Source: Nostoc sp. PCC 7524
GTDB lineage: Bacteria > Cyanobacteriota > Cyanobacteriia > Cyanobacteriales > Nostocaceae
Length of the DNA: 64,000 bases
Reading direction: 5' to 3'
NCBI RefSeq assembly: GCF_000316645.1
Contig: NC_019684.1
Coordinates: 3,439,501 to 3,503,500, forward strand
Under the pieces are notes generated by a model that made no database searches, had not been told where the DNA came from, and was given only the letters and a program-made list of their open reading frames with translations. The translations under genes were made by a program, and so were the position numbers. This document shows positions 1-64,000 of the stretch, in pieces (within the stretch, counting starts at the first letter, position 1; each line of letters begins with the position of its first letter).

Positions 1-3000
1 TAGGGATTATCGCTGCCCAAAGTATTGGGGAACCTGGAACCCAGCTCACCATGCGGACATTCCACACTGGGGGTGTATTCACAGGGGAAGTCGCCCAACA
101 AGTACGTTCCAAAATCGATGGTACTGTCAAGCTACCTCGCAAACTGCGGACAAGACCCCATCGTACCCGTCACGGTGAAGATGCCTTGTATGTCGAGAGC
201 AACGGGACTTTGATTCTAGAACCCCGTAAAGATGGGGCAGAAACTCCAGTTCCCCAAGAAATTAATGTTACCCAAGGTTCAACATTATATATAGTTGATG
301 GGCAGCAGGTAAAAGTGGGTCAGTTACTGGCCGAGGTTGCCCTCGGTGGACGCACCACCCGTGCCAACACAGAAAAAGCTGTAAAAGATGTGGCATCTGA
401 CTTAGCTGGTGAAGTTAAATTTGCTGAGGTAGTTCCGGAACAAAAAACCGATCGTCAAGGCAACACCACCACTACAGCCGCACGGGGTGGTTTGATTTGG
501 ATTTTGTCTGGGGAGGTTTATAACTTACCACCAGGGGCAGAATTGGTGGTCAAGAACGGCGACTCCGTAGCAACTAACGGCGTGTTGGCGGAAACCAAAT
601 TAACTACCTTACATGGTGGTGTAGTCCGTTTACCAGAGGCTACCCCAGGCAAGAGTACCAGGGAAATTGAAATTATTACGGCTTCTGTGGTTTTAGACCA
701 AGCCACAGTTACCGTCCAAAGTTCCCAAGGGCGCAACAACTACCTCATCACCACAGGTAATAACCAAGTATTTAACTTGCGGACTACTCCAGGCACAAAA
801 GTTCAGAATGGTCAAGTAGTAGCTGAGTTAATTGATGACCGCTATCGTACCACCACAGGTGGATTGCTCAAGTTTGCTGGTGTAGAAGTCCAGAAAAAAG
901 GCAAAGCCAAACTAGGTTACGAAGTGGTGCAGGGAGGTACACTGTTATGGATTCCCGAAGAAACCCACGAAGTCAACAAAGATATCTCCTTGTTGTTGGT
1001 AGAAGATGGTCAGTATGTCGAAGCTGGTACTGAAGTTGTTAAAGACATTTTCTGCCAAAACAATGGTGTAGTTGAAGTCACCCAGAAAAACGACATTTTG
1101 CGGGAAGTTGTGGTTAAGCCTGGGGAACTGCTGATGGTAGATGATCCAGAAGCAGTAATCGGTAAAGATGACACCATCCTCCCCGCAGGTGAAGAATTAT
1201 TGGGACGAGTCTTCAATGAACTGCGTTATATCCAGTATGTGGAATCACCAGAAGGCCCAGCATTGTTAAGCCGTCCCGTGGTAGAGTTTGCTGTACCTAC
1301 TAATCCTGATGTACCATCTACTACATCTGTCAGCCAACAAACCGGACGTTCAATTCAAATGCGGGCAGTACAGCGACTGCCTTACAAAGATTCTGAACGT
1401 GTCAAGTCTGTGGAAGGTGTAGAACTGCTACGTACCCAATTAGTTTTGGAAATTGAGCAGGAAGGTGAACAAGAACATAATGCTTCACCTCTAGCCGCAG
1501 ATATTGAATTAGTACCGGATGCTGAAAATCCAGACATTCAACGCTTACAGTTGGTAATTTTGGAGTCCTTGGTGATTCGGCGCGATATTGCTGCTGATGC
1601 GACTCAAGGCAGTACCCAAACCAGTCTGGAGGTAAAAGACGGAGACACTATCGCACCTGGTGCTGTGGTAGCACGTACCCAAATCTTGTCTAAAGAAGGT
1701 GGGATTGTGCGGGGCGTACAAAAGGGTACTGAAGCAGTGCGTCGTTGTTTAGTGCTGCGCCACAATGACATGGTAACGCTGAATGCTACCGCCCAACCCA
1801 CCGTCAAAGCAGGTGACTTAATTGTTGCAGGTGCAGCAATTGCTCCTGGTGTCTTCGCTGAGGAATCTGGCCAAGTTGTGTCAGTGAAAAATGCTAATGC
1901 GGCATCTGCTGGTAGTGAATCAGCACTCAGCGTCCAAAATTACTCAGTCACAATCCGTGTTGGTCGTCCCTACCGAGTTAGTCCTGGTGCAGTGTTACAG
2001 ATAGAGGACGGCGACTTGGTACAACGGGGCGATAACTTGGTACTGTTGGTATTTGAAAGAGCCAAAACCGGAGACATCATTCAAGGTTTGCCCCGGATTG
2101 AAGAACTATTAGAAGCCCGGAAACCCAAAGAAGCTTGTATTCTGACAAAACGGGGCGGGGAAGTTAAGGTTGTTTACGGTGATGGTGATGAAGCGATCGC
2201 AATCAAGGTCGTAGAATCAAATGGCGTAGTCACCGACTACCCACTTGGCCCTGGTCAAAACCTCATCGTACCTGATGGCTATCATGTATCAGCCGGTCAA
2301 CCAGTCACTGATGGGCCTTCTAATCCCCACGAAATTCTGGAAATCTTCTTCAGTTTGGGTTCAGAAGAAGGAGTTTATGCCTGTGCCAGCCATGCCTTAC
2401 AAAAAGTACAGACATTCTTAGTGAATGAAGTACAGATGGTATATCAATCTCAAGGCATTGACATTGCCGACAAGCACATCGAAGTGATTGTACGCCAAAT
2501 GACCAACAAAGTGCGGATTGATGATGGTGGTGACACTACTATGCTTCCCGGCGAGTTGGTGGAATTGCGCCAAGTTGAGCAGGTGAATGAAGCTATGGCT
2601 ATTACTGGCGGTGCGAGAGCGCAATATACTCCAGTATTGTTAGGGATTACCAAAGCATCCTTGAACACTGACAGCTTTATTTCTGCGGCATCCTTCCAAG
2701 AAACAACACGGGTTCTCACGGAAGCAGCCATTGAAGGTAAATCCGATTGGTTGCGTGGTTTGAAAGAAAACGTGATTATCGGACGTTTGATTCCGGCTGG
2801 TACTGGTTACAACACCTATGATGAACCCGGTATGATCGAAGATTATGCAACTCTGGATACCACCAGTGTCTTAGATGAAACCGATGATCCACTGGATATG
2901 GTGTTAGATGACCGCACAGCTCGCGCCTACAATTTAGATGCTCCTACTTTGACAGAAAGCGGATTTGGTAATCGGCGGTCAATTTTAGATGACGACGAGT

Positions 3001-3089
3001 TGATTGCAGATGAAGTTCATGACCTCGTAGATGAAGACGAAGGTGATGATTACGAGGAAGATGACGAAGACGATTACGATGATGATTAA
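1..3089 (+). CDS. rpoC2: RNA polymerase beta' subunit, C-terminal part (RpoC2), 5' end outside window
   Basis: The reading frame is open from base 3, so the gene is cut by the window edge; the first ATG (base 51) is internal. The first codons read [20 protein letters not shown], the bridge-helix/trigger-loop signature of the beta' C-terminal half. About 600 residues of repeated small beta domains (many short V-x-x-G-x-x-V segments) follow before the conserved block [12 protein letters not shown] and [17 protein letters not shown]; this fits the large SI3 insertion that cyanobacterial RpoC2 carries in the trigger loop. The C-terminus is an acidic tail ending [11 protein letters not shown]. It forms part of the transcription enzyme with RpoC1, RpoB and RpoA. 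A strong terminator lies 30 bp downstream, so rpoC2 is the last gene of its operon. Confidence 0.97.
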
Positions 3090-3118
3090 TACCAAAAAGT
3101 AAGAGTGAAAATTTCCAG

Positions 3119-3150
3119 GGCAGAAGAATTAATTCTTTTGCCTTTTTTTT
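3119..3150 (+). terminator. Rho-independent terminator of rpoC2
   Basis: A 12-bp stem with one G-U pair (GGCAGAAGAATT pairing with AATTCTTTTGCC) is followed directly by eight T residues. Confidence 0.9.
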
Positions 3151-3323
3151 GACTACAGATTGGTAAAAAGCTTGTACTCTAAGACCAAAAACATTATTAC
3201 CTGCGGGTGGGTAAATATTTTCTAGAGATTATCCGACTATCACGATCCCCAGAAGGTCTTAAAATATTGTTAATTTCCCCCAACTCCCTAGACCTTCAAA
3301 TCACAAGTATCACCCAAAACACT

Positions 3324-4913
3324 ATGGCTATTGGCTACGTCGCGCTTGTACTCCACGCCCACCTGCCTTTCGTTCGTCACCCAGAAAGTGACTATGTACT
3401 GGAAGAAGAATGGCTGTATGAAGCTATTACCGAAACATACATTCCCTTACTGAAAGTATTTGAAGGCTTAAAACGAGACGGCATCGACTTTAAAATCACC
3501 ATGAGTATGACACCGCCGCTTGTGTCGATGCTCCGTGATCCTTTGTTACAAGAACGTTATGATGCCCACTTAGCCAAACTAGAAGAACTAGCGGAACTGG
3601 AAGCCGAACGGAATGTCCACAACGGGCATATTCGTTACCTAGCCGAACACTACGCCACTGAGTTTAACGAAGCGCGTCAGATGTGGGAACGCTACAACGG
3701 TGATTTGGTGACGGCTTTTAAACAGTTCCAAGATACTAACAACCTGGAAATTATCACCTGTGGTGCAACTCACGGTTATTTGCCGTTGATGAAAATGTAT
3801 CCGCAAGCTGTGTGGGCGCAAATTCAGGTAGCTTGCGAACACTACGAACAAACTTTTGGTCGTCCACCCAAAGGTATTTGGTTGCCAGAATGCGCCTACT
3901 ATGAAGGTTTAGAGCGAATGCTGGCAGATGCCGGGTTGCGTTATTTCCTGACTGATGGGCATGGTATTCTTTATGCACGTCCTCGTCCCCGCTTCGGTAC
4001 TTACGCCCCGATTTTTACAGAAACTGGTGTGGCGGCTTTTGGTCGGGATCATGAATCTTCACAACAGGTATGGTCTTCTGAGGTGGGCTATCCCGGTGCG
4101 GCAGAATATCGGGAATTTTATAAAGATTTGGGCTGGGAAGCTGAGTATGAGTATATCAAGCCCTACATTATGCCCAACGGTCAACGTAAAAATACGGGGA
4201 TTAAGTATCACAAAATTACTGGACGGGGATTAGGTCTATCAGATAAGGCACTCTATGACCCATATTGGGCAAAAGAAAAGACAGCAGAACACGCTGCTAA
4301 CTTTATGTATAACCGCGAACGTCAGGTAGAGCATCTCTACGGCATTATGCAGCGTCCGCCAATTATTGTTTCGCCCTACGATGCTGAGTTATTTGGGCAT
4401 TGGTGGTATGAAGGCCCTTGGTTTATTGATTACCTGTTCCGCAAGTCATGGTATGACCAAGGAACCTATAACATGACTCACTTGGCTGATTATTTACGGG
4501 CAGAACCTACTCAACAAGTGTGTCGTCCTTCCCAATCAAGTTGGGGTTACAAGGGTTTCCATGAGTATTGGTTAAACGAAACCAACGCCTGGATTTACCC
4601 ACATTTGCACAAAGCTGCTGAACGTATGATTGAAATTTCTCATCTGGAACCAGAGGATGAATTAAGCTGGAAGGCACTCAACCAAGCAGCGCGGGAATTA
4701 TTATTGGCACAATCTTCAGACTGGGCGTTTATTATGCGGACAGGAACAATGGTTCCTTATGCTGTGAGACGGACGCGATCGCACCTCATGCGCTTTAATA
4801 AGCTGTACGAGGATGTGAAAATCGGCAAAATTGATAGCGGTTGGTTAGAAAAAGTGGAATTAATGGATAATATCTTCCCTAACATTAACTATCGGGTTTA
4901 TCGCCCTTTGTAG
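3324..4913 (+). CDS. GH57 glycogen/alpha-glucan branching enzyme
   Basis: 529 residues from the ATG at 3324; the frame is open upstream to 3207, but the family N-terminus (MAIGYVALVLHAHLPFVRHP) starts here. The HAHLPFVRHP motif is the first conserved GH57 region. E189 in WLPECAY is the expected nucleophile and D353 in SPYDAELFGHWWYEG the expected acid/base. The C-terminal block (SSDWAFIMRTGTMVPYA) matches the helical domain of the branching-enzyme subgroup. It is a cytoplasmic enzyme that introduces alpha-1,6 branches during glycogen synthesis. Cyanobacteria usually also have a GH13 GlgB, so this is probably a second branching enzyme. Assignment to branching rather than amylase activity rests on family resemblance. 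Confidence 0.9.
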   Translation: MAIGYVALVLHAHLPFVRHPESDYVLEEEWLYEAITETYIPLLKVFEGLKRDGIDFKITMSMTPPLVSMLRDPLLQERYDAHLAKLEELAELEAERNVHNGHIRYLAEHYATEFNEARQMWERYNGDLVTAFKQFQDTNNLEIITCGATHGYLPLMKMYPQAVWAQIQVACEHYEQTFGRPPKGIWLPECAYYEGLERMLADAGLRYFLTDGHGILYARPRPRFGTYAPIFTETGVAAFGRDHESSQQVWSSEVGYPGAAEYREFYKDLGWEAEYEYIKPYIMPNGQRKNTGIKYHKITGRGLGLSDKALYDPYWAKEKTAEHAANFMYNRERQVEHLYGIMQRPPIIVSPYDAELFGHWWYEGPWFIDYLFRKSWYDQGTYNMTHLADYLRAEPTQQVCRPSQSSWGYKGFHEYWLNETNAWIYPHLHKAAERMIEISHLEPEDELSWKALNQAARELLLAQSSDWAFIMRTGTMVPYAVRRTRSHLMRFNKLYEDVKIGKIDSGWLEKVELMDNIFPNINYRVYRPL

Positions 4914-4997
4914 TCAGTGGTGTTAGCGGTAGGGGGGCGTTTAGTCGGTGCTGAGTAGTGAGTAAAAATATTTATTTGTAGCACAGCAAGGCATGAG

Positions 4998-5066
4998 ATG
5001 ACTGTTTCCAATTCTCCAACAGTTCACAAGCCAGAATATAACTATTTTGACTTCTTCTACTTCTAG
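4998..5066 (+). CDS. Possible 22-residue micro-protein
   Basis: ATG to TAG encodes MTVSNSPTVHKPEYNYFDFFYF. An AAGG sequence lies about 8 bases before the ATG, and a terminator-like hairpin starts 13 bp after the stop. The last nine residues are strongly aromatic. There is no membrane segment, and I do not recognise the sequence. It could be a real short gene or a chance frame in the tail of the upstream transcript. Confidence 0.3.
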   Translation: MTVSNSPTVHKPEYNYFDFFYF

Positions 5067-5078
5067 TAGTTTAAAAGC

Positions 5079-5108
5079 AAAACCCCCAAGTTTCGTGCTG
5101 GGGGTTTT
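5079..5108. terminator. Bidirectional terminator
   Basis: Stem AAAACCCCCA / TGGGGGTTTT with a 10-base loop. It sits between a plus-strand gene and the converging minus-strand gene ending at 5140. It would end the minus-strand transcript best, where further T residues follow. Confidence 0.75.
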
Positions 5109-5139
5109 GTCGTTATGGAGTTAACTAGCATTTTAACTG

Positions 5140-5367
5140 TTATCGAGGCAAAGTCTGGCTAGTATAAGCATCCATTGCATAGGCTGGGGTGCGATCGCTG
5201 TAATCTATTTCCATGCCAGTAATAGACTTAGCCAACTTTTCAAAAGACTCTGAACGCCAGTTACGCTCATGAATTGGCTTTTTCTGCTCTCCTAGGAAGT
5301 AAGCTAGAGAACCTAAAACAGAAGCGGCAACCCAACCTAAAACTAACACTGCAAATAATATAGTCAT
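5140..5367 (-). CDS. Small single-helix thylakoid protein, Psb35-like
   Basis: 75 residues. One hydrophobic helix at about residues 2-25 (MTILFAVLVLGWVAASVLGS) is followed by a polar tail with EQKKPIHERNW. This length and pattern resemble the cyanobacterial Psb35 (Ssl2148-type) protein associated with photosystem II CP47; that identification is from memory of the family and is not certain. A GAGG ribosome-binding site lies about 7 bases before the ATG. The gene stands alone, upstream of a bidirectional terminator and downstream of a palindromic repeat. Confidence 0.6.
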   Translation of the reverse strand: MTILFAVLVLGWVAASVLGSLAYFLGEQKKPIHERNWRSESFEKLAKSITGMEIDYSDRTPAYAMDAYTSQTLPR

Positions 5368-5514
5368 GGCAAACCTCTTTTTTATACTTTTGTAACTTTA
5401 TGTAAATAAATATAACTTTATTGCAACAAAGTTTGCAATATACTCTGAGGTGTGTATACCGATCTGGCAGGTAGGGTATTTCCTACCGTCGCCATCATAT
5501 TTAATATGGTTCAG

Positions 5515-5541
5515 TAGAGACGTTGCATTGCAAAGTCTCTA
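5515..5541. repeat. Palindromic TAGAGAC...GTCTCTA repeat
   Basis: Outer arms TAGAGAC and GTCTCTA enclose a near-palindromic core. The same outer arms recur at 9683-9712, 22975-23005 and 50615-50644. Confidence 0.6.
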
Positions 5542-5580
5542 TAAGCGTTATTGTTTTGGCACATTATCTTATGGTTATAA

Positions 5581-5610
5581 AAAATAAAAAAGACAGGCTA
5601 TTGCCTGCCT
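5581..5610 (-). terminator. Rho-independent terminator of petC-petA
   Basis: On the minus strand, stem AGGCAGGC / GCCTGTCT with loop AATA is followed by a long T-rich run. It lies 26 bp past the petA stop. Confidence 0.9.
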
Positions 5611-5635
5611 TGGATGTATTGATTTAGCAGAGAAT

Positions 5636-6637
5636 TTAGAAATTCATTTCAGCAGCTTGGACTTTTTCCACCTGCTTCTTCTTGAGAACTAGCATTACTT
5701 GAGCTAACATTACCAGCGCAATGAAAGCAATCAGCCAGCCAACTCTGTTGGCATCTTGCAACACGATTTCTGCATCTTGTTGACCGAAGCCACCAACGTT
5801 GGGATTATTGGTCAAAGCATCGCCAGCTGTCACAGCTTGCCCTTCCGAAACAATCAATTCTGGGCCTGCGGGAATGGTATCACTTACCACTTCACCAGAT
5901 TCAGTTTTGATGTCTACTAGATATTTAACGCTACCGGTTTCATCTTCTTCTTTAGCAATCTTGCTAATTGTGCCTGTAGCGGCAGCACTATATACGTTGT
6001 TGTTGCTCTTTTCGCCTGTAGGATAAACTTGTCCACGGCCTCGGTTACCACCTACATGAACTGAATATTTACCGAAGTGGATGCTTTTATCGTTGGCAGG
6101 GTTGGGAGAAAGAACTGGGAAGACAATTTCCTGATATTGTTCGCCAGGTAAGGGGCCAACGATGACGATGTTCTCTTTATCTTCGCCGTAGGGTTGGAAG
6201 TAAACATCGCCAACCTCTTCCTTCATTTCTTCAGGAATGCGGTCTGCGGGTGCAATTTTGAAGCCTTCAGGCAACATTAACACAGCACCAACGTTTAAGC
6301 CGACTTTAGAACCGTCAGCGCCTACTTGTTGCACGCTGGTGTCGTAGGGAATTTTAACGACGGCTTTAAATACTTGATCAGGTAGTACGGATTGGGGAAC
6401 TTCTACTTCTGTGGGCTTGGCTGCTAAGTGGCAGTTAGCGCACACGATTCTGCCTGTAGGTTCGCGGGGGGTTTCTGGGTAAGTTTGCTGCGCCCAGAAA
6501 GGATAAGCAGCAGCCGATTGGGGCAGGGCTAGATCGCTGGTAAAGAAAATAGTTACAGTAGCGATCGCTATGAGCAATGCTTTCATCATCGCTCTAACAC
6601 TGCGAGTTAACCTCGCTGTTACACAAGCATTTCTCAT
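5636..6637 (-). CDS. petA: Cytochrome f of the b6f complex
   Basis: 333 residues from the ATG at 6637; the frame extends 12 codons upstream, but the family start ([17 protein letters not shown]) is here. A signal peptide ends at AAA-YPFWAQ, leaving Tyr45 as the N-terminal heme ligand. Heme c is attached at C66-A-N-C69-H70. A C-terminal transmembrane helix ([19 protein letters not shown]) is followed by a short stromal tail ending AAEMNF. It passes electrons from the Rieske protein to plastocyanin or cytochrome c6 on the thylakoid lumen side. It lies downstream of petC on the same strand with a repeat-filled 115-bp spacer, the usual petC-petA operon order. Confidence 0.98.
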
Positions 6638-6660
6638 CTCTATAAGGGCAACGATTAATT

Positions 6661-6748
6661 TAGTCAAGAGCAATAGTCAAGAGTCAATAGTCAAGAGTCA
6701 ATAGTCAATAGTTTTTACTATGGACTTTGGACTTTGGACTATTGACTA
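6661..6748. repeat. Heptameric tandem repeats (STRR) inside the petC-petA spacer
   Basis: Repeats of AGTCAATAGTCAAG type, then three ACTTTGG-type units, then ATTGACTA. The outer TAGTCAATAGT and ACTATTGACTA segments can pair, so the petCA transcript could fold here. Confidence 0.85.
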
Positions 6749-6752
6749 AAAA

Positions 6753-7292
6753 TTAAGCCCACCAAGGTTCTTCATTGGTGCGGAAGTCGGTTTCTGTCCA
6801 AGCAGTTAAAACGATTTTGTCGTTTTCCACGTTGGCATGACTCAATGCCAAAGAACGTGGTGCAGGACCGCGCACCACTTTACCAGTTGCATCGTACTGG
6901 GAACCGTGACAAGGGCATTTAAACTTGTTTTCGGCAGCGTTCCAGGGAACAACACAACCCAGGTGGGTACAGACAGCATTGATGCCGTAATCGCCAATAG
7001 CTTCCTTACTTTCCACCACAATGTAAGTTGGGTCTCCCTTGAGTCCTTGAACTAGGGTGCGATCGCCTACATTATGGCTTTCTAGAAATTTACTGACGCT
7101 AACATCGTTGCCCAGTTCGTCTTTTGCTGTTGTACCGCCACCTGCACCACCACTAGCAGGTGGAATAAAGTAATTGACAACGGGATACAATGCACCCAGA
7201 GCCACACCGGTGACAGTACCAAAAGTTAGCAGGTTCATGAATTGACGTCTCCCCATATCGGGAACGTCCATAGATTCAGAAAATTGAGCCAT
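6753..7292 (-). CDS. petC: Rieske iron-sulfur protein of the b6f complex
   Basis: 179 residues. A twin-arginine motif ([11 protein letters not shown]15-R16) precedes a hydrophobic anchor, so membrane insertion should use the Tat route. The 2Fe-2S ligands are C108 and H110 (CTHLGC) and C126 and H129 (CPCHGS), with C113 and C128 forming the usual disulfide. It is the electron donor to cytochrome f and the first gene of the petC-petA operon. tatC lies about 1.1 kb away on the same strand. Some cyanobacteria have extra petC copies; pairing with petA suggests this is the main one. Confidence 0.97.
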
Positions 7293-7521
7293 AATCTACG
7301 CGCTCTTCGTGTATTTTTTTAAGCATCTTGACAAGCGGGCTAATACTTGAGCCACTCCTGTCTGAGTCGAAATGCCAACGTTGATCTCGATGCTGTACTT
7401 CTTTGTTTCAAGATATATCTAGCATCTATTTTGTTAGCATTACATTTCTTTATATCCTTATCATACTTGAGTTACGGAACTTAACATCATAACTAAATGT
7501 AAAATCTAGTTGAGCAAATCT

Positions 7522-7830
7522 ATGACAGGACAGGAATTAAGACAACTTTTGGTAGATAAATGGGGACATTCCTATGATGTCCAGTTTCGGCGCACACAAG
7601 GCAAGATATTTTTGCAGGTGATGTGGAAATATCTTGAGCAAGCATCTTTTCCCATGAGTGAGACAGAATATCAAGAACATCTAGATGGTGTGGCGAATTA
7701 TCTTCATGCGTTGGGTGGTGCAGCCCAGGTGCGGACATTCATCGCCCAAACACGCGATCGCCCCCGCCTTGGCAAAGCCGTCAGCATCCCTCTAGATTTA
7801 GGTGAACGTGCCTCGGAGTGGATAGTTTAA
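7522..7830 (+). CDS. DUF3067 family protein
   Basis: 102 residues from the ATG at 7522; a TTG four codons upstream is a less likely start. The N-terminus MTGQELRQLLVDKWGHSYDV and WKYLEQASFPMSE are typical of the DUF3067 family found in cyanobacteria and chloroplasts. No membrane segment or catalytic motif is visible. It is transcribed divergently from petC across about 230 bp. Function is unknown; a photosynthesis-related role would be only a guess from its phyletic range and neighbours. Confidence 0.8.
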   Translation: MTGQELRQLLVDKWGHSYDVQFRRTQGKIFLQVMWKYLEQASFPMSETEYQEHLDGVANYLHALGGAAQVRTFIAQTRDRPRLGKAVSIPLDLGERASEWIV

Positions 7831-8055
7831 CTTGCGATCGCCCCTTTTGGGGTCTTTTATTATTCAGTTTAAAATTTCTTATATAGCTGTGGACAAGGCG
7901 ATTAGGACATGACAAAAAGCTCAAACTCATTCATGGCATGGATTTTACTATTGCCTATTGCAAGAGTGCCTATTGCCTTCTGCTATATGCTTGGATTCGC
8001 GTTGGTAATAACTATGACTTACATATGAATCACAAAAAATTATATAAATCAATGG

Positions 8056-8388
8056 CTACAAAATGCGTTTGCCCAGGGGTACATCTCTGTCTGGTTGAAT
8101 TAAAGCAACTTCACCATCATCTAAAACTACACCCAATACCAGAACTTCAGACAAGAAATCAGCAATTTGACGAGGAGGGAAGTTGGTCACAGCTAATATT
8201 AATTTGTTGAAAATTTCCTCTGGTTGATACAGTTTGGTAATTTGGGCGCTAGATTTTTTAATGCCCAAATCACCAAAATCTATCCACAGTTTATAAGCTG
8301 GTTTTCTGGCTTTAGTAAACGCTTCTACTTGGATAACTTTACCAACACGAATCTCGACTTTTTCAAAGTCTTCATAGCTAATTGGCAT
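8056..8388 (-). CDS. tRNA-binding (EMAP/CsaA-like) domain protein
   Basis: 110 residues forming a single OB-fold tRNA-binding domain: ISYEDFEKVEIRVGKVIQVE, then KPAYKLWIDFGDLGIKKSSAQIT, and the C-terminal VALIQPDRDVPLG, all typical of CsaA/Trbp111-like proteins. It starts 13 bp after tatC on the same strand, so the two are probably cotranscribed. Bacillus CsaA was proposed as a secretion chaperone, so adjacency to tatC is suggestive, but the protein may simply bind tRNA. Confidence 0.85.
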   Translation of the reverse strand: MPISYEDFEKVEIRVGKVIQVEAFTKARKPAYKLWIDFGDLGIKKSSAQITKLYQPEEIFNKLILAVTNFPPRQIADFLSEVLVLGVVLDDGEVALIQPDRDVPLGKRIL

Positions 8389-8401
8389 TATTAATTGATC
8401 A

Positions 8402-9196
8402 TTATTTACCTGTAAGTTTTACCAAACCAATACCACCAAAATAAAGACCCAGCACAGCACCCGCCAGTAGGCTTTGGGTGAGAGGATCTGTAGAAGGCGT
8501 GAGAACAGCGCCTAAAATGACTCCGCCCATAATGACAAATCTCCAACCAGCAAGCATGGTTGCTGAAGAGACAATGCCCAAATTAGCCAGTAACAATTGG
8601 ATGATCGGCACTTGAAAGGCTAACCCAGTGCTGAACATTAACAGCAAGACAAATTCAAAATACTTATCAATTGACCAAATTTGTTCTACTACATCCGCGC
8701 CATAGCTGATAAAGAAATTCAAGGCGGCGGGAATCAGTAGTAAATAGGCAAAAACTAAACCAGCACCAAACAGGACACTCGAACCTAAAACTATCGGCCC
8801 CAGTAATCGGCGTTCACGGCGAGTTAGTCCAGGTAGCACAAACTGAATGACTTGGTACAGGATGAAGGGACTGGAAAGTACCAAGCCACTATAAGCAGCT
8901 ACTTTTAGAGAAACAAAGAAATATTCGCCGGGGGCAAGTTGTAGAAATTTGACTCCCTTAGCTGGGACTTCTAGTAGCTGGACAATGGCTTTGACACCAA
9001 AGAAACAGCCAACAACACCCACAGCAACAGCAATCAATGAATAGAAAATTCGTTGTCGTAACTCTTCTAAGTGGTCGAAAAGAGACATTTCGACTTCATC
9101 TGGCAACTCATCTAGAGGATGATGTTCCGAGTTGCCGTATCCCTCAGTATCGATATCAGGAGTTTTTACGGTATCTACTTCTTGTGAAGGTGTCAT
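8402..9196 (-). CDS. tatC: Sec-independent (twin-arginine) translocase subunit TatC
   Basis: 264 residues. A polar N-terminus of about 40 residues is followed by [20 protein letters not shown], the conserved TatC start including the HLEELR element that binds twin-arginine signals, and then six hydrophobic helices. [20 protein letters not shown] is the conserved first cytoplasmic loop. TatC is the receptor for folded proteins with RR signals; the Rieske protein and the alpha-carbonic anhydrase in this window both carry RR-type leaders. It heads a two-gene unit with the tRNA-binding protein. Confidence 0.96.
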
Positions 9197-9659
9197 GAGT
9201 CAGGTGTTAGGCAACATTTGTTAACTATTCTATCTGGGGAAGCAGCTACCTTGATAGGGCTTATACCTAATTTTGGATTTTGAATTGGGCAAAAATTTTG
9301 CTTTTGATAGGGAACAGGGAAGAAAGCATATGCGGTTTACTGAATTCTTATGCGCCAGCGCAGGCTACGCCAACAGAAATCAAATATGAGTCCTATAGAT
9401 TACGGCTACTTAACTGGCAACATCAGATTATGATAAATATAGGGGAATTAATTGACTGTTGAAATTTGGCTTTAAACATAGAATTTGATTAAAGAGAGTC
9501 GCAACAGTTACTTTTGGGCGTAAATCAATTTAGATATTTTTGCTTTTTTTAGTTTTGCATCTGCTTAAATGATTGATCCAGCAGTATGCACATATATGGA
9601 ACTGGTAGCTATTAATTACGTCTCTGCGGACAGTAGCATTGATTAAAGCAACATCACAT

Positions 9660-9722
9660 CAATAGACCTCTACGAAAATGAATGTAGAGACGTTCTATAG
9701 AACGTCTCTACAAGGGTTTCAA
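9660..9722 (+). repeat. Dispersed repeat with perfect 30-bp palindrome, copy 1
   Basis: The core 9683-9712 is a perfect palindrome of two 15-base halves (TGTAGAGACGTTCTA and its complement). Flanks TCAATAGACCTCTACGAAAA and AAGGGTTTCA are shared with an inverted copy at 50604-50669. Confidence 0.85.
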
Positions 9723-9812
9723 ACCACGCACATTTAATTACCGGAGATGTCTAATAAAAATCTACAATGCTGAGTTTGTTAAGGGACTTCCAAATAAAAA
9801 AATATCGACAAT

Positions 9813-9877
9813 GTAGGGTGCGTCAGTGCAAGAAAACCTAACTATACCAAGAAATTAGTAAGACTGACGCACCCTAC
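9813..9877. repeat. Long inverted repeat (hairpin element)
   Basis: 15-base perfect arms GTAGGGTGCGTCAGT (9813-9827) and ACTGACGCACCCTAC (9863-9877) around a 35-base A-rich loop; looks like a small MITE-type element. Confidence 0.75.
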
Positions 9878-9956
9878 TAACTGAGTTTGGTAATTCCAGT
9901 TCAACAGGTGGCATCTACAAAATAACGCGATCACAATTTTTTTGACTGAGGTTCGT

Positions 9957-10187
9957 ATGGATAGGAGAATTTATATTGGCATCATGGCATTGCCTATTTA
10001 TCTATACAATGCTGGAGTCAATATTGTTATTAGTGATGATGCGCCAAGTTGCACAAATCAATTATTGGCTACAACGGCTTTGATGTCTGATGACACAAAT
10101 ACTAATTCACAGATAATTCCTGGTCAAATATCGACTAGAGACGAGCAAACAGAAGATTGTTTACGTCGTCGTACCTGTAAAGATTGA
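9957..10187 (+). CDS. Small hypothetical protein
   Basis: 76 residues from the ATG at 9957, which has a GAGG element about 5 bases upstream; a TTG five codons earlier is possible. The start MDRRIYIGIMALPIYLY is mildly hydrophobic and could be a weak signal or anchor. The rest is polar and ends in CLRRRTCKD. No family is recognised. It sits alone in a repeat-rich stretch, so it may be a spurious frame. Confidence 0.3.
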   Translation: MDRRIYIGIMALPIYLYNAGVNIVISDDAPSCTNQLLATTALMSDDTNTNSQIIPGQISTRDEQTEDCLRRRTCKD

Positions 10188-10545
10188 TAGAGAATATTCA
10201 TCTGTTCAGGGTACTGAAAATTTGAGGATAGCCAAAACCACAAATAAACTGTACCTAAGAGTACCTTTTTATTTGTGAAATATTTTTAATATTCATAACA
10301 ATACATTGGGAAAAAACCGGGATTTTGACAATTTGTAATTCTCGGCTCATCTCGACTGCTCTCATCACAGCGAGTTATAACATTGGTGTGTAAAATCACA
10401 ACAATATACCCAAAATACCCGGAATACTGCTAAATTATTGAGTAATTTGTGCGACAAGTGCTGAAATAAAGCATAAATTAACAAGAATAAACATATTCAA
10501 TCAGCAGACTTTGTTCTCCCACTTCCTGAGTGAATGCGATTAGTT
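10188..10545. other. Intergenic region upstream of the ATPase gene
   Basis: AT-rich, about 360 bp, with no gene seen. It must hold the promoter of the ATPase-STAND pair, but I see no clear -35/-10 pair or ribosome-binding site. Confidence 0.5.
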
Positions 10546-11883
10546 ATGCCCCTAGATTTAGAAAAATTTTATCAGGCTTGCAATCCCAGCAGACCTCTAA
10601 TGATGGGAAATTCTACCGATCGCAGGTATTATATCGATTTTGCGTCAGTGCGGGGCGGCAAAATTATTGAGGCTTTGCAGCGCACGATTACGCGCATTTC
10701 ACCGAACGCACCCACCTGTCAGTTATTTACCGGACACCTGGGTTGTGGGAAATCAACAGAGTTGCTGCGACTCAAGGCGGAGTTAGAAGAACAGCAATTT
10801 CATGTCGTTTATTTTGAGTCTACCCACGTCTTAGAAATGGCGGATGTGGATGTGACTGATATTTTACTGGCGATCGCAGGGCAGGTGAGCGAGAGTCTGG
10901 AAGCGATGAAAATCCGGCTCAAACCCAATTATTTCACTAAATTGTTTAGTGAAGTGGTGGATTTTCTGCAAACACCAATTGAGTTGGGAGTGGAAGCGGA
11001 ATTGTCGGTGGGGATTGCCAAAATTACTGCCAAAACCAAAGAAAGTCCCCAACTGCGCCGCCGCTTGAGAGACTACCTCGAACCCCGTACCCAAAATATT
11101 TTACAAGCGATTAATCAAGAACTATTAGAACGCGCTAACAAAGAACTTAAAGCCTTAGATAAAAAAGGCTTAGTAGTCATCGTGGATAATTTGGATCGGG
11201 TAGCAATTCGCCCTTTACCATCGGGGCGATCGCTGCCAGAATATTTATTTATCCAACGGGGTGAGCAGTTACGTAAACTCAACTGTCATGTAGTTTACAC
11301 CATTCCCTTGGCTTTAACTTTCTCCAACGATAGCGCCGAACTGCAACATCGTTTAGGGGGTGGGGTTGCACCCAAAGTTTTACCCATGATACCTGTACGG
11401 TTGCGCTCTGGAGATATTTTCACTCAGGGATTGGAACTAATGCGCCAAATGGTTTTAGCGCGAGCCTTCCCTGACATCGAGCCGAGCGATCGCTTAAGCT
11501 TAATTACAGAAGTGTTTGATAACTTAGAAACACTAGATCGATTGTGCCTGATCAGTGGTGGTCATGTGCGCGATTTGTTGGGGTTGCTGTTTGACTGTCT
11601 GCGCGAACAAGATCCACCCTTTGGACGGGAGTGTTTGGAGTTGGTAATTCAAAGACAACGGGACTATCGCGCTAACCCTATTGACACCCACGAATGGGAG
11701 TTAATCTTCCAAGTAGTGAAGCAACAGAGGGTGAGAGGTGATATAGAATACCATACCTTATTGCGGAGTTTGTTTGTCTTTGAATACCGCGACCATCAAG
11801 GAGCTTGGTTTGCCATCAACCCAGTTTTAGCCGAGACACCCAAATTTAAGTCATGGTTGAAGGACAACTACCAGCAGATATAA
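10546..11883 (+). CDS. P-loop ATPase (AAA/STAND-like), partner of the WD40 protein
   Basis: 445 residues from the ATG at 10546 (MPLDLEKFYQACNP); an ATG four codons upstream at 10534 is also possible. Walker A is GHLGCGKST, about 65 residues in; Walker B is LVVIVDNLDR near residue 225. The C-terminal third (SGGHVRDLLGLLFDCL and following) looks like a helical/winged-helix lid of AAA or Orc-type ATPases. No transmembrane segment is seen. It overlaps the next gene by 31 bp, so the two are translationally coupled and probably act together. I recall similar proteins in other filamentous cyanobacteria but know of no assigned function. A regulatory or defence NTPase is an inference from architecture only. 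Confidence 0.8.
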   Translation: MPLDLEKFYQACNPSRPLMMGNSTDRRYYIDFASVRGGKIIEALQRTITRISPNAPTCQLFTGHLGCGKSTELLRLKAELEEQQFHVVYFESTHVLEMADVDVTDILLAIAGQVSESLEAMKIRLKPNYFTKLFSEVVDFLQTPIELGVEAELSVGIAKITAKTKESPQLRRRLRDYLEPRTQNILQAINQELLERANKELKALDKKGLVVIVDNLDRVAIRPLPSGRSLPEYLFIQRGEQLRKLNCHVVYTIPLALTFSNDSAELQHRLGGGVAPKVLPMIPVRLRSGDIFTQGLELMRQMVLARAFPDIEPSDRLSLITEVFDNLETLDRLCLISGGHVRDLLGLLFDCLREQDPPFGRECLELVIQRQRDYRANPIDTHEWELIFQVVKQQRVRGDIEYHTLLRSLFVFEYRDHQGAWFAINPVLAETPKFKSWLKDNYQQI

Positions 11884-14800
11884 GAGCAGCCAATGAGCGA
11901 GCCTTACAAAGTTTATGGAGAGCCATTACTCTTTCTTGTGGCCATTTTTCTGTGGCTCTAGTTTGCTGTAACTATCGAGTGCTGCAACAGCGCATCCTGC
12001 AACAACTCGATAAATTAGCGGCTGGGGTGGCTCGCATCCAAAAAGTTGTTTTACCCCACAATACGAGAAGTCTTTACACCGCCATCCATTTGCAGATGCC
12101 GAATGATGGTGTAGCGCCATCGGCTCTGATGATTTTAGGTTTAGAAACTGTAGATGAAATTGACGATTTATTAAGTTCAATTAACCATATTCGGGATGAA
12201 TTTCCTAAGCGTCACTCATTTCCGATGATTTTTTGGGTAAATGACGAAGTTTTACAAAAAGTTGTGCGTTTAGCTCCCGATTTTGCTAGTTGGGCAGCCA
12301 CACCGATTCGGTTTGAAATGACCACACCAGAATTGCAGCAATTTCTGCAACAAGAAACAGACTCTTTATTTAATCGAGTATTAGCCAACGATACAGCACA
12401 ACACCGCCCACCAAAATTTACAGAAAATTATGCCACCCTAGAACAAGTCTGGGAACATAGCGATGAACTCCATTGTGCCATTAATGAACTGCACGATCGC
12501 GGCATTACTTTAGAGCCAGCATTACACGCCAGTTTAAAGTTTGTCTTTGGCTTAGATGATTATGTCACCGATCGCATTCATTATGCCCTAAGTAATTTTC
12601 AGCAAAGCTTAAAAATTTGGCAAAAGCTCCTAGAGAGGAGAGATGCTGGGGATATAGAGGATGAGGGAGTATTTTCTTCCCCATCTCCCCCCACTCCCCC
12701 ATCTCCCCCACTCCTCCGACAAGGAGTATTACTTTTTTACATCGGCCTGTGTTACTTTCGTCTTGCTGAACAAAATCAGCTAGATAACCGTCGCTATTGG
12801 GAAGCTGCCAAATCTTGCTTTCAAGAATGCTTACAGATTTTACAGTTAGCGCGACGACCAGATATTGCAGCAGAATTTATTGGTCAACTTGCCGAAGTTT
12901 TAGAACATCTGCAAGAGTGGCCAGAATTGCAGCAGGTGGCGCGAAACTCCCTAGAGTTCCATCAAATCTACGGTAGCCAAATTCAACTGGCTTGTGACTA
13001 CGGTTTTTTAGCACAGGTGGCGCTACAGGAATCACGGTGGATACAAGCTAGTATTTTAGCCCACGTTGCACTCTTGAAGTTAGCTGAAGCACAAAACTGT
13101 GACAGTGACCCCTATCATTGTTTGTTTCCCTTGTTGTTAGCGCAGATTTATTACTTAGTGTTAGCTAAAGCCCAGCACAAGATAGGTGAGGAAACAATTG
13201 CACGAGAGTATTTAGAAAAAGCTGCCAAAGAACTACCAACAGCATTAGAAAACAGCGCCCATCAATACGATGCCCATCGTTATATTAGAATGCTGCGGAC
13301 ATTGCGATCGCTCTACTTTGAAGCCGGTCGTTATTTAGAAGCCTATTGCATTCGTCAAAAACGCCGCTCTGTAGAACAGCAATATGGCTTTCGGGCGTTT
13401 ATTGGTGCAGGGCGCTTGCAACCCCAAAGACAAGCTACGAATCCGGCTTTGTTATCACCTTCGGGAAGTAGTAGTGTCGCTTTAGAAATTGCTGCTTCTG
13501 GTCGAGAACGAGATATTAATAATTTAATTGGCAGAATTAGCCGCGCCGACCAAAAACTCATCGTTATACATGGCCCCTCTGGCGTGGGCAAAAGTTCCAC
13601 CGTCACCGCCGGTTTAGTTCCCGCCTTACAAAATCGCGCCATTGGTGATCAAATTGCTGTACCTGTGGTGCTGCAAGTTTATACAGAGTGGGTGCGAGAA
13701 TTAGGCAAATCTTTGAGTGTTGCTATTGCTCATCTTAATGGAGAGGGAGCGATCGCACCGGAAAATTCACCCGTTACTACCACCGAAATTCTGCAAAAAT
13801 TACGTGAAAATGCTGATAACCATCTGATTACAGTGTTAATTTTTGACCAGTTTGAAGAATTTTTCTTTGGTTATAGCGATCGACAACAGAAACAAGCATT
13901 TGATCAATTTGTCAGTGATTGTTTGAATGTATCATTTGTCAAAGTTATTCTTTCCTTACGAGAAGATTATTTACATCGGTTGTTAGAGTTTAAGCATCTT
14001 TCCAACCTAGAAGCAATTAATAATAATATTCTCGATAAACAGATTCGTTATCAATTAAATAATTTTTCACCCGGATATGCCAAAGTAATTATTCGGAAAT
14101 TAACAGAACGTTCTCAATTAAGTTTAGAACCAGATTTAATTGAGGCTTTAGTCGCAGATTTATCCACAGAACTAGGAGAAGTGCGCCCTATTGAGTTACA
14201 GGTAGTTGGCGCACAAATTCAAGATGAGCGCATTACTACTTTAGAACAATATCAACCTTATAGACCGAATAAACTCATAGAAAGATATATCAAAGAACTC
14301 ATTAAAGACTGCGGACCCGAAAACGAGCGAGCAGCTTTATTAGTCTTATATTTACTCACAGATGAAGCCAACAAACGACCATTTAAAACCCGTGTTGAAC
14401 TAGCAACTGAACTAGCAGAATTAGAAGATGCCAGCAAATTAGAATTAGTCTTAGATATTTTAGTTAGCTCTGGCTTAGTAGTATTATTTCCCGATGTCCC
14501 AGAACGTTATCAACTGATTCATGATTATTTAGTAGACTTAATTCGTTACTTGCAACAACAAGAATCAAGCCTACAGGCGCAACTCAATCAACTCCGCCAT
14601 AAAGTTGAACAAAGTCAAACAGAAATTGAACGACTCAAAAGCGAACTCCGGCAAAAAAAGCAGCAAGCCAAACTCACAGACACTCAAATACCATCAGGAT
14701 TAGATTTAGTTACCGAATTGCGAGAGTTACGCAAACGCGAAGAACTCAGTCAATTAGAAATGGAACAATTACGGGCGGAACTGAAAGAAAAAGAATTAAC

Positions 14801-16934
14801 AGCCCAACTGGCAGAAAGCCAAAAACAACAACGCCTCAGTGAAGCTAAATTAAATCGTTCCCTCAAAATTGCCTTGACTGCTTCATGTTTGGCAATCTTG
14901 GGTTTAAGTATCTCTATAATTACAGCCGTAGATAATGAAATTAAAACCCTCAGTGTTTCTAGTGAGGCCTTATTTGCATCTCAAAAAGGTATTGATGCTC
15001 TCAAGGAAGGTATCAAAGCCGGCAGAAAACTACAACGGGCTGTTTGGGTAGATGCTTACACTAGGGAAAAAGTCCAGACAGCACTGTATCAGTCCGTTGC
15101 TGGAGTGAGAGAGTATAACCGCTTAGAAGGACATATCGCGGGTGTAAATAGTGCTACATTCAGCCCTGATGGCTCATTGATTGCTTCCGCTAGTGCAGAT
15201 AATACCGTCAAACTCTGGCGTGCTGATGGTAGCTTCATTGCCAATTTGTCACAGCATAGTGATGTTGTGAATAGCGTGAGTTTCAGTCCTGACAGTCAAA
15301 TAATTGTATCTACCAGTCAGGACTCTACAGTGAAACTTTGGACTCGCCAGGGTAAATTGCTACATACCCTAGAAGACCATCAAGATGGGGTAAATAGTGC
15401 CAACTTCAGCCCTGATGGACAGAACATAGCTTCAGCCAGCACCGACGAAACCGTGAAAATCTGGAGTCGGGACGGTAAATTAATCAAAACTTTGATTGGA
15501 CACCGTGATGCAGTTTTAGGTGTGGCTTGGTCGCCTGATGATCAGAAACTAGCTTCTGTAGATACTGATAAAACTATCAAATTATGGAGTCGGGAAGGGA
15601 AATTACTCAATAGTTGGAAGGGACATGATGATGCCATTTTAGGTTTAGCATGGTCAACCGATGGTCAAATTATTGCCACTGCCAGTTTAGACAAAACTAT
15701 CAAACTCTGGAGTATGCAAGGGAAACTACAAAAAACCTTATCAGGTCATACTGCGGGAGTCACCAGCGTTAGTTTTAGTCCCAATGGTCAAACTATTGTT
15801 TCTGCCAGTATCGACGAAACCATGAAACTGTGGAGTCCTCAAGGTCTATTGTTGGGAACATTGAAAGGACATAGTGGCTGGGTGAATAGTGTGAGTTTTA
15901 GCCCCAACAGTCGCAGCTTAATTTCTACCAGTCGTGACAAAACAGTAAAACTCTGGCGTTGGGACGAAGTGTTACAGCGTCACCCCAAAACTGATGGTAA
16001 TAACTGGGTAACTAGCATTAGTTTCAGCCCCGATGGTCGTTATTTAGCGGCTGGGAATCGAGACAAAACTATCAAAATTTTGAGTCGAGACGGGCAATTG
16101 TGGAAAACTTTTCCTAAACATGAAGATGAAGTTTGGGGTATAGCATGGTCAACCGATGGTCAGATCATTGCCTCAGCTAGTAAAGATAAAATGGTCAAGT
16201 TGTGGTCTCCAGATGGTCAATTACTTCAGACCTTAGTAGGTCATGAGGATACAGTCTTCGGTGTAGCTTGGTCGCCAGATAGTCAGATGTTGGCATCAGC
16301 TAGTAAAGACAAAATGGTGAAGTTGTGGAGTCGAGATGGTAAACTTCTTTACACCTTGGTAGGTCATGAAGATGGTGTAAATTGGGTAAGTTTTAGCCCT
16401 GATGGTCAATTACTAGCTTCCGCCAGTGATGACTTAACAGTAAAAGTCTGGAGTCGAGACGGTAAACTTCTGCATACCCTCAAAAACCACAGTCGCCGCG
16501 TTAACGGGGTAGCATGGTCACCTGATAGTCAAGTTTTAGCTTCAGCCAGTATTGATAGCACAGTCAAACTCTGGAGTCGGGACGGTAAGCTGTTAAAAAG
16601 TCTGTCTGGAGAGGGCGATAATTTTATCAGTGTGAGTTTTAGTCCCAATGGTAAGACTTTGGCAGCTAGTAGTGATGATAAAGTCAAGCTTTGGAATCGG
16701 GAAGGAACTTTACTAATAGCTTTGAAGGGAGACAAAAAAGAATTAACCAGTGTGAGTTTTAGTCCTGATATGCAGACAATAGCGGTTGGTAGTGGCAATG
16801 GTCAAGTAATTTTACGTAATTTAGATGATATTAAGTTAGATAAGTTACTGACACAGGGTTGTGATTTTCTCCAAGATTATTTCCAGACTAACTCAAAATT
16901 AACTCCGAGCGATCGCGCTTTATGTCCTAAATAG
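11853..16934 (+). CDS. Large TPR / nSTAND-like NTPase / transmembrane / WD40-repeat protein
   Basis: 1693 residues. Order: residues 1-220, a domain with VALVCCNYR and ALMILGLE strands resembling a P-loop core but with no Walker A; about 225-560, TPR-like helices broken by a Pro/Ser tract (SSPSPPTPPSPP); about 570-900, an nSTAND-like NTPase with Walker A HGPSGVGKSS and Walker B VLIFDQFEEFF; about 900-1000, coiled coil; about 1004-1025, one hydrophobic helix (ALTASCLAILGLSISIITAV); 1088-1655, 14 WD40 repeats (GH...FSPDG...SAS.D.TVKLW), enough for two seven-bladed propellers. The end (LLTQGCDFLQDYFQTN) is common in cyanobacterial WD40 proteins. Lys/Arg before the helix and acidic residues after it predict that the propellers lie outside the cytoplasm. 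Such STAND proteins act as signal-triggered switches; target and trigger are unknown. Confidence 0.85.
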   Translation: MVEGQLPADIRAANERALQSLWRAITLSCGHFSVALVCCNYRVLQQRILQQLDKLAAGVARIQKVVLPHNTRSLYTAIHLQMPNDGVAPSALMILGLETVDEIDDLLSSINHIRDEFPKRHSFPMIFWVNDEVLQKVVRLAPDFASWAATPIRFEMTTPELQQFLQQETDSLFNRVLANDTAQHRPPKFTENYATLEQVWEHSDELHCAINELHDRGITLEPALHASLKFVFGLDDYVTDRIHYALSNFQQSLKIWQKLLERRDAGDIEDEGVFSSPSPPTPPSPPLLRQGVLLFYIGLCYFRLAEQNQLDNRRYWEAAKSCFQECLQILQLARRPDIAAEFIGQLAEVLEHLQEWPELQQVARNSLEFHQIYGSQIQLACDYGFLAQVALQESRWIQASILAHVALLKLAEAQNCDSDPYHCLFPLLLAQIYYLVLAKAQHKIGEETIAREYLEKAAKELPTALENSAHQYDAHRYIRMLRTLRSLYFEAGRYLEAYCIRQKRRSVEQQYGFRAFIGAGRLQPQRQATNPALLSPSGSSSVALEIAASGRERDINNLIGRISRADQKLIVIHGPSGVGKSSTVTAGLVPALQNRAIGDQIAVPVVLQVYTEWVRELGKSLSVAIAHLNGEGAIAPENSPVTTTEILQKLRENADNHLITVLIFDQFEEFFFGYSDRQQKQAFDQFVSDCLNVSFVKVILSLREDYLHRLLEFKHLSNLEAINNNILDKQIRYQLNNFSPGYAKVIIRKLTERSQLSLEPDLIEALVADLSTELGEVRPIELQVVGAQIQDERITTLEQYQPYRPNKLIERYIKELIKDCGPENERAALLVLYLLTDEANKRPFKTRVELATELAELEDASKLELVLDILVSSGLVVLFPDVPERYQLIHDYLVDLIRYLQQQESSLQAQLNQLRHKVEQSQTEIERLKSELRQKKQQAKLTDTQIPSGLDLVTELRELRKREELSQLEMEQLRAELKEKELTAQLAESQKQQRLSEAKLNRSLKIALTASCLAILGLSISIITAVDNEIKTLSVSSEALFASQKGIDALKEGIKAGRKLQRAVWVDAYTREKVQTALYQSVAGVREYNRLEGHIAGVNSATFSPDGSLIASASADNTVKLWRADGSFIANLSQHSDVVNSVSFSPDSQIIVSTSQDSTVKLWTRQGKLLHTLEDHQDGVNSANFSPDGQNIASASTDETVKIWSRDGKLIKTLIGHRDAVLGVAWSPDDQKLASVDTDKTIKLWSREGKLLNSWKGHDDAILGLAWSTDGQIIATASLDKTIKLWSMQGKLQKTLSGHTAGVTSVSFSPNGQTIVSASIDETMKLWSPQGLLLGTLKGHSGWVNSVSFSPNSRSLISTSRDKTVKLWRWDEVLQRHPKTDGNNWVTSISFSPDGRYLAAGNRDKTIKILSRDGQLWKTFPKHEDEVWGIAWSTDGQIIASASKDKMVKLWSPDGQLLQTLVGHEDTVFGVAWSPDSQMLASASKDKMVKLWSRDGKLLYTLVGHEDGVNWVSFSPDGQLLASASDDLTVKVWSRDGKLLHTLKNHSRRVNGVAWSPDSQVLASASIDSTVKLWSRDGKLLKSLSGEGDNFISVSFSPNGKTLAASSDDKVKLWNREGTLLIALKGDKKELTSVSFSPDMQTIAVGSGNGQVILRNLDDIKLDKLLTQGCDFLQDYFQTNSKLTPSDRALCPK

Positions 16935-17083
16935 GTGACAACAATTCAAAATGTATAAACACAGATTGATACTGGGTGAAACATATGGTTTGATCCCCCT
17001 AAATCCCCCTTTTGAAGCTATCCATTATAAACAGAATATAAATTAATAGATTGTTTAATCTTTTTAACTCTCAATAATTAAGT

Positions 17084-17629
17084 CTACAAAGAGTTAATTC
17101 TTTTATAACTTCTACGCCATTTTTCCAGATTATCAATAGATATATATTTAGTGACAACATTAACACAGTCGCCGCGCCAATCTACTTCTGAATCTGTCGT
17201 AAAAACCCCGCATTCCAACTGTTCTGGGTGGATATCCCAATATTGACTAAATCTACTTTTTAAAGTAATTACTTGCTCAAATACCTTGTTTCTGTGCTTA
17301 TTTCTGCGTTTTCTTTCTGTAGCTCCTGTTGCTTCAGTATCAATAAATTTTGTTTCTATTAAAAATAAATTACCTTTAAATGTTAAGTATACAAAATCAC
17401 ACTTTCCTAAATCAGTGTAATCTGCAATTGGAGACTTTTCAAACAACAGTAACTCATAACAGGAAGGAAACAAATCACGAATATTTAAAAATAGATACGC
17501 TTGTAATAGCAGTTCCTTATCATAGGGAAAGACAATCACTCCCTCAAAAAACTGTTTAATATCTTCCTGAGTTTGGGGTTGAGTTTTTTTGCAGTAAGAT
17601 ATAAATTTACTTAAGTCATTTGCAATCAT
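17084..17629 (-). CDS. PD-(D/E)XK-like nuclease-fold protein
   Basis: 181 residues. The core reads D78 in GKCDFVYL followed by E92-T-K94 in LFLIETKF, the D-x13-E-x-K pattern of the PD-(D/E)XK fold, with upstream acidic residues in ELLLFEKSP. A basic stretch (ERKRRNKHRNK) follows, which could contact nucleic acid. No further domain is visible. It converges on the STAND/WD40 gene with a gap of about 150 bp and lies downstream of dnaE-C across a repeat. It might be a restriction-like or defence nuclease, or an inactive fold member; no experimental homologue is recalled. Confidence 0.6.
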   Translation of the reverse strand: MIANDLSKFISYCKKTQPQTQEDIKQFFEGVIVFPYDKELLLQAYLFLNIRDLFPSCYELLLFEKSPIADYTDLGKCDFVYLTFKGNLFLIETKFIDTEATGATERKRRNKHRNKVFEQVITLKSRFSQYWDIHPEQLECGVFTTDSEVDWRGDCVNVVTKYISIDNLEKWRRSYKRINSL

Positions 17630-17763
17630 TAAGTTTTAACTCCTTCCCCTAACTCTTGCTTAAATACTCATGGCATCAAAAAATACCACGCATTACAGGA
17701 AATCATCATCCGCATAAGTAACTAAAAAAACTATTAGTTTTGTAAACATCTACGGTAATATAC

Positions 17764-17798
17764 GGGACTGGGGATTGGGGATTGGGGATTGGGGACTG
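17764..17798. repeat. Heptameric tandem repeat (GGGGATT/GGGGACT)
   Basis: Five tandem GGGGAYT-type units between the nuclease and dnaE-C genes. The same family appears at 61182-61243 and, on the opposite strand, near 19311-19328. Confidence 0.85.
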
Positions 17799-17846
17799 AG
17801 TAAAAGATTATTCTTTTTCTCCTCTGCTCCTCTGCTCCTCTACTCC

Positions 17847-19193
17847 CTAACTACCAGTTAGCGATCGCAATTGTGCCGGGAATCTGGCGTTTTGCAAGGC
17901 TTGAACGGTAATCCGAGCATCTTGGACGCAAAATTGCCACCCTAAGCGGACTAATCTACGTGAGTTGTCAGATTGTATAATTCCGATCACGGGCATTTTG
18001 GCTTTTTCTTTGTCCCCTGAATGTTCCTGTAAAATTGTTTTCAAGCGATGCAGTTCTTCGATGTTACTCGCTTGTTGGGGATTTAATTCCACCATAACCA
18101 TTTGCACTGTTTCTACTGGTTCTGCATCTTCAACAATCAATTGCACTTGTTCGTCTCGTCGGTCTACTTTACCCCAAATAATTAATCTGGCATCAACTTG
18201 CAATAGAAAACTTATGCGTTCGTAAGTTTTGGGAAACACCACGGCTTCTGTTTGCGAGGTTAAATCTTCGATTTGCAAAATCGCCATAGCATCGCCTTTC
18301 TTAGTCATCACCTTTTTGACACCGTTGAGCATGATCACCACACATAGTTTTGTGTCATCTCGCTGTTCATTCAACTGTGAAAGATTAATTGGTGTTAAAA
18401 GTGGTGCTACTTGCCTTAAAGATTTTAATGGATGGTCGGAAACGTAAAAACCTAATAGTTCTTTTTCCATCCGTAATTTTTCCTGCGGTGGATAATCATT
18501 CACTGGTTTGGCTTTGGGTGCAGAGTCAAAAGCGTTATTAGTTTTCTTCTCACTGGTGGCAGCGACACCTAATAAATCAAACAGATTTCCTTGGCCAGTG
18601 GCTCTATCTTTAGCACGGGACTGCGCCCAATCGTAAACTAATTCTAAATCTTGGATTAATTGGTGACGATTCGCTTCAATTTTGTCAAAAGCTCCGCAGT
18701 AAATCAATGATTCTAAAGTACGACGGTTGACAGTGCGAAGATCAACGCGATCGCAAAAATCAGCCAGAGATTTAAATACTCCACCCTCATCCCTAGCTTC
18801 CAAAATAGCAGCGATCGCATTCTGTCCTACATTTCGCACAGCCGAAAATCCAAATAAAATCTTTCCCGCCGCAGGTGTAAAGTCCACTCCAGAGCGATTA
18901 ATATCTGGTGGTTCTATTTGAATATTCATACTCAGACAGGTAGAAATATATTTCTGTACCTTGTCTGTGTCACTACTGTTAGCCGTCAGTAGCGCCGCCA
19001 TGTATTCCAATGGGTAATTAGCTTTGAGATAGGCAGTTTGATAAGTTACATATCCATAGGCGGTTGAGTGGGATTTATTAAAACAATTAGAAGCAACTAA
19101 ACCGTTTCTGATGACAAAATTATGGTCACGCTCCACCCCGATGTCATAGACATTTTCTTTACCTATATACTTACGTGTAACAACTTTAACCAT
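17847..19193 (-). CDS. dnaE: DNA polymerase III alpha, C-terminal half with DnaE split C-intein
   Basis: 448 residues from the ATG at 19193; the frame is open 32 codons further upstream, but that stretch is repeat-derived and unlike the intein. Residues 1-36 are the C-intein: MVKVVTRKYIGKENVYDIGV, then ERDHNF, ending ASN36. Cys37 starts the C-extein (CFNKSHSTAYG), encoded at 19085-19083. The protein joins in trans to the N-half made from a distant gene to give replicative DnaE. Extein features are the end of the polymerase core, a helix-hairpin-helix region (PDINRSGVDF, GLSAVRNVG-like) and an OB fold (KVMTKKGDAMAILQIED). It is transcribed divergently from gatA. Split dnaE is a hallmark of many cyanobacteria. 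Confidence 0.97.
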   Translation of the reverse strand: MVKVVTRKYIGKENVYDIGVERDHNFVIRNGLVASNCFNKSHSTAYGYVTYQTAYLKANYPLEYMAALLTANSSDTDKVQKYISTCLSMNIQIEPPDINRSGVDFTPAAGKILFGFSAVRNVGQNAIAAILEARDEGGVFKSLADFCDRVDLRTVNRRTLESLIYCGAFDKIEANRHQLIQDLELVYDWAQSRAKDRATGQGNLFDLLGVAATSEKKTNNAFDSAPKAKPVNDYPPQEKLRMEKELLGFYVSDHPLKSLRQVAPLLTPINLSQLNEQRDDTKLCVVIMLNGVKKVMTKKGDAMAILQIEDLTSQTEAVVFPKTYERISFLLQVDARLIIWGKVDRRDEQVQLIVEDAEPVETVQMVMVELNPQQASNIEELHRLKTILQEHSGDKEKAKMPVIGIIQSDNSRRLVRLGWQFCVQDARITVQALQNARFPAQLRSLTGS

Positions 19194-19374
19194 AATCTTT
19201 GAAACCTGATCAAGAGAATAAATAAATCTACGTGATATACAGAATTTTAGACTAGGCGAGGTGGGAGTGAGGAGAGACAAGGGAGACAAGGTAGAAGTTT
19301 TTGCCTAGTTCCCAATCCCCAATCCCCCCCAATATGTACTAAAATCAATGACTTGAGTCACTGAGAGAGTAATC

Positions 19375-20835
19375 ATGGCATCCATCCGCGAGTTGCACGA
19401 ACAGCTAGTTAAAAAAGAACGTTCTGCCGTTGAAATTGCCCAAGAAGCTTTAGACCGCATTCAAGCTTTAGAGCCACAATTGCACAGTTTCTTACACGTA
19501 ACGGCACAAAAAGCTTTAGAACAGGCTAGTGCTGTGGATGCCAAAATTGCTGCTGGTGAGGAAATTGGGCTGCTAGCGGGAATTCCAATTGGTGTGAAAG
19601 ACAATATGTGTACTAAGGGAATTCCTACCACCTGCGCCTCTCGGATTTTAGAAAATTTTGTCCCGCCTTATGAATCAACAGTGTCACAAAAGCTGATTGA
19701 TGCTGGGGCTGTAATTGTTGGTAAAACCAATTTAGATGAGTTTGCTATGGGTAGTTCTACTGAAAGTTCTGCCTATCAAGTCACTGCTAACCCTTGGGAT
19801 TTGTCAAGAGTTCCTGGTGGTTCTTCTGGGGGTTCAGCCGCCGCCGTAGCAGCTGATGAATGTGTGGTGGCGCTTGGTTCTGATACTGGTGGTTCAATTC
19901 GCCAACCGGCATCTTTTTGTGGCGTGGTGGGACTCAAGCCAACCTATGGATTAGTTTCCCGTTATGGTTTGGTGGCTTATGCTTCATCTTTGGATCAAAT
20001 TGGGCCTTTTGGACGCTCAGTAGAAGATGCTGCGATATTATTGAATGCGATCGCAGGTTATGATCCCAAAGATTCCACCAGCCTGAAAGTAGAAATTCCT
20101 AACTATGTAGCCAGCTTAAAACCAGACCTCAAAGCTAGAGGTAAACTACGGATTGGCATCATCAAAGAAACTTTTGGCGAAGGTTTAGATTCTGTCGTTG
20201 AACAAGCCGTTACCAAAGCCATCGACCAACTACAAAGTTTAGGTGCAGAAGTTCATGTAATTACTTGTCCTAACTTCCGTTATGGTTTACCCAGCTATTA
20301 CATTATCGCCCCCTCAGAAGCCTCAGCTAACCTAGCTCGTTACGACGGCGTGAAATATGGTTGGCGGGCGGCGGATGCAGATAATTTGCTGTCTATGTAC
20401 ACTCGTACCCGTGCCACTGGGTTTGGTGCAGAAGTCAAGCGCCGAATTATGATTGGTACTTACGCCCTGTCGGCTGGTTATTATGATGCTTACTATCTCA
20501 AAGCTCAAAAAGTCCGTACCTTAATTAAACAAGACTTTGAAAAAGCTTTTGAGACAGTGGATATACTGGTTACACCTACTGCTCCAACCACAGCATTCAA
20601 AGCAGGAGAAAAGACTGCTGATCCCCTGAGTATGTACTTAAATGATCTGATGACTATTCCCGTCAACCTTGCTGGCTTACCAGGGATAAGCGTTCCCTGT
20701 GGTTTTGATGAACAAGGGCTACCCATTGGCTTACAGCTCATTGGCAAAGTGCTAAGAGAAGACCAACTACTGCAAATAGCCTATGCTTATGAGCAATCAA
20801 CTACTTGGCATTTGCGTCAACCGAAAATAGGGTGA
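19375..20835 (+). CDS. gatA: Glutamyl-tRNA(Gln) amidotransferase subunit A
   Basis: 486 residues, full length. It has the amidase-signature Ser-cisSer-Lys triad: K75 in [11 protein letters not shown]150 in [10 protein letters not shown] and S174 in [12 protein letters not shown]. GatA releases ammonia from glutamine and passes it to GatB to convert Glu-tRNA(Gln) to Gln-tRNA(Gln). gatB and gatC are not in this window, as is common in cyanobacteria where the three are unlinked. It starts about 180 bp from the divergent dnaE-C gene and ends against a heptameric repeat facing the RodZ-like gene. Confidence 0.97.
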
Positions 20836-20868
20836 TGTAGTGAGTGGGGGAAGCAGGGGAGAATAACT

Positions 20869-20938
20869 ATTGCCTATCACCTGTCACCTGTCACCTGTCA
20901 CCTGTCACCTGTCACCTGTCACCTATTGCCTATTGCCT
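20869..20938. repeat. Heptameric repeat (CACCTGT)n entering a coding end
   Basis: About seven CACCTGT units followed by ATTGCCT units. The last units overlap the 3' end of the minus-strand RodZ-like gene and encode its final residues and stop. Confidence 0.9.
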
Positions 20939-21783
20939 TCCGCCAAATAAGTCACCTGTTTAACTTCTCCTTGTCCCCCTAGAGGTTGTGCTGGTTGCTC
21001 ATCGACGGAAATCAAGACAGCACCGGCATTACCTGAACGCAAAGTTAGCTGTTTTTCGGCTGACCAAGTTCTCTGTTCTCCTGTGGTTAAATTACCTACA
21101 AACTCTGTTTTCCCATCTGCTGTCACTTGTAACCATGATTCGCCTTGTAGTTCTAAAGAGACTTTCACTTTGGAATTATCAGTGCTGTTGGGTGATGGTG
21201 ACTCTGAGGATGGTGTGGCTACGGGAGATGGGGTGGTTGGTGGTGTCGCTGGGGATACTGACTCTGGTTGGCTAGTCACAGCTTCAGCTAAGGGGGTTGA
21301 AGCTACGGGTGCTGGGGGGGTTTGTGTGGTTTCACTGGGTAATGAGTCTTGTTTGCTTGCTGATGATTGAGCTATTAATTTGGGATTGAGTATATAAATT
21401 AGTCCGATCGCAGCCAAGCCTAATAGTAAAACATAGGGTACAACAAGCGGTATGCGAATATTGGGTATTTTGACAACGTTTTGCTTTTCATTTTGAGACT
21501 CTGGATGAGATGCGGCTTCTGAACCCTTCACTTTAAAGGAATTGGCTAAAGCCGCACCATCCAATCCTAGGGTATCGGCATAACGCCGGATGAATCCTTG
21601 AACGTAAATCGGTTCTGGTAATTCTTCAAATTGGCCTGCATCCAGAGCTTTTAAGAAAGATAGTCTAATATGTGTTTTAGCAGCTACTTCTTCTATGCGT
21701 ATGGATTTTTCTTGTCTTACCTGTAGTAAATATTGACTTATTTCCCTTAGTTGTTTCTCTTGTGCTTCATTTAATAGCTTCAC
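20923..21783 (-). CDS. RodZ-like helix-turn-helix membrane protein with DUF4115
   Basis: 286 residues. An N-terminal HTH_25 domain (SQYLLQVRQEKSIRIEEVAA, then LPEPIYVQGFIRRYADTLGL) is followed by one transmembrane helix near residue 110-130 (VVPYVLLLGLAAIGLIYIL), a Pro/Ser/Thr-rich linker of about 75 residues, and a C-terminal DUF4115 beta domain (VKVSLELQGESWLQVTADGK). This is the RodZ layout: cytoplasmic HTH that binds MreB, periplasmic beta domain, role in cell shape. The final residues GNRQ and the stop codon come from the adjacent heptameric repeat. Confidence 0.88.
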   Translation of the reverse strand: MKLLNEAQEKQLREISQYLLQVRQEKSIRIEEVAAKTHIRLSFLKALDAGQFEELPEPIYVQGFIRRYADTLGLDGAALANSFKVKGSEAASHPESQNEKQNVVKIPNIRIPLVVPYVLLLGLAAIGLIYILNPKLIAQSSASKQDSLPSETTQTPPAPVASTPLAEAVTSQPESVSPATPPTTPSPVATPSSESPSPNSTDNSKVKVSLELQGESWLQVTADGKTEFVGNLTTGEQRTWSAEKQLTLRSGNAGAVLISVDEQPAQPLGGQGEVKQVTYLAEGNRQ

Positions 21784-21983
21784 GGTCTTCTCCTAGCATT
21801 CACTAATTTTGATTATTCACCTGTGAGACTACTTAAGTAAAGTAAATATTATTACTATTGCATAAAATTGTTGGCTCTTTTTTAAATTTTAATTAGAATT
21901 CCTAATTATAAATCATTAACCTTTTGTGGTTATTAAACAATTATTGTCTGTCTCAACATTTGTTAAACTATCTCATTGATTGC

Positions 21984-22877
21984 ATGAGCAATAACAAGAT
22001 GTTAAGTATACTACAAATATCTTTTAAGCTCCTACCTATAGCTGGCACAATTGTGGCGATCGCTTATCTGAGTATTTGTCTATTTCTTTTGGCTAAACAA
22101 ACTCGGTTTATTTTCTTTCCCTCTAGTATCATTGAAATGACTCCAGAGTATTTTCAACTTCCCTATGAGGATGTTTGGCTACCTGTAGAAGTCAGTTCTG
22201 GTAAGGTGGAACGTATGCACGCTTGGTGGATTCCAGCCAAGCAACCCCAGTCTAAGGTGTTGTTATATTTGCACGGGAATGGGGTAAATATTGGTGCGAA
22301 TGTAGCTCATGCTCATCGATTTCATCAACTAGGATTTTCTGTGTTATTGATTGATTATCGAGGTTATGGCCGCAGTGAAGGTAATTTTCCCAACGAAATG
22401 AGCGTCTATCAAGATGCTGAAACCGCTTGGAATTACTTAGTACAACAACAAAAAATTTCCCCCCAGGAAATTTTTATTTATGGGCATTCTTTAGGTGGTG
22501 CAGTAGCAATTGATTTAGCAATCAAACAACCAGAAGCAGCCGGATTAATTGTAGAAGGTACTTTTACTTCTGTCCGCGAAGTGATAGATTATCGTAAGGT
22601 ATTCCAAACATTTCCTATTGATTTAATTTTGACACAGCGATTTGAATCTATTAAAAAAATACCAAAATTGCAAATGCCAATTTTGATTATTCATGGTACG
22701 GGTGATTCTACAATACCGTCTTTTATGAGTCAAAAATTGTATGCTGTTGCACCAGAACCGAAACAGCTAATTTTAGTTCCTGGAGCCGAACATAATGAAT
22801 TAGCAAAGGTAGCAGGGTTAAAATACCTGCAATGGATTGAGTCTTTTGTTCAGCAAGTGATGGTTGTTAGTCAATAG
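21984..22877 (+). CDS. Alpha/beta hydrolase (ABHD13/BEM46-like), membrane-anchored
   Basis: 297 residues from the ATG at 21984; the frame extends to a TTG at 21924, and an ATG at 21999 is also possible. A hydrophobic N-terminal helix (IAGTIVAIAYLSICLFLLA) should anchor it. The hydrolase core has the oxyanion segment YLHGNGVNIG, nucleophile elbow GHSLGG, Asp in IIHGTGDSTIP and His in GAEHNE. DYRGYGRSEG is typical of the BEM46/ABHD12-13 group. Substrate is unknown, probably a lipid or ester. The last codons (VVSQ-stop) read through an AGTCAATAG repeat unit. Confidence 0.85.
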   Translation: MSNNKMLSILQISFKLLPIAGTIVAIAYLSICLFLLAKQTRFIFFPSSIIEMTPEYFQLPYEDVWLPVEVSSGKVERMHAWWIPAKQPQSKVLLYLHGNGVNIGANVAHAHRFHQLGFSVLLIDYRGYGRSEGNFPNEMSVYQDAETAWNYLVQQQKISPQEIFIYGHSLGGAVAIDLAIKQPEAAGLIVEGTFTSVREVIDYRKVFQTFPIDLILTQRFESIKKIPKLQMPILIIHGTGDSTIPSFMSQKLYAVAPEPKQLILVPGAEHNELAKVAGLKYLQWIESFVQQVMVVSQ

Positions 22878-23358
22878 TCCTTAGTTATTGTCTTGTTTTG
22901 TTTTCTTAGAGATGGGGTAGCGCACCTATTAGACATTTCCAGAAAATAATTAATTATGCGTTACCTCAAATCCTTGTAGAGACGTAGCAGTGCTACGTCT
23001 CTACATTGTTTTTACTTTTAAGCTAAATACTGAGTTTATAAACTTTTTTATACCATAACGGTTTAATTTTGTATGTAACTTGTTTAATTTTAATACTTAC
23101 GTATAGAAAGTTTAAAAATATATTTCCTATATACAGACAATTACGTGAGTTTAGTAATTCCTGTTAATAACAAAATTAGTATGTATTTACTTAATATACA
23201 ACCTTTTCAGCTTTTAATCAGTTATACAAATAACTAAGGATGTCATCAGCAAGTGGGAAACTTTGTAAAAATAATACTAAAATTTCCGGATTAATTTATG
23301 AAGAATAGGGAAAATGATACAGATTATTCTTGATTAACTACTGAAATATACTTTAATT
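22878..23358. other. AT-rich intergenic region with one palindrome
   Basis: No gene seen in about 480 bp. The only structure noted is the palindrome at 22975-23005; the rest is AT-rich and probably holds the promoter of the next gene. Confidence 0.5.
22975..23005. repeat. Palindromic repeat TGTAGAGACGTAGCA...TGCTACGTCTCTACA
   Basis: Perfect 15-base arms with one central base. It shares TGTAGAGACG ends with the palindromes at 9683 and 50615 but has a different core. Confidence 0.85.
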
Positions 23359-24405
23359 ATGTCTACAGAACCTGTGTATTTATTAACCCTTCCCGGAAAT
23401 CAAACTGTTGCGTTTTCTCAAGAGGAATTGCGATCGCTCCTAGGACAAATTGAGGCTCAACTCCATCGCAGTCAGGTTTATCGTCGGATTGTCGCTAGGT
23501 TGCAAACCTTATTAAGTTCTTCCGGTGAACAAGTCAAGGTGTTATGTCAAGCTATAGGTAGAGAAGCAATTGGTATAGCATTTCAGCAATTTGCACAACA
23601 GCAAACTTTCGCAGACATCGAACAAGATACATCAACTGTTGCACCAGAATCTCATGGCTCGACTTCAGCAGCATTCATTTCTAAGCAAACAGAAATAAAT
23701 ACTAACCAAGACAATACAGTATCTACTTCTAAGGAAGTGACAACTGCAAAAGATACCGAGAAAAACCCAGTCGCCAAATTCAACCATTGGTTGCAGTCAA
23801 ACAAAAAACCTGCCAAACCAGAACTAGCCAAGCAAATACCAGAGCAGCAACGCCTAGACATCATGCGTCAAATAGGTGTGCAACTGAGAAAAGCGCGTGA
23901 GTCTCAAAATCTCAGCTTGAGTCAACTTCACATTTATACTCACATTCCACTCCATCAAATGGAGGCAGTGGAAAATGCTAACTTCGAGACTTTACCAGAA
24001 GATGTCTGCGTGCGGGGATTTATCCGCATCATGGGAAATGCTTTAGGCTTAAATGGCATGATTTTGGCAGCTTCTTTACCTACATCCAGCACAGTAAAAT
24101 CAATTTTGCCCTCTTGGTGTCAGCCGAAAAATAATGCCCCAAGCTTAAAATTAGAACTACGTCCACTACATTTATATTTAGGTTATACAGCCCTCGTGGC
24201 TGGAGCAGTAGGAGGATTATCTTATGTATCTCAGCCAGCAACTAATGATAGTCTGTTAAATTCAGAGATAGTTCCCCCATCTTCATCAACTTCGCGATCG
24301 CCCCATCATAATCATGACACCATAGCCAAACCGGGGATCAAATCTAGCACAACTGGGATAAGTGTTGGACACGATATTTCTCCACCGGAAGCTTTTTATC
24401 AATAA
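23359..24405 (+). CDS. RodZ-like HTH protein lacking the DUF4115 domain
   Basis: 348 residues. Residues 1-90 have a conserved-looking start (PVYLLTLPGNQTVAFSQEEL) and helices; a polar linker follows, then an HTH_25 domain at about 168-235 (GVQLRKARESQNLSLSQLHI, then FETLPEDVCVRGFIRIMGNA). One hydrophobic segment (YLGYTALVAGAVGGLSYV) near 273-290 is followed by a low-complexity tail with HHNH. It resembles the RodZ-like gene 1.6 kb upstream in its HTH and single helix, but the C-terminal beta domain is missing. It may be a diverged paralogue or a regulator. Confidence 0.7.
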   Translation: MSTEPVYLLTLPGNQTVAFSQEELRSLLGQIEAQLHRSQVYRRIVARLQTLLSSSGEQVKVLCQAIGREAIGIAFQQFAQQQTFADIEQDTSTVAPESHGSTSAAFISKQTEINTNQDNTVSTSKEVTTAKDTEKNPVAKFNHWLQSNKKPAKPELAKQIPEQQRLDIMRQIGVQLRKARESQNLSLSQLHIYTHIPLHQMEAVENANFETLPEDVCVRGFIRIMGNALGLNGMILAASLPTSSTVKSILPSWCQPKNNAPSLKLELRPLHLYLGYTALVAGAVGGLSYVSQPATNDSLLNSEIVPPSSSTSRSPHHNHDTIAKPGIKSSTTGISVGHDISPPEAFYQ

Positions 24406-24441
24406 TTTATTTTCGCATACCTACTTAATATTTACTCTTCA

Positions 24442-25050
24442 TCAACCAATGGGCAGATTACCGGGATTAACTGCATGAATAAATTCACTACCTGAATTTG
24501 GTCTACCGCGTTTATAACTCGCTTCTTCTGGTTTACCCCAACCAAGCTGTAAAATTATCTCCAAAAAGTTAGAATTTTCCCACTTCCATAAACTAGCCCA
24601 TTCTGTTCTTTGAGCAATTCTCTCTACATCAGATGCTGTAATTTTTTGGTGTTGTTTACTGTTATTAAAACTCAAATACAAATCCATTTGTGCTGTGACT
24701 TCACACCAAAAATTCCAGATAGAATTTTTGGCGGATTTCAATATTGCTAAGTCACTGGAGAGTGCAATTAATTGGGCATCTACTTCTGGATAGCGCAAGC
24801 TTTTACCCTTGACTGTCATATCGCGCCAAATAATCCCAGACACTAGATATTCTCTTTGATAATCGTGAATCGCAGCTTTAAAATCTTGATAAGCTGTGAA
24901 TTTCTGTAGCCCATCTGTTCTGATAAACTGGTCAATTAAGGGATTACCAGAAACTGTTACTTCTAACTTGAGACGTTCACCTTTGAGGCAAGCTTGGCGT
25001 TCAGCTGCCAAAATTTGAATTAACTCCTCGGTAGTGTAAACCTTTGACAT
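24442..25050 (-). CDS. Conserved-looking hypothetical protein
   Basis: 202 residues, cytoplasmic by composition. It has TTEELIQILAAERQACLKGE and a Trp-rich segment (TEWASLWKWENSNF) followed by EIILQLGWGKPEEASYKRGR. No membrane segment, zinc ligand set or P-loop is seen, and I do not recognise the family. It converges on the HTH gene (36-bp gap), and a heptameric repeat tract lies just upstream of its start. Confidence 0.6.
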   Translation of the reverse strand: MSKVYTTEELIQILAAERQACLKGERLKLEVTVSGNPLIDQFIRTDGLQKFTAYQDFKAAIHDYQREYLVSGIIWRDMTVKGKSLRYPEVDAQLIALSSDLAILKSAKNSIWNFWCEVTAQMDLYLSFNNSKQHQKITASDVERIAQRTEWASLWKWENSNFLEIILQLGWGKPEEASYKRGRPNSGSEFIHAVNPGNLPIG

Positions 25051-25064
25051 CAGAACACACTCAA

Positions 25065-25134
25065 TTAGTCAATGGTCAATGGTCAATAGTCAACAGTCAT
25101 TAGCCATTAGTTATTACTTTCGACTATTGACTAA
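25065..25134. repeat. Heptameric repeats (GTCAATG/GTCAATA)
   Basis: Degenerate tandem AATGGTC/AATAGTC units ending in CGACTATTGACTA, between two minus-strand genes; the ends can pair. Confidence 0.8.
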
Positions 25135-25219
25135 ATCAACATTATCCTTTGCAACATGGAGAATACAGTAACAGATGGCACTAAAATTCAGGGCAGACCA
25201 ATTTGGCCTACCCCCACAG

Positions 25220-25810
25220 TTATTTAGCTAACTCACTACTGAACTCATTGAACGATCGCCGCCTTAACTGTACTGATTCGGTACGAGGTAGTAAATCAAA
25301 CACTTCTCGCAATCTGTCATCGATCTCTTCATAGGGTACTTGACCCTGTTTATTTAAAACTACCTTACCTGATTGATCAAACACTACAACTTGAGGCACA
25401 CCTCCAGTATAGTAATATCCTGGTTCTGTGGGGTCGTAGCTGTTTTTGGCTGGAATGGTATCAACATTAATCGGCATAATCTCAGCTACTTGACCGTAAA
25501 ATTCCTGTACTCGTGAAATCACGATCGCATACTGTTTACAATCACGGCTATCATCCAAATAAAAAGCCAACACTGTCGGTCTATGTTCGGCTAAAGATTG
25601 CGCTAGGGTGATTTTAGGCGGTACTAACGAACCATTACCAGCGTAAACCACAAACATATTCCCATCATAAATGTCATCGTTAATACCTGCTAAAGCTGGC
25701 TGTGTACTAACAATAAACAAACAAGTCAGCAACAACAGGCATTTGGAAACCAACCGCCGCCAGTCAGCATTTTTTTTATGTAAAAAAGGAAACTTGATAC
25801 TAATCATCAA
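25220..25810 (-). CDS. Thylakoid thioredoxin-fold protein (photosystem I accumulation factor family)
   Basis: 196 residues. A signal peptide or anchor (LLLLTCLFIVSTQPALA) is followed by a conserved NDDIYDGNMFVVYAGNGSLV start and a thioredoxin-like domain: VLAFYLDDSRDCKQYAIVIS, then cis-Pro GGVPQVVVFDQSGKVV. The usual CxxC is absent; only D-C-K remains, so it is not a standard disulfide oxidoreductase. The family name 'thylakoid membrane photosystem I accumulation factor' is recalled from cyanobacterial annotations. Location is likely lumenal or membrane-attached. Confidence 0.75.
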   Translation of the reverse strand: MMISIKFPFLHKKNADWRRLVSKCLLLLTCLFIVSTQPALAGINDDIYDGNMFVVYAGNGSLVPPKITLAQSLAEHRPTVLAFYLDDSRDCKQYAIVISRVQEFYGQVAEIMPINVDTIPAKNSYDPTEPGYYYTGGVPQVVVFDQSGKVVLNKQGQVPYEEIDDRLREVFDLLPRTESVQLRRRSFNEFSSELAK

Positions 25811-25928
25811 AAAGCACCTTGCCAGTTACTATTTATCGTTAGGTGTGCTGAATTAGGCAACCAGGGCTGGATATATAATTACGCCCGTACACTATTTTTT
25901 AAGATAACGCCTAGGGGGATCTATGGGG

Positions 25929-26060
25929 ATAGGTGACAGGTGACAGGTGACAGAGGGGGCAGGGGAGCAGAGGAGCAGGGGAGAATAACTATTGCCTATT
26001 GCCTATTGCCTATTGACTCCTATTGCCTATTGACTATTGACTATTGACCATTGACTATTG
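25929..26060. repeat. Compound heptameric repeat tract
   Basis: Three AGGTGAC units, a purine-rich GGGGAGCAGAGGAGCAGGGG segment, then ATTGCCT and ATTGACT units. It lies between divergent genes, directly upstream of murT. Confidence 0.85.
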
Positions 26061-26077
26061 ATCAAAAGAATTAGGGT

Positions 26078-27421
26078 ATGGATGTGGGTAATAAGATAAA
26101 ACTTATAGATAGACTACGTTTGGGGTTTGCGGTGTTGGTGGCGAAAAGCGTCACCTTTGGGGTGCGATCGCTGCGTCTGGGTGCTGCTAGTGTATTACCA
26201 GGGTCAATCGCTCGTCGTATTGAACCTAGGCTGTTAGAATTGTTGAGCCAGCAAGTCAAAAACGGGGTGATTATCATTGCTGGGACTAACGGCAAAACTA
26301 CCACTTCGCTGTTGTTACGCACGATATTAGAAAATCAAGGCTACCGCGTCTCTCATAACTCCACAGGTGCAAATCTGGAAAATGGCTTGATGACAGCGTT
26401 GATAGAAAGCACCAACTTGGTGGGGACGCTAGATGTTGATTATGCGATTTTGGAAGTAGACGAGAATATTGTTCCCAAGGTATTAAAACCACTCCAGCCG
26501 CGAATTATCCTGTGTTTAAACCTCTTTCGGGATCAACTTGATAGATACGGCGAAGTAGACACCATCAGCAAGCGGTGGACAAAAGTTATCTCGACTCTCC
26601 CACCAGAAACAGTTGTCATTCCTAATGCTGATGACCCCACTTTATCCCATCTTGGTCAACAGCTACCCCAAAAAGTCTTATTCTTTGGTTTAAATGAACC
26701 AGAACATTATTTAGAAGCCATTCCTCACGCCGTTGATTCTATATATTGCCCTCGCTGTGGACATTCCTTAGATTACCAAGGTGTATATTTATCTCATTTA
26801 GGAGATTTTACTTGTCCTAGTTGTGGATTTAGTAAGAGTCAACCAGCCTTAGAAAGTAGTGAATGGCAACAGATTTTAGTTGGTTTATACAACAAATACA
26901 ACACTTTAGCCGCAGCCACAGCCGCTAAAGAATTAGGAGTTAATGAAAGTACAATTAGAGATACTATTAATAACTTTCAAGCTGCTTTTGGACGGGCTGA
27001 AGATTTAGTCATTGATGGTAAACGAGTCAGAATTTTATTATCAAAAAATCCAGTGGGGACGAATGAAACAATTCGCGTCGTCACCCAAAGCACTGATAAA
27101 ACTACATTAATGGTATTAAACGATCGCACACCCGACGGCACAGATGTATCCTGGATTTGGGACGTAGATACAGAAAAATTAGTGGAACGTGGTGGGACTT
27201 TAGTAGTAAGTGGCGATCGCGTCTATGATATGGCCTTACGTCTGCGTTACAGCGAAAAATCACCGGAGAGTAACATAAATTTAATTGTCGAAGAAGATTT
27301 ACGTCAAGCGATCGCCACCGCCTTAGAACATACACCACCAGATGAAACTCTGCACATTCTCCCCACCTACTCAGCCATGCTAGAAGTGCGAGAAGTTCTC
27401 ACAGGAAGGAAAATTCTTTAA
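26078..27421 (+). CDS. murT: Lipid II isoglutaminyl synthase, Mur ligase-like subunit MurT
   Basis: 447 residues. The Mur ligase P-loop is IIAGTNGKTTTSLLL near residue 67, and there is a central ligase domain (LEVDENIVPKVLKPLQPRII). A four-Cys zinc ribbon at about 224-249 (CPRCGHSL, CPSCGF) and the C-terminal DUF1727 region (DRTPDGTDVSWIWDVD) define MurT. With GatD it amidates the D-Glu of lipid II stem peptides. It lies 74 bp upstream of gatD, the usual pair, with a heptameric repeat in the spacer. Confidence 0.93.
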   Translation: MDVGNKIKLIDRLRLGFAVLVAKSVTFGVRSLRLGAASVLPGSIARRIEPRLLELLSQQVKNGVIIIAGTNGKTTTSLLLRTILENQGYRVSHNSTGANLENGLMTALIESTNLVGTLDVDYAILEVDENIVPKVLKPLQPRIILCLNLFRDQLDRYGEVDTISKRWTKVISTLPPETVVIPNADDPTLSHLGQQLPQKVLFFGLNEPEHYLEAIPHAVDSIYCPRCGHSLDYQGVYLSHLGDFTCPSCGFSKSQPALESSEWQQILVGLYNKYNTLAAATAAKELGVNESTIRDTINNFQAAFGRAEDLVIDGKRVRILLSKNPVGTNETIRVVTQSTDKTTLMVLNDRTPDGTDVSWIWDVDTEKLVERGGTLVVSGDRVYDMALRLRYSEKSPESNINLIVEEDLRQAIATALEHTPPDETLHILPTYSAMLEVREVLTGRKIL

Positions 27422-27440
27422 ATTAGTCAATACTCATTTT

Positions 27441-27490
27441 CTCCCCTGTCACCTGTCACCTGTCACCTGTCCCCTATTCCCTACTCCCTA
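27441..27490. repeat. Heptameric repeat (CACCTGT)n in the murT-gatD spacer
   Basis: Three CACCTGT units plus CCCCTATTCCCTA. It belongs to the same family as 20869-20938 and ends within about 10 bases of the gatD ATG. Confidence 0.85.
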
Positions 27491-27495
27491 AAACC

Positions 27496-28308
27496 ATGAA
27501 ACAATTAGACTTAACAATAGGTTGGCTATATCCTACACTGATGAGTACCTATGGCGATCGCGGTAATGTGATTACTATAGAACGTCGCGCTCAATGGCAG
27601 GGATACAGCGTTAAAGTATTACCCCTCGACCAAAACGCTACAGCAGATGATATTAAGTCTGTAGATGTCATAGTTGGTGGTGGCGCACAAGACAGGCAGC
27701 AAGAAATTGTCATGCGTGATTTGCAAGGCGCAAAAGCCGCAGCCATCCGCGAGAAAATCGAAAACGGTACACCAGGAGTCTTTACTTGTGGTTCACCCCA
27801 ACTCTTAGGACACTATTACGAACCAGGATTGGGACAGCGTATTGAAGGTTTAGGAATTCTCGATTTAGTCTCCGTCCATCCCGGCGAAAATACCAAGCGT
27901 TGCATCGGTAACTTAGTCATAGAAGTGACAGCCAGCCGACTAGCAAAAGATTTAGAAGAGATGACTGGAAGCAAACCCTATCTAGTAGGTTTTGAAAATC
28001 ACGGTGGACGCACGAAACTAGGTAAAGTCGAAGCCTTGGGCAAAGTCGTCTATGGCTTAGGTAATAACGGTGAAGATGGTACAGAAGGCGCATTTTATCA
28101 AAATGCCATAGCAACTTATTCCCACGGGCCATTATTACCCAAAAATCCCTTCGTTGCCGACTGGTTAATTCAAACAGCACTGCGGTTAAAGTATCAGCAG
28201 CCAATTACTCTCAAACCATTAAATGATGATTTAGCCGCACAAGCCAGAGAAGCTATGTTTAAAAAGTTAAAAGTTAATCTGCCGAATACTACTGTGGCTA
28301 AAGTTTAA
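27496..28308 (+). CDS. gatD: Lipid II isoglutaminyl synthase, glutaminase subunit GatD
   Basis: 270 residues. Class I glutamine amidotransferase of the CobB/CobQ type: Cys98 in GVFTCGSPQLLG and His213 in YSHGPLLPKNP are the expected catalytic pair, and YGDRGNVITIERRAQWQG is the conserved start. It supplies ammonia to MurT for amidation of the peptidoglycan precursor. It is probably cotranscribed with murT. Confidence 0.93.
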   Translation: MKQLDLTIGWLYPTLMSTYGDRGNVITIERRAQWQGYSVKVLPLDQNATADDIKSVDVIVGGGAQDRQQEIVMRDLQGAKAAAIREKIENGTPGVFTCGSPQLLGHYYEPGLGQRIEGLGILDLVSVHPGENTKRCIGNLVIEVTASRLAKDLEEMTGSKPYLVGFENHGGRTKLGKVEALGKVVYGLGNNGEDGTEGAFYQNAIATYSHGPLLPKNPFVADWLIQTALRLKYQQPITLKPLNDDLAAQAREAMFKKLKVNLPNTTVAKV

Positions 28309-28775
28309 ATTTGATATCAGGTGGGTAATACCTACCTGAATTTATTAGATTTTCTTAATATTTAAAAAGTCAATTTTTCCTCTAAAAAAGTAAAAAATCT
28401 ATATTTTTCTAGAAGTAATGTTCCCAATTAATAACTTTAGATAGATGACAAATTGCAGTATCACTTGTTTTGTGTATGACATCTTCATAGAATCTTTAAA
28501 ATAATAAAAATCATCAAAAATATTCATCTTTTGGTTGTTTTTCCAGCAATTTTACTAAACAATCTTGCTTAGTGTTGAAATTTACCAAGCGTAATTAATC
28601 AGGCAAAGTTGCAATTCTCGTAGGGTGTAATTAGCAAAAAATTAGCTAAATTTCTCTATTAATTTAGCAAACTTAACACTAGCAAGTATCTTACAGATAA
28701 AAGATTTTCTTGATTAATGACATTGGCAGTTTCTGATGGCAAAGATTCCTGACCACAAGCATTTTGATCAAAGCT
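28309..28775. other. Upstream region of the first DUF4347-RTX gene
   Basis: About 470 bp, AT-rich, with no gene or clear repeat seen. It presumably carries the promoter of the large gene. Confidence 0.5.
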
Positions 28776-31700
28776 ATGTTTACAACAAATAATTCCAATG
28801 ACAAACTATCTCAGGCAGTCACTGAAGGTAGTACAAACCGTGGCATTTTGTTTATGGATGGGGCAGTAGAAAATTACTCCAGTTTAGTAACAGGAGTCTT
28901 ACCAGGATTTGAGGTGATTATCCTTGATTCTACACAGGATGGAGTAGAGCAAATTACTCAAGTATTGTCACAGCGTCAGGGAATTGACAGCGTTCACATC
29001 GTCTCACATGGCAGTTGTGGCAGCGTGCAGTTAGGAACGGCTAACCTCAGTTGGGATACCCTGTCTTTCTACGCCAGTCAACTGCAAAGTTGGCAAAATG
29101 CCCTCACAGATGCAGCGCAAATCTTGTTATATGGTTGCAATGTAGCAGCCGGTGCAGTTGGTAAAGCATTTGTACAGAGGTTGAGTGAACTAACCTCTAG
29201 TGTAGTCGCTGCTTCGGATGACTTGACTGGCAATGCGGCGTTGGGTGGTGACTGGGAGTTAGAAGTGCAGACTGGTTGTGATGCTGTGACATTGGCATTT
29301 AGTCAAGCCAGCATAGAGGCTTATGAGGGAGTATTGAATTCTCAACCATACTTAGTAACCGATATCAATCTTGGTAATTTTTTCTCTCCCAACTATTTGA
29401 CCAATGTTAATGGCACACTCTACTTTGAGGCATATACCCCCACCTACGGTAGAGAACTATATCGCTTAGACAACACCACAGGCAATGCTGTACGCCTGAC
29501 TGATATTAATCCTGGTGCACGAAATTCCAGTCCCTACAACCTGACCAACATCAATGGCACACTCTACTTTGTGGCAGAAAACCGTACCTATGGTAGAGAG
29601 TTATATCGGTTAGACAATACCACAGGCAATGCTGTACGCCTGATTGATATTAATCCTGGTGCGGGAAGTTCTCGTCCCGAAGCTTTGAGATACATCAATG
29701 GCACACTCTACTTTGAGGCATATACCTCCACCTACGGTAGAGAATTATATCGATTAGACAACACCACAGGCAATGCTGTACGCATTACTGATATCAATCC
29801 GGGTGCAGGGGATTCCAATCCCTACGAGCTGACTGAAATCAATGGCGTACTCTACTTTAGAGCATATACCTCCACCTACATCTATGACTTATATCGGCTA
29901 GACAATACCACAGGTAAAGCTGTACGCGTTACTGATAGCAATACTGGTGATGGGTTGTCCTTTTCCCAAGAGCTGACCAACATCAATGGTACACTCTACT
30001 TTACAGCAGTAAATACACTAGATTCCTATCGTAATTTTAAGTTATATCGAATAGACAACACTACAGGCAATGCAGTCGTTATTGATATCAATGCTGGTGC
30101 TAACTCTTCCGATCCCTATCGGCTGACCAATATCAATGGCACACTGTACTTTACGACATCTTATGGCATATATCGAATAGACAACAGCACAGGCAATCCT
30201 GTACCTGTTACTGATAACAATTTTGGTAATGTGTCTGCCGCTCCCTACCAGCTGATCTACATTAATGGCACAGTCTACTTTAGGGCATATAACTTCACCT
30301 ATGGCCATGAGTTATATCGAGTAGACAACTCCACAGGTAAAGCTGTACTTGTCACTGATATCAATCCTGGTGTTGAGTCTTCCCATCCCGACACCCTGAC
30401 GAATATCAATGGCACACTCTACTTTACAGCATCTACCCCCACTTTTGGTAGAGAGTTATATCGAGTAGACAATTCCACAGGTAAGGCTGTACTCGTCACT
30501 GATATCAATCCTGGTGTTGAGTCTTCCCATATCGACAACCTGACGAACATCAATGGCACACTCTACTTTACGGCATCTACCCCCACTTTTGGTAGAGAGT
30601 TATATCGAGTAGACAACTCCACAGGTAAGGCTGTACGCATTACTGATATCAATCCGGGTGCAGGGGATTCCTATCCCGGCTACCTGACCTACTTCAATGG
30701 CATACTCTACTTTAGAGCATCTGACTCTACTCTTGCCTATCAATTGTGGGCTTTACCAATTGAGGCTGCCAATCAGAACGAAATTACAGGCACATCAGCA
30801 TCAGAAACCCTCAACGGTACTGCCAATCCAGATATTATCTATGCTTTAGAAGGCGATGACAAGTTGTATGGCTTTGTAGGAAATGATACCCTGTATGGCG
30901 GCACTGGTAACGATTGGCTAGATGGTGGTGCTGGCGCAGACGAGATGATTGGCGGTAGTGGCAATGATATTTACTTTGTAGACAATCCACAAGACACCAT
31001 CATCGAAGATGCAAATGGCGGCATAGATGCAGTTATCTCTACTATCAGTTGGGAATTGGGCAATCACCTAGAGAATTTAACACTCACAGGCAACAATACT
31101 ATTAACGGTACTGGTAATAGTGGTAATAATGTCCTGATTGGTAACTCCGCAGCCAATATTTTGTCAGGTGGTGATGGCAATGATTGGCTTTCTGGTGGTG
31201 CGGGAAATGATACCTTGTATGGGGAAACTGGTAATGACACCCTGTATGGTGGCACTGGTAACGATTGGCTCGATGGTGGTGCTGGTGCAGACGAGAAGAT
31301 TGGCGGTAGTGGCAATGATATTTACTTTGTAGACAATCCACAAGACACCATCATTGAAGAGGCAAATGGTGGCATAGATGCAGTTATCTCTAGTATTAGT
31401 TGGCAATTAGGCAATCACCTAGAGAATTTAACACTCACAGGCAGCAATGCGATTAACGGTACTGGTAACGGTGGCAATAATGTCATCATTGGTAACTCGG
31501 CAGCCAATATTTTGTCAGGCGAGAATGGCAACGATTGGCTGTCTGGGTTGGGTGGAAACGATCGCCTGTTGGGTGGCAATGGTAATGATACTCTCGATGG
31601 TGGTACTGGTGACGATTGGCTCGATGGTGGTGCTGGTGCAGACGAGATGATTGGCGGTAGTGGCAATGATATTTACTTTGTAGACAATCCACAAGACACC

Positions 31701-32327
31701 ATCGTTGAATATGCAAATGGTGGTACAGATGCAGTTATCTCTAGTATTAGTTGGCAATTAGGCAATCACCTAGAGAATTTAACACTCACAGGCAGCAATG
31801 CGATTAACGGTACTGGTAACGGTGGCAATAATGTCATCATTGGTAACTCGGCAGCCAATATTTTGTCAGGCGAGAATGGCAACGATTGGCTTTCAGGGCT
31901 AGGCGGAAACGATCGCCTCGTTGGTGGCCATGGTAATGATACTCTCGATGGTGGTACTGGTGACGATACACTCATCGGTGGTAGAGGTTTAGATGATTTA
32001 ATTGGTGGTGCTGGCAAGGATAGTTTCCAATTAAGTCTGCCTGTGGTGGGTGATTTTGATACCATTGCTGACTTCAGTGTTGCCGATGACAAAATCCTCA
32101 TTTCTAAAGCGGAGTTTGGTTTAACTCAAGCTTTGGGTGTACTGGATGCGAGTGTATTCCGCCTGGGTACAAGTGCGGTCACAGCAGGCGATCGCTTCAT
32201 CTATGACCAATCTACAGGTAATTTGTTCTTTGATACCGATGGGTTAGGTGGTAACACACAAGTTCAGATTGCCCGACTCTCCAATCAAGCTGTCCTGAAC
32301 AATACCCACATTACCGTAATTGCATAG
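28776..32327 (+). CDS. DUF4347 / ELW-type repeat / RTX calcium-binding large protein 1
   Basis: 1183 residues from the ATG at 28776; a TTG four codons earlier is open. Residues about 28-185 are DUF4347, with VHIVSHGSCG (H78) and LLYGCNVA (C121). About 195-660 is ten copies of a 45-50-residue unit (LTNINGTLYF...ELYRLDN..G.AV..TDINPG), a propeller-like repeat related to the ELWxxDGT family. About 668-1080 is RTX repeats (GGxGNDxLxGG) interleaved with blocks containing IYFVDNPQDTIIE. The C-terminus (DFSVADDKILISKAEF and FDTDGLGGNTQVQI) is typical of type I secretion substrates. No N-terminal signal peptide is seen, which agrees with C-terminal secretion. Probably a secreted or surface, calcium-stabilised protein. 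No transporter genes are nearby. Confidence 0.88.
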   Translation: MFTTNNSNDKLSQAVTEGSTNRGILFMDGAVENYSSLVTGVLPGFEVIILDSTQDGVEQITQVLSQRQGIDSVHIVSHGSCGSVQLGTANLSWDTLSFYASQLQSWQNALTDAAQILLYGCNVAAGAVGKAFVQRLSELTSSVVAASDDLTGNAALGGDWELEVQTGCDAVTLAFSQASIEAYEGVLNSQPYLVTDINLGNFFSPNYLTNVNGTLYFEAYTPTYGRELYRLDNTTGNAVRLTDINPGARNSSPYNLTNINGTLYFVAENRTYGRELYRLDNTTGNAVRLIDINPGAGSSRPEALRYINGTLYFEAYTSTYGRELYRLDNTTGNAVRITDINPGAGDSNPYELTEINGVLYFRAYTSTYIYDLYRLDNTTGKAVRVTDSNTGDGLSFSQELTNINGTLYFTAVNTLDSYRNFKLYRIDNTTGNAVVIDINAGANSSDPYRLTNINGTLYFTTSYGIYRIDNSTGNPVPVTDNNFGNVSAAPYQLIYINGTVYFRAYNFTYGHELYRVDNSTGKAVLVTDINPGVESSHPDTLTNINGTLYFTASTPTFGRELYRVDNSTGKAVLVTDINPGVESSHIDNLTNINGTLYFTASTPTFGRELYRVDNSTGKAVRITDINPGAGDSYPGYLTYFNGILYFRASDSTLAYQLWALPIEAANQNEITGTSASETLNGTANPDIIYALEGDDKLYGFVGNDTLYGGTGNDWLDGGAGADEMIGGSGNDIYFVDNPQDTIIEDANGGIDAVISTISWELGNHLENLTLTGNNTINGTGNSGNNVLIGNSAANILSGGDGNDWLSGGAGNDTLYGETGNDTLYGGTGNDWLDGGAGADEKIGGSGNDIYFVDNPQDTIIEEANGGIDAVISSISWQLGNHLENLTLTGSNAINGTGNGGNNVIIGNSAANILSGENGNDWLSGLGGNDRLLGGNGNDTLDGGTGDDWLDGGAGADEMIGGSGNDIYFVDNPQDTIVEYANGGTDAVISSISWQLGNHLENLTLTGSNAINGTGNGGNNVIIGNSAANILSGENGNDWLSGLGGNDRLVGGHGNDTLDGGTGDDTLIGGRGLDDLIGGAGKDSFQLSLPVVGDFDTIADFSVADDKILISKAEFGLTQALGVLDASVFRLGTSAVTAGDRFIYDQSTGNLFFDTDGLGGNTQVQIARLSNQAVLNNTHITVIA

Positions 32328-32363
32328 TTTGATGGATAGGTCGCCTGCGTCTGCGGTGAAGTA

Positions 32364-32500
32364 GGCGATCTATCTATGACCAATCTACAGGTAATTTGTT
32401 TTTTGATACCGATGGCAATGGTAGTAATACACAAATCAGAATCGCTCAACTCTCCAATGAGAAAGCTGTGGCCAATATCAGCATCACTGCGATCGCATAG
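32364..32500 (+). pseudogene. Remnant of a third RTX-protein C-terminus
   Basis: In frame to the stop at 32498-32500 it reads IYDQSTGNLFFDTDGNGSNT and RIAQLSNEKAVANISITAIA, which matches the last 45 residues of both flanking giant proteins (FFDTDGLGGNTQ, ending ITVIA). Upstream the match breaks off at a GGCGATC with a 4-base deletion relative to the intact genes, and no start is present. It is a decayed tail from an earlier duplication. Confidence 0.8.
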
Positions 32501-32553
32501 TCGGTTCACAACCAATCCAATATTTTTACACTCAATACCAAATACACAATCCT

Positions 32554-35500
32554 ATGTCTACAATCAATCTTTCCGGGAATCCTTCAGTTTTTACAGTTGC
32601 TGTTGACAACCAACACCAAGGCATGGTGTTTATTGATGGGGCGGTAGAAAATCATTCCAGTTTATTGGCGGGAGTCTTACCAGGATTTGAGGTGGTTATC
32701 CTTGACCCTACACAGGATGGAGTAGAGCAAATTACCCAGGTATTGTCACAGCGTCAGGGAATTGGCAGTGTTCACATTGTCTCACATGGCAGTTGTGGCA
32801 GTGTGCAGTTAGGAACAGCTAACCTCAGTTGGGACACCCTGTCTTTCTACGCCAGTCAACTGCAAAGTTGGCAAAATGCCCTCACAGATACAGCGCAAAT
32901 CTTGTTATATGGTTGCAATGTCGCTGTCGGTGCTGTTGGTCAGGCATTTGTGCAGAGGTTGAGTGAATTAACCTCTGCTGTAGTCGCCGCTTCAGATGAC
33001 TTAACTGGCAATGCGGCGTTGGGTGGTGACTGGGAGTTAGAAGTGCAGACTGGGAAAGACACTATTGCACTTGCTTTCGATGCAGCAAAGCTCAAGGCTT
33101 ACGAAGGAATATTGAACTATGAGCCATACAGAGTCAGGAATATTGTTCAAGGGTTAGACCCTGTAAATCCTAGAAACCTCACTAACCTGAATGGCACACT
33201 TTACTTCATTGCCTATGACACCAATCATGGTGAAGAATTATGGCAAGTTGACCCGACAACAAATAAAGCAGTCTTGGTCAGTGACATCAATCCCGGTGCT
33301 GGGAGTTCTTCCCCCCGTTCACTGACCAACGTCAATGGCACACTCTACTTCACCGCCTATGACACCAATCATGGTGAAGAATTATGGCAAGTTGACCCGA
33401 CAACAAATAAAGCAGTCTTGGTCAGTGACATCAATCCCGGTGCTGGGAGTTCTTCCCCCCATTTACTCACCAATGTTAACGGTACACTCTACTTCACCGC
33501 TAATGACAACACTCATAGTGATGAATTATGGAAAGTTGACCCGACAACAGGTGAAGCAGTCTTGGTCAGTGACATCAATCCTGGTGCTGGGAGTTCTTCC
33601 CTCCGGTTACTGACCAACGTCAATGGCACACTCTACTTCACCGCTAATGACAACACTCATGGTGAAGAATTATGGCAAGTTGACCCGACAACAAATAAAG
33701 CAGTCTTGGTCAGTGACATCAATCCCGGTGCTGGGAGTTCTTACCCTGGTTTACTAACCAACATCAATGACACACTCTACTTCACTGCTTATGACAATAT
33801 TCATGGTGAAGAGTTGTGGAGCATAAACAATAGCACAGGCGATATTGTACAAATCACTAATGATCCCATTAATGTAGATATTCAAAACTTTTTCCACTTC
33901 GATAACGAAATTTACTTAGTCCAATCTTTGTCTGGCATCCGGGAGCTATGGAAGATTGAGCAGGATACAGGCAACAAAGTCTTGGTTGAAGATTTTGCAG
34001 ATTACAGCGATTTTTACGGTTACATTGACAGTATCAATAACCCAATTGAAATTAACGACACACTTTATTTCAGTGTAAAACTCTCTTACCCACAACCAGA
34101 AGATGATACCTTTTTCTGGTGGAAGATAGACAACAGCACAGGCAAAGCAGTGCAAGTTACCGAACGTTATAGCGGTACTGATATACTAGGTTACTTGGAT
34201 GGCACACTATACCTAATAAAAAATGATGGTACTGGTTTGGAGTTGTGGGAAATAGACGATGTTACAGGCGATGCTTTACCTCTGACCGATATTAATCCTG
34301 GCACTGGCTCTTCCAATATTCTAGACTTAACATCCGTCAATGGTACACTGTACTTTAGTGCCTATGATGGCTTGAGTAGACAACTTTGGGCTTTGCCTAC
34401 TGACGGTCTATCTAATTATCCTCCCATCGCCAACAACGACAGCATTATTGCAACTAAGAATACACCCATTATTATCAGTGCTGCCAATATTCTGGCTAAT
34501 GATCTAGATCCAGAAGAAAGTAATTTGTCAATTATTGCCGTCAGTCAACCTAGTAATGGTAGCTTAGTTAACAATAATGATGGCACTTATACTTACACTC
34601 CTAATCCAGACTATTATGGCTTAGACAGCTTTACTTACACCGTCAGTGATGAGCAGGGAGGTAATAGTTCTGCTACTGTTAACTTGACCATTAATCCAGT
34701 ATCTACTTCTGCACCATACTTGGTTGCTGACCTCAATCAAGGATCTGCGTCTTCCATACCTAGGAACCTGACTAATATTGATGGCACACTCTACTTTATT
34801 GCAGCTGATGCCGATCATGGTGAACAACTGTGGAAACTTGACAATAACACAGGCAGCCCAGTCAGAATCACAAATGCTAGTTTCATAAATACGGAAAATG
34901 TTGGCAGGCCTAACTCTGTCTTATGGACACCCCTAACAACTGTCAACAATAAGCTTTACTTTTTTGTCCTCCAAGAAGTAGAACTTAGAATTGACCCTTT
35001 TGAAGGCACTTCAGTTAGATTATGGGAGATTGATAAAACTACAGGTGATGCAGAACTTAAATACACTTACCTTAGTTTTGGAGATATCAATGACTTCAAA
35101 AATTTCAATATCATCGAAACAACTAGCGTTGATGGCATATTCTACTTTGTTACCCAACCATACACAGAAAGTGAGTTTTTGAAAGTTGACAATGAAACTG
35201 GCAACGTCATTGCAGTTCAAGGACTGACAGATATAGAGTCAGTCGATGGTTTGACCAACGTTAACGGTACGCTTTACTTTATTGGATTTGACACAAATTA
35301 TCAAAGAAGTTTGTGGAAGATAAATAACTCCACTGGTGGAGCTGTGCGGGTTAATGGTAGTAATGGTTCTGAATTTTCGTCTCCTGGCATACTCACCAAT
35401 GTTAACGGTACACTGTATTTCACCGCCTATGACAACATTCATGGTCAAGAATTATGGAAAGTTGACCCGACAACAGGTAATGCCGTTTTGGTTAGTGACA

Positions 35501-37674
35501 TTAATCCTGGTTCTGGGAGTTCCAATCCTGACATACTGACCAATATCAATGGCACTCTGTATTTCAGAGCCAATGACAAATTATGGAAAGTTGACAATAC
35601 TACTGGAGAGGCTGTGCAGCTAGCAAATCTCCCCGGTACTGGAAGTAGTGTGGATTTCTCTGACCTAACCGATGTCAACGGCACACTCTACTTTGTCGTA
35701 TATGAATTTGCTCAATTCTCCCGAAGATTGTGGAAAATTGATAGTGGTGTCAACGAAGCCGTACGGGTGAATGAAACGTTAGAGGTGGAGGCATATTTAA
35801 ATGCTGCCACTAATCTGATGAATGTGAATGGAACCCTGTATTTTATTGCTGATGATGGTACTCACGGTAAAGAGTTGTGGAAGATAAACAACAGCACAGG
35901 CAATGCTGTATTGGTACAGGATATTAACCCAGGTTCTGGCTCTGCCAATATCAGTAACCTCAGCAACATTAAAGGTACACTCTACTTTATTGCTAACAAT
36001 AACATTAACGGCGAAGAACTGTGGAAGATTGACAATTTTACAGGTTTACCAGTGCTGGTGGCGGATCTCAATCCTGGGACAGCATCCTCCTCACCCAGAG
36101 AATTGACCTATATCAACGGCACACTATATTTCCGTGCCTCTAATCAAACTACAGGTAATGAACTGTGGGCATTACTTATCAATGAAGTATCTAATACTTC
36201 TCCCATTGCAGCCAACGACAGCATCACTGCTAACAAGAACACACCTATCATCATTAGTGCTGCTACACTCCTAGCTAACGACACCGATGCAGACGGCGAT
36301 ACCCTGTCAATTACAGCCATCACTCAACCCAGCAATGGTAGCCTGATTAATAACAACAACGGTACATACACTTACACCCCTAATCCCAACTACTACGGCA
36401 CAGATAGCTTTACCTACAGTATCAGCGACGGACAAGGCGGTAGTAGTACAGCCACAGTCAACCTCACAATTAACAACGTCATTACAGGCACATCAGCATC
36501 AGAAACTCTCAACGGCACAGCCAGCAAAGATATCATTTACGCCTTAGACGGTAATGACAAGTTGTATGGCTTTTCCGGAAACGACACCCTTGATGGCGGT
36601 ACAGGTAACGATTGGCTAGATGGTGGTACTGGCGCAGACGAGATGATTGGCGGTAGTGGCAATGATATTTACTTCGTAGACGATTTAGGAGACACCATCA
36701 TCGAAGAAGCAAATGGCGGCACAGATGCAGTTATCTCCAGTATTAGTTGGCAATTAGGCAATCACCTAGAGAATTTAACACTGACAGGAAGCAATGCCAT
36801 TAACGGTACTGGTAACGGTGGCAATAATGTCATCATTGGTAACTCCGCAGCCAATATTTTGTCAGGCGGTGATGGCAACGATTGGCTTTCTGGTGGTGCG
36901 GGAAATGATACCTTGTATGGGGAAACTGGTAATGACACTCTGCATGGTGGCACTGGTAACGATTGGCTCGATGGTGGTGCTGGTGCAGACGAGAAGATTG
37001 GCGGTAGTGGCAATGATATTTACTTTGTAGACAATCCACAAGACACCATCGTTGAATATGCAAATGGTGGTACAGATGCAGTTATCTCTAGTATTAGTTG
37101 GCAATTAGGCAATCACCTAGAGAATTTAACACTCACAGGCAGCAATGCGATTAACGGTACTGGTAACGGTGGCAATAATGTCATCATTGGTAACTCGGCA
37201 GCCAATATTTTGTCAGGCGAGAATGGCAACGATTGGCTTTCAGGGCTAGGCGGAAACGATCGCCTCATCGGTGGCAATGGTAATGATACTCTTGATGGTG
37301 GTACTGGTGACGATACACTCATCGGTGGTAGAGGTTTCGATGATTTAATTGGTGGTGCTGGCAAGGATAGTTTCCAATTAAGTCTGCCTGTGGTGGGTGA
37401 TTTTGATACCATTGCTGATTTCAGTGTTGTTGATGACAAAATCCTCATCTCTAAAGCGGAGTTTGATTTAACTCAAAGTTTGGGTGTACTTGATGTTAGT
37501 GTATTCCGTCTGGGGACAAGTGCGGTAACGGCAAGCGATCGCTTCATCTATGACCAAGCCACAGGTAATCTATTCTTTGATACCGATGGGTTAAGTGGTA
37601 ACACACAAGTTCAGATTGCCCGACTCTCTAATCAAGCTGCCCTGACCAATACCCATATTACCGTGATCGCATAG
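32554..37674 (+). CDS. DUF4347 / ELW-type repeat / cadherin-like / RTX large protein 2
   Basis: 1706 residues. DUF4347 at about 22-185 has H78 (VHIVSHGSCG) and C121 (LLYGCNVA) at the same positions as in paralogue 1. Nine ELW-type units at about 200-616 (LTNVNGTLYFTAYDNTHGEE type) are followed by a cadherin-like/tandem-95 module at about 623-714 (NDSIIATKNTPIII, DGTYTYTPNPDYYG), ten more units to about 1209, a second such module to 1306, RTX repeats at 1309-1593, and the same secretion-type C-terminus as paralogue 1. The DUF4347 and RTX ends are almost identical to paralogue 1 while the middle differs, so recent duplication or gene conversion is likely. Confidence 0.9.
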   Translation: MSTINLSGNPSVFTVAVDNQHQGMVFIDGAVENHSSLLAGVLPGFEVVILDPTQDGVEQITQVLSQRQGIGSVHIVSHGSCGSVQLGTANLSWDTLSFYASQLQSWQNALTDTAQILLYGCNVAVGAVGQAFVQRLSELTSAVVAASDDLTGNAALGGDWELEVQTGKDTIALAFDAAKLKAYEGILNYEPYRVRNIVQGLDPVNPRNLTNLNGTLYFIAYDTNHGEELWQVDPTTNKAVLVSDINPGAGSSSPRSLTNVNGTLYFTAYDTNHGEELWQVDPTTNKAVLVSDINPGAGSSSPHLLTNVNGTLYFTANDNTHSDELWKVDPTTGEAVLVSDINPGAGSSSLRLLTNVNGTLYFTANDNTHGEELWQVDPTTNKAVLVSDINPGAGSSYPGLLTNINDTLYFTAYDNIHGEELWSINNSTGDIVQITNDPINVDIQNFFHFDNEIYLVQSLSGIRELWKIEQDTGNKVLVEDFADYSDFYGYIDSINNPIEINDTLYFSVKLSYPQPEDDTFFWWKIDNSTGKAVQVTERYSGTDILGYLDGTLYLIKNDGTGLELWEIDDVTGDALPLTDINPGTGSSNILDLTSVNGTLYFSAYDGLSRQLWALPTDGLSNYPPIANNDSIIATKNTPIIISAANILANDLDPEESNLSIIAVSQPSNGSLVNNNDGTYTYTPNPDYYGLDSFTYTVSDEQGGNSSATVNLTINPVSTSAPYLVADLNQGSASSIPRNLTNIDGTLYFIAADADHGEQLWKLDNNTGSPVRITNASFINTENVGRPNSVLWTPLTTVNNKLYFFVLQEVELRIDPFEGTSVRLWEIDKTTGDAELKYTYLSFGDINDFKNFNIIETTSVDGIFYFVTQPYTESEFLKVDNETGNVIAVQGLTDIESVDGLTNVNGTLYFIGFDTNYQRSLWKINNSTGGAVRVNGSNGSEFSSPGILTNVNGTLYFTAYDNIHGQELWKVDPTTGNAVLVSDINPGSGSSNPDILTNINGTLYFRANDKLWKVDNTTGEAVQLANLPGTGSSVDFSDLTDVNGTLYFVVYEFAQFSRRLWKIDSGVNEAVRVNETLEVEAYLNAATNLMNVNGTLYFIADDGTHGKELWKINNSTGNAVLVQDINPGSGSANISNLSNIKGTLYFIANNNINGEELWKIDNFTGLPVLVADLNPGTASSSPRELTYINGTLYFRASNQTTGNELWALLINEVSNTSPIAANDSITANKNTPIIISAATLLANDTDADGDTLSITAITQPSNGSLINNNNGTYTYTPNPNYYGTDSFTYSISDGQGGSSTATVNLTINNVITGTSASETLNGTASKDIIYALDGNDKLYGFSGNDTLDGGTGNDWLDGGTGADEMIGGSGNDIYFVDDLGDTIIEEANGGTDAVISSISWQLGNHLENLTLTGSNAINGTGNGGNNVIIGNSAANILSGGDGNDWLSGGAGNDTLYGETGNDTLHGGTGNDWLDGGAGADEKIGGSGNDIYFVDNPQDTIVEYANGGTDAVISSISWQLGNHLENLTLTGSNAINGTGNGGNNVIIGNSAANILSGENGNDWLSGLGGNDRLIGGNGNDTLDGGTGDDTLIGGRGFDDLIGGAGKDSFQLSLPVVGDFDTIADFSVVDDKILISKAEFDLTQSLGVLDVSVFRLGTSAVTASDRFIYDQATGNLFFDTDGLSGNTQVQIARLSNQAALTNTHITVIA

Positions 37675-37676
37675 TT

Positions 37677-37872
37677 TAACGTCAGTTCGATAAACCTCTC
37701 CCTCCCAACCTCCCTCTCCTGCAAGGAAAGGGAGGAGTAATGAAAAACTGGGCTTTTTACTCCCCTCTCCGCGTCGGAGCGAAAAGTCTGAGCGGAGGTT
37801 TCCTCCGATCAGAACTTTTCAAGAGAGAGGGGTTGGGGGAGAGGTCAAAAAAGACTTATCGAACTCACGTTA
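37677..37872. repeat. MITE-like inverted-repeat element
   Basis: 196 bp starting 2 bp after the stop of the second RTX gene. Ends TAACGTCAGTTCGATAA and the complement of TAACGTGAGTTCGATAA differ at one base; inside them ACCTCTCCC-rich arms also pair. It has no coding capacity. Confidence 0.75.
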
Positions 37873-38065
37873 GTTTAATGGTTTACGATGGATAGCGATC
37901 GCTATCCTCTGTCAATCTTCCCAAATCCAAAATTTTATAACTTGGTAAATTGAGCATCCGCCTTTTATCGGGAAATCAAAACCTCATGCTTCTATCGTGG
38001 GGGAGATATAACCAATTGGAAGATTGATCAGAATATGAGAGCATCTTCGTACCAAAAGGTAGCTT

Positions 38066-38236
38066 ATGAAAAGTTTAGTATCCCTTACTGTAGCAGTGGT
38101 GTTGGGAACTGCTTTTTCAGGATTAGTATTTTCTCGTCCTGAAGCAGTAAACCGACAAGTGGTGGCACAAGAAACAACACCCACACCGACACCCACACCG
38201 ACACCCACACCCACACCGACACCTACACCCGATTAA
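38066..38236 (+). CDS. Small exported protein with Thr-Pro repeat tail
   Basis: 56 residues. The start MKSLVSLTVAVVLGTAFSGL is a signal peptide or N-terminal anchor. It is followed by a short polar stretch (RPEAVNRQVVAQE) and a tail of eight Pro-Thr pairs ending PD. An AAAGG element lies about 7 bases before the ATG. Short PT-tailed secreted peptides are common in cyanobacteria, with no known function. The ISL3 element inserted 81 bp after its stop. Confidence 0.6.
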   Translation: MKSLVSLTVAVVLGTAFSGLVFSRPEAVNRQVVAQETTPTPTPTPTPTPTPTPTPD

Positions 38237-38309
38237 CTCTGTCTAGATTCCAACAAGACTTCTCAACGTTTTTATTAGTGTCTTAGTTCATACCTTCCAT
38301 ACCCTGACC

Positions 38310-38317
38310 ATCTTATC
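38310..38317 (+). repeat. Target-site duplication, left copy (ATCTTATC)
   Basis: The eight bases directly before the IS left end; the identical octamer follows the right end at 40635-40642. An 8-bp duplication is the usual length for ISL3. Confidence 0.92.
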
Positions 38318-38406
38318 GGTTCTTGGCAACTTTTGGTGATCTTAGCCGGGGGAAGGCAGAGGGCAGAGGGCAGAAGGCAGAAGTCGGAAGAGTAGAAGTA
38401 ATAATT

Positions 38407-38757
38407 TCAACCCTTGAGTTTGTTTAAAGTAGCAACTAATATACTTTGCATTTCCTCAACTTCATTTAATACGGGAGTGAAAAGGTCTTTATCAGCTAAA
38501 TCTACTTCTTTGGCAATGATTAATTGCGTATCAAGTTCTCTCAAAGAACCTAGCGCAATATGTAAAAACTGGATATATTCTGGTTTGGAACGCCTACCAT
38601 AGCCTTCAGCTATATTAGACGCTACAGATACGGATGAACGGCGTATTTGACTAGTTAAACCGTACAATTCTGACTGAGGAAATAGGCGGGTAAATTTATA
38701 ACAATTGATAGCAAGTTGAACTGCCCTTTGCCAGATAAACTGATTTCTATAACTCAT
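38407..38757 (-). CDS. Four-helix-bundle protein (23S rRNA intervening-sequence protein family)
   Basis: 116 residues, all helical by pattern. FPQSELYGLTSQIRRSSVSV and ASNIAEGYGRRSKPEYIQFL are the family signature (S23/IVP, related in fold to Avd of diversity-generating retroelements). These proteins are often found with mobile or intervening sequences; no enzymatic activity is known. It is inside the ISL3 element, 32 bp downstream of the transposase on the same strand, so it may be expressed from the transposase promoter. Confidence 0.88.
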   Translation of the reverse strand: MSYRNQFIWQRAVQLAINCYKFTRLFPQSELYGLTSQIRRSSVSVASNIAEGYGRRSKPEYIQFLHIALGSLRELDTQLIIAKEVDLADKDLFTPVLNEVEEMQSILVATLNKLKG

Positions 38758-38789
38758 ATAATCAAGTGTAAATTGTCAAAATTTTCTTT

Positions 38790-40502
38790 TCAAATAGCCA
38801 ACAGAAATCGTCGTTCTAGTAAGTCTATCTTGGCGCGACCATACATCTGCCGTTTTAACATTTTCAGTCGATTAATATGCCCTTCAACTGGGCCATTACT
38901 AACTGACATAGTTACACCTGCTTTCACAGCATCGTAGTCAGACTCTAAACTAACAGCAAAGGAGCGCAACAAAGAAACCAAGCTGTTTTTAGCTTTGTTT
39001 AACCAAGCATCGAGCTGCTCAGGCAGGCGTTGACGCACAAGAGATGCAAACTGTTGTGCTAGTTCAATAGCTGACTTCAAATCCGAATGGGCTTTTTGTA
39101 GTTGAGCGATGACTTCACGCTCATTAGGCTGTATTAATTCTGGTCGTCGCAAGACTAAAGCTGTGACGCGACTGGGGGTGAGAGGACGATGGGCGCAAGA
39201 GCTAACCCTGGGGGAAGCGTTTTTTCTTGAACCTTTTGCTGGCTCAAATCCGGGCAAGGTCTTGAGATAACGAGTGAAGCGAGCGACCGTGGCATAACTA
39301 CCGGTATAGCCGCAGGTGCGAATTTCTTCAAACAGTTCTTGGGTGTTGTGGTTCCCGCTATTCCAGCGACTGAGGAGGTAATCATGATAAGGGTTGAGAA
39401 GACTCAGACCGTGGTCGCTACGTTCACGACGTTCGGTAAAAGTTGAGCTACGCAAGTAATTGAATACGGTAGTTTTAGAAACTCCCAGCTCTTGAGCGAT
39501 TGCTAGCCCTGATAAGCCAATAGACCGCAGTCTCCAAACTTGCTCATGGATTTCTCTGCGTCTATCCCGTGCTTTGGCGGATTGAACTTTTCTTTTTAAA
39601 GATGTGTTTTGGGGAAACCTTGGCACAACTGGACTCTTATTAGTCTCAGCAATCATGGAAAGGTTGTTTGCTGTTTCCACCTCTAAATGCACTTTAGTAT
39701 CAGTATTAAAGACTTGTTTTTCCACTTCTTTTAGTGTTTTGGCGTGATTACCAAAGACTTGATAAAGCGTTTGAGATAAGTTCTGCAATAGATGAAAGCG
39801 GTCTGCAACTTGAATGGCTTCTGGCGCACCTTGGCGAATACCACTTTCATAAGTTTTTGACCGATCTCGTGAGACGACTTTGACACCAGGGTGAGCTTTT
39901 AACCATTCTGCCAAAGTTTCAGCCTTTGCATCTTTGAGTAGAGCAATTGGTCGTCTGCGTTCGAGATCAATTAGTGCTGTGCCGTAAGTTTTACATTTAC
40001 GAAAACAAAAGTCGTCTACCCCAAGAGTATGTGGCGTTACGATGGGTGGTAGTGGAATTGAGCGGACTAAATTTAATAGCGTGTTGCGAGAAACTTTTAT
40101 CCCCAAGTCCTGTGAGAGTCTTACCCCTGCTGCACCACCATTAGCTAAACCAATCGCACTCAGTCTTTGAGCTAAACGTAGAGTTCTTCTCGCCCAAGGT
40201 GCGGTAACATTGGTCAGCCTTTCTGCAAAAATGCGCCGTTTACACAATTTATTAAGGCAAAAAAACTTCCGCACCCTTAACTGTAAAGTAATGCTGTAAT
40301 CAGCCCAGGGTAAATCTGCTAACTTTCGCTCATAGCGACTATGAATTTTATGAGTTGGTTGGTTACAAACTGGACAATTAACTACTCTATTGATAGCAGA
40401 AACAATCAACTTTATCTGAGTTTTTATCTCGTCAAGAATGCAATTTTCAAGTTTCAGGTTTGCTGAATCTGGTAATAGATAACTTAGCACTGACATAACC
40501 AA
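38790..40502 (-). CDS. ISL3-family transposase
   Basis: 570 residues, full length and open. An N-terminal zinc ribbon (CPVCNQPTHKIHSRYERKL, then a second Cys pair CLNKLCKRR) is followed by a DDE core: first Asp in LGVDDFCFRKCKTYGTALID, second in VVSRDRSKTYESG / VADRFHLLQN, Glu in NGPVEGHINRLKMLKRQMYG. An HTH insert (LSGLAIAQELGVSKTTVFNY) sits in the middle. It acts on the terminal inverted repeats at 38318 and 40634. Confidence 0.96.
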   Translation of the reverse strand: MVMSVLSYLLPDSANLKLENCILDEIKTQIKLIVSAINRVVNCPVCNQPTHKIHSRYERKLADLPWADYSITLQLRVRKFFCLNKLCKRRIFAERLTNVTAPWARRTLRLAQRLSAIGLANGGAAGVRLSQDLGIKVSRNTLLNLVRSIPLPPIVTPHTLGVDDFCFRKCKTYGTALIDLERRRPIALLKDAKAETLAEWLKAHPGVKVVSRDRSKTYESGIRQGAPEAIQVADRFHLLQNLSQTLYQVFGNHAKTLKEVEKQVFNTDTKVHLEVETANNLSMIAETNKSPVVPRFPQNTSLKRKVQSAKARDRRREIHEQVWRLRSIGLSGLAIAQELGVSKTTVFNYLRSSTFTERRERSDHGLSLLNPYHDYLLSRWNSGNHNTQELFEEIRTCGYTGSYATVARFTRYLKTLPGFEPAKGSRKNASPRVSSCAHRPLTPSRVTALVLRRPELIQPNEREVIAQLQKAHSDLKSAIELAQQFASLVRQRLPEQLDAWLNKAKNSLVSLLRSFAVSLESDYDAVKAGVTMSVSNGPVEGHINRLKMLKRQMYGRAKIDLLERRFLLAI

Positions 40503-40634
40503 GCTGAGGCTTATCCCTCAAATGTTTGATGGAGTGAAGTTTGACGTATCTCAATTATATCTTTCTAACTTCTGCCTTCTGCCTTCTGCCCTCTGCCTTC
40601 CCCCAACCAAGATCACCAAAAGTTGCCAAGAACC

Positions 40635-40642
40635 ATCTTATC
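40635..40642 (+). repeat. Target-site duplication, right copy (ATCTTATC)
   Basis: Identical to 38310-38317; the neighbouring glycosyltransferase stop codon begins 2 bp further on. Confidence 0.92.
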
Positions 40643-40644
40643 TT

Positions 40645-41724
40645 TCAAATCAAGATATCTCTAAACCATTGTTCTACGCGATCGCCCATTGCTGATTGAG
40701 AATATTCTACCTCTGCCTGTTGGCGACAAGCACGACGCTCAATTTTATCTAGTTGTTTGATAGCATTCACCAACCCATCAACGCTATCTGGTTCTACTAA
40801 AAAGCCCGTTGCACCATCTTTGACAATTTCCCTGAGTCCACCACGACGATAAGCTATCACCGGTACACCACAGGCTAACGCTTCAATAGCCACGTTACCA
40901 AAGGCTTCTACCCAACGCGGTGTTACCAGTAGCGCCCGACACTTACCTAATTCCTGTTGCAGTTGCTCTGTGGGCAGAAATCCTAAATATTCTATGGGAG
41001 CATCTGGATATTGTTGCAAAATTTCTTGCCAATATTGCTCATTTTGTTTGAATCCAAAAATTTTCAGAGGAATTCCAGTCATTTGTGCTGCGGCTACTGC
41101 ATCCTCCAAAGCTTTTTCTGGTGCAATTCTACCTACCCACGCTAGAGATTCACCTGGTTGATTACAGAACTGATAAATCGATAAGTCCATCCCATTCGCT
41201 AAACAACGACATTGATCTGCAAAGTTAAATGTCTGCGCTTGTGTCAACGTATGTACGCCAATCGTACCAGGAAAATTAGTTGCTATTTGCTCAAGTATGC
41301 AATCCATTGCATCGGTTAATGAACCCATACTGATTAAATGAGCGATGGGACGGCTAAAAAATGGAGTCAGGTATAAAGGTAGCCAATCATAGGCAAAATT
41401 GACGATTAAATCGTAATCTGTCTGCACTTGTCGAGCATAGTCCCACATATTCGCCAATACAGAATTTCTGGGCAAAATAACCGGCTCATCACGGCTCTGG
41501 GTTTGGGCTGGTGTCTGCACTTCGCCAGGAATTTCTACTACAGGTACATTTTTTACTACTGAGCCACTAGGCGCTACTATTTTTACAGTATGTCCACGCC
41601 GAATCATTTCTTGGGCAAGATTGCTGAGAGTAAGTTCTACTCCACCTCCCACACCTGAACCAATCGCACCCACAGGGGTAGATAACATGAGCAACTTGAG
41701 CAAGTTGCTTTGGTATGTAGTCAT
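40645..41724 (-). CDS. Glycosyltransferase family 4 (GT-B fold)
   Basis: 359 residues. Start MLSTPVGAIGSGVGGGVELT has the glycine-rich N-terminal loop, and NLAQEMIRRGHTVKIVAPSG is typical of GT4. The C-terminal donor-binding half has GRIAPEKALEDAVAAAQ and the E-x7-E segment VEAFGNVAIEALACGVPVIA, followed by YRRGGLREIVKDG. It uses a nucleotide sugar, but the acceptor cannot be told. It is transcribed divergently from the LD-carboxypeptidase, and its stop lies 2 bp from the ISL3 target duplication, so the insertion spared the gene but removed its native 3' region. Confidence 0.9.
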   Translation of the reverse strand: MTTYQSNLLKLLMLSTPVGAIGSGVGGGVELTLSNLAQEMIRRGHTVKIVAPSGSVVKNVPVVEIPGEVQTPAQTQSRDEPVILPRNSVLANMWDYARQVQTDYDLIVNFAYDWLPLYLTPFFSRPIAHLISMGSLTDAMDCILEQIATNFPGTIGVHTLTQAQTFNFADQCRCLANGMDLSIYQFCNQPGESLAWVGRIAPEKALEDAVAAAQMTGIPLKIFGFKQNEQYWQEILQQYPDAPIEYLGFLPTEQLQQELGKCRALLVTPRWVEAFGNVAIEALACGVPVIAYRRGGLREIVKDGATGFLVEPDSVDGLVNAIKQLDKIERRACRQQAEVEYSQSAMGDRVEQWFRDILI

Positions 41725-41827
41725 GGTATTTAATCAACAAAACTTAGTATAGGATATTACGAATAACAACTTGGTATAACCCTTTCCTATGGGCTATTCT
41801 AAATTTTGACTTTTGCAAAAATTATTG

Positions 41828-42733
41828 ATGAAATCGACAATCTTACCTGAACCTCTCAAAAGCGGAGATTTACTGCGAGTGATTGCCCCCAGTGGAGCTT
41901 TGCGAGAATTTGCAGCTTTAGAGCGCAGTATAGAAATTTGGCGATCGCGCGGTTATCGTATAGAAGTTACCCCTGATATTGCTCATCATTGGGGATATCT
42001 AGCGAACACAGATGAAATCCGCCGTCATCAATTAGCTGCTGCTTGGCAAGATCCAGATTGTCGCGGTATTCTCTGTGCTAGAGGTGGTTTTGGTAGCACT
42101 CGCATCTTAGAAAATTGGCATTGGCAAACTAACTCCACTCCCAAATGGCTGATTGGCTTTTCTGATATTACTGCTTTATTATGGAGTCTTTACAACGCAG
42201 GTATATCTGGTGTTCACGCCCCTGTGCTGACAACCTTGGCGGATGAACCAGATTGGTCAATTCAGCGTCTGTTTGATTGGGTAGAAGGAAGAACCCTCAC
42301 ACCACTCAAAGGTTACGGTTGGGGTGGAGGTGTGGCTACTGGGATTTTGCTCCCAGGCAATTTGACAGTGGCTACCCATCTTTTAAGCACACCAATTCAA
42401 CCTAATTTTGATGGGGTAATTTTAGCCTTAGAAGATGTCACCGAAGCACCATATCGCATCGACCGGATGCTGACACAGTGGCGTTTAAGTGGTCTACTTG
42501 CAAAAGTCAAAGGTATTGCTTTAGGTGGCTTTACCAGATGCGAACCAGCCGCTAACATACCTAGTTTTAGTGTAGAGGAAGTTTTACGCGATCGCTTAAG
42601 TGATTTGGCTATTCCCATAGTTTCCAACTTACCATTTGGTCACGACAGTCCTAATGCAGCTTTACCTGTAGGTGTTTTGGTAACGTTAGATGCAGAGCAG
42701 GGTATATTAGCAGGATTTACGCCAATATCATAA
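41828..42733 (+). CDS. LD-carboxypeptidase (peptidase S66)
   Basis: 301 residues from the ATG at 41828; a TTG five codons upstream is open. The Ser-Glu-His triad of S66 is visible: S112 in LIGFSDITALLW, E202 in LALEDVTEAPYRIDRM and H272 in PFGHDSPNAALPVG. CARGGFGSTRIL is the conserved oxyanion region. It removes the terminal D-Ala from murein tetrapeptides during cell-wall recycling. No signal peptide, so cytoplasmic. It ends 27 bp before the sugar-binding lipoprotein gene. Confidence 0.92.
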   Translation: MKSTILPEPLKSGDLLRVIAPSGALREFAALERSIEIWRSRGYRIEVTPDIAHHWGYLANTDEIRRHQLAAAWQDPDCRGILCARGGFGSTRILENWHWQTNSTPKWLIGFSDITALLWSLYNAGISGVHAPVLTTLADEPDWSIQRLFDWVEGRTLTPLKGYGWGGGVATGILLPGNLTVATHLLSTPIQPNFDGVILALEDVTEAPYRIDRMLTQWRLSGLLAKVKGIALGGFTRCEPAANIPSFSVEEVLRDRLSDLAIPIVSNLPFGHDSPNAALPVGVLVTLDAEQGILAGFTPIS

Positions 42734-42760
42734 GTAACAAATGACTAATAACTAAGTGGT

Positions 42761-44077
42761 ATGAACTTGATCCTCTTTCAATTACCAATAAAAAAATTTT
42801 GTCGCCACTTGATAAATTCTGCTTGGCGGCGCTCACGGCTGTTAATTTTTCTGAGCATATGCCTGATACTTTTATCCGGTTGTCAAGGAACAGTCACCAA
42901 GAATGACGGAGTAATTCACCTCACCCTGTGGCAATCAATCAATCCTCCGGCTAACCGGGATGTGTTTGACAAGCTAGTGAACAAATTTAATCAAACTCAT
43001 CCTGATATCCAAGTAGAATCTGTTTTCATTGGTCAACCCCAATTACCAAAAATATTAACAGCCGTTGTAGGCAACGTGCCTCCAGATATTTTGGCATACG
43101 ATCCCCAAACTACTGGTCAATTTGCAGAATTAGGAGCAATTCAACCTCTAGATGAATGGCTGGAAAAATTACCTGTGCAATCTGAAGTTATCCCTAACCT
43201 ATTACAAGAATTGCGGTTAAATGGGCATCTTTGGTCAATCCCCTTATATACTGCCAATCTCGGCATTTTTTACAGACCAAAACTTTTCCAAGCTGCGGGC
43301 ATCACCGAAACGCCTAAGACATGGGAAGAATTAAGACAAGTTGCCAAAAAGTTGACTATTGACCGGAATAGTGATGGCAAACCCGAACAGTATGGAATGT
43401 TACTACCTTTAGGAAAGGAAGAATGGACTGTTTTTAGTTGGTTTCCTTTTTTATTGAGTGCTGGAGGCGAAGTAGTCACCGATAATAAACCCAATTTGAC
43501 CAATCAAGCGGCTATTAATGCTTTGCAATTCTGGCAAGACTTGATCAAAGATGGTTCAGCAACTCTTTCTCCACCAGAACGTGGTTATGAAGAAGACGCT
43601 TTTATGACCGGTCGGGTGGCTATGCAAATCACAGGACCTTGGACTTCTATTATGAAATCTCAGGTTGATTATCAGATGTTTCCCATCCCTGCAAATGTAG
43701 AACATTCTACAGTCACAGCTACAGGAGTTCTCTATTTAATGAAGACCACACCAGCTAAAGAAAAAGCTGCACTCAAGTTTTTCGAGTATGTTTTGAGTGA
43801 AGAATTTCAAACAGAATGGAGTATGGGTACGGGTTTTTTACCAGTTAATATCAAAGCTACTCAAAGTGAAGCTTATCAGCAATTCCTCAGCAAACAACCA
43901 GTATTAAAAGTGTTTGCTGATCAGATGTCTGTAGCCGGGTATCGACCGATAATTGCTGGATATAGCCGCCTATCCGATAGTTTGGGGCGAGCGATTGAAG
44001 CCACACTGTTGGGTGAGCCTCCTGAAACAGCTCTTAAAACTGCACAGGAACGTTTAGAACTAATTTGGGATCAGTAG
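42761..44077 (+). CDS. ABC transporter sugar-binding lipoprotein (family 1)
   Basis: 438 residues. A long N-terminal leader ends in the lipobox LLSGC with Cys41 as the lipid site. Typical family 1 segments follow: LTLWQSINPPANRDVFDKLV, ILAYDPQTTGQFAELGAI, PLYTANLGIFYRP and FMTGRVAMQITGPW. It would bind a sugar or related solute outside the membrane. Permease and ATPase genes are not adjacent, so it must work with components encoded elsewhere. It follows ldcA by 27 bp and converges on the cupin gene with a 13-bp gap. Confidence 0.9.
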   Translation: MNLILFQLPIKKFCRHLINSAWRRSRLLIFLSICLILLSGCQGTVTKNDGVIHLTLWQSINPPANRDVFDKLVNKFNQTHPDIQVESVFIGQPQLPKILTAVVGNVPPDILAYDPQTTGQFAELGAIQPLDEWLEKLPVQSEVIPNLLQELRLNGHLWSIPLYTANLGIFYRPKLFQAAGITETPKTWEELRQVAKKLTIDRNSDGKPEQYGMLLPLGKEEWTVFSWFPFLLSAGGEVVTDNKPNLTNQAAINALQFWQDLIKDGSATLSPPERGYEEDAFMTGRVAMQITGPWTSIMKSQVDYQMFPIPANVEHSTVTATGVLYLMKTTPAKEKAALKFFEYVLSEEFQTEWSMGTGFLPVNIKATQSEAYQQFLSKQPVLKVFADQMSVAGYRPIIAGYSRLSDSLGRAIEATLLGEPPETALKTAQERLELIWDQ

Positions 44078-44090
44078 TTTGGTAGCAATA

Positions 44091-44645
44091 TTAGCGCGGC
44101 TTTTGATGAGAATCACTCAACTGAGTGCCTGTATAACTGGGAACCCAACCATCTGCGGTGGTGAAATAGCGTACTGCTTTGCAGTGTAACAACGCAGTCG
44201 GACTACACCAATGTTCTACCGCAGTTGGGATGTGTAAATAATCTTGAGACTGGAGTAAAAGCTGTACATGACTACCATCAGGTTTGACGAAGCCAAAAAT
44301 AATTTCCCCAGCCAGCACATATAGTGATTCAGGTGCAGTGTGAGTGTGGTACTTGCTATAGGTAGTGATTAATATGTCGAGATTAGGCAACCCTGGATGC
44401 AAATTCCACAAATCACTCCACAGATACCCGTTTTCCTGTTGGAGAAATTCAAACACACTGTTGTGCAGATCCACAACATAGCACTTTTCGGCATCTGTGA
44501 AAATCTCCTGTCTTAAGAGTTCGGGAAATAACAGTGATGTGCCAGGATCGTAATGTTTTACATAGATACCCAGAGGTGCTAGTTCACGTACTATCTCACT
44601 TAAATCACTCTCAATTGTGCCGTCTTCCAGTAACAAGGTCGCCAT
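44091..44645 (-). CDS. Acireductone dioxygenase-like cupin
   Basis: 184 residues, the usual length for this family. Metal ligands H100-x-H102-x3-E106 (YHTHTAPESLYVLAGE) and H145 (PTAVEHWCSP) fit the ARD pattern, as does the C-terminal KAVRYFTTADGWVPSYTG. ARD oxidises acireductone in the methionine salvage pathway, with Fe or Ni setting the product. Other salvage genes are not in the window, so a different cupin substrate cannot be excluded. Confidence 0.8.
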   Translation of the reverse strand: MATLLLEDGTIESDLSEIVRELAPLGIYVKHYDPGTSLLFPELLRQEIFTDAEKCYVVDLHNSVFEFLQQENGYLWSDLWNLHPGLPNLDILITTYSKYHTHTAPESLYVLAGEIIFGFVKPDGSHVQLLLQSQDYLHIPTAVEHWCSPTALLHCKAVRYFTTADGWVPSYTGTQLSDSHQKPR

Positions 44646-44792
44646 GACAGAAAAACTAAATGCAGTATTAACAAGAGTATACTTAACTTTAAATTAATAA
44701 GCCACTATTTCCGATAGAGTTAGTGGAGTTCAATTTGTGATCAGCATCAAAAATGCCTTAGCTAAAATAAAGCCACGTCCAGTCACAAAGAT

Positions 44793-45401
44793 ATGACCTA
44801 CACTCCACCCAAAATACTCACTTTTGAGGAATTTGTCATCCAATATGGTGATAATACACGTTACGAACTCATTGACGGAGAGCTAAGAGACATGGAGCCT
44901 ACAGGCCCCCACGAAGCTGTGGCAGGTAGTATTGCTGGTAGAATCTATGTAGAAATTTTTAGTTCTAATTTGAACTGGCTAATTCCCAAAACTTGTCTGA
45001 TTAAACCACCTGCGGCGGCAGCTACAGCTCTGCGTCCTGACGTGATTGTCTTAGATAAAGCAAAACTTAGTCAAGAACCACTCTGGCAAAAAGAACCCAT
45101 TATCTGTAATGGCAGTACAATCAAGCTTGTGGCTGAAGTTGTTAGTACAAACTGGCAGGATGATTATGCCAGAAAAGTTGAAGAATACGCTTTGCTAAAC
45201 ATTCCAGAATATTGGATTGTAGACTTTCGTGGTTTGGGTGGGTTGCAATTTATTGGTAATCCCAAACAACCTACCTTGACTATCTGTCATTTAGTTAACG
45301 GTGTCTACCAACAGCAGCAATATCGCTTAGGGGATACTATTCACTCTTATCTGTTGCCAAATCTACAAATAAAACTCGACGATTTGATGCCTAATAGTTA
45401 A
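44793..45401 (+). CDS. Uma2 family protein (PD-(D/E)XK fold)
   Basis: 202 residues. Uma2 signature: FEEFVIQYGDNTRYELIDGE, D83 in RPDVIVLD, E115 in LVAEVVST, and KVEEYALLNIPEYWIVD. Uma2 (DUF820) proteins are a large family in cyanobacteria with a restriction-endonuclease-like fold; their function is unknown. The gene has its own upstream region and is followed 52 bp later by the photolyase gene. Confidence 0.92.
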   Translation: MTYTPPKILTFEEFVIQYGDNTRYELIDGELRDMEPTGPHEAVAGSIAGRIYVEIFSSNLNWLIPKTCLIKPPAAAATALRPDVIVLDKAKLSQEPLWQKEPIICNGSTIKLVAEVVSTNWQDDYARKVEEYALLNIPEYWIVDFRGLGGLQFIGNPKQPTLTICHLVNGVYQQQQYRLGDTIHSYLLPNLQIKLDDLMPNS

Positions 45402-45453
45402 ATAGTGCTACTAGAGTTTAAGCTAGTACGAGTGAACTATACATACATCTAAA

Positions 45454-46893
45454 ATGTCTGACTTAATTTTATTTTGGCATCGCCGGGATTTACGCATTGC
45501 AGATAATACAGGATTAGCTTTGGCAAGAGAGCAAAGTCCGCAAGTAGTGGGTGTATTTTGTCTTGATTCTAATATTCTGGAACGGGATGACGTAGCACCT
45601 GCGAGAGTGACTTACATGATGGGCTGTTTGCAAGCACTACAACAGCGATATGCCCAAGCTGGAAGTCAATTATTAATCCTTCATGGTGAACCTGTACAGG
45701 CAATTCCTCATTTAGCTGAGACGTTACAAGCCAAAGCAGTGTTTTGGAATTGGGATGTGGAACCATACTCCCAAATACGCGATCGCGCTATCATGGAAAG
45801 CTTAAAAGCCAAAGGTATAGAATTTCTCACCCAAAACTGGGATCAAATTCTCCACGCCCCAGAAGAAATTCGTTCAGGTAGCAATACACCCTACACTGTT
45901 TATACCCCCTTCTGGAAAAATTGGATTAGCAAACCGAAGGCGCAACCCGTCGCCACGCTGGAAAATACGGCAGGATTAACAGAAAAACAACAGGAACTGG
46001 CAAAACAAGCCGGAGCGATCGCCTTACCGACAGCCAAAGAGTTAGGATTTGTTTGGGATACAGACTTAATTATTTCTCCAGGGGAAGCAGCCGCCCAAGA
46101 GAAACTAGAGGAGTTCACCGCCAAAGCCATTACAGAATACCAAGAACAGCGCAACTTTCCAGCCGTTGATGGCACATCACAACTGAGTGCTGCCTTAAAA
46201 TTTGGTGTCATTGGCATCCGCACAGTTTGGCAAGCCACAACCGCAGTATTAGAAGATTGCAACAGCGAAGAAGTCACCACCAGCATCCGCACATGGCAAC
46301 AAGAACTAGCTTGGCGGGAATTTTATCAACACGCTATGTACCACTTTCCCGAACTAGCTGAGGGTGCTTACCGCGATATCTTTAAAAGTTTCCCGTGGGA
46401 AAATAACGAAGAACATTTTCTAGCTTGGTGCGAAGGTAAAACGGGTTATCCCATTGTCGATGCCGCCATGCGCCAGATGAATGAAATTGGCTGGATGCAC
46501 AATCGTTGTCGGATGATTGTGGCAAGTTTCCTCACCAAAGATTTATTAATTAATCCACAGTGGGGAGAAAAATATTTTATGCAGAAGCTGATTGACGGTG
46601 ATTTATCCGCTAACAATGGCGGTTGGCAATGGAGTGCTTCTAGTGGCATGGATCCCAAACCCGTGCGGATTTTTAACCCAGCTAGTCAAGCCCAAAAATT
46701 TGATCCCGATGCTGAGTATATTCGCCAGTGGTTGCCAGAATTGCGGTCTATTGATACAGAATATTTAGTCACTGGTAAAATTACCCCCCTAGAACGTCGT
46801 GCCGTTGGCTACCCTGATCCGATAGTGGATCATAAAAAACAGCAACAGCAATTTAAACTGCGTTATCAGCAGCAAAAGGGAGGTAAGGAGTAG
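45454..46893 (+). CDS. phrA: Deoxyribodipyrimidine (CPD) photolyase, class I
   Basis: 479 residues. N-terminal antenna domain: [20 protein letters not shown] and [18 protein letters not shown]-terminal FAD domain: [58 protein letters not shown] and [20 protein letters not shown], all diagnostic of CPD photolyase/cryptochrome. It repairs UV dimers with light; cyanobacterial members use 8-HDF or a related antenna. The last residues GGKE and the stop run into a GGAGTAGGGAGTGGGG repeat. Confidence 0.94.
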
Positions 46894-46947
46894 GGAGTGG
46901 GGAGGAGCCACTGCGTTGGGCGGCTATGCCGACTTGTAGCAAGTGGC

Positions 46948-47081
46948 GTTGGGGAGTGGGGGAGGGGAGCAGGGGAAGCAGGGGAAGCAGAGGAGTAGGG
47001 GAGGAAAACTAATGACTAATAACTAATAACTCTTGCCTATTGCCTATTGCAAGAGTGCCTATTGCCTATTCCCTAATAACT
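46948..47081. repeat. Compound repeat tract overlapping the 3' end of the carbonic anhydrase gene
   Basis: A GCGTTGGGCGGCTATGCCG segment precedes GGGGAAGCA units, ACTAATA units and several ATTGCCT units. The last units encode the final residues and stop of the minus-strand gene ending at 47059. Confidence 0.85.
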
Positions 47082-47838
47082 TACGGCTATTGAGTGGTTG
47101 GATAGGGCGAGAATTGTGGGGAAAAATGGCGGCAAATTGTTGAATTTGTTGCCAAGATACTTCTATTGGTTGCTGCATGACAAACCACAGTACATCTTCA
47201 GAGCAGGGTGGTGTGGTGAGGGAACCACGATACTCATAGAAACTGCGATCGCTTGGCAACAATTGACTAACATTAATACTGATATTTTCAAACAGTTGTT
47301 CTGGCTGTGGCTGACTCGGCATGACATCCCAAATGGTTTGCAGAATTGGGTTTAATGCCCCTGCTTGGGCAAATATACCTACAACTGCTAACTTGCCAGC
47401 CGCACTACGATGAACTAAATGAATTTCTAAGTCGAAAGGTTGTCCAGTAATTTGGTGTTCGCTGGGATGATGAAAGTGAAACTGAAGTAAGTTAAAGATT
47501 TCACCTTTAAATGTGATCGAACTACCTGGTGTGTAGTTTACTTGAATGCTATGATCATTGTTAATAATTTTTAATGGTGTGTGGCGATAGTTGAAGACTA
47601 GGGCTGCCGTTTCAATGTCAGTTGTACCTTGAAGATTAATCGGCGTTTGTTGTCTGCCGGTTTGGCATAGTTGATATTCTGGAGCAAGTTCTGCCCAGTG
47701 TTCCGGGCTACCTACGCCTATATAACCCCATTTAATGTTCTCTAAAGTAGTAGCAGATGCTGGAAATGATCTAGTGTAGGCGATCGCTTCTCCTAAAGCA
47801 CTAGCTCCGAGCAATTTTAGTAAGTTTCGTCTATACAT
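47059..47838 (-). CDS. ecaA: Alpha-type carbonic anhydrase, exported
   Basis: 259 residues. The leader MYRRNLLKLLGASALG has a twin-arginine motif, suggesting Tat export. Alpha-CA core: zinc ligands H121 and H123 in LLQFHFHHPSEH and H140 in LEIHLVHRS. Other family marks are GRQQTPINL and YRGSLTTPPCSEDVLWFVM. It interconverts CO2 and bicarbonate in the periplasm. Resemblance is to the EcaA type of Anabaena. The C-terminal GNRQ and stop codon derive from the adjacent heptameric repeat. Confidence 0.92.
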   Translation of the reverse strand: MYRRNLLKLLGASALGEAIAYTRSFPASATTLENIKWGYIGVGSPEHWAELAPEYQLCQTGRQQTPINLQGTTDIETAALVFNYRHTPLKIINNDHSIQVNYTPGSSITFKGEIFNLLQFHFHHPSEHQITGQPFDLEIHLVHRSAAGKLAVVGIFAQAGALNPILQTIWDVMPSQPQPEQLFENISINVSQLLPSDRSFYEYRGSLTTPPCSEDVLWFVMQQPIEVSWQQIQQFAAIFPHNSRPIQPLNSRKLLGNRQ

Positions 47839-48003
47839 ATTTGCCTAGCTTACCCAGGAAGAGTGAAAAACTCTAACTCTCAAAACAATAAATATGGGCT
47901 AATAAACTCTACTCCTGGTTGCGTATACCTGACTATAGATTCCCTCTTCGTAATTCATAGTCTACATTAACAAGGTAATCTCACACTAGGAAAATGCTTA
48001 GTC

Positions 48004-48750
48004 GTGGCAAACAACCAAAACTTGGAGGAGCAATTAATCTCCCAGGCAGCTGAGAGACAGGTATCAGATCAGCTAGATGCAGTAGAAGAAATCGATATAT
48101 TTGTACAAACTAATCTCTTAAAAATAGTTCAGGGACAAGCTGATGGAGTGACAGTTTCTGGGCAAGGCTTAGTAACTAAAGATAATATTCGTGTCCAAGA
48201 AATTAAACTCGAAACAGATAGCATTGATATTAATCCTGTCAGAGCGATTTTTGGACAGATAGAATTGAATAAACCAGTTAATTTTGTAGCTCGTGTTACT
48301 CTCAAAGAAGCTGATCTAAACCACGCTCTCAATTCTCCAATATCTCGCAAGTTCGTGCAGAAATTCCAGTTAGATGTGGAGGGAAAGACTGTTAACTTTG
48401 ATTTAGAGGAAATGCAGTTATCTTTATCTGAGAACGGCCAAATAATAACACGGGGAAAATTACAATTAAAAGAAAATGGACATCAGCGTTTACTAGGATT
48501 TACAAGCATGATTCGCCCACATACACGCTCCCATCCCATCATGCTAGAAAGTTTTAACTGTACTCAAGGAGGAGGACTTTCTACAGGATTTATTCTGTCT
48601 TTGATGCAAAAAATGGAAGAACTGGCAAATTTACCTTATTTAGAAATGGATAATATAAAATTGAGAATTCAAAATATTGAGGTGCAGAAAGAAACTTTAA
48701 TTCTTTTAGTCAGAGCTAATGTCGGTGACATACCTGATTACATCACATAG
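48004..48750 (+). CDS. DUF2993 (LmeA-like) lipid-binding family protein
   Basis: 248 residues from a GTG start. It has VSDQLDAVEEIDIFVQTNLL, VTVSGQGLVTKDNIRVQEIK and ATLKEADLNHALNS-type segments typical of DUF2993, a beta-rich TULIP-like fold. No signal peptide or membrane helix is seen. Cyanobacterial members are uncharacterised; the related mycobacterial LmeA binds phospholipid. It lies 118 bp upstream of crtO on the same strand. Confidence 0.8.
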   Translation: MANNQNLEEQLISQAAERQVSDQLDAVEEIDIFVQTNLLKIVQGQADGVTVSGQGLVTKDNIRVQEIKLETDSIDINPVRAIFGQIELNKPVNFVARVTLKEADLNHALNSPISRKFVQKFQLDVEGKTVNFDLEEMQLSLSENGQIITRGKLQLKENGHQRLLGFTSMIRPHTRSHPIMLESFNCTQGGGLSTGFILSLMQKMEELANLPYLEMDNIKLRIQNIEVQKETLILLVRANVGDIPDYIT

Positions 48751-48868
48751 GCTAGATAATTATATCATTGTTAGCAACCATTAACTGATTTTTTAACTAA
48801 TTCTCAAGATTGTAATTTCTGCTGACGCTCTGTAATATTATCAAGCCACTCTATTCTAAAATTAAAAT

Positions 48869-50563
48869 ATGCAAGAATATGATGTAGTAATTATCGGTGC
48901 AGGACACAACGGGCTAGTATGCGCGGCGTATTTGCTCAAAGCTGGCTATAGCGTCCTCCTACTAGAAAAACGTTCTGTTCCAGGTGGTGCAGCCACAACA
49001 GAAGAATGTTTACCAAAAGAAGCGCCTGGATTTAAATTTAACCTGTGCGCCATTGACCATGAATTTATTCATCTAGGGCCAGTTGTTGAAGAATTAGAAT
49101 TAACAAAATATGGCTTAGAATATTTAGAATGTGACCCAGTTGTTTTTTGTCCCCATCCTGACGGTAAATATTTTTTAGGTCATAAATCCCTGGAAAAAAC
49201 CTGTGCTGAGATTGCCCGTTATAGTGAACGCGATGCCAAAAAATACGCAGAGTTTACGGAATATTGGCAACGGGCTATAGGTGCAATGATTCCCATGTTT
49301 AATGCCCCTCCCAAATCTGTCATAGATATTGCGGGTAACTACGACATCACCAAATTAAAAGATTTATTTTCTGTCATTGGTTCGCCATCCAAGACGCTGG
49401 ACTTTATCCGTAATATGATGACCAGCGCCGAAGATATACTTAATGAGTGGTTCGATTCAGAATTTCTCAAAGCACCCCTTGCCAGATTAGCATCAGAATT
49501 AGGTGCGCCCCCATCCCAAAAAACCATCGCCATTGGCGCAATTATGATGGCTATGCGTCACAACCCAGGTATGGCTAGACCCCGTGGTGGTACTGGCGCA
49601 CTGGTACAAGCTTTGGTTAATTTAGTGACCTCTAAAGGTGGTGTAATTCTTACAGAACAGCACGTAGAAAAAGTTTTAATTGATAATGCTAAAGCTGTTG
49701 GTGTCCGGGTAGCTGGTGGTACAGAATATCGTGCTAAATATGGAGTGATTTCTAATATTGATGCCAAGCGGTTGTTTTTACAAATGACCGATAAAAGCGA
49801 TATCGATGCAGTAGATCCCAATTTATGGGAAAGATTGGAACGCCGCATTGTCAACAATAACGAAACCATCCTGAAAATCGATTTAGCTTTAGATGAACCA
49901 CTGCGCTTTCCCTACCACGCCCATAAAGATGAGTATCTAGTCGGATCAATTTTAATTGCAGATTCTATTGCCCATGTAGAACAAGCACACAGTAAATGTA
50001 CCTTGGGAGAGATACCTGATACTGACCCATCCATGTATGTAGTCATGCCCAGCTTCCTTGATCCCACCTTAGCACCTCCAGGCAAACATACTGTATGGAT
50101 TGAATTTTTTGCCCCTTATCAAATTGCTGGTGCAGACGGTACAGGTTTGAAAGGTACTGGTTGGACGGATGAATTGAAAAATAAAGTTGCTGATAGAGTT
50201 GTTGATAAGTTAGCAACCTATGCACCCAACGTCAAAACTGCAACCATTGCCCGACGTGTGGAAAGTCCCGCAGAATTAGGTGAAAGATTAGGCGCATACA
50301 AAGGGAATTACTACCACATTGATATGACATTAGATCAAATGGTATTTTTCCGTCCCTTACCAGAAATAGCCAACTACAAAACCCCCATTGATAATCTCTT
50401 TTTAACTGGTGCGGGAACTCATCCAGGTGGTTCTATTTCGGGAATGCCAGGACGCAATTGTGCGCGGGTATTTTTGCAGAATAAGCACCCAATTACCCAG
50501 ACACTGAAAGATGCACGGGATTCAATCAAGTCAACGGTAGGGTCTGTGTTTGGTATTGGGTAG
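48869..50563 (+). CDS. crtO: Beta-carotene ketolase, CrtO type
   Basis: 564 residues. FAD-binding start VVIIGAGHNGLVCAAYLLKA and the downstream ATTEECLPKEAPGFKFN, CAIDHEFIHLGPV and ILNEWFDSEFLKAPLARLAS match the recalled Synechocystis CrtO along their whole length. The C-terminus has LTGAGTHPGGSISGMPGRNC, the phytoene-desaturase-like FAD motif. CrtO introduces keto groups into beta-carotene to give echinenone (and canthaxanthin), a membrane photoprotective pigment that also serves the orange carotenoid protein. It stands as a single gene with a palindromic repeat after its stop. Confidence 0.95.
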   Translation: MQEYDVVIIGAGHNGLVCAAYLLKAGYSVLLLEKRSVPGGAATTEECLPKEAPGFKFNLCAIDHEFIHLGPVVEELELTKYGLEYLECDPVVFCPHPDGKYFLGHKSLEKTCAEIARYSERDAKKYAEFTEYWQRAIGAMIPMFNAPPKSVIDIAGNYDITKLKDLFSVIGSPSKTLDFIRNMMTSAEDILNEWFDSEFLKAPLARLASELGAPPSQKTIAIGAIMMAMRHNPGMARPRGGTGALVQALVNLVTSKGGVILTEQHVEKVLIDNAKAVGVRVAGGTEYRAKYGVISNIDAKRLFLQMTDKSDIDAVDPNLWERLERRIVNNNETILKIDLALDEPLRFPYHAHKDEYLVGSILIADSIAHVEQAHSKCTLGEIPDTDPSMYVVMPSFLDPTLAPPGKHTVWIEFFAPYQIAGADGTGLKGTGWTDELKNKVADRVVDKLATYAPNVKTATIARRVESPAELGERLGAYKGNYYHIDMTLDQMVFFRPLPEIANYKTPIDNLFLTGAGTHPGGSISGMPGRNCARVFLQNKHPITQTLKDARDSIKSTVGSVFGIG

Positions 50564-50603
50564 ATTTTAGCCCATCTCATATATTTTGCTTGTATAGCCC
50601 CAA

Positions 50604-50669
50604 GCTGAAACCCTTGTAGAGACGTTCTATAGAACGTCTCTACATTCATTTTCGGAGAGGTCTATTCAA
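50604..50669 (-). repeat. Dispersed repeat with perfect 30-bp palindrome, copy 2
   Basis: Inverted copy of 9660-9722: core 50615-50644 is the same 30-base palindrome, with flanks TGAAACCCT and CATTTTCGGAGAGGTCTATT. It may also act as a crtO terminator hairpin. Confidence 0.85.
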
Positions 50670-50819
50670 TGCTTCCAAAGCTTGGAGGTTTTTACATTTA
50701 GTTAAATCTTAATTCCTAGCAATGGGATCGCCACTACTCTATTACCAGAAGCGATCGCATCGGTGATCGCCCACATTCACCCCATCATCAAAAGTGCGAT
50801 CGCCTGACATGAAGAACTT

Positions 50820-50845
50820 TGATGACAGCTTATATGCTATCATCA
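50820..50845. promoter_or_regulatory. Candidate operator/promoter of the PIN-RHH pair
   Basis: Inverted arms TGATGACAGC (50820-50829) and GCTATCATCA (50836-50845) match at 9 of 10 positions around TTATAT. The centre includes a TATGCT -10-like box and it ends 4 bp before the toxin ATG. This is a plausible site for autoregulation by the ribbon-helix-helix antitoxin. Confidence 0.5.
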
Positions 50846-50849
50846 TCAC

Positions 50850-51272
50850 ATGGTGATTAAAATTGTAGTTGATACTAGCGTTTTTATTAGTGCGCTGATT
50901 AGCTCTCAAGGCTCCAGTAGAGAAGTCATTCGGCGCTGTTTCAAAGGAGAATATCAGCCTTTGATGGGAAATGCTTTATTTTCTGAGTATGAGTCAGTTA
51001 TTCATCGCTCAGAAATTATCGCTAAATGCCCTTTAACTACTGAAGAAATTTCTGTTTTACTTGCATCATTAATGAGTGTAAGTCAATGGATTTATATCTA
51101 CTATTTATGGCGGCCTAATTTAAAAGACGAAGCTGATAATCACTTAATTGAATTAGCAGTGGCGGGAAATGCTCAAATTATTGCCACTCACAATGTCAAA
51201 GATTTCCAAAATGCTGAATTGCTATTTCCTAATTTATCAATATTAACACCCGAAGAAATTATTAGGAGTTGA
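50850..51272 (+). CDS. PIN-domain toxin of a type II toxin-antitoxin pair
   Basis: 140 residues. PIN fold: N-terminal Asp in VVDTSVFISAL, Glu in FSEYESVIHR, acidic pair in DEADNHLIELA, and the C-terminal THNVKDF strand. Such proteins are Mg-dependent RNases; the group is the 'PIN_3' toxin type. It precedes the antitoxin gene by 6 bp. Toxin-first order is reversed relative to many systems but is usual for this PIN group. Confidence 0.9.
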   Translation: MVIKIVVDTSVFISALISSQGSSREVIRRCFKGEYQPLMGNALFSEYESVIHRSEIIAKCPLTTEEISVLLASLMSVSQWIYIYYLWRPNLKDEADNHLIELAVAGNAQIIATHNVKDFQNAELLFPNLSILTPEEIIRS

Positions 51273-51278
51273 ACACAA

Positions 51279-51500
51279 ATGGCAACTTTAACTATTCGTT
51301 TACCAGACGATAAGCACAACAGACTAAAAGAACTTGCTCAAGCCAAAGGCATCAGTGTAAATAAATTAATTGAAGAACTTTCTACCATAGCTTTAGCAGA
51401 ATTTGATGCCCAGACAAGATTTAAAGCAATGGCTGCAACTGGCAACCCAGAAGCAGGCTTAAGAATACTGGCTACACTTGATGATCACTTAGGAAAATGA
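51279..51500 (+). CDS. Ribbon-helix-helix antitoxin
   Basis: 73 residues. The N-terminal strand TLTIRLPDDKHNRLKELAQA and helix KGISVNKLIEELSTIAL form an Arc/HicB-C-like RHH DNA-binding domain; the C-terminal part (FDAQTRFKAMAATGNPEAGL) would bind and block the toxin. It follows the PIN gene with a GGAG ribosome-binding site in the short spacer. It probably represses its own operon through the palindrome at 50820. Confidence 0.88.
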   Translation: MATLTIRLPDDKHNRLKELAQAKGISVNKLIEELSTIALAEFDAQTRFKAMAATGNPEAGLRILATLDDHLGK

Positions 51501-51608
51501 GCTAACTTGAAAATTAGAATCCCCATCAGTGGGTAAGTCATACTTGTAACTGATGTCAACAGGACAAAAAACTGGTCAAATGGAGGTATTGTTGCCCACA
51601 CTGGAGTA

Positions 51609-52697
51609 ATGACAGAGCGCGTATTAATTTTAGGAGGACGGGGGCGGATAGGTAGGAGTGTCGCCCAAGATATCGCCACCCATACATCAGCAAAAATTAC
51701 CATCACTGGACGTTCTCCACAGACGGACAAGGGGGTTGGCTTGTCGTTTCTGGTGTTGGACTTGGCGGAGGTTGACAAGTTGCGGGAAGCGATCGCCAAC
51801 TCTGATTTAGTCATCCACTGTGCTGGCCCGTTTCATTACCGAGATGCTAATGTTCTCAAAATCTGCATTGAACAAGGCGTTAACTATCTAGATGTTAGTG
51901 ACCATCGTTCCTTTACCAGTAAGGCTTTAAGTTATCATGAACAAGCCGTGGCATCTGGGGTGACAGCTATTATCAATACTGGTATTTTTCCCGGTATTTC
52001 TAACAGCATGGTACGTCAGGGTATTGAACAATTTGATCAAGCAGAGAAGATACATTTAAGTTATTTGGTTGGTGGTTCTGGTGGGGCTGGTATTACAGTC
52101 ATGCGGACAACTTTTTTAGGCTTACAATATCCTTTTCAAGCCTGGATTAATGGTCAATGGCAATTTGTCAAGCCATATAGTGATAGAGAAGTGATTAGTT
52201 TTCCACCTCCCTACAAACGCAGTGGTGTTTACTGGTTTGATATGCCAGAAACTTTTACACTACCCCAAGTATTCCCCTCTGTCAAAACTGTGATTACTAA
52301 ATTTGGCTCAATTCCAGACTTTTATAATCATTTAACTTGGATTGCTGCCCATATTTTCCCAAAATGGTTGATGCAGCGTCACAACACAATTGAATTTTTA
52401 TCTTATGTTAGCCATTTCATGACAGATGTGACTAATAACCTTAGTGGGATTGGGGTGGCAGTGCGTTCAGAAGTTACAGGCATCAAAAATGGTGAAAATG
52501 CTGCTTATTGCTCAACTTTATTCCATGAAAATACAGCGATCGCTTCTGGTTGTGGTACAGGTAGCTTGGCTCAATTGTTACTGGAAGGCAAGCTCAAAAA
52601 ACCAGGGGTTTGGCCAGTAGAAGCAGCATTATCAACAGATTTATTTATGCAATCTATGGCAAGTAGAGAAATTACAATTGCACATAATTGGTTATAG
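51609..52697 (+). CDS. Saccharopine dehydrogenase-like NAD(P)-binding protein
   Basis: 362 residues. Rossmann start RVLILGGRGRIGRSVAQDIA, then LREAIANSDLVIHCAGPFHY and CIEQGVNYLDVSDHRSF, the saccharopine-dehydrogenase NADP-binding pattern. GVTAIINTGIFPGISNSMVR follows. Lysine metabolism is not implied; the family includes many oxidoreductases of unknown substrate. A single gene, 109 bp after the antitoxin. Confidence 0.85.
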   Translation: MTERVLILGGRGRIGRSVAQDIATHTSAKITITGRSPQTDKGVGLSFLVLDLAEVDKLREAIANSDLVIHCAGPFHYRDANVLKICIEQGVNYLDVSDHRSFTSKALSYHEQAVASGVTAIINTGIFPGISNSMVRQGIEQFDQAEKIHLSYLVGGSGGAGITVMRTTFLGLQYPFQAWINGQWQFVKPYSDREVISFPPPYKRSGVYWFDMPETFTLPQVFPSVKTVITKFGSIPDFYNHLTWIAAHIFPKWLMQRHNTIEFLSYVSHFMTDVTNNLSGIGVAVRSEVTGIKNGENAAYCSTLFHENTAIASGCGTGSLAQLLLEGKLKKPGVWPVEAALSTDLFMQSMASREITIAHNWL

Positions 52698-52812
52698 GAA
52701 TTTACATCACACAGAAACACAGAGAGTTAGGGAGATGAAAATGCAGATTTTTCTATGCAATCAATTTCAATATACCTTTGTTTATTCGTGTCTCTGTGGT
52801 TAATAAATTCCA

Positions 52813-54108
52813 TTATTCTACTTCACTCAGGGTGGAATGAGCAGCAGATTTTCTGATAGCAATTTGGTGTTCATACCAATTCATTAAAGGGGTAGCAGAA
52901 ATGCCATGCACAATTACAGAAGCTACGACGGTAGTATAAGTTATCCAAGAAATTTGTTCAGCAGTTTCACCTTTTAAGCCATGACTAAAGGCATAGGCAA
53001 GATAATATAAAGAGCCTACACCACGAATTCCAAACCAGCCAAATAACAAGCGGGTTGCAGGGTGAAAACTACGACGTTGTGAATGTAGAGGACGTTTACC
53101 AATTGTACTAATCCAAGCACCTAGAGGACGGATGATAAGAAATAGGCAAACTATCACTATCAAGGATTGGTAGGCATAATTTAGCATTGGCTGCCATAAT
53201 AAAATTGACCCCAACAACAAAATTGTGCCAACTTCTAAAAGCCTTTCTAGACGCTCAATAAACTCTAATTGTGCCAGTGGTTTATCGGGATCTCTATAAC
53301 TGTACTGCACAAATAAACCCGCTACAAATACAGCAAGAAATCCATAGCCATTAACTATTTCTGTGACAGAATAAGTTAATAGAATCGCACTAATAGCAAT
53401 AAAATCCTCCATAAGTACATCAGCAGCACGTTTTTTTTGCACTCTTTGATCAATCCAAACCACTGCTTTAGCCATTAAAAAACCCATAATCATCCCAACT
53501 GCGATCGCCCAGATTAAATCTACGACTAACCAAGCTCTAAACCAGTTGTGCCAATTGGGATCTTTAATTGCATACAGCCCAAAATAAACAAAGGGAAAAG
53601 CTAAAGCATCATTTAATCCACCCTCAGAAGTTAACCCAAAGCGTAACTCATCTCTGTCATTGGTATCTGTTAGTTGAACTTCGGAAGCCAATACTGGATC
53701 AGTGGGTGCAAGAATCGCTCCTAATAAAATCGCTTCTCCCCAACTCATCCCTAAAAATAAATTGCCGACAAGTGCCAACCCAATAATAGAAATTGGCATT
53801 AATAAAACTATGAGCCTTGCTGTGATATCCCAAACTCTCAATTGCAAAGGACGAATAATTTTTAAACCACAGCTAAATACAGAAACAATGACTACAAATT
53901 CCGTTAACCTTTCGAGTAACTTGGCATTAAATACATCGTTTTGTCTGAGTTGGATCATCCCCGTACCTTCAGGCCCCAGAAAAATCCCAACTAATAAATA
54001 GATAATGGCAAAGGAAAGAGGTAAACGAGAAATCCAACCAGAACCGAGGGTAACAACTAGCAACAGAAGTCCAATAATTAGTAGATCAAGAATATAAATA
54101 TCTATCAT
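52813..54108 (-). CDS. Na+/H+ antiporter, CPA1 (NhaP-like) family
   Basis: 431 residues with about 12 hydrophobic helices. LPLSFAIIYLLVGIFLGPEG is the conserved first helix. GAILAPTDPVLASEVQLTD and FGLTSEGGLNDALAFPFVYF carry the ion-binding Asp and Asn region, and LLFGWFGIRGVGSLYYLAYA the Gly-rich last core. It exchanges cations for protons at the membrane. No C-terminal regulatory domain. It is transcribed divergently from the P450 gene. Confidence 0.93.
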   Translation of the reverse strand: MIDIYILDLLIIGLLLLVVTLGSGWISRLPLSFAIIYLLVGIFLGPEGTGMIQLRQNDVFNAKLLERLTEFVVIVSVFSCGLKIIRPLQLRVWDITARLIVLLMPISIIGLALVGNLFLGMSWGEAILLGAILAPTDPVLASEVQLTDTNDRDELRFGLTSEGGLNDALAFPFVYFGLYAIKDPNWHNWFRAWLVVDLIWAIAVGMIMGFLMAKAVVWIDQRVQKKRAADVLMEDFIAISAILLTYSVTEIVNGYGFLAVFVAGLFVQYSYRDPDKPLAQLEFIERLERLLEVGTILLLGSILLWQPMLNYAYQSLIVIVCLFLIIRPLGAWISTIGKRPLHSQRRSFHPATRLLFGWFGIRGVGSLYYLAYAFSHGLKGETAEQISWITYTTVVASVIVHGISATPLMNWYEHQIAIRKSAAHSTLSEVE

Positions 54109-54261
54109 GTAAATATGTATAAAAAAGAAATATGCACTTGTCAGTCTATCTGCGTTCTCCTATTTGTATAAAATATCTATAGATAGATTTTATGAAGAAA
54201 TTTTCCAGTTTTTCCTAATTTTGCTAGCTTAGGGTGAATAGTGCGAAGAGGAGCATTGGTC

Positions 54262-55653
54262 ATGAAACTTCCAGATAGTCCCAAAATGCCAAAATTTATG
54301 CAGCTAGTACAGTGGATTTCTAATCCATTGCAGCTAATGGAAGCATCTGCCAAAGCTCACGGGGAATGTTTTACTTTATGGCTAACTAACCAACAGCCAA
54401 TGGTGTTTTTAAGTAACCCCCAAGCAATTCAGGAGATTTTTACCAAACCTTTAGAACAAATAGATGCTAGAGGTTCAGCCCAAATTTTACAACCCTTACT
54501 AGGAGATAACTCCTTACTATTGCTGTCGGGTGAAACTCATCAACGCCAACGCAGGTTGTTAACTCCGCCCTTTCATGGCGATGCCTCACGGCAAGACCTT
54601 GCGGGTCAACGCATGAAAGCTTACGGTGATATCATCACGAACATCACCAAAGATGTCATCAGTAATTGGCAACTAGGTAAACCTTTTTCTGTGCGTGATT
54701 CCATGCAGGAAATCACACTGCGAGTCATCTTACAAGCAGTATTTGGACTACATGAAGGTGAACGTTATACACAGTTGCAAAAACGGTTGTGTTCTCTTTT
54801 AGAATTAACTTCCTCTTCCTTGCGTGCATCCCTATCGTTTATCCCTGCATTGCAAGTAGATTTAGGTCGCTGGAGTCCTTGGGGAAATTTCCTCCGTCAA
54901 CGAGAAGAAATTGACAAACTACTTTATGCAGAAATCCAAGAACGCAGAGATAACCCAGACCCATCTCGTAGCGATATCCTCTCCTTAATGATGTCAGCCC
55001 GTGATGAAAATGGCGAACCAATGACCGATGTAGAGTTACGTGATGAATTAATGACTCTGTTAGTCGCCGGTCATGAAACCACAGCCTCCGCCTTAGCATG
55101 GGCTTTCTACTGGATTCACCATCTACCGTCAGTGCGAGAGAAACTGCTAGCAGAGTTAGATAGTTTTCCCGATGCAGATTGCAGTGAAATCACTCGCCTT
55201 CCTTATTTAACTGCGGTTTGTCAAGAAACACTCCGCATTTACCCTATTGGCATGATTACCATCCCCCGCATTGTCAAATCACCTATCGAAATTATGGGGC
55301 ATAACTTCGAGCCAGGAACCATGCTATTAGGTTGCATTTATTTAGTTCATCGCCGGCCAGATTTATATCCCCAACCTGAACAATTTAAACCGGAACGGTT
55401 TTTAGAAAAGCAATATTCACTTTATGAATATCTACCTTTTGGTGGTGGTAATCGGCGCTGTTTGGGTATGTCCTTTGCTTTGCTTGAAATGAAGTTGGTA
55501 TTAGCAACAGTCTTATCTCATTTGGATTTAGCATTAGTTGCAAATTATCCAGTTAAACCCATCCGTCGAGGAGTGACGTTAGCACCTTCTGGTGGTAAAT
55601 GGTTGATTGCAACTGGACAACGGCAAAAGATGAAAAGTCCGGTTGAAGTGTAG
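54262..55653 (+). CDS. Cytochrome P450, CYP110-like
   Basis: 463 residues from the ATG at 54262; a GTG seven codons upstream is open. I-helix AGHETTASALAWAFYWIHHL near 267, ExxR in CQETLRIYP, and heme-Cys400 in FGGGNRRCLGMSFALLEM. The overall pattern resembles CYP110, a family typical of Nostocales that oxidises fatty acids or terpenes. The redox partner and substrate are not evident. No membrane anchor is seen. Confidence 0.92.
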   Translation: MKLPDSPKMPKFMQLVQWISNPLQLMEASAKAHGECFTLWLTNQQPMVFLSNPQAIQEIFTKPLEQIDARGSAQILQPLLGDNSLLLLSGETHQRQRRLLTPPFHGDASRQDLAGQRMKAYGDIITNITKDVISNWQLGKPFSVRDSMQEITLRVILQAVFGLHEGERYTQLQKRLCSLLELTSSSLRASLSFIPALQVDLGRWSPWGNFLRQREEIDKLLYAEIQERRDNPDPSRSDILSLMMSARDENGEPMTDVELRDELMTLLVAGHETTASALAWAFYWIHHLPSVREKLLAELDSFPDADCSEITRLPYLTAVCQETLRIYPIGMITIPRIVKSPIEIMGHNFEPGTMLLGCIYLVHRRPDLYPQPEQFKPERFLEKQYSLYEYLPFGGGNRRCLGMSFALLEMKLVLATVLSHLDLALVANYPVKPIRRGVTLAPSGGKWLIATGQRQKMKSPVEV

Positions 55654-55706
55654 TGTCTATCCCGCCTTGGAATGAATGATACTGTGGGCGCACTCTGCAC
55701 AAGGTA

Positions 55707-55817
55707 GTGAACTGGCACGAGCGACAACGGTTAAATAACCCTGATTATTTTATCCCGCACTTAACTGCACTGCTAGAGGCGATTGTTGGGAATGAATGGT
55801 TATTTGATCGCTTTTAA
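55707..55817 (+). CDS. Short coding-like frame, possible gene remnant
   Basis: 36 codons from a GTG: VNWHERQRLNNPDYFIPHLT, then LLEAIVGNEWLFDRF-stop. Composition looks protein-like (Trp, aromatic and charged residues well spread), but there is no ATG, no ribosome-binding site, and the frame closes at a TGA 30 bases upstream. It may be the 3' remnant of a lost gene. Not recognised. Confidence 0.2.
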   Translation: MNWHERQRLNNPDYFIPHLTALLEAIVGNEWLFDRF

Positions 55818-55822
55818 TTCAA

Positions 55823-55851
55823 ATCCCCGACTTTTTGAACAAATCGGGGAT
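55823..55851. repeat. Hairpin ATCCCCGA...TCGGGGAT
   Basis: Perfect 8-bp arms with a 13-base T/A-rich loop between a plus-strand and a minus-strand gene. It could be a terminator or a small dispersed palindrome. Confidence 0.55.
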
Positions 55852-55908
55852 CTAGGCTGCTGTACCTACAAAAGTAATTGATATCCAGTATCGCTACAGC
55901 TATACTTT

Positions 55909-56325
55909 TCACTCACTTATGACAGAGGCACAGGCTTGAGCCTCCCGCCACAATTTGTGTAAAAAGAACTCTGTGCGTGAACTCAAACCATCACCATTAG
56001 GTGTATCGCTGATCATTGTCACAAACACGCCATCAGCATCCTGAGAACCATCGGATAACCAAGAACCCCGCAGGGTTACTTCCACATATTCAGGATCACA
56101 GATAGACAAATCAATAATTTCACTATTCACCAGTTTAGCTTCAGCCTTGAGTGCTTCAATCCCCGGCAAATCCGCAGGTAGCAAAAAGGAAGCCGTGCTG
56201 GGTTCCACGCACAAACTTTGACCAACGCGTAACGCCAAAATTACTCGCGTTTGTACCCATTCCTCCAACGACAAAGCCAGATACTCTAAATAAAAACTGT
56301 TTTCAGTGTAAGTTAATTTCAGCAT
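55909..56325 (-). CDS. Hypothetical protein, partner of the HNH gene
   Basis: 138 residues, acidic and without membrane segments. MLKLTYTENSFYLEYLALSL, VQTRVILALRVGQSLCVEPS, VEVTLRGSWLSDGSQDADGV and ETLHK-like end HKLWREAQACAS. I do not recognise a named domain but the sequence looks like a conserved cyanobacterial family. It starts 16 bp after the HNH nuclease gene on the same strand, so the two are probably one operon. Confidence 0.65.
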   Translation of the reverse strand: MLKLTYTENSFYLEYLALSLEEWVQTRVILALRVGQSLCVEPSTASFLLPADLPGIEALKAEAKLVNSEIIDLSICDPEYVEVTLRGSWLSDGSQDADGVFVTMISDTPNGDGLSSRTEFFLHKLWREAQACASVISE

Positions 56326-56341
56326 TCCCTATGCTCTCCTG

Positions 56342-56887
56342 CTATTCCAGGTTTGCTTGCACATCTATCCAAAATTGTGTGGCGCTGTCTTGCCAAGCTT
56401 CGCTAAAAGCAAAGGCTACCGCCGGGTGAACTGGAGGTTTTGGCTTGGTACGTAACTGCATACCCGCCTCAGTTGGAGTGCGATCGCCTTTACGAGAATT
56501 GCATCTTTCACAAGCTGCAACTACGTTATCCCAAGTGTGAGTACCACCTCTAGACCTAGGCAGTACATGATCTAGGGTGAGACGTTTCCTACTGCCGCAA
56601 TATTGGCAACTGTGATGATCTCGCCGTAGTATTTCCCGCCGATTTACTGGGGGAAGTTTCCATGTCCTTTCAATAGAAGCGATTTTTAAGCGAATATGTT
56701 TCGGCACATTAATTATCAAGCTGGGTGAGTGAACTCGCCACCCATCGGCTGTAGAACCCAACAAAGGTTCTGCTTTGTTGGTAATTAACAGCACAATTGC
56801 CCGCTTAATATTAACCCGGCACAGTGGTAAGTAATTTTGCGAAAATACCACCACAGACTGCTCTAACACTGGCATTGCAATCGCCAC
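56342..56887 (-). CDS. HNH endonuclease
   Basis: 181 residues. The GTG start at 56887 has a strong AAGGAG site 7 bases before it; an ATG four codons in (56875) is the alternative. HNH core: CQYC zinc pair, LTLDHVLPRSRGGTHTWDNV with the catalytic His, and CERCNSRKGDRTP with the second Cys pair. This arrangement is common to plant/cyanobacterial HNH proteins near photosystem or housekeeping genes. Substrate unknown. Upstream gene on the same strand ends at a terminator, so it has its own promoter. Confidence 0.92.
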   Translation of the reverse strand: MAIAMPVLEQSVVVFSQNYLPLCRVNIKRAIVLLITNKAEPLLGSTADGWRVHSPSLIINVPKHIRLKIASIERTWKLPPVNRREILRRDHHSCQYCGSRKRLTLDHVLPRSRGGTHTWDNVVAACERCNSRKGDRTPTEAGMQLRTKPKPPVHPAVAFAFSEAWQDSATQFWIDVQANLE

Positions 56888-56903
56888 AGCTTCACTCCTT
56901 AAT

Positions 56904-56940
56904 AAAAAACCCCCGCTTCTGATTTGGGTGAAGCGGGGGT
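56904..56940 (-). terminator. Rho-independent terminator
   Basis: On the minus strand, stem ACCCCCGCTTC / GAAGCGGGGGT with a 10-base loop is followed by TTTTTT. It lies 28 bp past the stop of the small gene at 56969 and supports that gene being real. Confidence 0.88.
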
Positions 56941-56968
56941 AAGAAATTGACCGTAATTTTTTTTGGTC

Positions 56969-57217
56969 TTATATTGGTACAGCACTTCTCTGTCTGTACC
57001 TCCCGCTTCTTTTATCTAGTTGTGGTTTGGCATTCAGCCCATGAATGCTGACATATATAAAGTCATAATTACCCTCTGTGATTTGCCCATCCTTGTAGCC
57101 ACCATCACCCATAAATAAATACTCCACTCCCGCAGCGCCTAATTCCCAACTAAATCGCCAGTTGGTGGTACGCAAGGAAGTAGAGATGGGGTAAATGGAT
57201 TTCACAGAAAATTTCAC
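56969..57217 (-). CDS. Small hypothetical protein
   Basis: 82 residues from a GTG, with AAAGGA about 12 bases upstream. FSVKSIYPISTSLRTTNWRF, LGAAGVEYLFMGDGGYKDGQ and a basic tail (KRSGRYRQRSAV). No membrane segment or recognised domain. It is followed by a strong terminator and is divergent from the RHH-like gene at 57288. Confidence 0.5.
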   Translation of the reverse strand: MKFSVKSIYPISTSLRTTNWRFSWELGAAGVEYLFMGDGGYKDGQITEGNYDFIYVSIHGLNAKPQLDKRSGRYRQRSAVPI

Positions 57218-57287
57218 CTATTGAACATTCCTTTAAACATACTACACTTGTATTACTATCCTGTCCATACTTTAAGGAGAAAAAGTC

Positions 57288-57623
57288 ATGCACACAATTA
57301 CTCGTACCCCAACTACCGATATGGAAGTTACCAGCATCCGTTTAGAACGAGAACTTAAAGAGAAACTCAAAGAAATTGCTGGCAATCAGGGATATCAAGC
57401 CCTCATCCGAGATATCCTCTGGAATTATGTGCAGCAAAAATCCGGTGAGTGGAAACCTCGGTTTTCACGCGCCGATATTCGAGCTAGTATAGCCGCCACC
57501 GCCCAGCAAGAAGAACGTTGTGTACTCACAGGTCAACTCATTCAACCCCAACAACCAATGTTGTTAGGACTCACCAGACATGGCGACATGGTTCCTCTCA
57601 GTATCGAAAGTTTAGCTGGCTAG
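57288..57623 (+). CDS. Ribbon-helix-helix-like small protein
   Basis: 111 residues with a good AAGGAG site 9 bases before the ATG. VTSIRLERELKEKLKEIAGN and YQALIRDILWNYVQQKSG resemble an RHH/CopG DNA-binding fold. The C-terminal half (RADIRASIAATAQQEERCVL, TGQLIQPQQPMLLGLTRHGD) is conserved-looking but unnamed. No toxin gene is adjacent, so a regulator is more likely than an antitoxin. Confidence 0.75.
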   Translation: MHTITRTPTTDMEVTSIRLERELKEKLKEIAGNQGYQALIRDILWNYVQQKSGEWKPRFSRADIRASIAATAQQEERCVLTGQLIQPQQPMLLGLTRHGDMVPLSIESLAG

Positions 57624-58341
57624 TCACCTTACAGTCCCATGAATGCAGTCTAGTTATTGCCGAGGGTAATCACTGGGCTGCATTCGTCGTTTTTAGAAGG
57701 GGCAGGCTGTAGCTTTTGTCCATCAGACACGGGTTTTAGGGTCTAGGGGTGCCTCTTGACAAAAAAAGATTCTTAACATATCAAGTAAAAAACTATAGAG
57801 CATAGGAATAAAATGACAAACTCTTAAAATTCTGTCGGTAGCTTCTCCCCTCCTAGCTGGAAAATACTACTTCGACCAATATCGATGTAGCTACCGCAAT
57901 GCCCCATGCCCATTTTCATGCTTGGGTGTGAGACTCATCTCATCGGGACTACCTTCATAAGTGTAATTTAAATCACAATAGTAATAATGCGGTTTCTCAA
58001 TATGAAGTTCTTGTCTGAAATCCAGAGAAATTACGGTTTATGTATAGTTATAAACAAGATATCTTAAGTTCAAGCTATTGACTGGATACTGCCTTGATCA
58101 ATCAAACGCAAGTTTGTAAAGGCATTTTAACAAGCTGAGAATATTTCGATATCTATGTATAAATTATCTTAATATACTGATAACTTGGTCATCTGCAAAA
58201 GAAAGGGGCTATAACAGATGATAGAAAATATTGATACAAAATTTGTCATCCATCCGGTATGGCGACACAACTAACGGTGAATAATATGCCAAAAAGTTGG
58301 GTGCAAGCAAAACGGGGTCACTATTCAAGAGCATATCAGGA
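57624..58341. other. Long intergenic region before the kinase-like gene
   Basis: No gene seen in about 720 bp. A hairpin with arms GAATGCAG (57641-57648) and CTGCATTC (57678-57685) followed by TTTTT could be the terminator of the upstream gene. The rest is AT-rich and likely holds the kinase promoter. Confidence 0.5.
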
Positions 58342-60372
58342 ATGAAAAAGCATTTAATACTGCCGCCACAACGCCCCGATGACCCAGAGCGACTACAAAC
58401 ATACCCAGTCAAACTGATGCAGCATCAGGAAAAAACAGCCCACAAGTTGGCACAACAAATTAATCACATCATTGCTAGTAGTCCAGCGACAGAATTGATG
58501 CTGCAAGAGATTGCCGCGTTGGTAGGAGTTGCCACTCAAGTAGATTGTTGTTGCTTAGTTACGGTAAATAGGGAAGACTCAACTGAAGCCACAGCAGCTA
58601 GTTGGTGTTCTGATGAATATCTCGGAATTTCGCAGCAAAATGAGCTGTTCTCAACGGAAGGGTTATTAATGGAATTGCCAGTGGTGCAATGCGCTACTGA
58701 AACATTCACGATTGAGGATATTGCCACAATCCAAAATAGCTTGGTGATGGGATGTCAACAGTTGTCATTACCAATCAAGGCGGTTTTAGCCATTCCCACC
58801 CGCTTCGGAGGTCAAAATAATGGTGTAGTTCATCTGATTAAATTCCAGTCTTATGATTGGGGTGAGTCGGAAAAACGAATCCTCAAAACGATTGAATCGT
58901 CCTGTGCGATCGCTTTTTCTCTGGTGACACAAGCACAGTTGATTTCTTCTCAGCAGCAATACCTGCAAAAGAGCAATCAACATCAAAGCTTGATCAAGCA
59001 ATTAACTATATTGAGTCGGAGTAACTTGGAGTTAAATCAAATGCTCCAATTAGCCATAGCATCTACTGCCGAATCTCTCCAAGCAGATCGGGGTTTGCTG
59101 ATCTTGCTGAAATATACAGATCCCCTATTTAGATCTGCCGCTAAAAAACAAATTCCCCAAGCTAAAGCTGAGGTTTTGGGTGAGTGGCGTAGGGAACATC
59201 CCCATCAAACAGAGTCTGTAACTCAGTCCTTCTCTCTGGCGGATTGTGGCTTGTGTCAGCGAGTGTTCACAGAGGGAGGAAAGCCAGTTATTATCAACGA
59301 CTACACAGATTTACAAGACACCTCTGCCGTTGCTCCCTTGTTTGTCATTACAGAATTACCAGCTGTCCTGGTAATGCCGTTAGAAAATCAAGGCAAAATC
59401 CTCGGCTTTTTGGTGCTACAGCAAGCAGTGGCTCGTAATTGGCAACTCTCAGAATTAAATCTGGTAGAAATGGTATGCGCTCAAGTCAGTAACGCCATTA
59501 TTCAATCCAAGACACTGCGACAAGTACAAACTTTAGTAGATGAGCGTACCGCCAAACTCCAAAGCAGTCTGGAATTACAAGCCAAGTTGCACGAAAGAAC
59601 ACGGCAATATGTAGAGCAATTGCGGGAACTCAACCAGCTCAAAGACGAGTTCATGAGCAATATTAGCGATCGCTTGCGCTATCCCTTGACGAATATGATG
59701 ATGTCAATCAAGAACTTACAGTTGCCAGGGATCACGGCAGAACGTCAAGGCAGATACTTGGATATTCTCGAAAAAGAATGTAGCAAAGAAATCAATTTAA
59801 TCAATGACTTGCTCACTCTCCAAAAATTAGAATCGGAGTCCCAGCAAGAACCCCTACGTTTTCAAATGATCAATTTAAACGCCAGAATCGAAGAATTTAG
59901 TAATTCTTTCACATCCAGGCTGGCGGAAAAAGGATTAAGCATCACATTAGACATCCCAGAGCAGCCGTTAAAACTCCAAACCGAACTAGAGAGTTTTGAC
60001 CGGATTCTGCAAGAGTTATTAAATAATGCCTATACATACTCTGAGCGCGATACCATTATTCACTTGCACGCCAGCCACCAAGTTAATCAGTTAGTTGATC
60101 AAGTTATGATCAAAGTAACAAACACAGGACGTGGCATCTCCGAAGAAGACGCAACCTATATATTTGATCGGTTCCGTCGCGGTAGAGGAGGTCGCTGGAC
60201 TCCGGGTACTGGCTTAGGACTAGCTTTAGTTAAGTCCTTGGTGCAGCATCTTAATGGAGCGATCGCAGTAGAAAGTACACCCATTGCTGACTCTCAACTC
60301 AGCGAAATTTCTTTCACCCTGACTCTACCCCAGTTTTCTGAAGACAGCAAACCATATTCTGACAGTGACTAA
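58342..60372 (+). CDS. GAF-domain histidine kinase-like protein without phosphoacceptor His
   Basis: 676 residues from the ATG at 58342; the frame runs 15 codons further to a TTG. Two GAF-like domains occupy about 30-200 and 220-400 (SCAIAFSLVTQAQLI; LNLVEMVCAQVSNAIIQSK), then a coiled coil and a HisKA-like segment LKDEFMSNISDRLRYPLTNM. Where kinases have S-H-E-L-R-x-P-L this has S-D443-R-L-R-Y-P-L, so the phosphorylated His is missing. The ATPase domain looks intact: LLNNAYTYSERD (N box), NTGRGISEED (G1), GRWTPGTGLGLALVKSL (G2). It may act as a scaffold, or phosphorylate elsewhere. It overlaps the next gene by 8 bp. Confidence 0.88.
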   Translation: MKKHLILPPQRPDDPERLQTYPVKLMQHQEKTAHKLAQQINHIIASSPATELMLQEIAALVGVATQVDCCCLVTVNREDSTEATAASWCSDEYLGISQQNELFSTEGLLMELPVVQCATETFTIEDIATIQNSLVMGCQQLSLPIKAVLAIPTRFGGQNNGVVHLIKFQSYDWGESEKRILKTIESSCAIAFSLVTQAQLISSQQQYLQKSNQHQSLIKQLTILSRSNLELNQMLQLAIASTAESLQADRGLLILLKYTDPLFRSAAKKQIPQAKAEVLGEWRREHPHQTESVTQSFSLADCGLCQRVFTEGGKPVIINDYTDLQDTSAVAPLFVITELPAVLVMPLENQGKILGFLVLQQAVARNWQLSELNLVEMVCAQVSNAIIQSKTLRQVQTLVDERTAKLQSSLELQAKLHERTRQYVEQLRELNQLKDEFMSNISDRLRYPLTNMMMSIKNLQLPGITAERQGRYLDILEKECSKEINLINDLLTLQKLESESQQEPLRFQMINLNARIEEFSNSFTSRLAEKGLSITLDIPEQPLKLQTELESFDRILQELLNNAYTYSERDTIIHLHASHQVNQLVDQVMIKVTNTGRGISEEDATYIFDRFRRGRGGRWTPGTGLGLALVKSLVQHLNGAIAVESTPIADSQLSEISFTLTLPQFSEDSKPYSDSD

Positions 60373-60943
60373 TCTAAAAAACACCACCCAGGACTTTGAA
60401 CTCGATCCCAATCTTGATCCACAATTGATTGCGGATATAGGTAATTTGCCCCCAGTAGAAATTCAAATTGAAAAAATCGCCGAGCGACAGCGACAAATTA
60501 CAGCTCAAGTCCAAATTCCCCACCCGGTAGAGCGAGTCTGGAAAGTGCTGACAGATTATGAAGCCTTGGCGGACTTTATCCCCAACCTTGCCAAAAGTTG
60601 TCTGCTGGAACATCCTCATGGTGGCATTCGGTTAGAACAAATCGGCTCTCAACGCTTACTCAATTTCAATTTTTGCGCCCGTGTGGTTCTAGACTTGGAA
60701 GAATATTTCCCTAAAGAAATCAATTTTCAAATGGTAGAAGGGGATTTTAAGGGCTTCTCTGGTAGTTGGTGTCTAGAACCTTATATCTTAGATGAAGCGA
60801 TCGGCACTAATCTCTGCTACAAAATCCAAATCTGGCCTAAGCTGACTATGCCAGTGTCAATTATTGAACGCCGCGTGAGCAATGACCTCAAGTCAAATCT
60901 GCTAGCAATTTATCAGCGAGTACAGTATCTCACCAATCAGTAG
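60365..60943 (+). CDS. SRPBCC (START-like, polyketide cyclase/dehydrase) family protein
   Basis: 192 residues from a GTG that overlaps the kinase-like stop by 8 bp, indicating translational coupling. After a polar N-terminus, ITAQVQIPHPVERVWKVLTD, YEALADFIPNLAKSCLLEHP and LEQIGSQRLLNF form the START/COQ10-like lipid- or small-molecule-binding fold common in cyanobacteria. WPKLTMPVSIIERRVSNDLK is the C-terminal helix. It might bind the ligand that the GAF protein senses; this is inferred only from coupling. Confidence 0.88.
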   Translation: MTNLKNTTQDFELDPNLDPQLIADIGNLPPVEIQIEKIAERQRQITAQVQIPHPVERVWKVLTDYEALADFIPNLAKSCLLEHPHGGIRLEQIGSQRLLNFNFCARVVLDLEEYFPKEINFQMVEGDFKGFSGSWCLEPYILDEAIGTNLCYKIQIWPKLTMPVSIIERRVSNDLKSNLLAIYQRVQYLTNQ

Positions 60944-60946
60944 CTT

Positions 60947-60986
60947 AAAAAAAAAGTTGCTACAGCTAAATAGTTGTAGCAACTTT
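60947..60986 (-). terminator. Rho-independent terminator of tRNA-Glu
   Basis: On the minus strand, stem AAAGTTGCTACA / TGTAGCAACTTT with a 10-base loop is followed by a run of T residues. It lies about 50 bp past the tRNA 3' end. Confidence 0.88.
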
Positions 60987-61035
60987 GAATTATTTATAAG
61001 CTATGTTTATTTAGTGTTTTAGCTTACTTATTTAG

Positions 61036-61108
61036 TACCCCCAGGGGAATTCGAATCCCCGTTACCTCCGTGAAAGGGAGGTGTCCTAGGCCTCTAGACG
61101 ATGGGGGC
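61036..61108 (-). tRNA. trnE: tRNA-Glu (anticodon UUC)
   Basis: 73-nt cloverleaf on the minus strand: acceptor GCCCCCA pairs with TGGGGGT (G1-U72, A73), D-arm TCGTCTAGAGGCCTAGGACA, anticodon loop with TTC, and T-arm GGGGATTCGAATTCCCC. CCA is not encoded. Besides protein synthesis, tRNA-Glu(UUC) starts 5-aminolevulinate and chlorophyll synthesis in cyanobacteria. A terminator follows. Confidence 0.97.
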
Positions 61109-61605
61109 ATCAACCTCAGACCTTTTATAAATTAACGGATTTTTCAGATGATGTCAATAGATTTAGAAAAAAAATTTTTGGGGGTTGGGGATTGGGGATT
61201 GGGGACTGGGAACTGGGGACTGGGGACTGGGGACTGGGGGCTAGGAATAATAACTCTCTTCAGATCCCCTGCTCCTCTTCTTCCTCATCCCCCTCATCTC
61301 CCCCTGCTCCACTACACCCCTAAAAAATAATTGAGTACACGGTGAACATCTGACAAAGGGGAGATTATTCGCATCTATCAAATGTTGTAGTTTTGCTTGT
61401 GTTTAATACTAAAAGAATTAATGAATTGTTGGCTAATCGTCACACTCTGTCGCCAATCAGCGAGAAATGGAGTATTGTGAAGAACTAAGTATGAAAAAAA
61501 CTCTGAATTTATCAAGGGATATAAGGTCTAATGTTGTACCCTGTAAAGGGAGTCTTTATTATTCTTTACAAAAGATTTTGAAATACATCGCGCAAAATCG
61601 ACAGC
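61109..61605. other. Intergenic region with heptameric repeat
   Basis: No gene. It contains the GGGGACT repeat tract at 61182-61243 and, after it, a C-rich CCCCTCATCTCCCCCTGCTCC segment. The tRNA promoter must lie just above 61108 and the antiporter promoter near 61500; neither is clear. Confidence 0.55.
61182..61243. repeat. Heptameric tandem repeat (GGGGATT/GGGGACT)
   Basis: About eight GGGGAYT units, one degenerate (GGGAACT). A frame through it gives only the artefact GLGTGDWGLG. Same family as 17764-17798. Confidence 0.88.
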
Positions 61606-63525
61606 ATGGAAGCATCTTTTGAAGTCACCCTACAGATGGTGATCACTGTCGTTGCAGGTATTAGCGCCCAGGTGTTGGCTGCGTACTTTCGTGTACCCAG
61701 CATCGTCCTGCTACTACTATTGGGCATTGTGCTTGGTTCTGATGGCTTGGGGGTATTGCATCCCCAATTGCTCGGTACAGGACTGGAAGTGATTGTTGCC
61801 CTAGCAACGGCGATCATTCTATTTGAAGGCGGACTCAACCTAGATTTGCGAGAGTTGGGTAGAGTTTCTTTGAGTTTGCAACTACTTGTTACTTTGGGAA
61901 CTCTCGTCACGCTGATTGGTGGCAGTATGGCGGCTCACTGGTTGGGTGAGTTTCCTTGGAATATAGCTTTTCTCTACGCTTCTATAGTGGTGGTAACAGG
62001 GCCAACGGTGATTGGTCCCCTACTTAAACAAATCAATGTAGACCGCCAAGTGGCAACGCTGTTAGAAGGGGAAGGAGTTTTAATCGATCCAGTGGGTGCT
62101 ATTCTCGCTTTCGTAGTGCTGGATACCATCGTTAACGGTGATGCTGATCCCATCAATGCCATCATAGGTTTACTGATGCGCCTTGGTGTTGGTGGCGCGA
62201 TTGGTGCGGTAGGCGGTTATTTGATGAGCCTGATTTTTAAACGTGCCACTTTTCTCTCATTTGAAGTGAAAAATTTGGTGGTTTTGGCAGTGCTATGGGG
62301 GTTGTTTACCCTAGCACAAATGATCCGCAGTGAATCAGGGGTGATGACTACCGTCGTTGCTGGGGCAGTATTTGCTAACTCCTCTGTACCAGAGGAACGT
62401 CTGTTGCGTAGCTTCAAAGGTCAACTGACGATTTTGAGTGTTTCCGTACTCTTTATTCTGCTAGCGGCTGACCTTTCCATCGCCAGTGTGTTGGCTTTGG
62501 GTTGGGGGAGTTTGTTCACGGTTTTGGTACTGATGTTTGTTGTGCGTCCAGTGAATATCCTGTTGTGTACTTGGAACAGTGATTTAAACTGGCGACAAAA
62601 GTTGTTTTTAAGCTGGGTTGCGCCGAGAGGGATTGTATCTGCTTCCGTTGCTTCTTTGTTTGCGATTTTGCTGACTCAGCACGGTATCAATGGTGGTGAT
62701 GCAATCAAGGCTTTAGTATTCCTGACAATTATCATGACAGTAGTTTGTCAAGGACTAACGGCTGGCTGGGTGGCTGAATGCTTGCAAATCACTTCCCATG
62801 AAGCGACAGGGGCGGTAATTGTCGGTTGTAATCCTTTAAGTCTGTTAATTGCCCGATTTTTTCAAGAACGGGGCGAAAACGTCGTTCTCATCGATACTGA
62901 ACCGGAATATCTCGCTCAAGCAGAAGCTCAAAATATCAGGGTAATTGCTAGTAGTGCTTTGGATGCTGAGGTGTTGGAGGAGGCGGGACTAGCCTCGATG
63001 GGTACTTTTGTGGCCATGACTAATAATGGTGAGGTGAATTTTGTCGTGGCGCAACGAGCCGCCGAGGAATTTAATCCGCCGCGTGTGTTAGCAGTGTTTC
63101 CCCGTGACCCCCAAGCGAATAATTCCGCTAATAATAAAGTTCAGCAAGCTTTTGTTGCCGATTTAGCCGTTAAAACTTGGAATGAGTATCTCAATAGTGG
63201 AAGGGTGAAGTTAGGGACAACTACACTCAATGAATCGGAATTTACTCAACAACAAGAACGTATTCAAGAAAAAATTCGGACTGGGGTATTAGTGCCGTTG
63301 TTGGTAGAACGGGAAGAACGGCTACAGATTACCCCAGCTAATCAAGAATGGGAAATAGGCGATCGCATTATCTACTTGTTGTATGACCCCAGACCAAATC
63401 TCCTCAAACGGTTATCTGGTGCTAGCCAGTCTACACCTCTGGCTTTAGAAAGGTTGCCAGAGTTGGAAGAATTACCATTAGCAAAATTGGCTCAACTTTC
63501 CGCCAGCGATGCGCCTGGAAGTTGA
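61606..63525 (+). CDS. Cation:proton antiporter with C-terminal TrkA-N (RCK) domain
   Basis: 639 residues. About 12 helices: RVPSIVLLLLLGIVLGSDGL, EVIVALATAIILFEGGLNLD, SIVVVTGPTVIGPLLKQINV, VLIDPVGAILAFVVLDTIV and FLSWVAPRGIVSASVASLFA are the CPA1/NhaP core. From about residue 400 a Rossmann-like TrkA-N domain (GAVIVGCNPLSLLIARFFQE, VIASSALDAEVLEEAGLAS) should gate transport by NAD(H) or a nucleotide. Unlike the antiporter at 52813 it carries this regulatory tail. It overlaps the converging cytochrome b-like gene by 34 bp. Confidence 0.92.
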   Translation: MEASFEVTLQMVITVVAGISAQVLAAYFRVPSIVLLLLLGIVLGSDGLGVLHPQLLGTGLEVIVALATAIILFEGGLNLDLRELGRVSLSLQLLVTLGTLVTLIGGSMAAHWLGEFPWNIAFLYASIVVVTGPTVIGPLLKQINVDRQVATLLEGEGVLIDPVGAILAFVVLDTIVNGDADPINAIIGLLMRLGVGGAIGAVGGYLMSLIFKRATFLSFEVKNLVVLAVLWGLFTLAQMIRSESGVMTTVVAGAVFANSSVPEERLLRSFKGQLTILSVSVLFILLAADLSIASVLALGWGSLFTVLVLMFVVRPVNILLCTWNSDLNWRQKLFLSWVAPRGIVSASVASLFAILLTQHGINGGDAIKALVFLTIIMTVVCQGLTAGWVAECLQITSHEATGAVIVGCNPLSLLIARFFQERGENVVLIDTEPEYLAQAEAQNIRVIASSALDAEVLEEAGLASMGTFVAMTNNGEVNFVVAQRAAEEFNPPRVLAVFPRDPQANNSANNKVQQAFVADLAVKTWNEYLNSGRVKLGTTTLNESEFTQQQERIQEKIRTGVLVPLLVEREERLQITPANQEWEIGDRIIYLLYDPRPNLLKRLSGASQSTPLALERLPELEELPLAKLAQLSASDAPGS

Positions 63526-64000
63526 ATTGTCTCATCTACTGGTTGTGTATACATTTGTCGTTCTTGCCACAGCAAAGCTGCCAAATGCACCACAGCCAAT
63601 ACAATGGCAACAACGGTAATTATATAGCTGTGCAGAGTGTAGAGATGTTGGACAGTAATACTACTAATGGCTCCACCACCTGTGAGGATATCTCGCAGTT
63701 GTGAACCGATGACAGGAATGGCTTCGATATTGCCTAGCTCAATGTTAAATCGCCAGTAGCCTTCTTGAGTCCAGTCGAGAATCATGGCTGTCCAATCTAA
63801 ACCAATGGCGCTGAGGGTAAAGAAAATTCCACTTACCCAAGCTACTAGCCAACTGTTGCGAAATTGCCGCCCTAAGAACATCACTACAATTTGCACCAGA
63901 GCGATCGCAATCATGATATTACCTGCAAGATCATGCGCTCTATGGAATAACCAACCATAGGCAACTTCCGTATCAATCATTCTCAACGAGTTATAAGCCC
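63492..64000 (-). CDS. Cytochrome b6-like protein, N-terminus beyond window
   Basis: Open to the window edge, so the start is probably outside; a TTG at 63986 is the first start-like codon inside. It aligns with cytochrome b6: EVAYGWLFHRAHDLAGNIMI (helix B), LDWTQEGYWRFNIELGNIEA, IPVIGSQLRDILTGGGAISS, and helix D with YTLHSYIITVVAIVLAVVHL. The helix D His pair (15 apart) is present. In helix B the first ligand His (H18 counting from the TTG) is present but the second, 14 residues later, is Gln. The tail is short and lacks the b6 end. The gene converges on and overlaps the antiporter by 34 bp. It may be a one-heme b-type protein. Confidence 0.75.
   Translation of the reverse strand, partial: AYNSLRMIDTEVAYGWLFHRAHDLAGNIMIAIALVQIVVMFLGRQFRNSWLVAWVSGIFFTLSAIGLDWTAMILDWTQEGYWRFNIELGNIEAIPVIGSQLRDILTGGGAISSITVQHLYTLHSYIITVVAIVLAVVHLAALLWQERQMYTQPVDETIQLPGASLAES

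Follow-up and report, generated by a model that had tools for sequence, protein, structure and literature searches.

STAND ATPases figure in most accounts as switches in the cytosol. The two genes examined here, P1 and P2, lie in a 64,000-nucleotide stretch of Nostoc sp. PCC 7524 DNA (the window), and their layout recalls the TIR-STAND/STAND-WRAP operon of the Npun_R6612 type, as outlined in parts of PMC9218822 and PMC6805158. Four WRAP-type loci were compared with the window. They share an ATPase gene just upstream, with overlapping open frames in L267-L269 and 0.7 kb of separation in L270, as well as a STAND domain, a hydrophobic helix, a stalk, 14 WD40 blades and a C-terminal Cys pair, and the WRAP structure, 2ymu, is what the window's WD40 part matches best in the PDB. 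They differ in having AAA_35 as the NTPase (L267) where the window has nSTAND1. The near-identical blades of WRAP have no counterpart in P2, whose blades have diverged (median blade-to-blade identity 0.46). Their partner is TIR-AAA_35 (L267) or CHAT-TIR-AAA_35 (L270), the two partners covered by the TIR scan, whereas P1 has no TIR match. WRAP was rejected as a member of the same family, as the four loci gave no match to the P2 N-domain, to P1 or to the window's nSTAND1. Among the best 16 candidates from each of 217 family genomes, none was the exact Npun_R6612 locus, the top one having 88% identity over a partial query.

The caspase-nSTAND1-TM-WD40 protein L310, encoded in the same genome, shares the nSTAND1, helix, stalk, 14 blades and tail Cys pair, and aligned with P2 across the NTPase, helix and stalk (4e-12). 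In L310 a caspase replaces the N-domain/TPR part, and the protein is absent from the N-domain matches listed for the genome. Cyanobacterial caspase proteins with 14 WD40 repeats are listed in a portion of PMC2853523. NB-ARC-WD40 proteins, which have the Apaf-1 layout and of which five from this genome were compared, share a STAND ATPase and 12-14 blades but have no TM helix, Cys-rich blades and another tail. The MoxR-vWA ternary system with iSTAND, as sketched in a section of PMC7159879, also combines an ATPase with a protein that holds a non-catalytic module and a sensor, but no MoxR or vWA gene was found among twelve scanned neighbours in the window. Some STAND sensors are predicted to be periplasmic in part of PMC10907252. 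Neither the P1/P2 pair nor a transmembrane STAND-WD40 receptor was seen described in the open-access papers searched.

The domain architecture of the pair is established. P1 (10534..11883, + strand) encodes a 449-aa KAP/ORC-like AAA+ P-loop ATPase, and P2 (11853..16934, +) encodes a 1693-aa protein with, in order, an alpha/beta N-domain, TPRs, nSTAND1, a coiled coil, one hydrophobic helix and 14 WD40 blades. The two frames overlap by 31 bp at 11853..11883 (+), an arrangement that recurs in orthologues. The earlier sequence-only reading had described the frames, strand and overlap, and in P2 the TPRs, nSTAND NTPase, coiled coil, hydrophobic helix and 14 WD40 repeats, and all of these were seen again. 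It had placed the P1 start at 10546, which is an in-frame ATG on the + strand, but the longest frame opens earlier, at ATG 10534; frames were taken stop to stop, and start positions are approximate. The twelve genes scanned around the pair are ordinary (petA, petC, tatC, part of dnaE, an amidase, RodZ and others), and no output enzyme is evident among them. A weak REase-like match is the sole non-ordinary item, and the search for RNA elements in the window returned only a tRNA-Glu.

The reading preferred here, to which we give about an even chance, is that P2 is an outside-in STAND membrane receptor that recruits P1 as a trans-acting AAA+ ATPase via its N-domain. The N-domain, TPRs and nSTAND1 would sit in the cytoplasm and a single helix would cross the membrane, leaving two seven-bladed propellers and an oxidised C-terminal tail outside the cytoplasm, in the periplasm or the thylakoid lumen. 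A ligand would bind outside, and its signal would pass via the stalk and coiled coil to nSTAND1, which would then shift its nucleotide state and oligomerise. Oligomerisation would expose or cluster the N-domain/TPR part, and P1, of the ORC/TnsC/STAND clade of AAA+ proteins, would be recruited there and carry the signal on. In this scheme we infer the P1/N-domain binding, the nSTAND1 oligomerisation and the direction of signalling. Propellers outside the cytoplasm would mean that cyanobacteria employ an apoptosome-type machine as a transmembrane receptor, and would predict an extracytoplasmic ligand. An AAA+ ATPase paired via a recurring N-domain would also be a module open to search and assay.

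The sequence-only reading had named defence switches among the systems with this layout. A rival reading is an anti-phage or suicide system in which the WD40 array detects invaders and the two ATPases set off cell death. For the window orthologue a defence role found no support, and we consider it unlikely. The conservation of the orthologues stands against it: among 69, 66 have 14 blades and three have 13, their WD40 stretches span 572-592 residues, and their identity to the window is nearly the same in the WD40 part (0.70) as in the N-domain (0.73). Purifying selection acts on average, with dN/dS at 0.13 (rough values, from 49-62 usable comparisons of 68 per region at a median dS of 1.2-1.5); positive selection on the propellers was considered and was not seen on average in the same test. 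The neighbours are ordinary, with tatC upstream of the pair in 43 of the 67 orthologue loci with enough sequence, and 50,697 phage records held no P1 match at 1e-5. In favour of defence, the wider kinds to which these proteins belong are tied to conflict systems in excerpts of PMC8195603 and PMC7159879, and of PMC9218822 for WRAP, and blade identity reaches a median of 0.85-0.93 in 6 of 49 long P2 proteins. P1-type genes also occur on seven plasmid records; in the three inspected, a gene for an N-domain protein comes directly after, and one of these pairs is flanked by two tyrosine recombinase genes. The PADLOC model PDC-S20 matches part of P1 weakly (1.5e-7), and PADLOC matches to P2 are weak or confined to the WD40 region.

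About as improbable is that P1 is a working ORC/TnsC-type ring that remodels DNA or protein, with P2 only its membrane anchor and gate, so that transcription, replication or protein turnover would be under membrane control. That P1 is a P-loop ATPase, as first read from the sequence, was borne out by a match to Pfam KAP_NTPase (PF07693; 1.8e-9, 37.8 bits against a gathering cut-off of 20) and by both Walker motifs. Walker A (GHLGCGKST, residues 67-75, 10732..10758, +) has G67, G70, G72, K73 and T75 invariant in 49 sequences, and Walker B (VVIVDNLDR, residues 214-222, 11173..11199, +) has D218 invariant in the same set. G342, G343 and R346 are likewise invariant in SGGHVR (residues 341-346, 11554..11571, +), which we take to be a sensor-2-like motif. 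KAP NTPases reportedly, as the title of Aravind 2004 has it, carry TM segments inserted into their NTPase domain. P1 differs from them in having none: its most hydrophobic 19-mer (KD 1.19) holds 3 charges, and its confident AlphaFold2 (AF2) model (pLDDT 92.6, pTM 0.91) is free of long lone helices of that kind. The fold neighbours of the model are ORC, TnsC and STAND proteins. CED-4 and plant NLRs are among them, which speaks against P1 as the working machine, and so do the intact NTPase motifs of P2 itself.

The front of P2 is where P1 would dock in the receptor reading. The N-domain (about residues 1-177, 11853..12383, +) was delimited by alignment and AF2 as an alpha/beta domain with no P-loop, and a TPR solenoid follows (about residues 203-510, 12459..13382, +). 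The N-domain had been called ATPase-like from sequence, but beyond the predicted alpha/beta fold nothing upheld this: neither a credible Pfam match nor any resemblance to P1 in a profile comparison was found. Several identities were tried and dropped, namely a degenerated P1 (hhalign probability 0.6), a known Pfam domain (best E-value 0.013 over 52 scanned members), and, by sequence, a relative in the PDB (best 0.006, to an implausible stretch of OHCU decarboxylase). When a 1100-aa P2 model was searched with Foldseek and VIA, the match lists were filled by TPR and STAND. The N-domain has been compared by sequence and profile, and it may still match a known fold.

The nSTAND1 NTPase of P2 (residues 550-918, 13500..14606, +; Pfam 6.3e-32) scores 112.1 bits against a cut-off of 27.1, and has Walker A (GPSGVGKS, 574-581, 13572..13595, +) and Walker B (FDQFEEFFF, 664-672, 13842..13868, +), so that both motifs are retained in both ATPases of the pair. 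It runs into a long helix or coiled coil (about 892-1002, 14526..14858, +; AF2 helices 892-942 and 952-1042) and a predicted transmembrane helix (1006-1024, 14868..14924, +), the most hydrophobic 19-mer of P2 (KD 2.18, zero charges), with five K/R among the preceding 15 residues and one after it. The stalk that follows (about 1025-1080, 14925..15092, +), delimited by alignments, has a median orthologue identity of 0.80 to the window and aligns with L310 and, weakly, with the WRAP-type L267. Next come the 14 blades (15093..16814, +), found by Pfam WD40 as 14 stretches and holding 0 Cys in 574 residues, and the C-terminal tail and stop (16815..16934, +) with Cys 1670 and Cys 1691 as a predicted disulfide. 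Of the other cysteines of P2, 13 fall in residues 29-820 and one is at 1012.

These features strongly support a P2 that passes the membrane once, with its WD40 propellers predicted outside the cytoplasm. The sequence-only reading had argued the same from the charge bias; the depletion of Cys, the tail Cys pair and a contrast within the genome now add to it. Across 49 long P2 proteins, Cys content is 0.09 per 100 residues in the WD40 part vs 1.15 in the first 900 residues, and the tail pair is present in 48 of the 49 and in 66 of the 69 orthologues. A strict TM-like helix was found in 44 of 62 P2-type linkers, with more K/R before than after it in 40 of those 44; over all 62 linkers the bias was 52 for, 5 against and 5 equal. 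In the window genome, five WD40 STAND proteins of nSTAND1/AAA_35 type (13-14 blades) have a helix and 1 Cys in 2846 WD40 residues, vs no helix and 89 Cys in 2860 residues for the five NB-ARC proteins, a contrast drawn after seeing the data and covering the WD40 proteins fetched. Outside WD40 propellers had been called unusual for STAND proteins, which these five, sharing the same traits, correct. Low Cys by itself is no proof of outside location, because L306 (1/290), L311 (0/291) and L316 (1/461), from the same genome, are Cys-poor without a clear helix. The outside location gains from L128, of the N-domain family in another genome and lacking nSTAND and TM, where blade Cys stands at 0.70% and the tail pair is lost; L096 counts against it, keeping the pair even though its helix is weak (KD 1.31) and its blade Cys the highest (0.94%).

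The same evidence weighs on a soluble switch built like Apaf-1, whose WD40 part is cytosolic, in which the helix would be buried or only touch the membrane and the propellers would stay in the cytosol. Such a switch would fit the 18 of 62 linkers that fail the strict filter, and AF2, which models no membrane, cannot discriminate. Structure prediction nonetheless kept the hydrophobic stretch out of any soluble fold, as part of one long lone helix (952-1042), judged from secondary structure only at pLDDT <50 for 1006-1021. This, with the Cys depletion, tail pair, K/R bias and NB-ARC contrast, makes a soluble switch quite improbable. Multicellular cyanobacteria would have two STAND-WD40 classes, one cytosolic with NB-ARC and Cys-rich, the other in the membrane with nSTAND1 or AAA_35, Cys-poor, disulfide-tailed and facing outside. 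The window pair would fall in the second class as an apoptosome-like outside-in relay, with its own docking N-domain (an undescribed family) and an ORC-like AAA+ partner dedicated to it; we hold this proposal with confidence and doubt in equal parts.

The coupling of the two genes is conserved in filamentous cyanobacteria. In a survey of 146 cyanobacterial genomes, 135 P1-type matches were found in 38 genomes, and at least 113 of them are followed within 3.5 kb, on the same strand, by an N-domain frame. Among the N-domain matches listed, the frame is upstream in 3 of the 135, on the other strand in none and absent from the neighbourhood in 22, and the 37 genomes with N-domains all fall within the 38 with P1. 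Of 80 named Nostocales orthologues, 79 have P2 downstream of P1 and the remaining one stops at a contig edge; the overlap by first ATG is 22-43 bp in 77 of the 79. P1 and P2 distances are concordant over 60 pairs (r=0.88, against a permutation maximum of 0.28 in which the species tree was not kept). The sequence-only reading of two ATPases coupled to a repeat array of the sensor type is supported, and its check on whether homologues occur together came out in its favour. Separate loci do exist, with an unlinked long P2 in eight genomes, five of which entered the distance correlation; each of the eight also has a P1 without a long partner. One of them, G110, sits where its contig ends, so that the separation may reflect a break in the assembly. 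In L127 and L128 the N-domain is there and P1 is not adjacent. With the pairs conserved, the distances concordant and unlinked P1 and P2 kept in the same genomes, adjacency without a functional link is scarcely credible despite the separate loci.

From at least 150 N-domain matches, 82 open frames were analysed as P2 loci, for the most part in order of length from the longest. There is some circularity in calling the N-domain the docking part, since the partners were found via the N-domain. Gene fusion was dropped as proof of P1/N-domain binding, since none was found in 81 loci. The region behind the N-domain varies among nSTAND1-WD40, TPR arrays and, once, a histidine kinase. Frames adjacent to P1 end in TPR arrays in L145, L151 and L141, and carry nSTAND1, with or without WD40, in L125 and L134. 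In L126 the rear of the P1-adjacent frame is nSTAND1-PAS-HisKA-HATPase-REC, which hints at signalling rather than only suicide. The paralogous pair L012 has vWA and PP2C genes 3-4 kb downstream.

The pairing of P1, a KAP/ORC-like AAA+ ATPase gene (10534-11883), with P2 (11853-16934), which encodes an N-domain, TPRs, nSTAND1, a hydrophobic helix and 14 WD40 blades, is real and conserved. P1-type ATPases are found in 38 of 146 cyanobacterial genomes (E<=1e-20), and the N-domain is found, among the matches listed, in 37 of the 146 (E<=1e-5), all inside the 38; N-domain/TPR proteins also exist beyond cyanobacteria, for example in a Methylovulum record. The coupling noticed in the sequence-only reading holds across genomes: of the 135 P1 matches listed, 113 are followed within 3.5 kb by an N-domain frame on the same strand, three have one upstream, and none has one on the opposite strand. 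In the best 80 of 242 relatives, all of them named Nostocales loci, P2 directly follows P1 in 79 cases, and in the exception the sequence stops 10 bases past P1. The overlap, counted by first ATG, is 22-43 bp in 77 of these 79. The nearest P1 proteins among the matches listed, from Nostoc, Trichormus and relatives, are 84-95% identical. Where a locus has more than 3.8 kb of upstream sequence (67 loci), tatC is present there on the other strand in 43; the 24 in which it was not found include the four best matches (L175-L178).

Across 60 pairs, P1 and P2 distances show a correlation of 0.88, against a permutation maximum of 0.28. Eight genomes carry a long P2 without an adjoining P1, and each has a strong P1 match elsewhere that lacks a long partner. 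This lone P1 has no N-domain neighbor in five of them (G093, G123, G038, G110 and G112), where the separation in G110 may be an assembly break, and adjoins a solo N-domain of 164-174 aa in the other three (G042, G033 and G129). G093/G123 and G129/G033 are mutual nearest neighbors for both proteins.

The partners differ widely behind the N-domain. The 6.7 Mb window genome has four P1/N-domain pairs, of which three contain nSTAND, helix and WD40 and the fourth has only TPRs; a further two N-domain frames are solo. Partner frames (n=112) are shorter than 300 aa in 6 cases, 300-899 aa in 50, 900-1499 aa in 15 and at least 1500 aa in 41. Many P1-adjacent partners have an nSTAND1-WD40 rear; other examples end in TPR arrays (L145, L151, L141) or, in L134, have nSTAND1 and no recognized rear domain. 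N-domain frames without an adjoining P1 include L128 (WD40, no nSTAND) and L127 (a long TPR array). The constancy of the N-domain is partly built in, because partners were found through it; the informative point is that it is the part common to otherwise differing partners.

Several variants were seen along the way. Beside a P1-type ATPase, L126:1513-5772 fuses N-domain/TPR/nSTAND1 to PAS-HisKA-HATPase-REC, a two-component version; a linker scan found no clear TM helix in it. L130:2316-6089 (G024 contig C20) has two tandem N-domains in one frame behind two tandem P1-type ATPase genes. Solo N-domain frames at L154:4252-4749 and G000:C2:3353674-3354150 (open frames of 179 and 197 aa) have no adjoining P1-type match, and similar ones occur in other genomes. 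One paralogous P1-P2 pair is followed, at a distance of 3-4 kb, by genes for a vWA-domain protein and a PP2C phosphatase (L012:13109-13870 and 14084-14866).

Strong sequence evidence suggests that the sensor of P2 lies outside the cytoplasm, as had been predicted from the K/R on the NTPase side of its helix. The linker after nSTAND was scanned in 63 frames, of which 62 were readable, and 44 of the 62 contain an uncharged 19-mer with a hydropathy (KD) of at least 1.5. In the flanking 15-residue stretches, K/R are more numerous ahead of 40 of these 44 strict helices than behind them (two reversed, two equal; means 4.4 vs 2.0); over all 62 linkers, 52 have more before, five more after and five are equal. 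Independent of charge, cysteine was compared in 49 proteins with at least 10 blades, with L128 counted apart: it makes up 1.15% of the first 900 residues vs 0.09% of the WD40 part, and a tail Cys pair is present in 48, all but L082, whose tail is very short. The 69 orthologues give 1.10% vs 0.02%, with the tail pair in 66. In the control L128, which has neither nSTAND nor helix, Cys amounts to 0.70% of the blades and the tail pair is missing.

The contrast also appears within the window genome. Among the WD40 proteins retrieved from it, five long NB-ARC ones without a helix have a different tail and 16, 17, 15, 26 and 15 Cys within WD40 parts of 560-582 residues, whereas five helix-bearing nSTAND1/AAA_35 ones have 0, 0, 0, 1 and 0 and the tail pair (Fisher p 8e-26, treating residues as independent). 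The helix of one of the latter, L111, is weaker, its best uncharged 19-mer reaching 1.46, and two of the five lie outside the P1-P2 family: L305:818-4393 and L310 (G000:C2:2822500-2831000, frame 1553-6688), a caspase-nSTAND1-TM-14xWD40 protein. Against this, Cys-poor WD40 proteins without a clear helix also exist (L306, L311, L316), and L096 has a weak helix and 0.94% Cys in its blades, yet its tail pair is intact.

The top PDB match of the window WD40 part is 2ymu, named as the WRAP structure in PMC6805158; according to PMC9218822, WRAP forms the C-terminal portion of a STAND protein, and the gene for this protein is coupled to one for a TIR-STAND protein. Like P1-P2, four WRAP-type loci from relatives have an upstream ATPase gene, STAND, helix, stalk, 14 blades and the tail Cys pair; unlike P1-P2, they have AAA_35 NTPases, the two partners scanned bear TIR or CHAT-TIR, and neither the N-domain nor P1 was found in the four. 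L310 aligns with P2 across NTPase, helix and stalk, and may be a membrane receptor that carries its caspase in the cytoplasm. Together, the WRAP-type loci and L310 suggest that the membrane-propeller part recurs while the cytoplasmic effector side varies between a caspase, a TIR partner, and N-domain/TPR plus P1. By position, N-domain/TPR and P1 would then occupy the effector or adaptor place. No description of the P1-P2 pair was found in the open-access literature searched; it is a form of the coupled STAND-WD40 layout, and the best guess at its function is signaling.

Median identity to the window in 68 full orthologues is 0.70 for WD40, 0.73 for the N-domain, 0.75 for TPR and 0.84 for nSTAND, and the WD40 stretch keeps to 572-592 residues; blades number 14 in 66 of 69 sequences and 13 in the other three. 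Median dN/dS vs the window is 0.13 for WD40 and 0.08-0.12 elsewhere. This pattern points to a sensor and a ligand that have both been retained rather than to a hypervariable sensor, though WD40 has the highest dN/dS of the regions. Paralogues differ from this conserved orthologue: near-identical blades (median identity 0.85-0.93; L078, from the window genome, rounds to 0.85) occur in six of the 49 long P2 proteins, and P1-type genes occur on seven plasmid records (60-80% identity in three, <60% in four). The gene next to the plasmid P1 encodes an N-domain protein of 1844-2059 aa in all three records opened. On the conjugative plasmid pREC1 (L320, NZ_AP026076.1), the P1-type gene overlaps a 1920-aa N-domain/WD40 partner by 4 bp, and two tyrosine recombinase genes flank this pair and a HicA/HicB set.

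Downstream of P2 in the window, 17084-17629 (-) encodes a 181-aa protein with a weak, below cut-off Pfam match (0.0073) to a restriction-endonuclease-like family. Another reverse-strand gene, 17847-19289 (-), resembles a C-terminal segment of DnaE (Pfam HHH_6 and OB-fold); judging by its motif, the stretch in frame ahead of it may be a split-intein C fragment. Farther on, two large DUF4347 proteins are encoded side by side (28764-32327 and 32554-37674); both have RTX repeats, together with ELWxxDGT repeats in one and cadherin-like repeats in the other.
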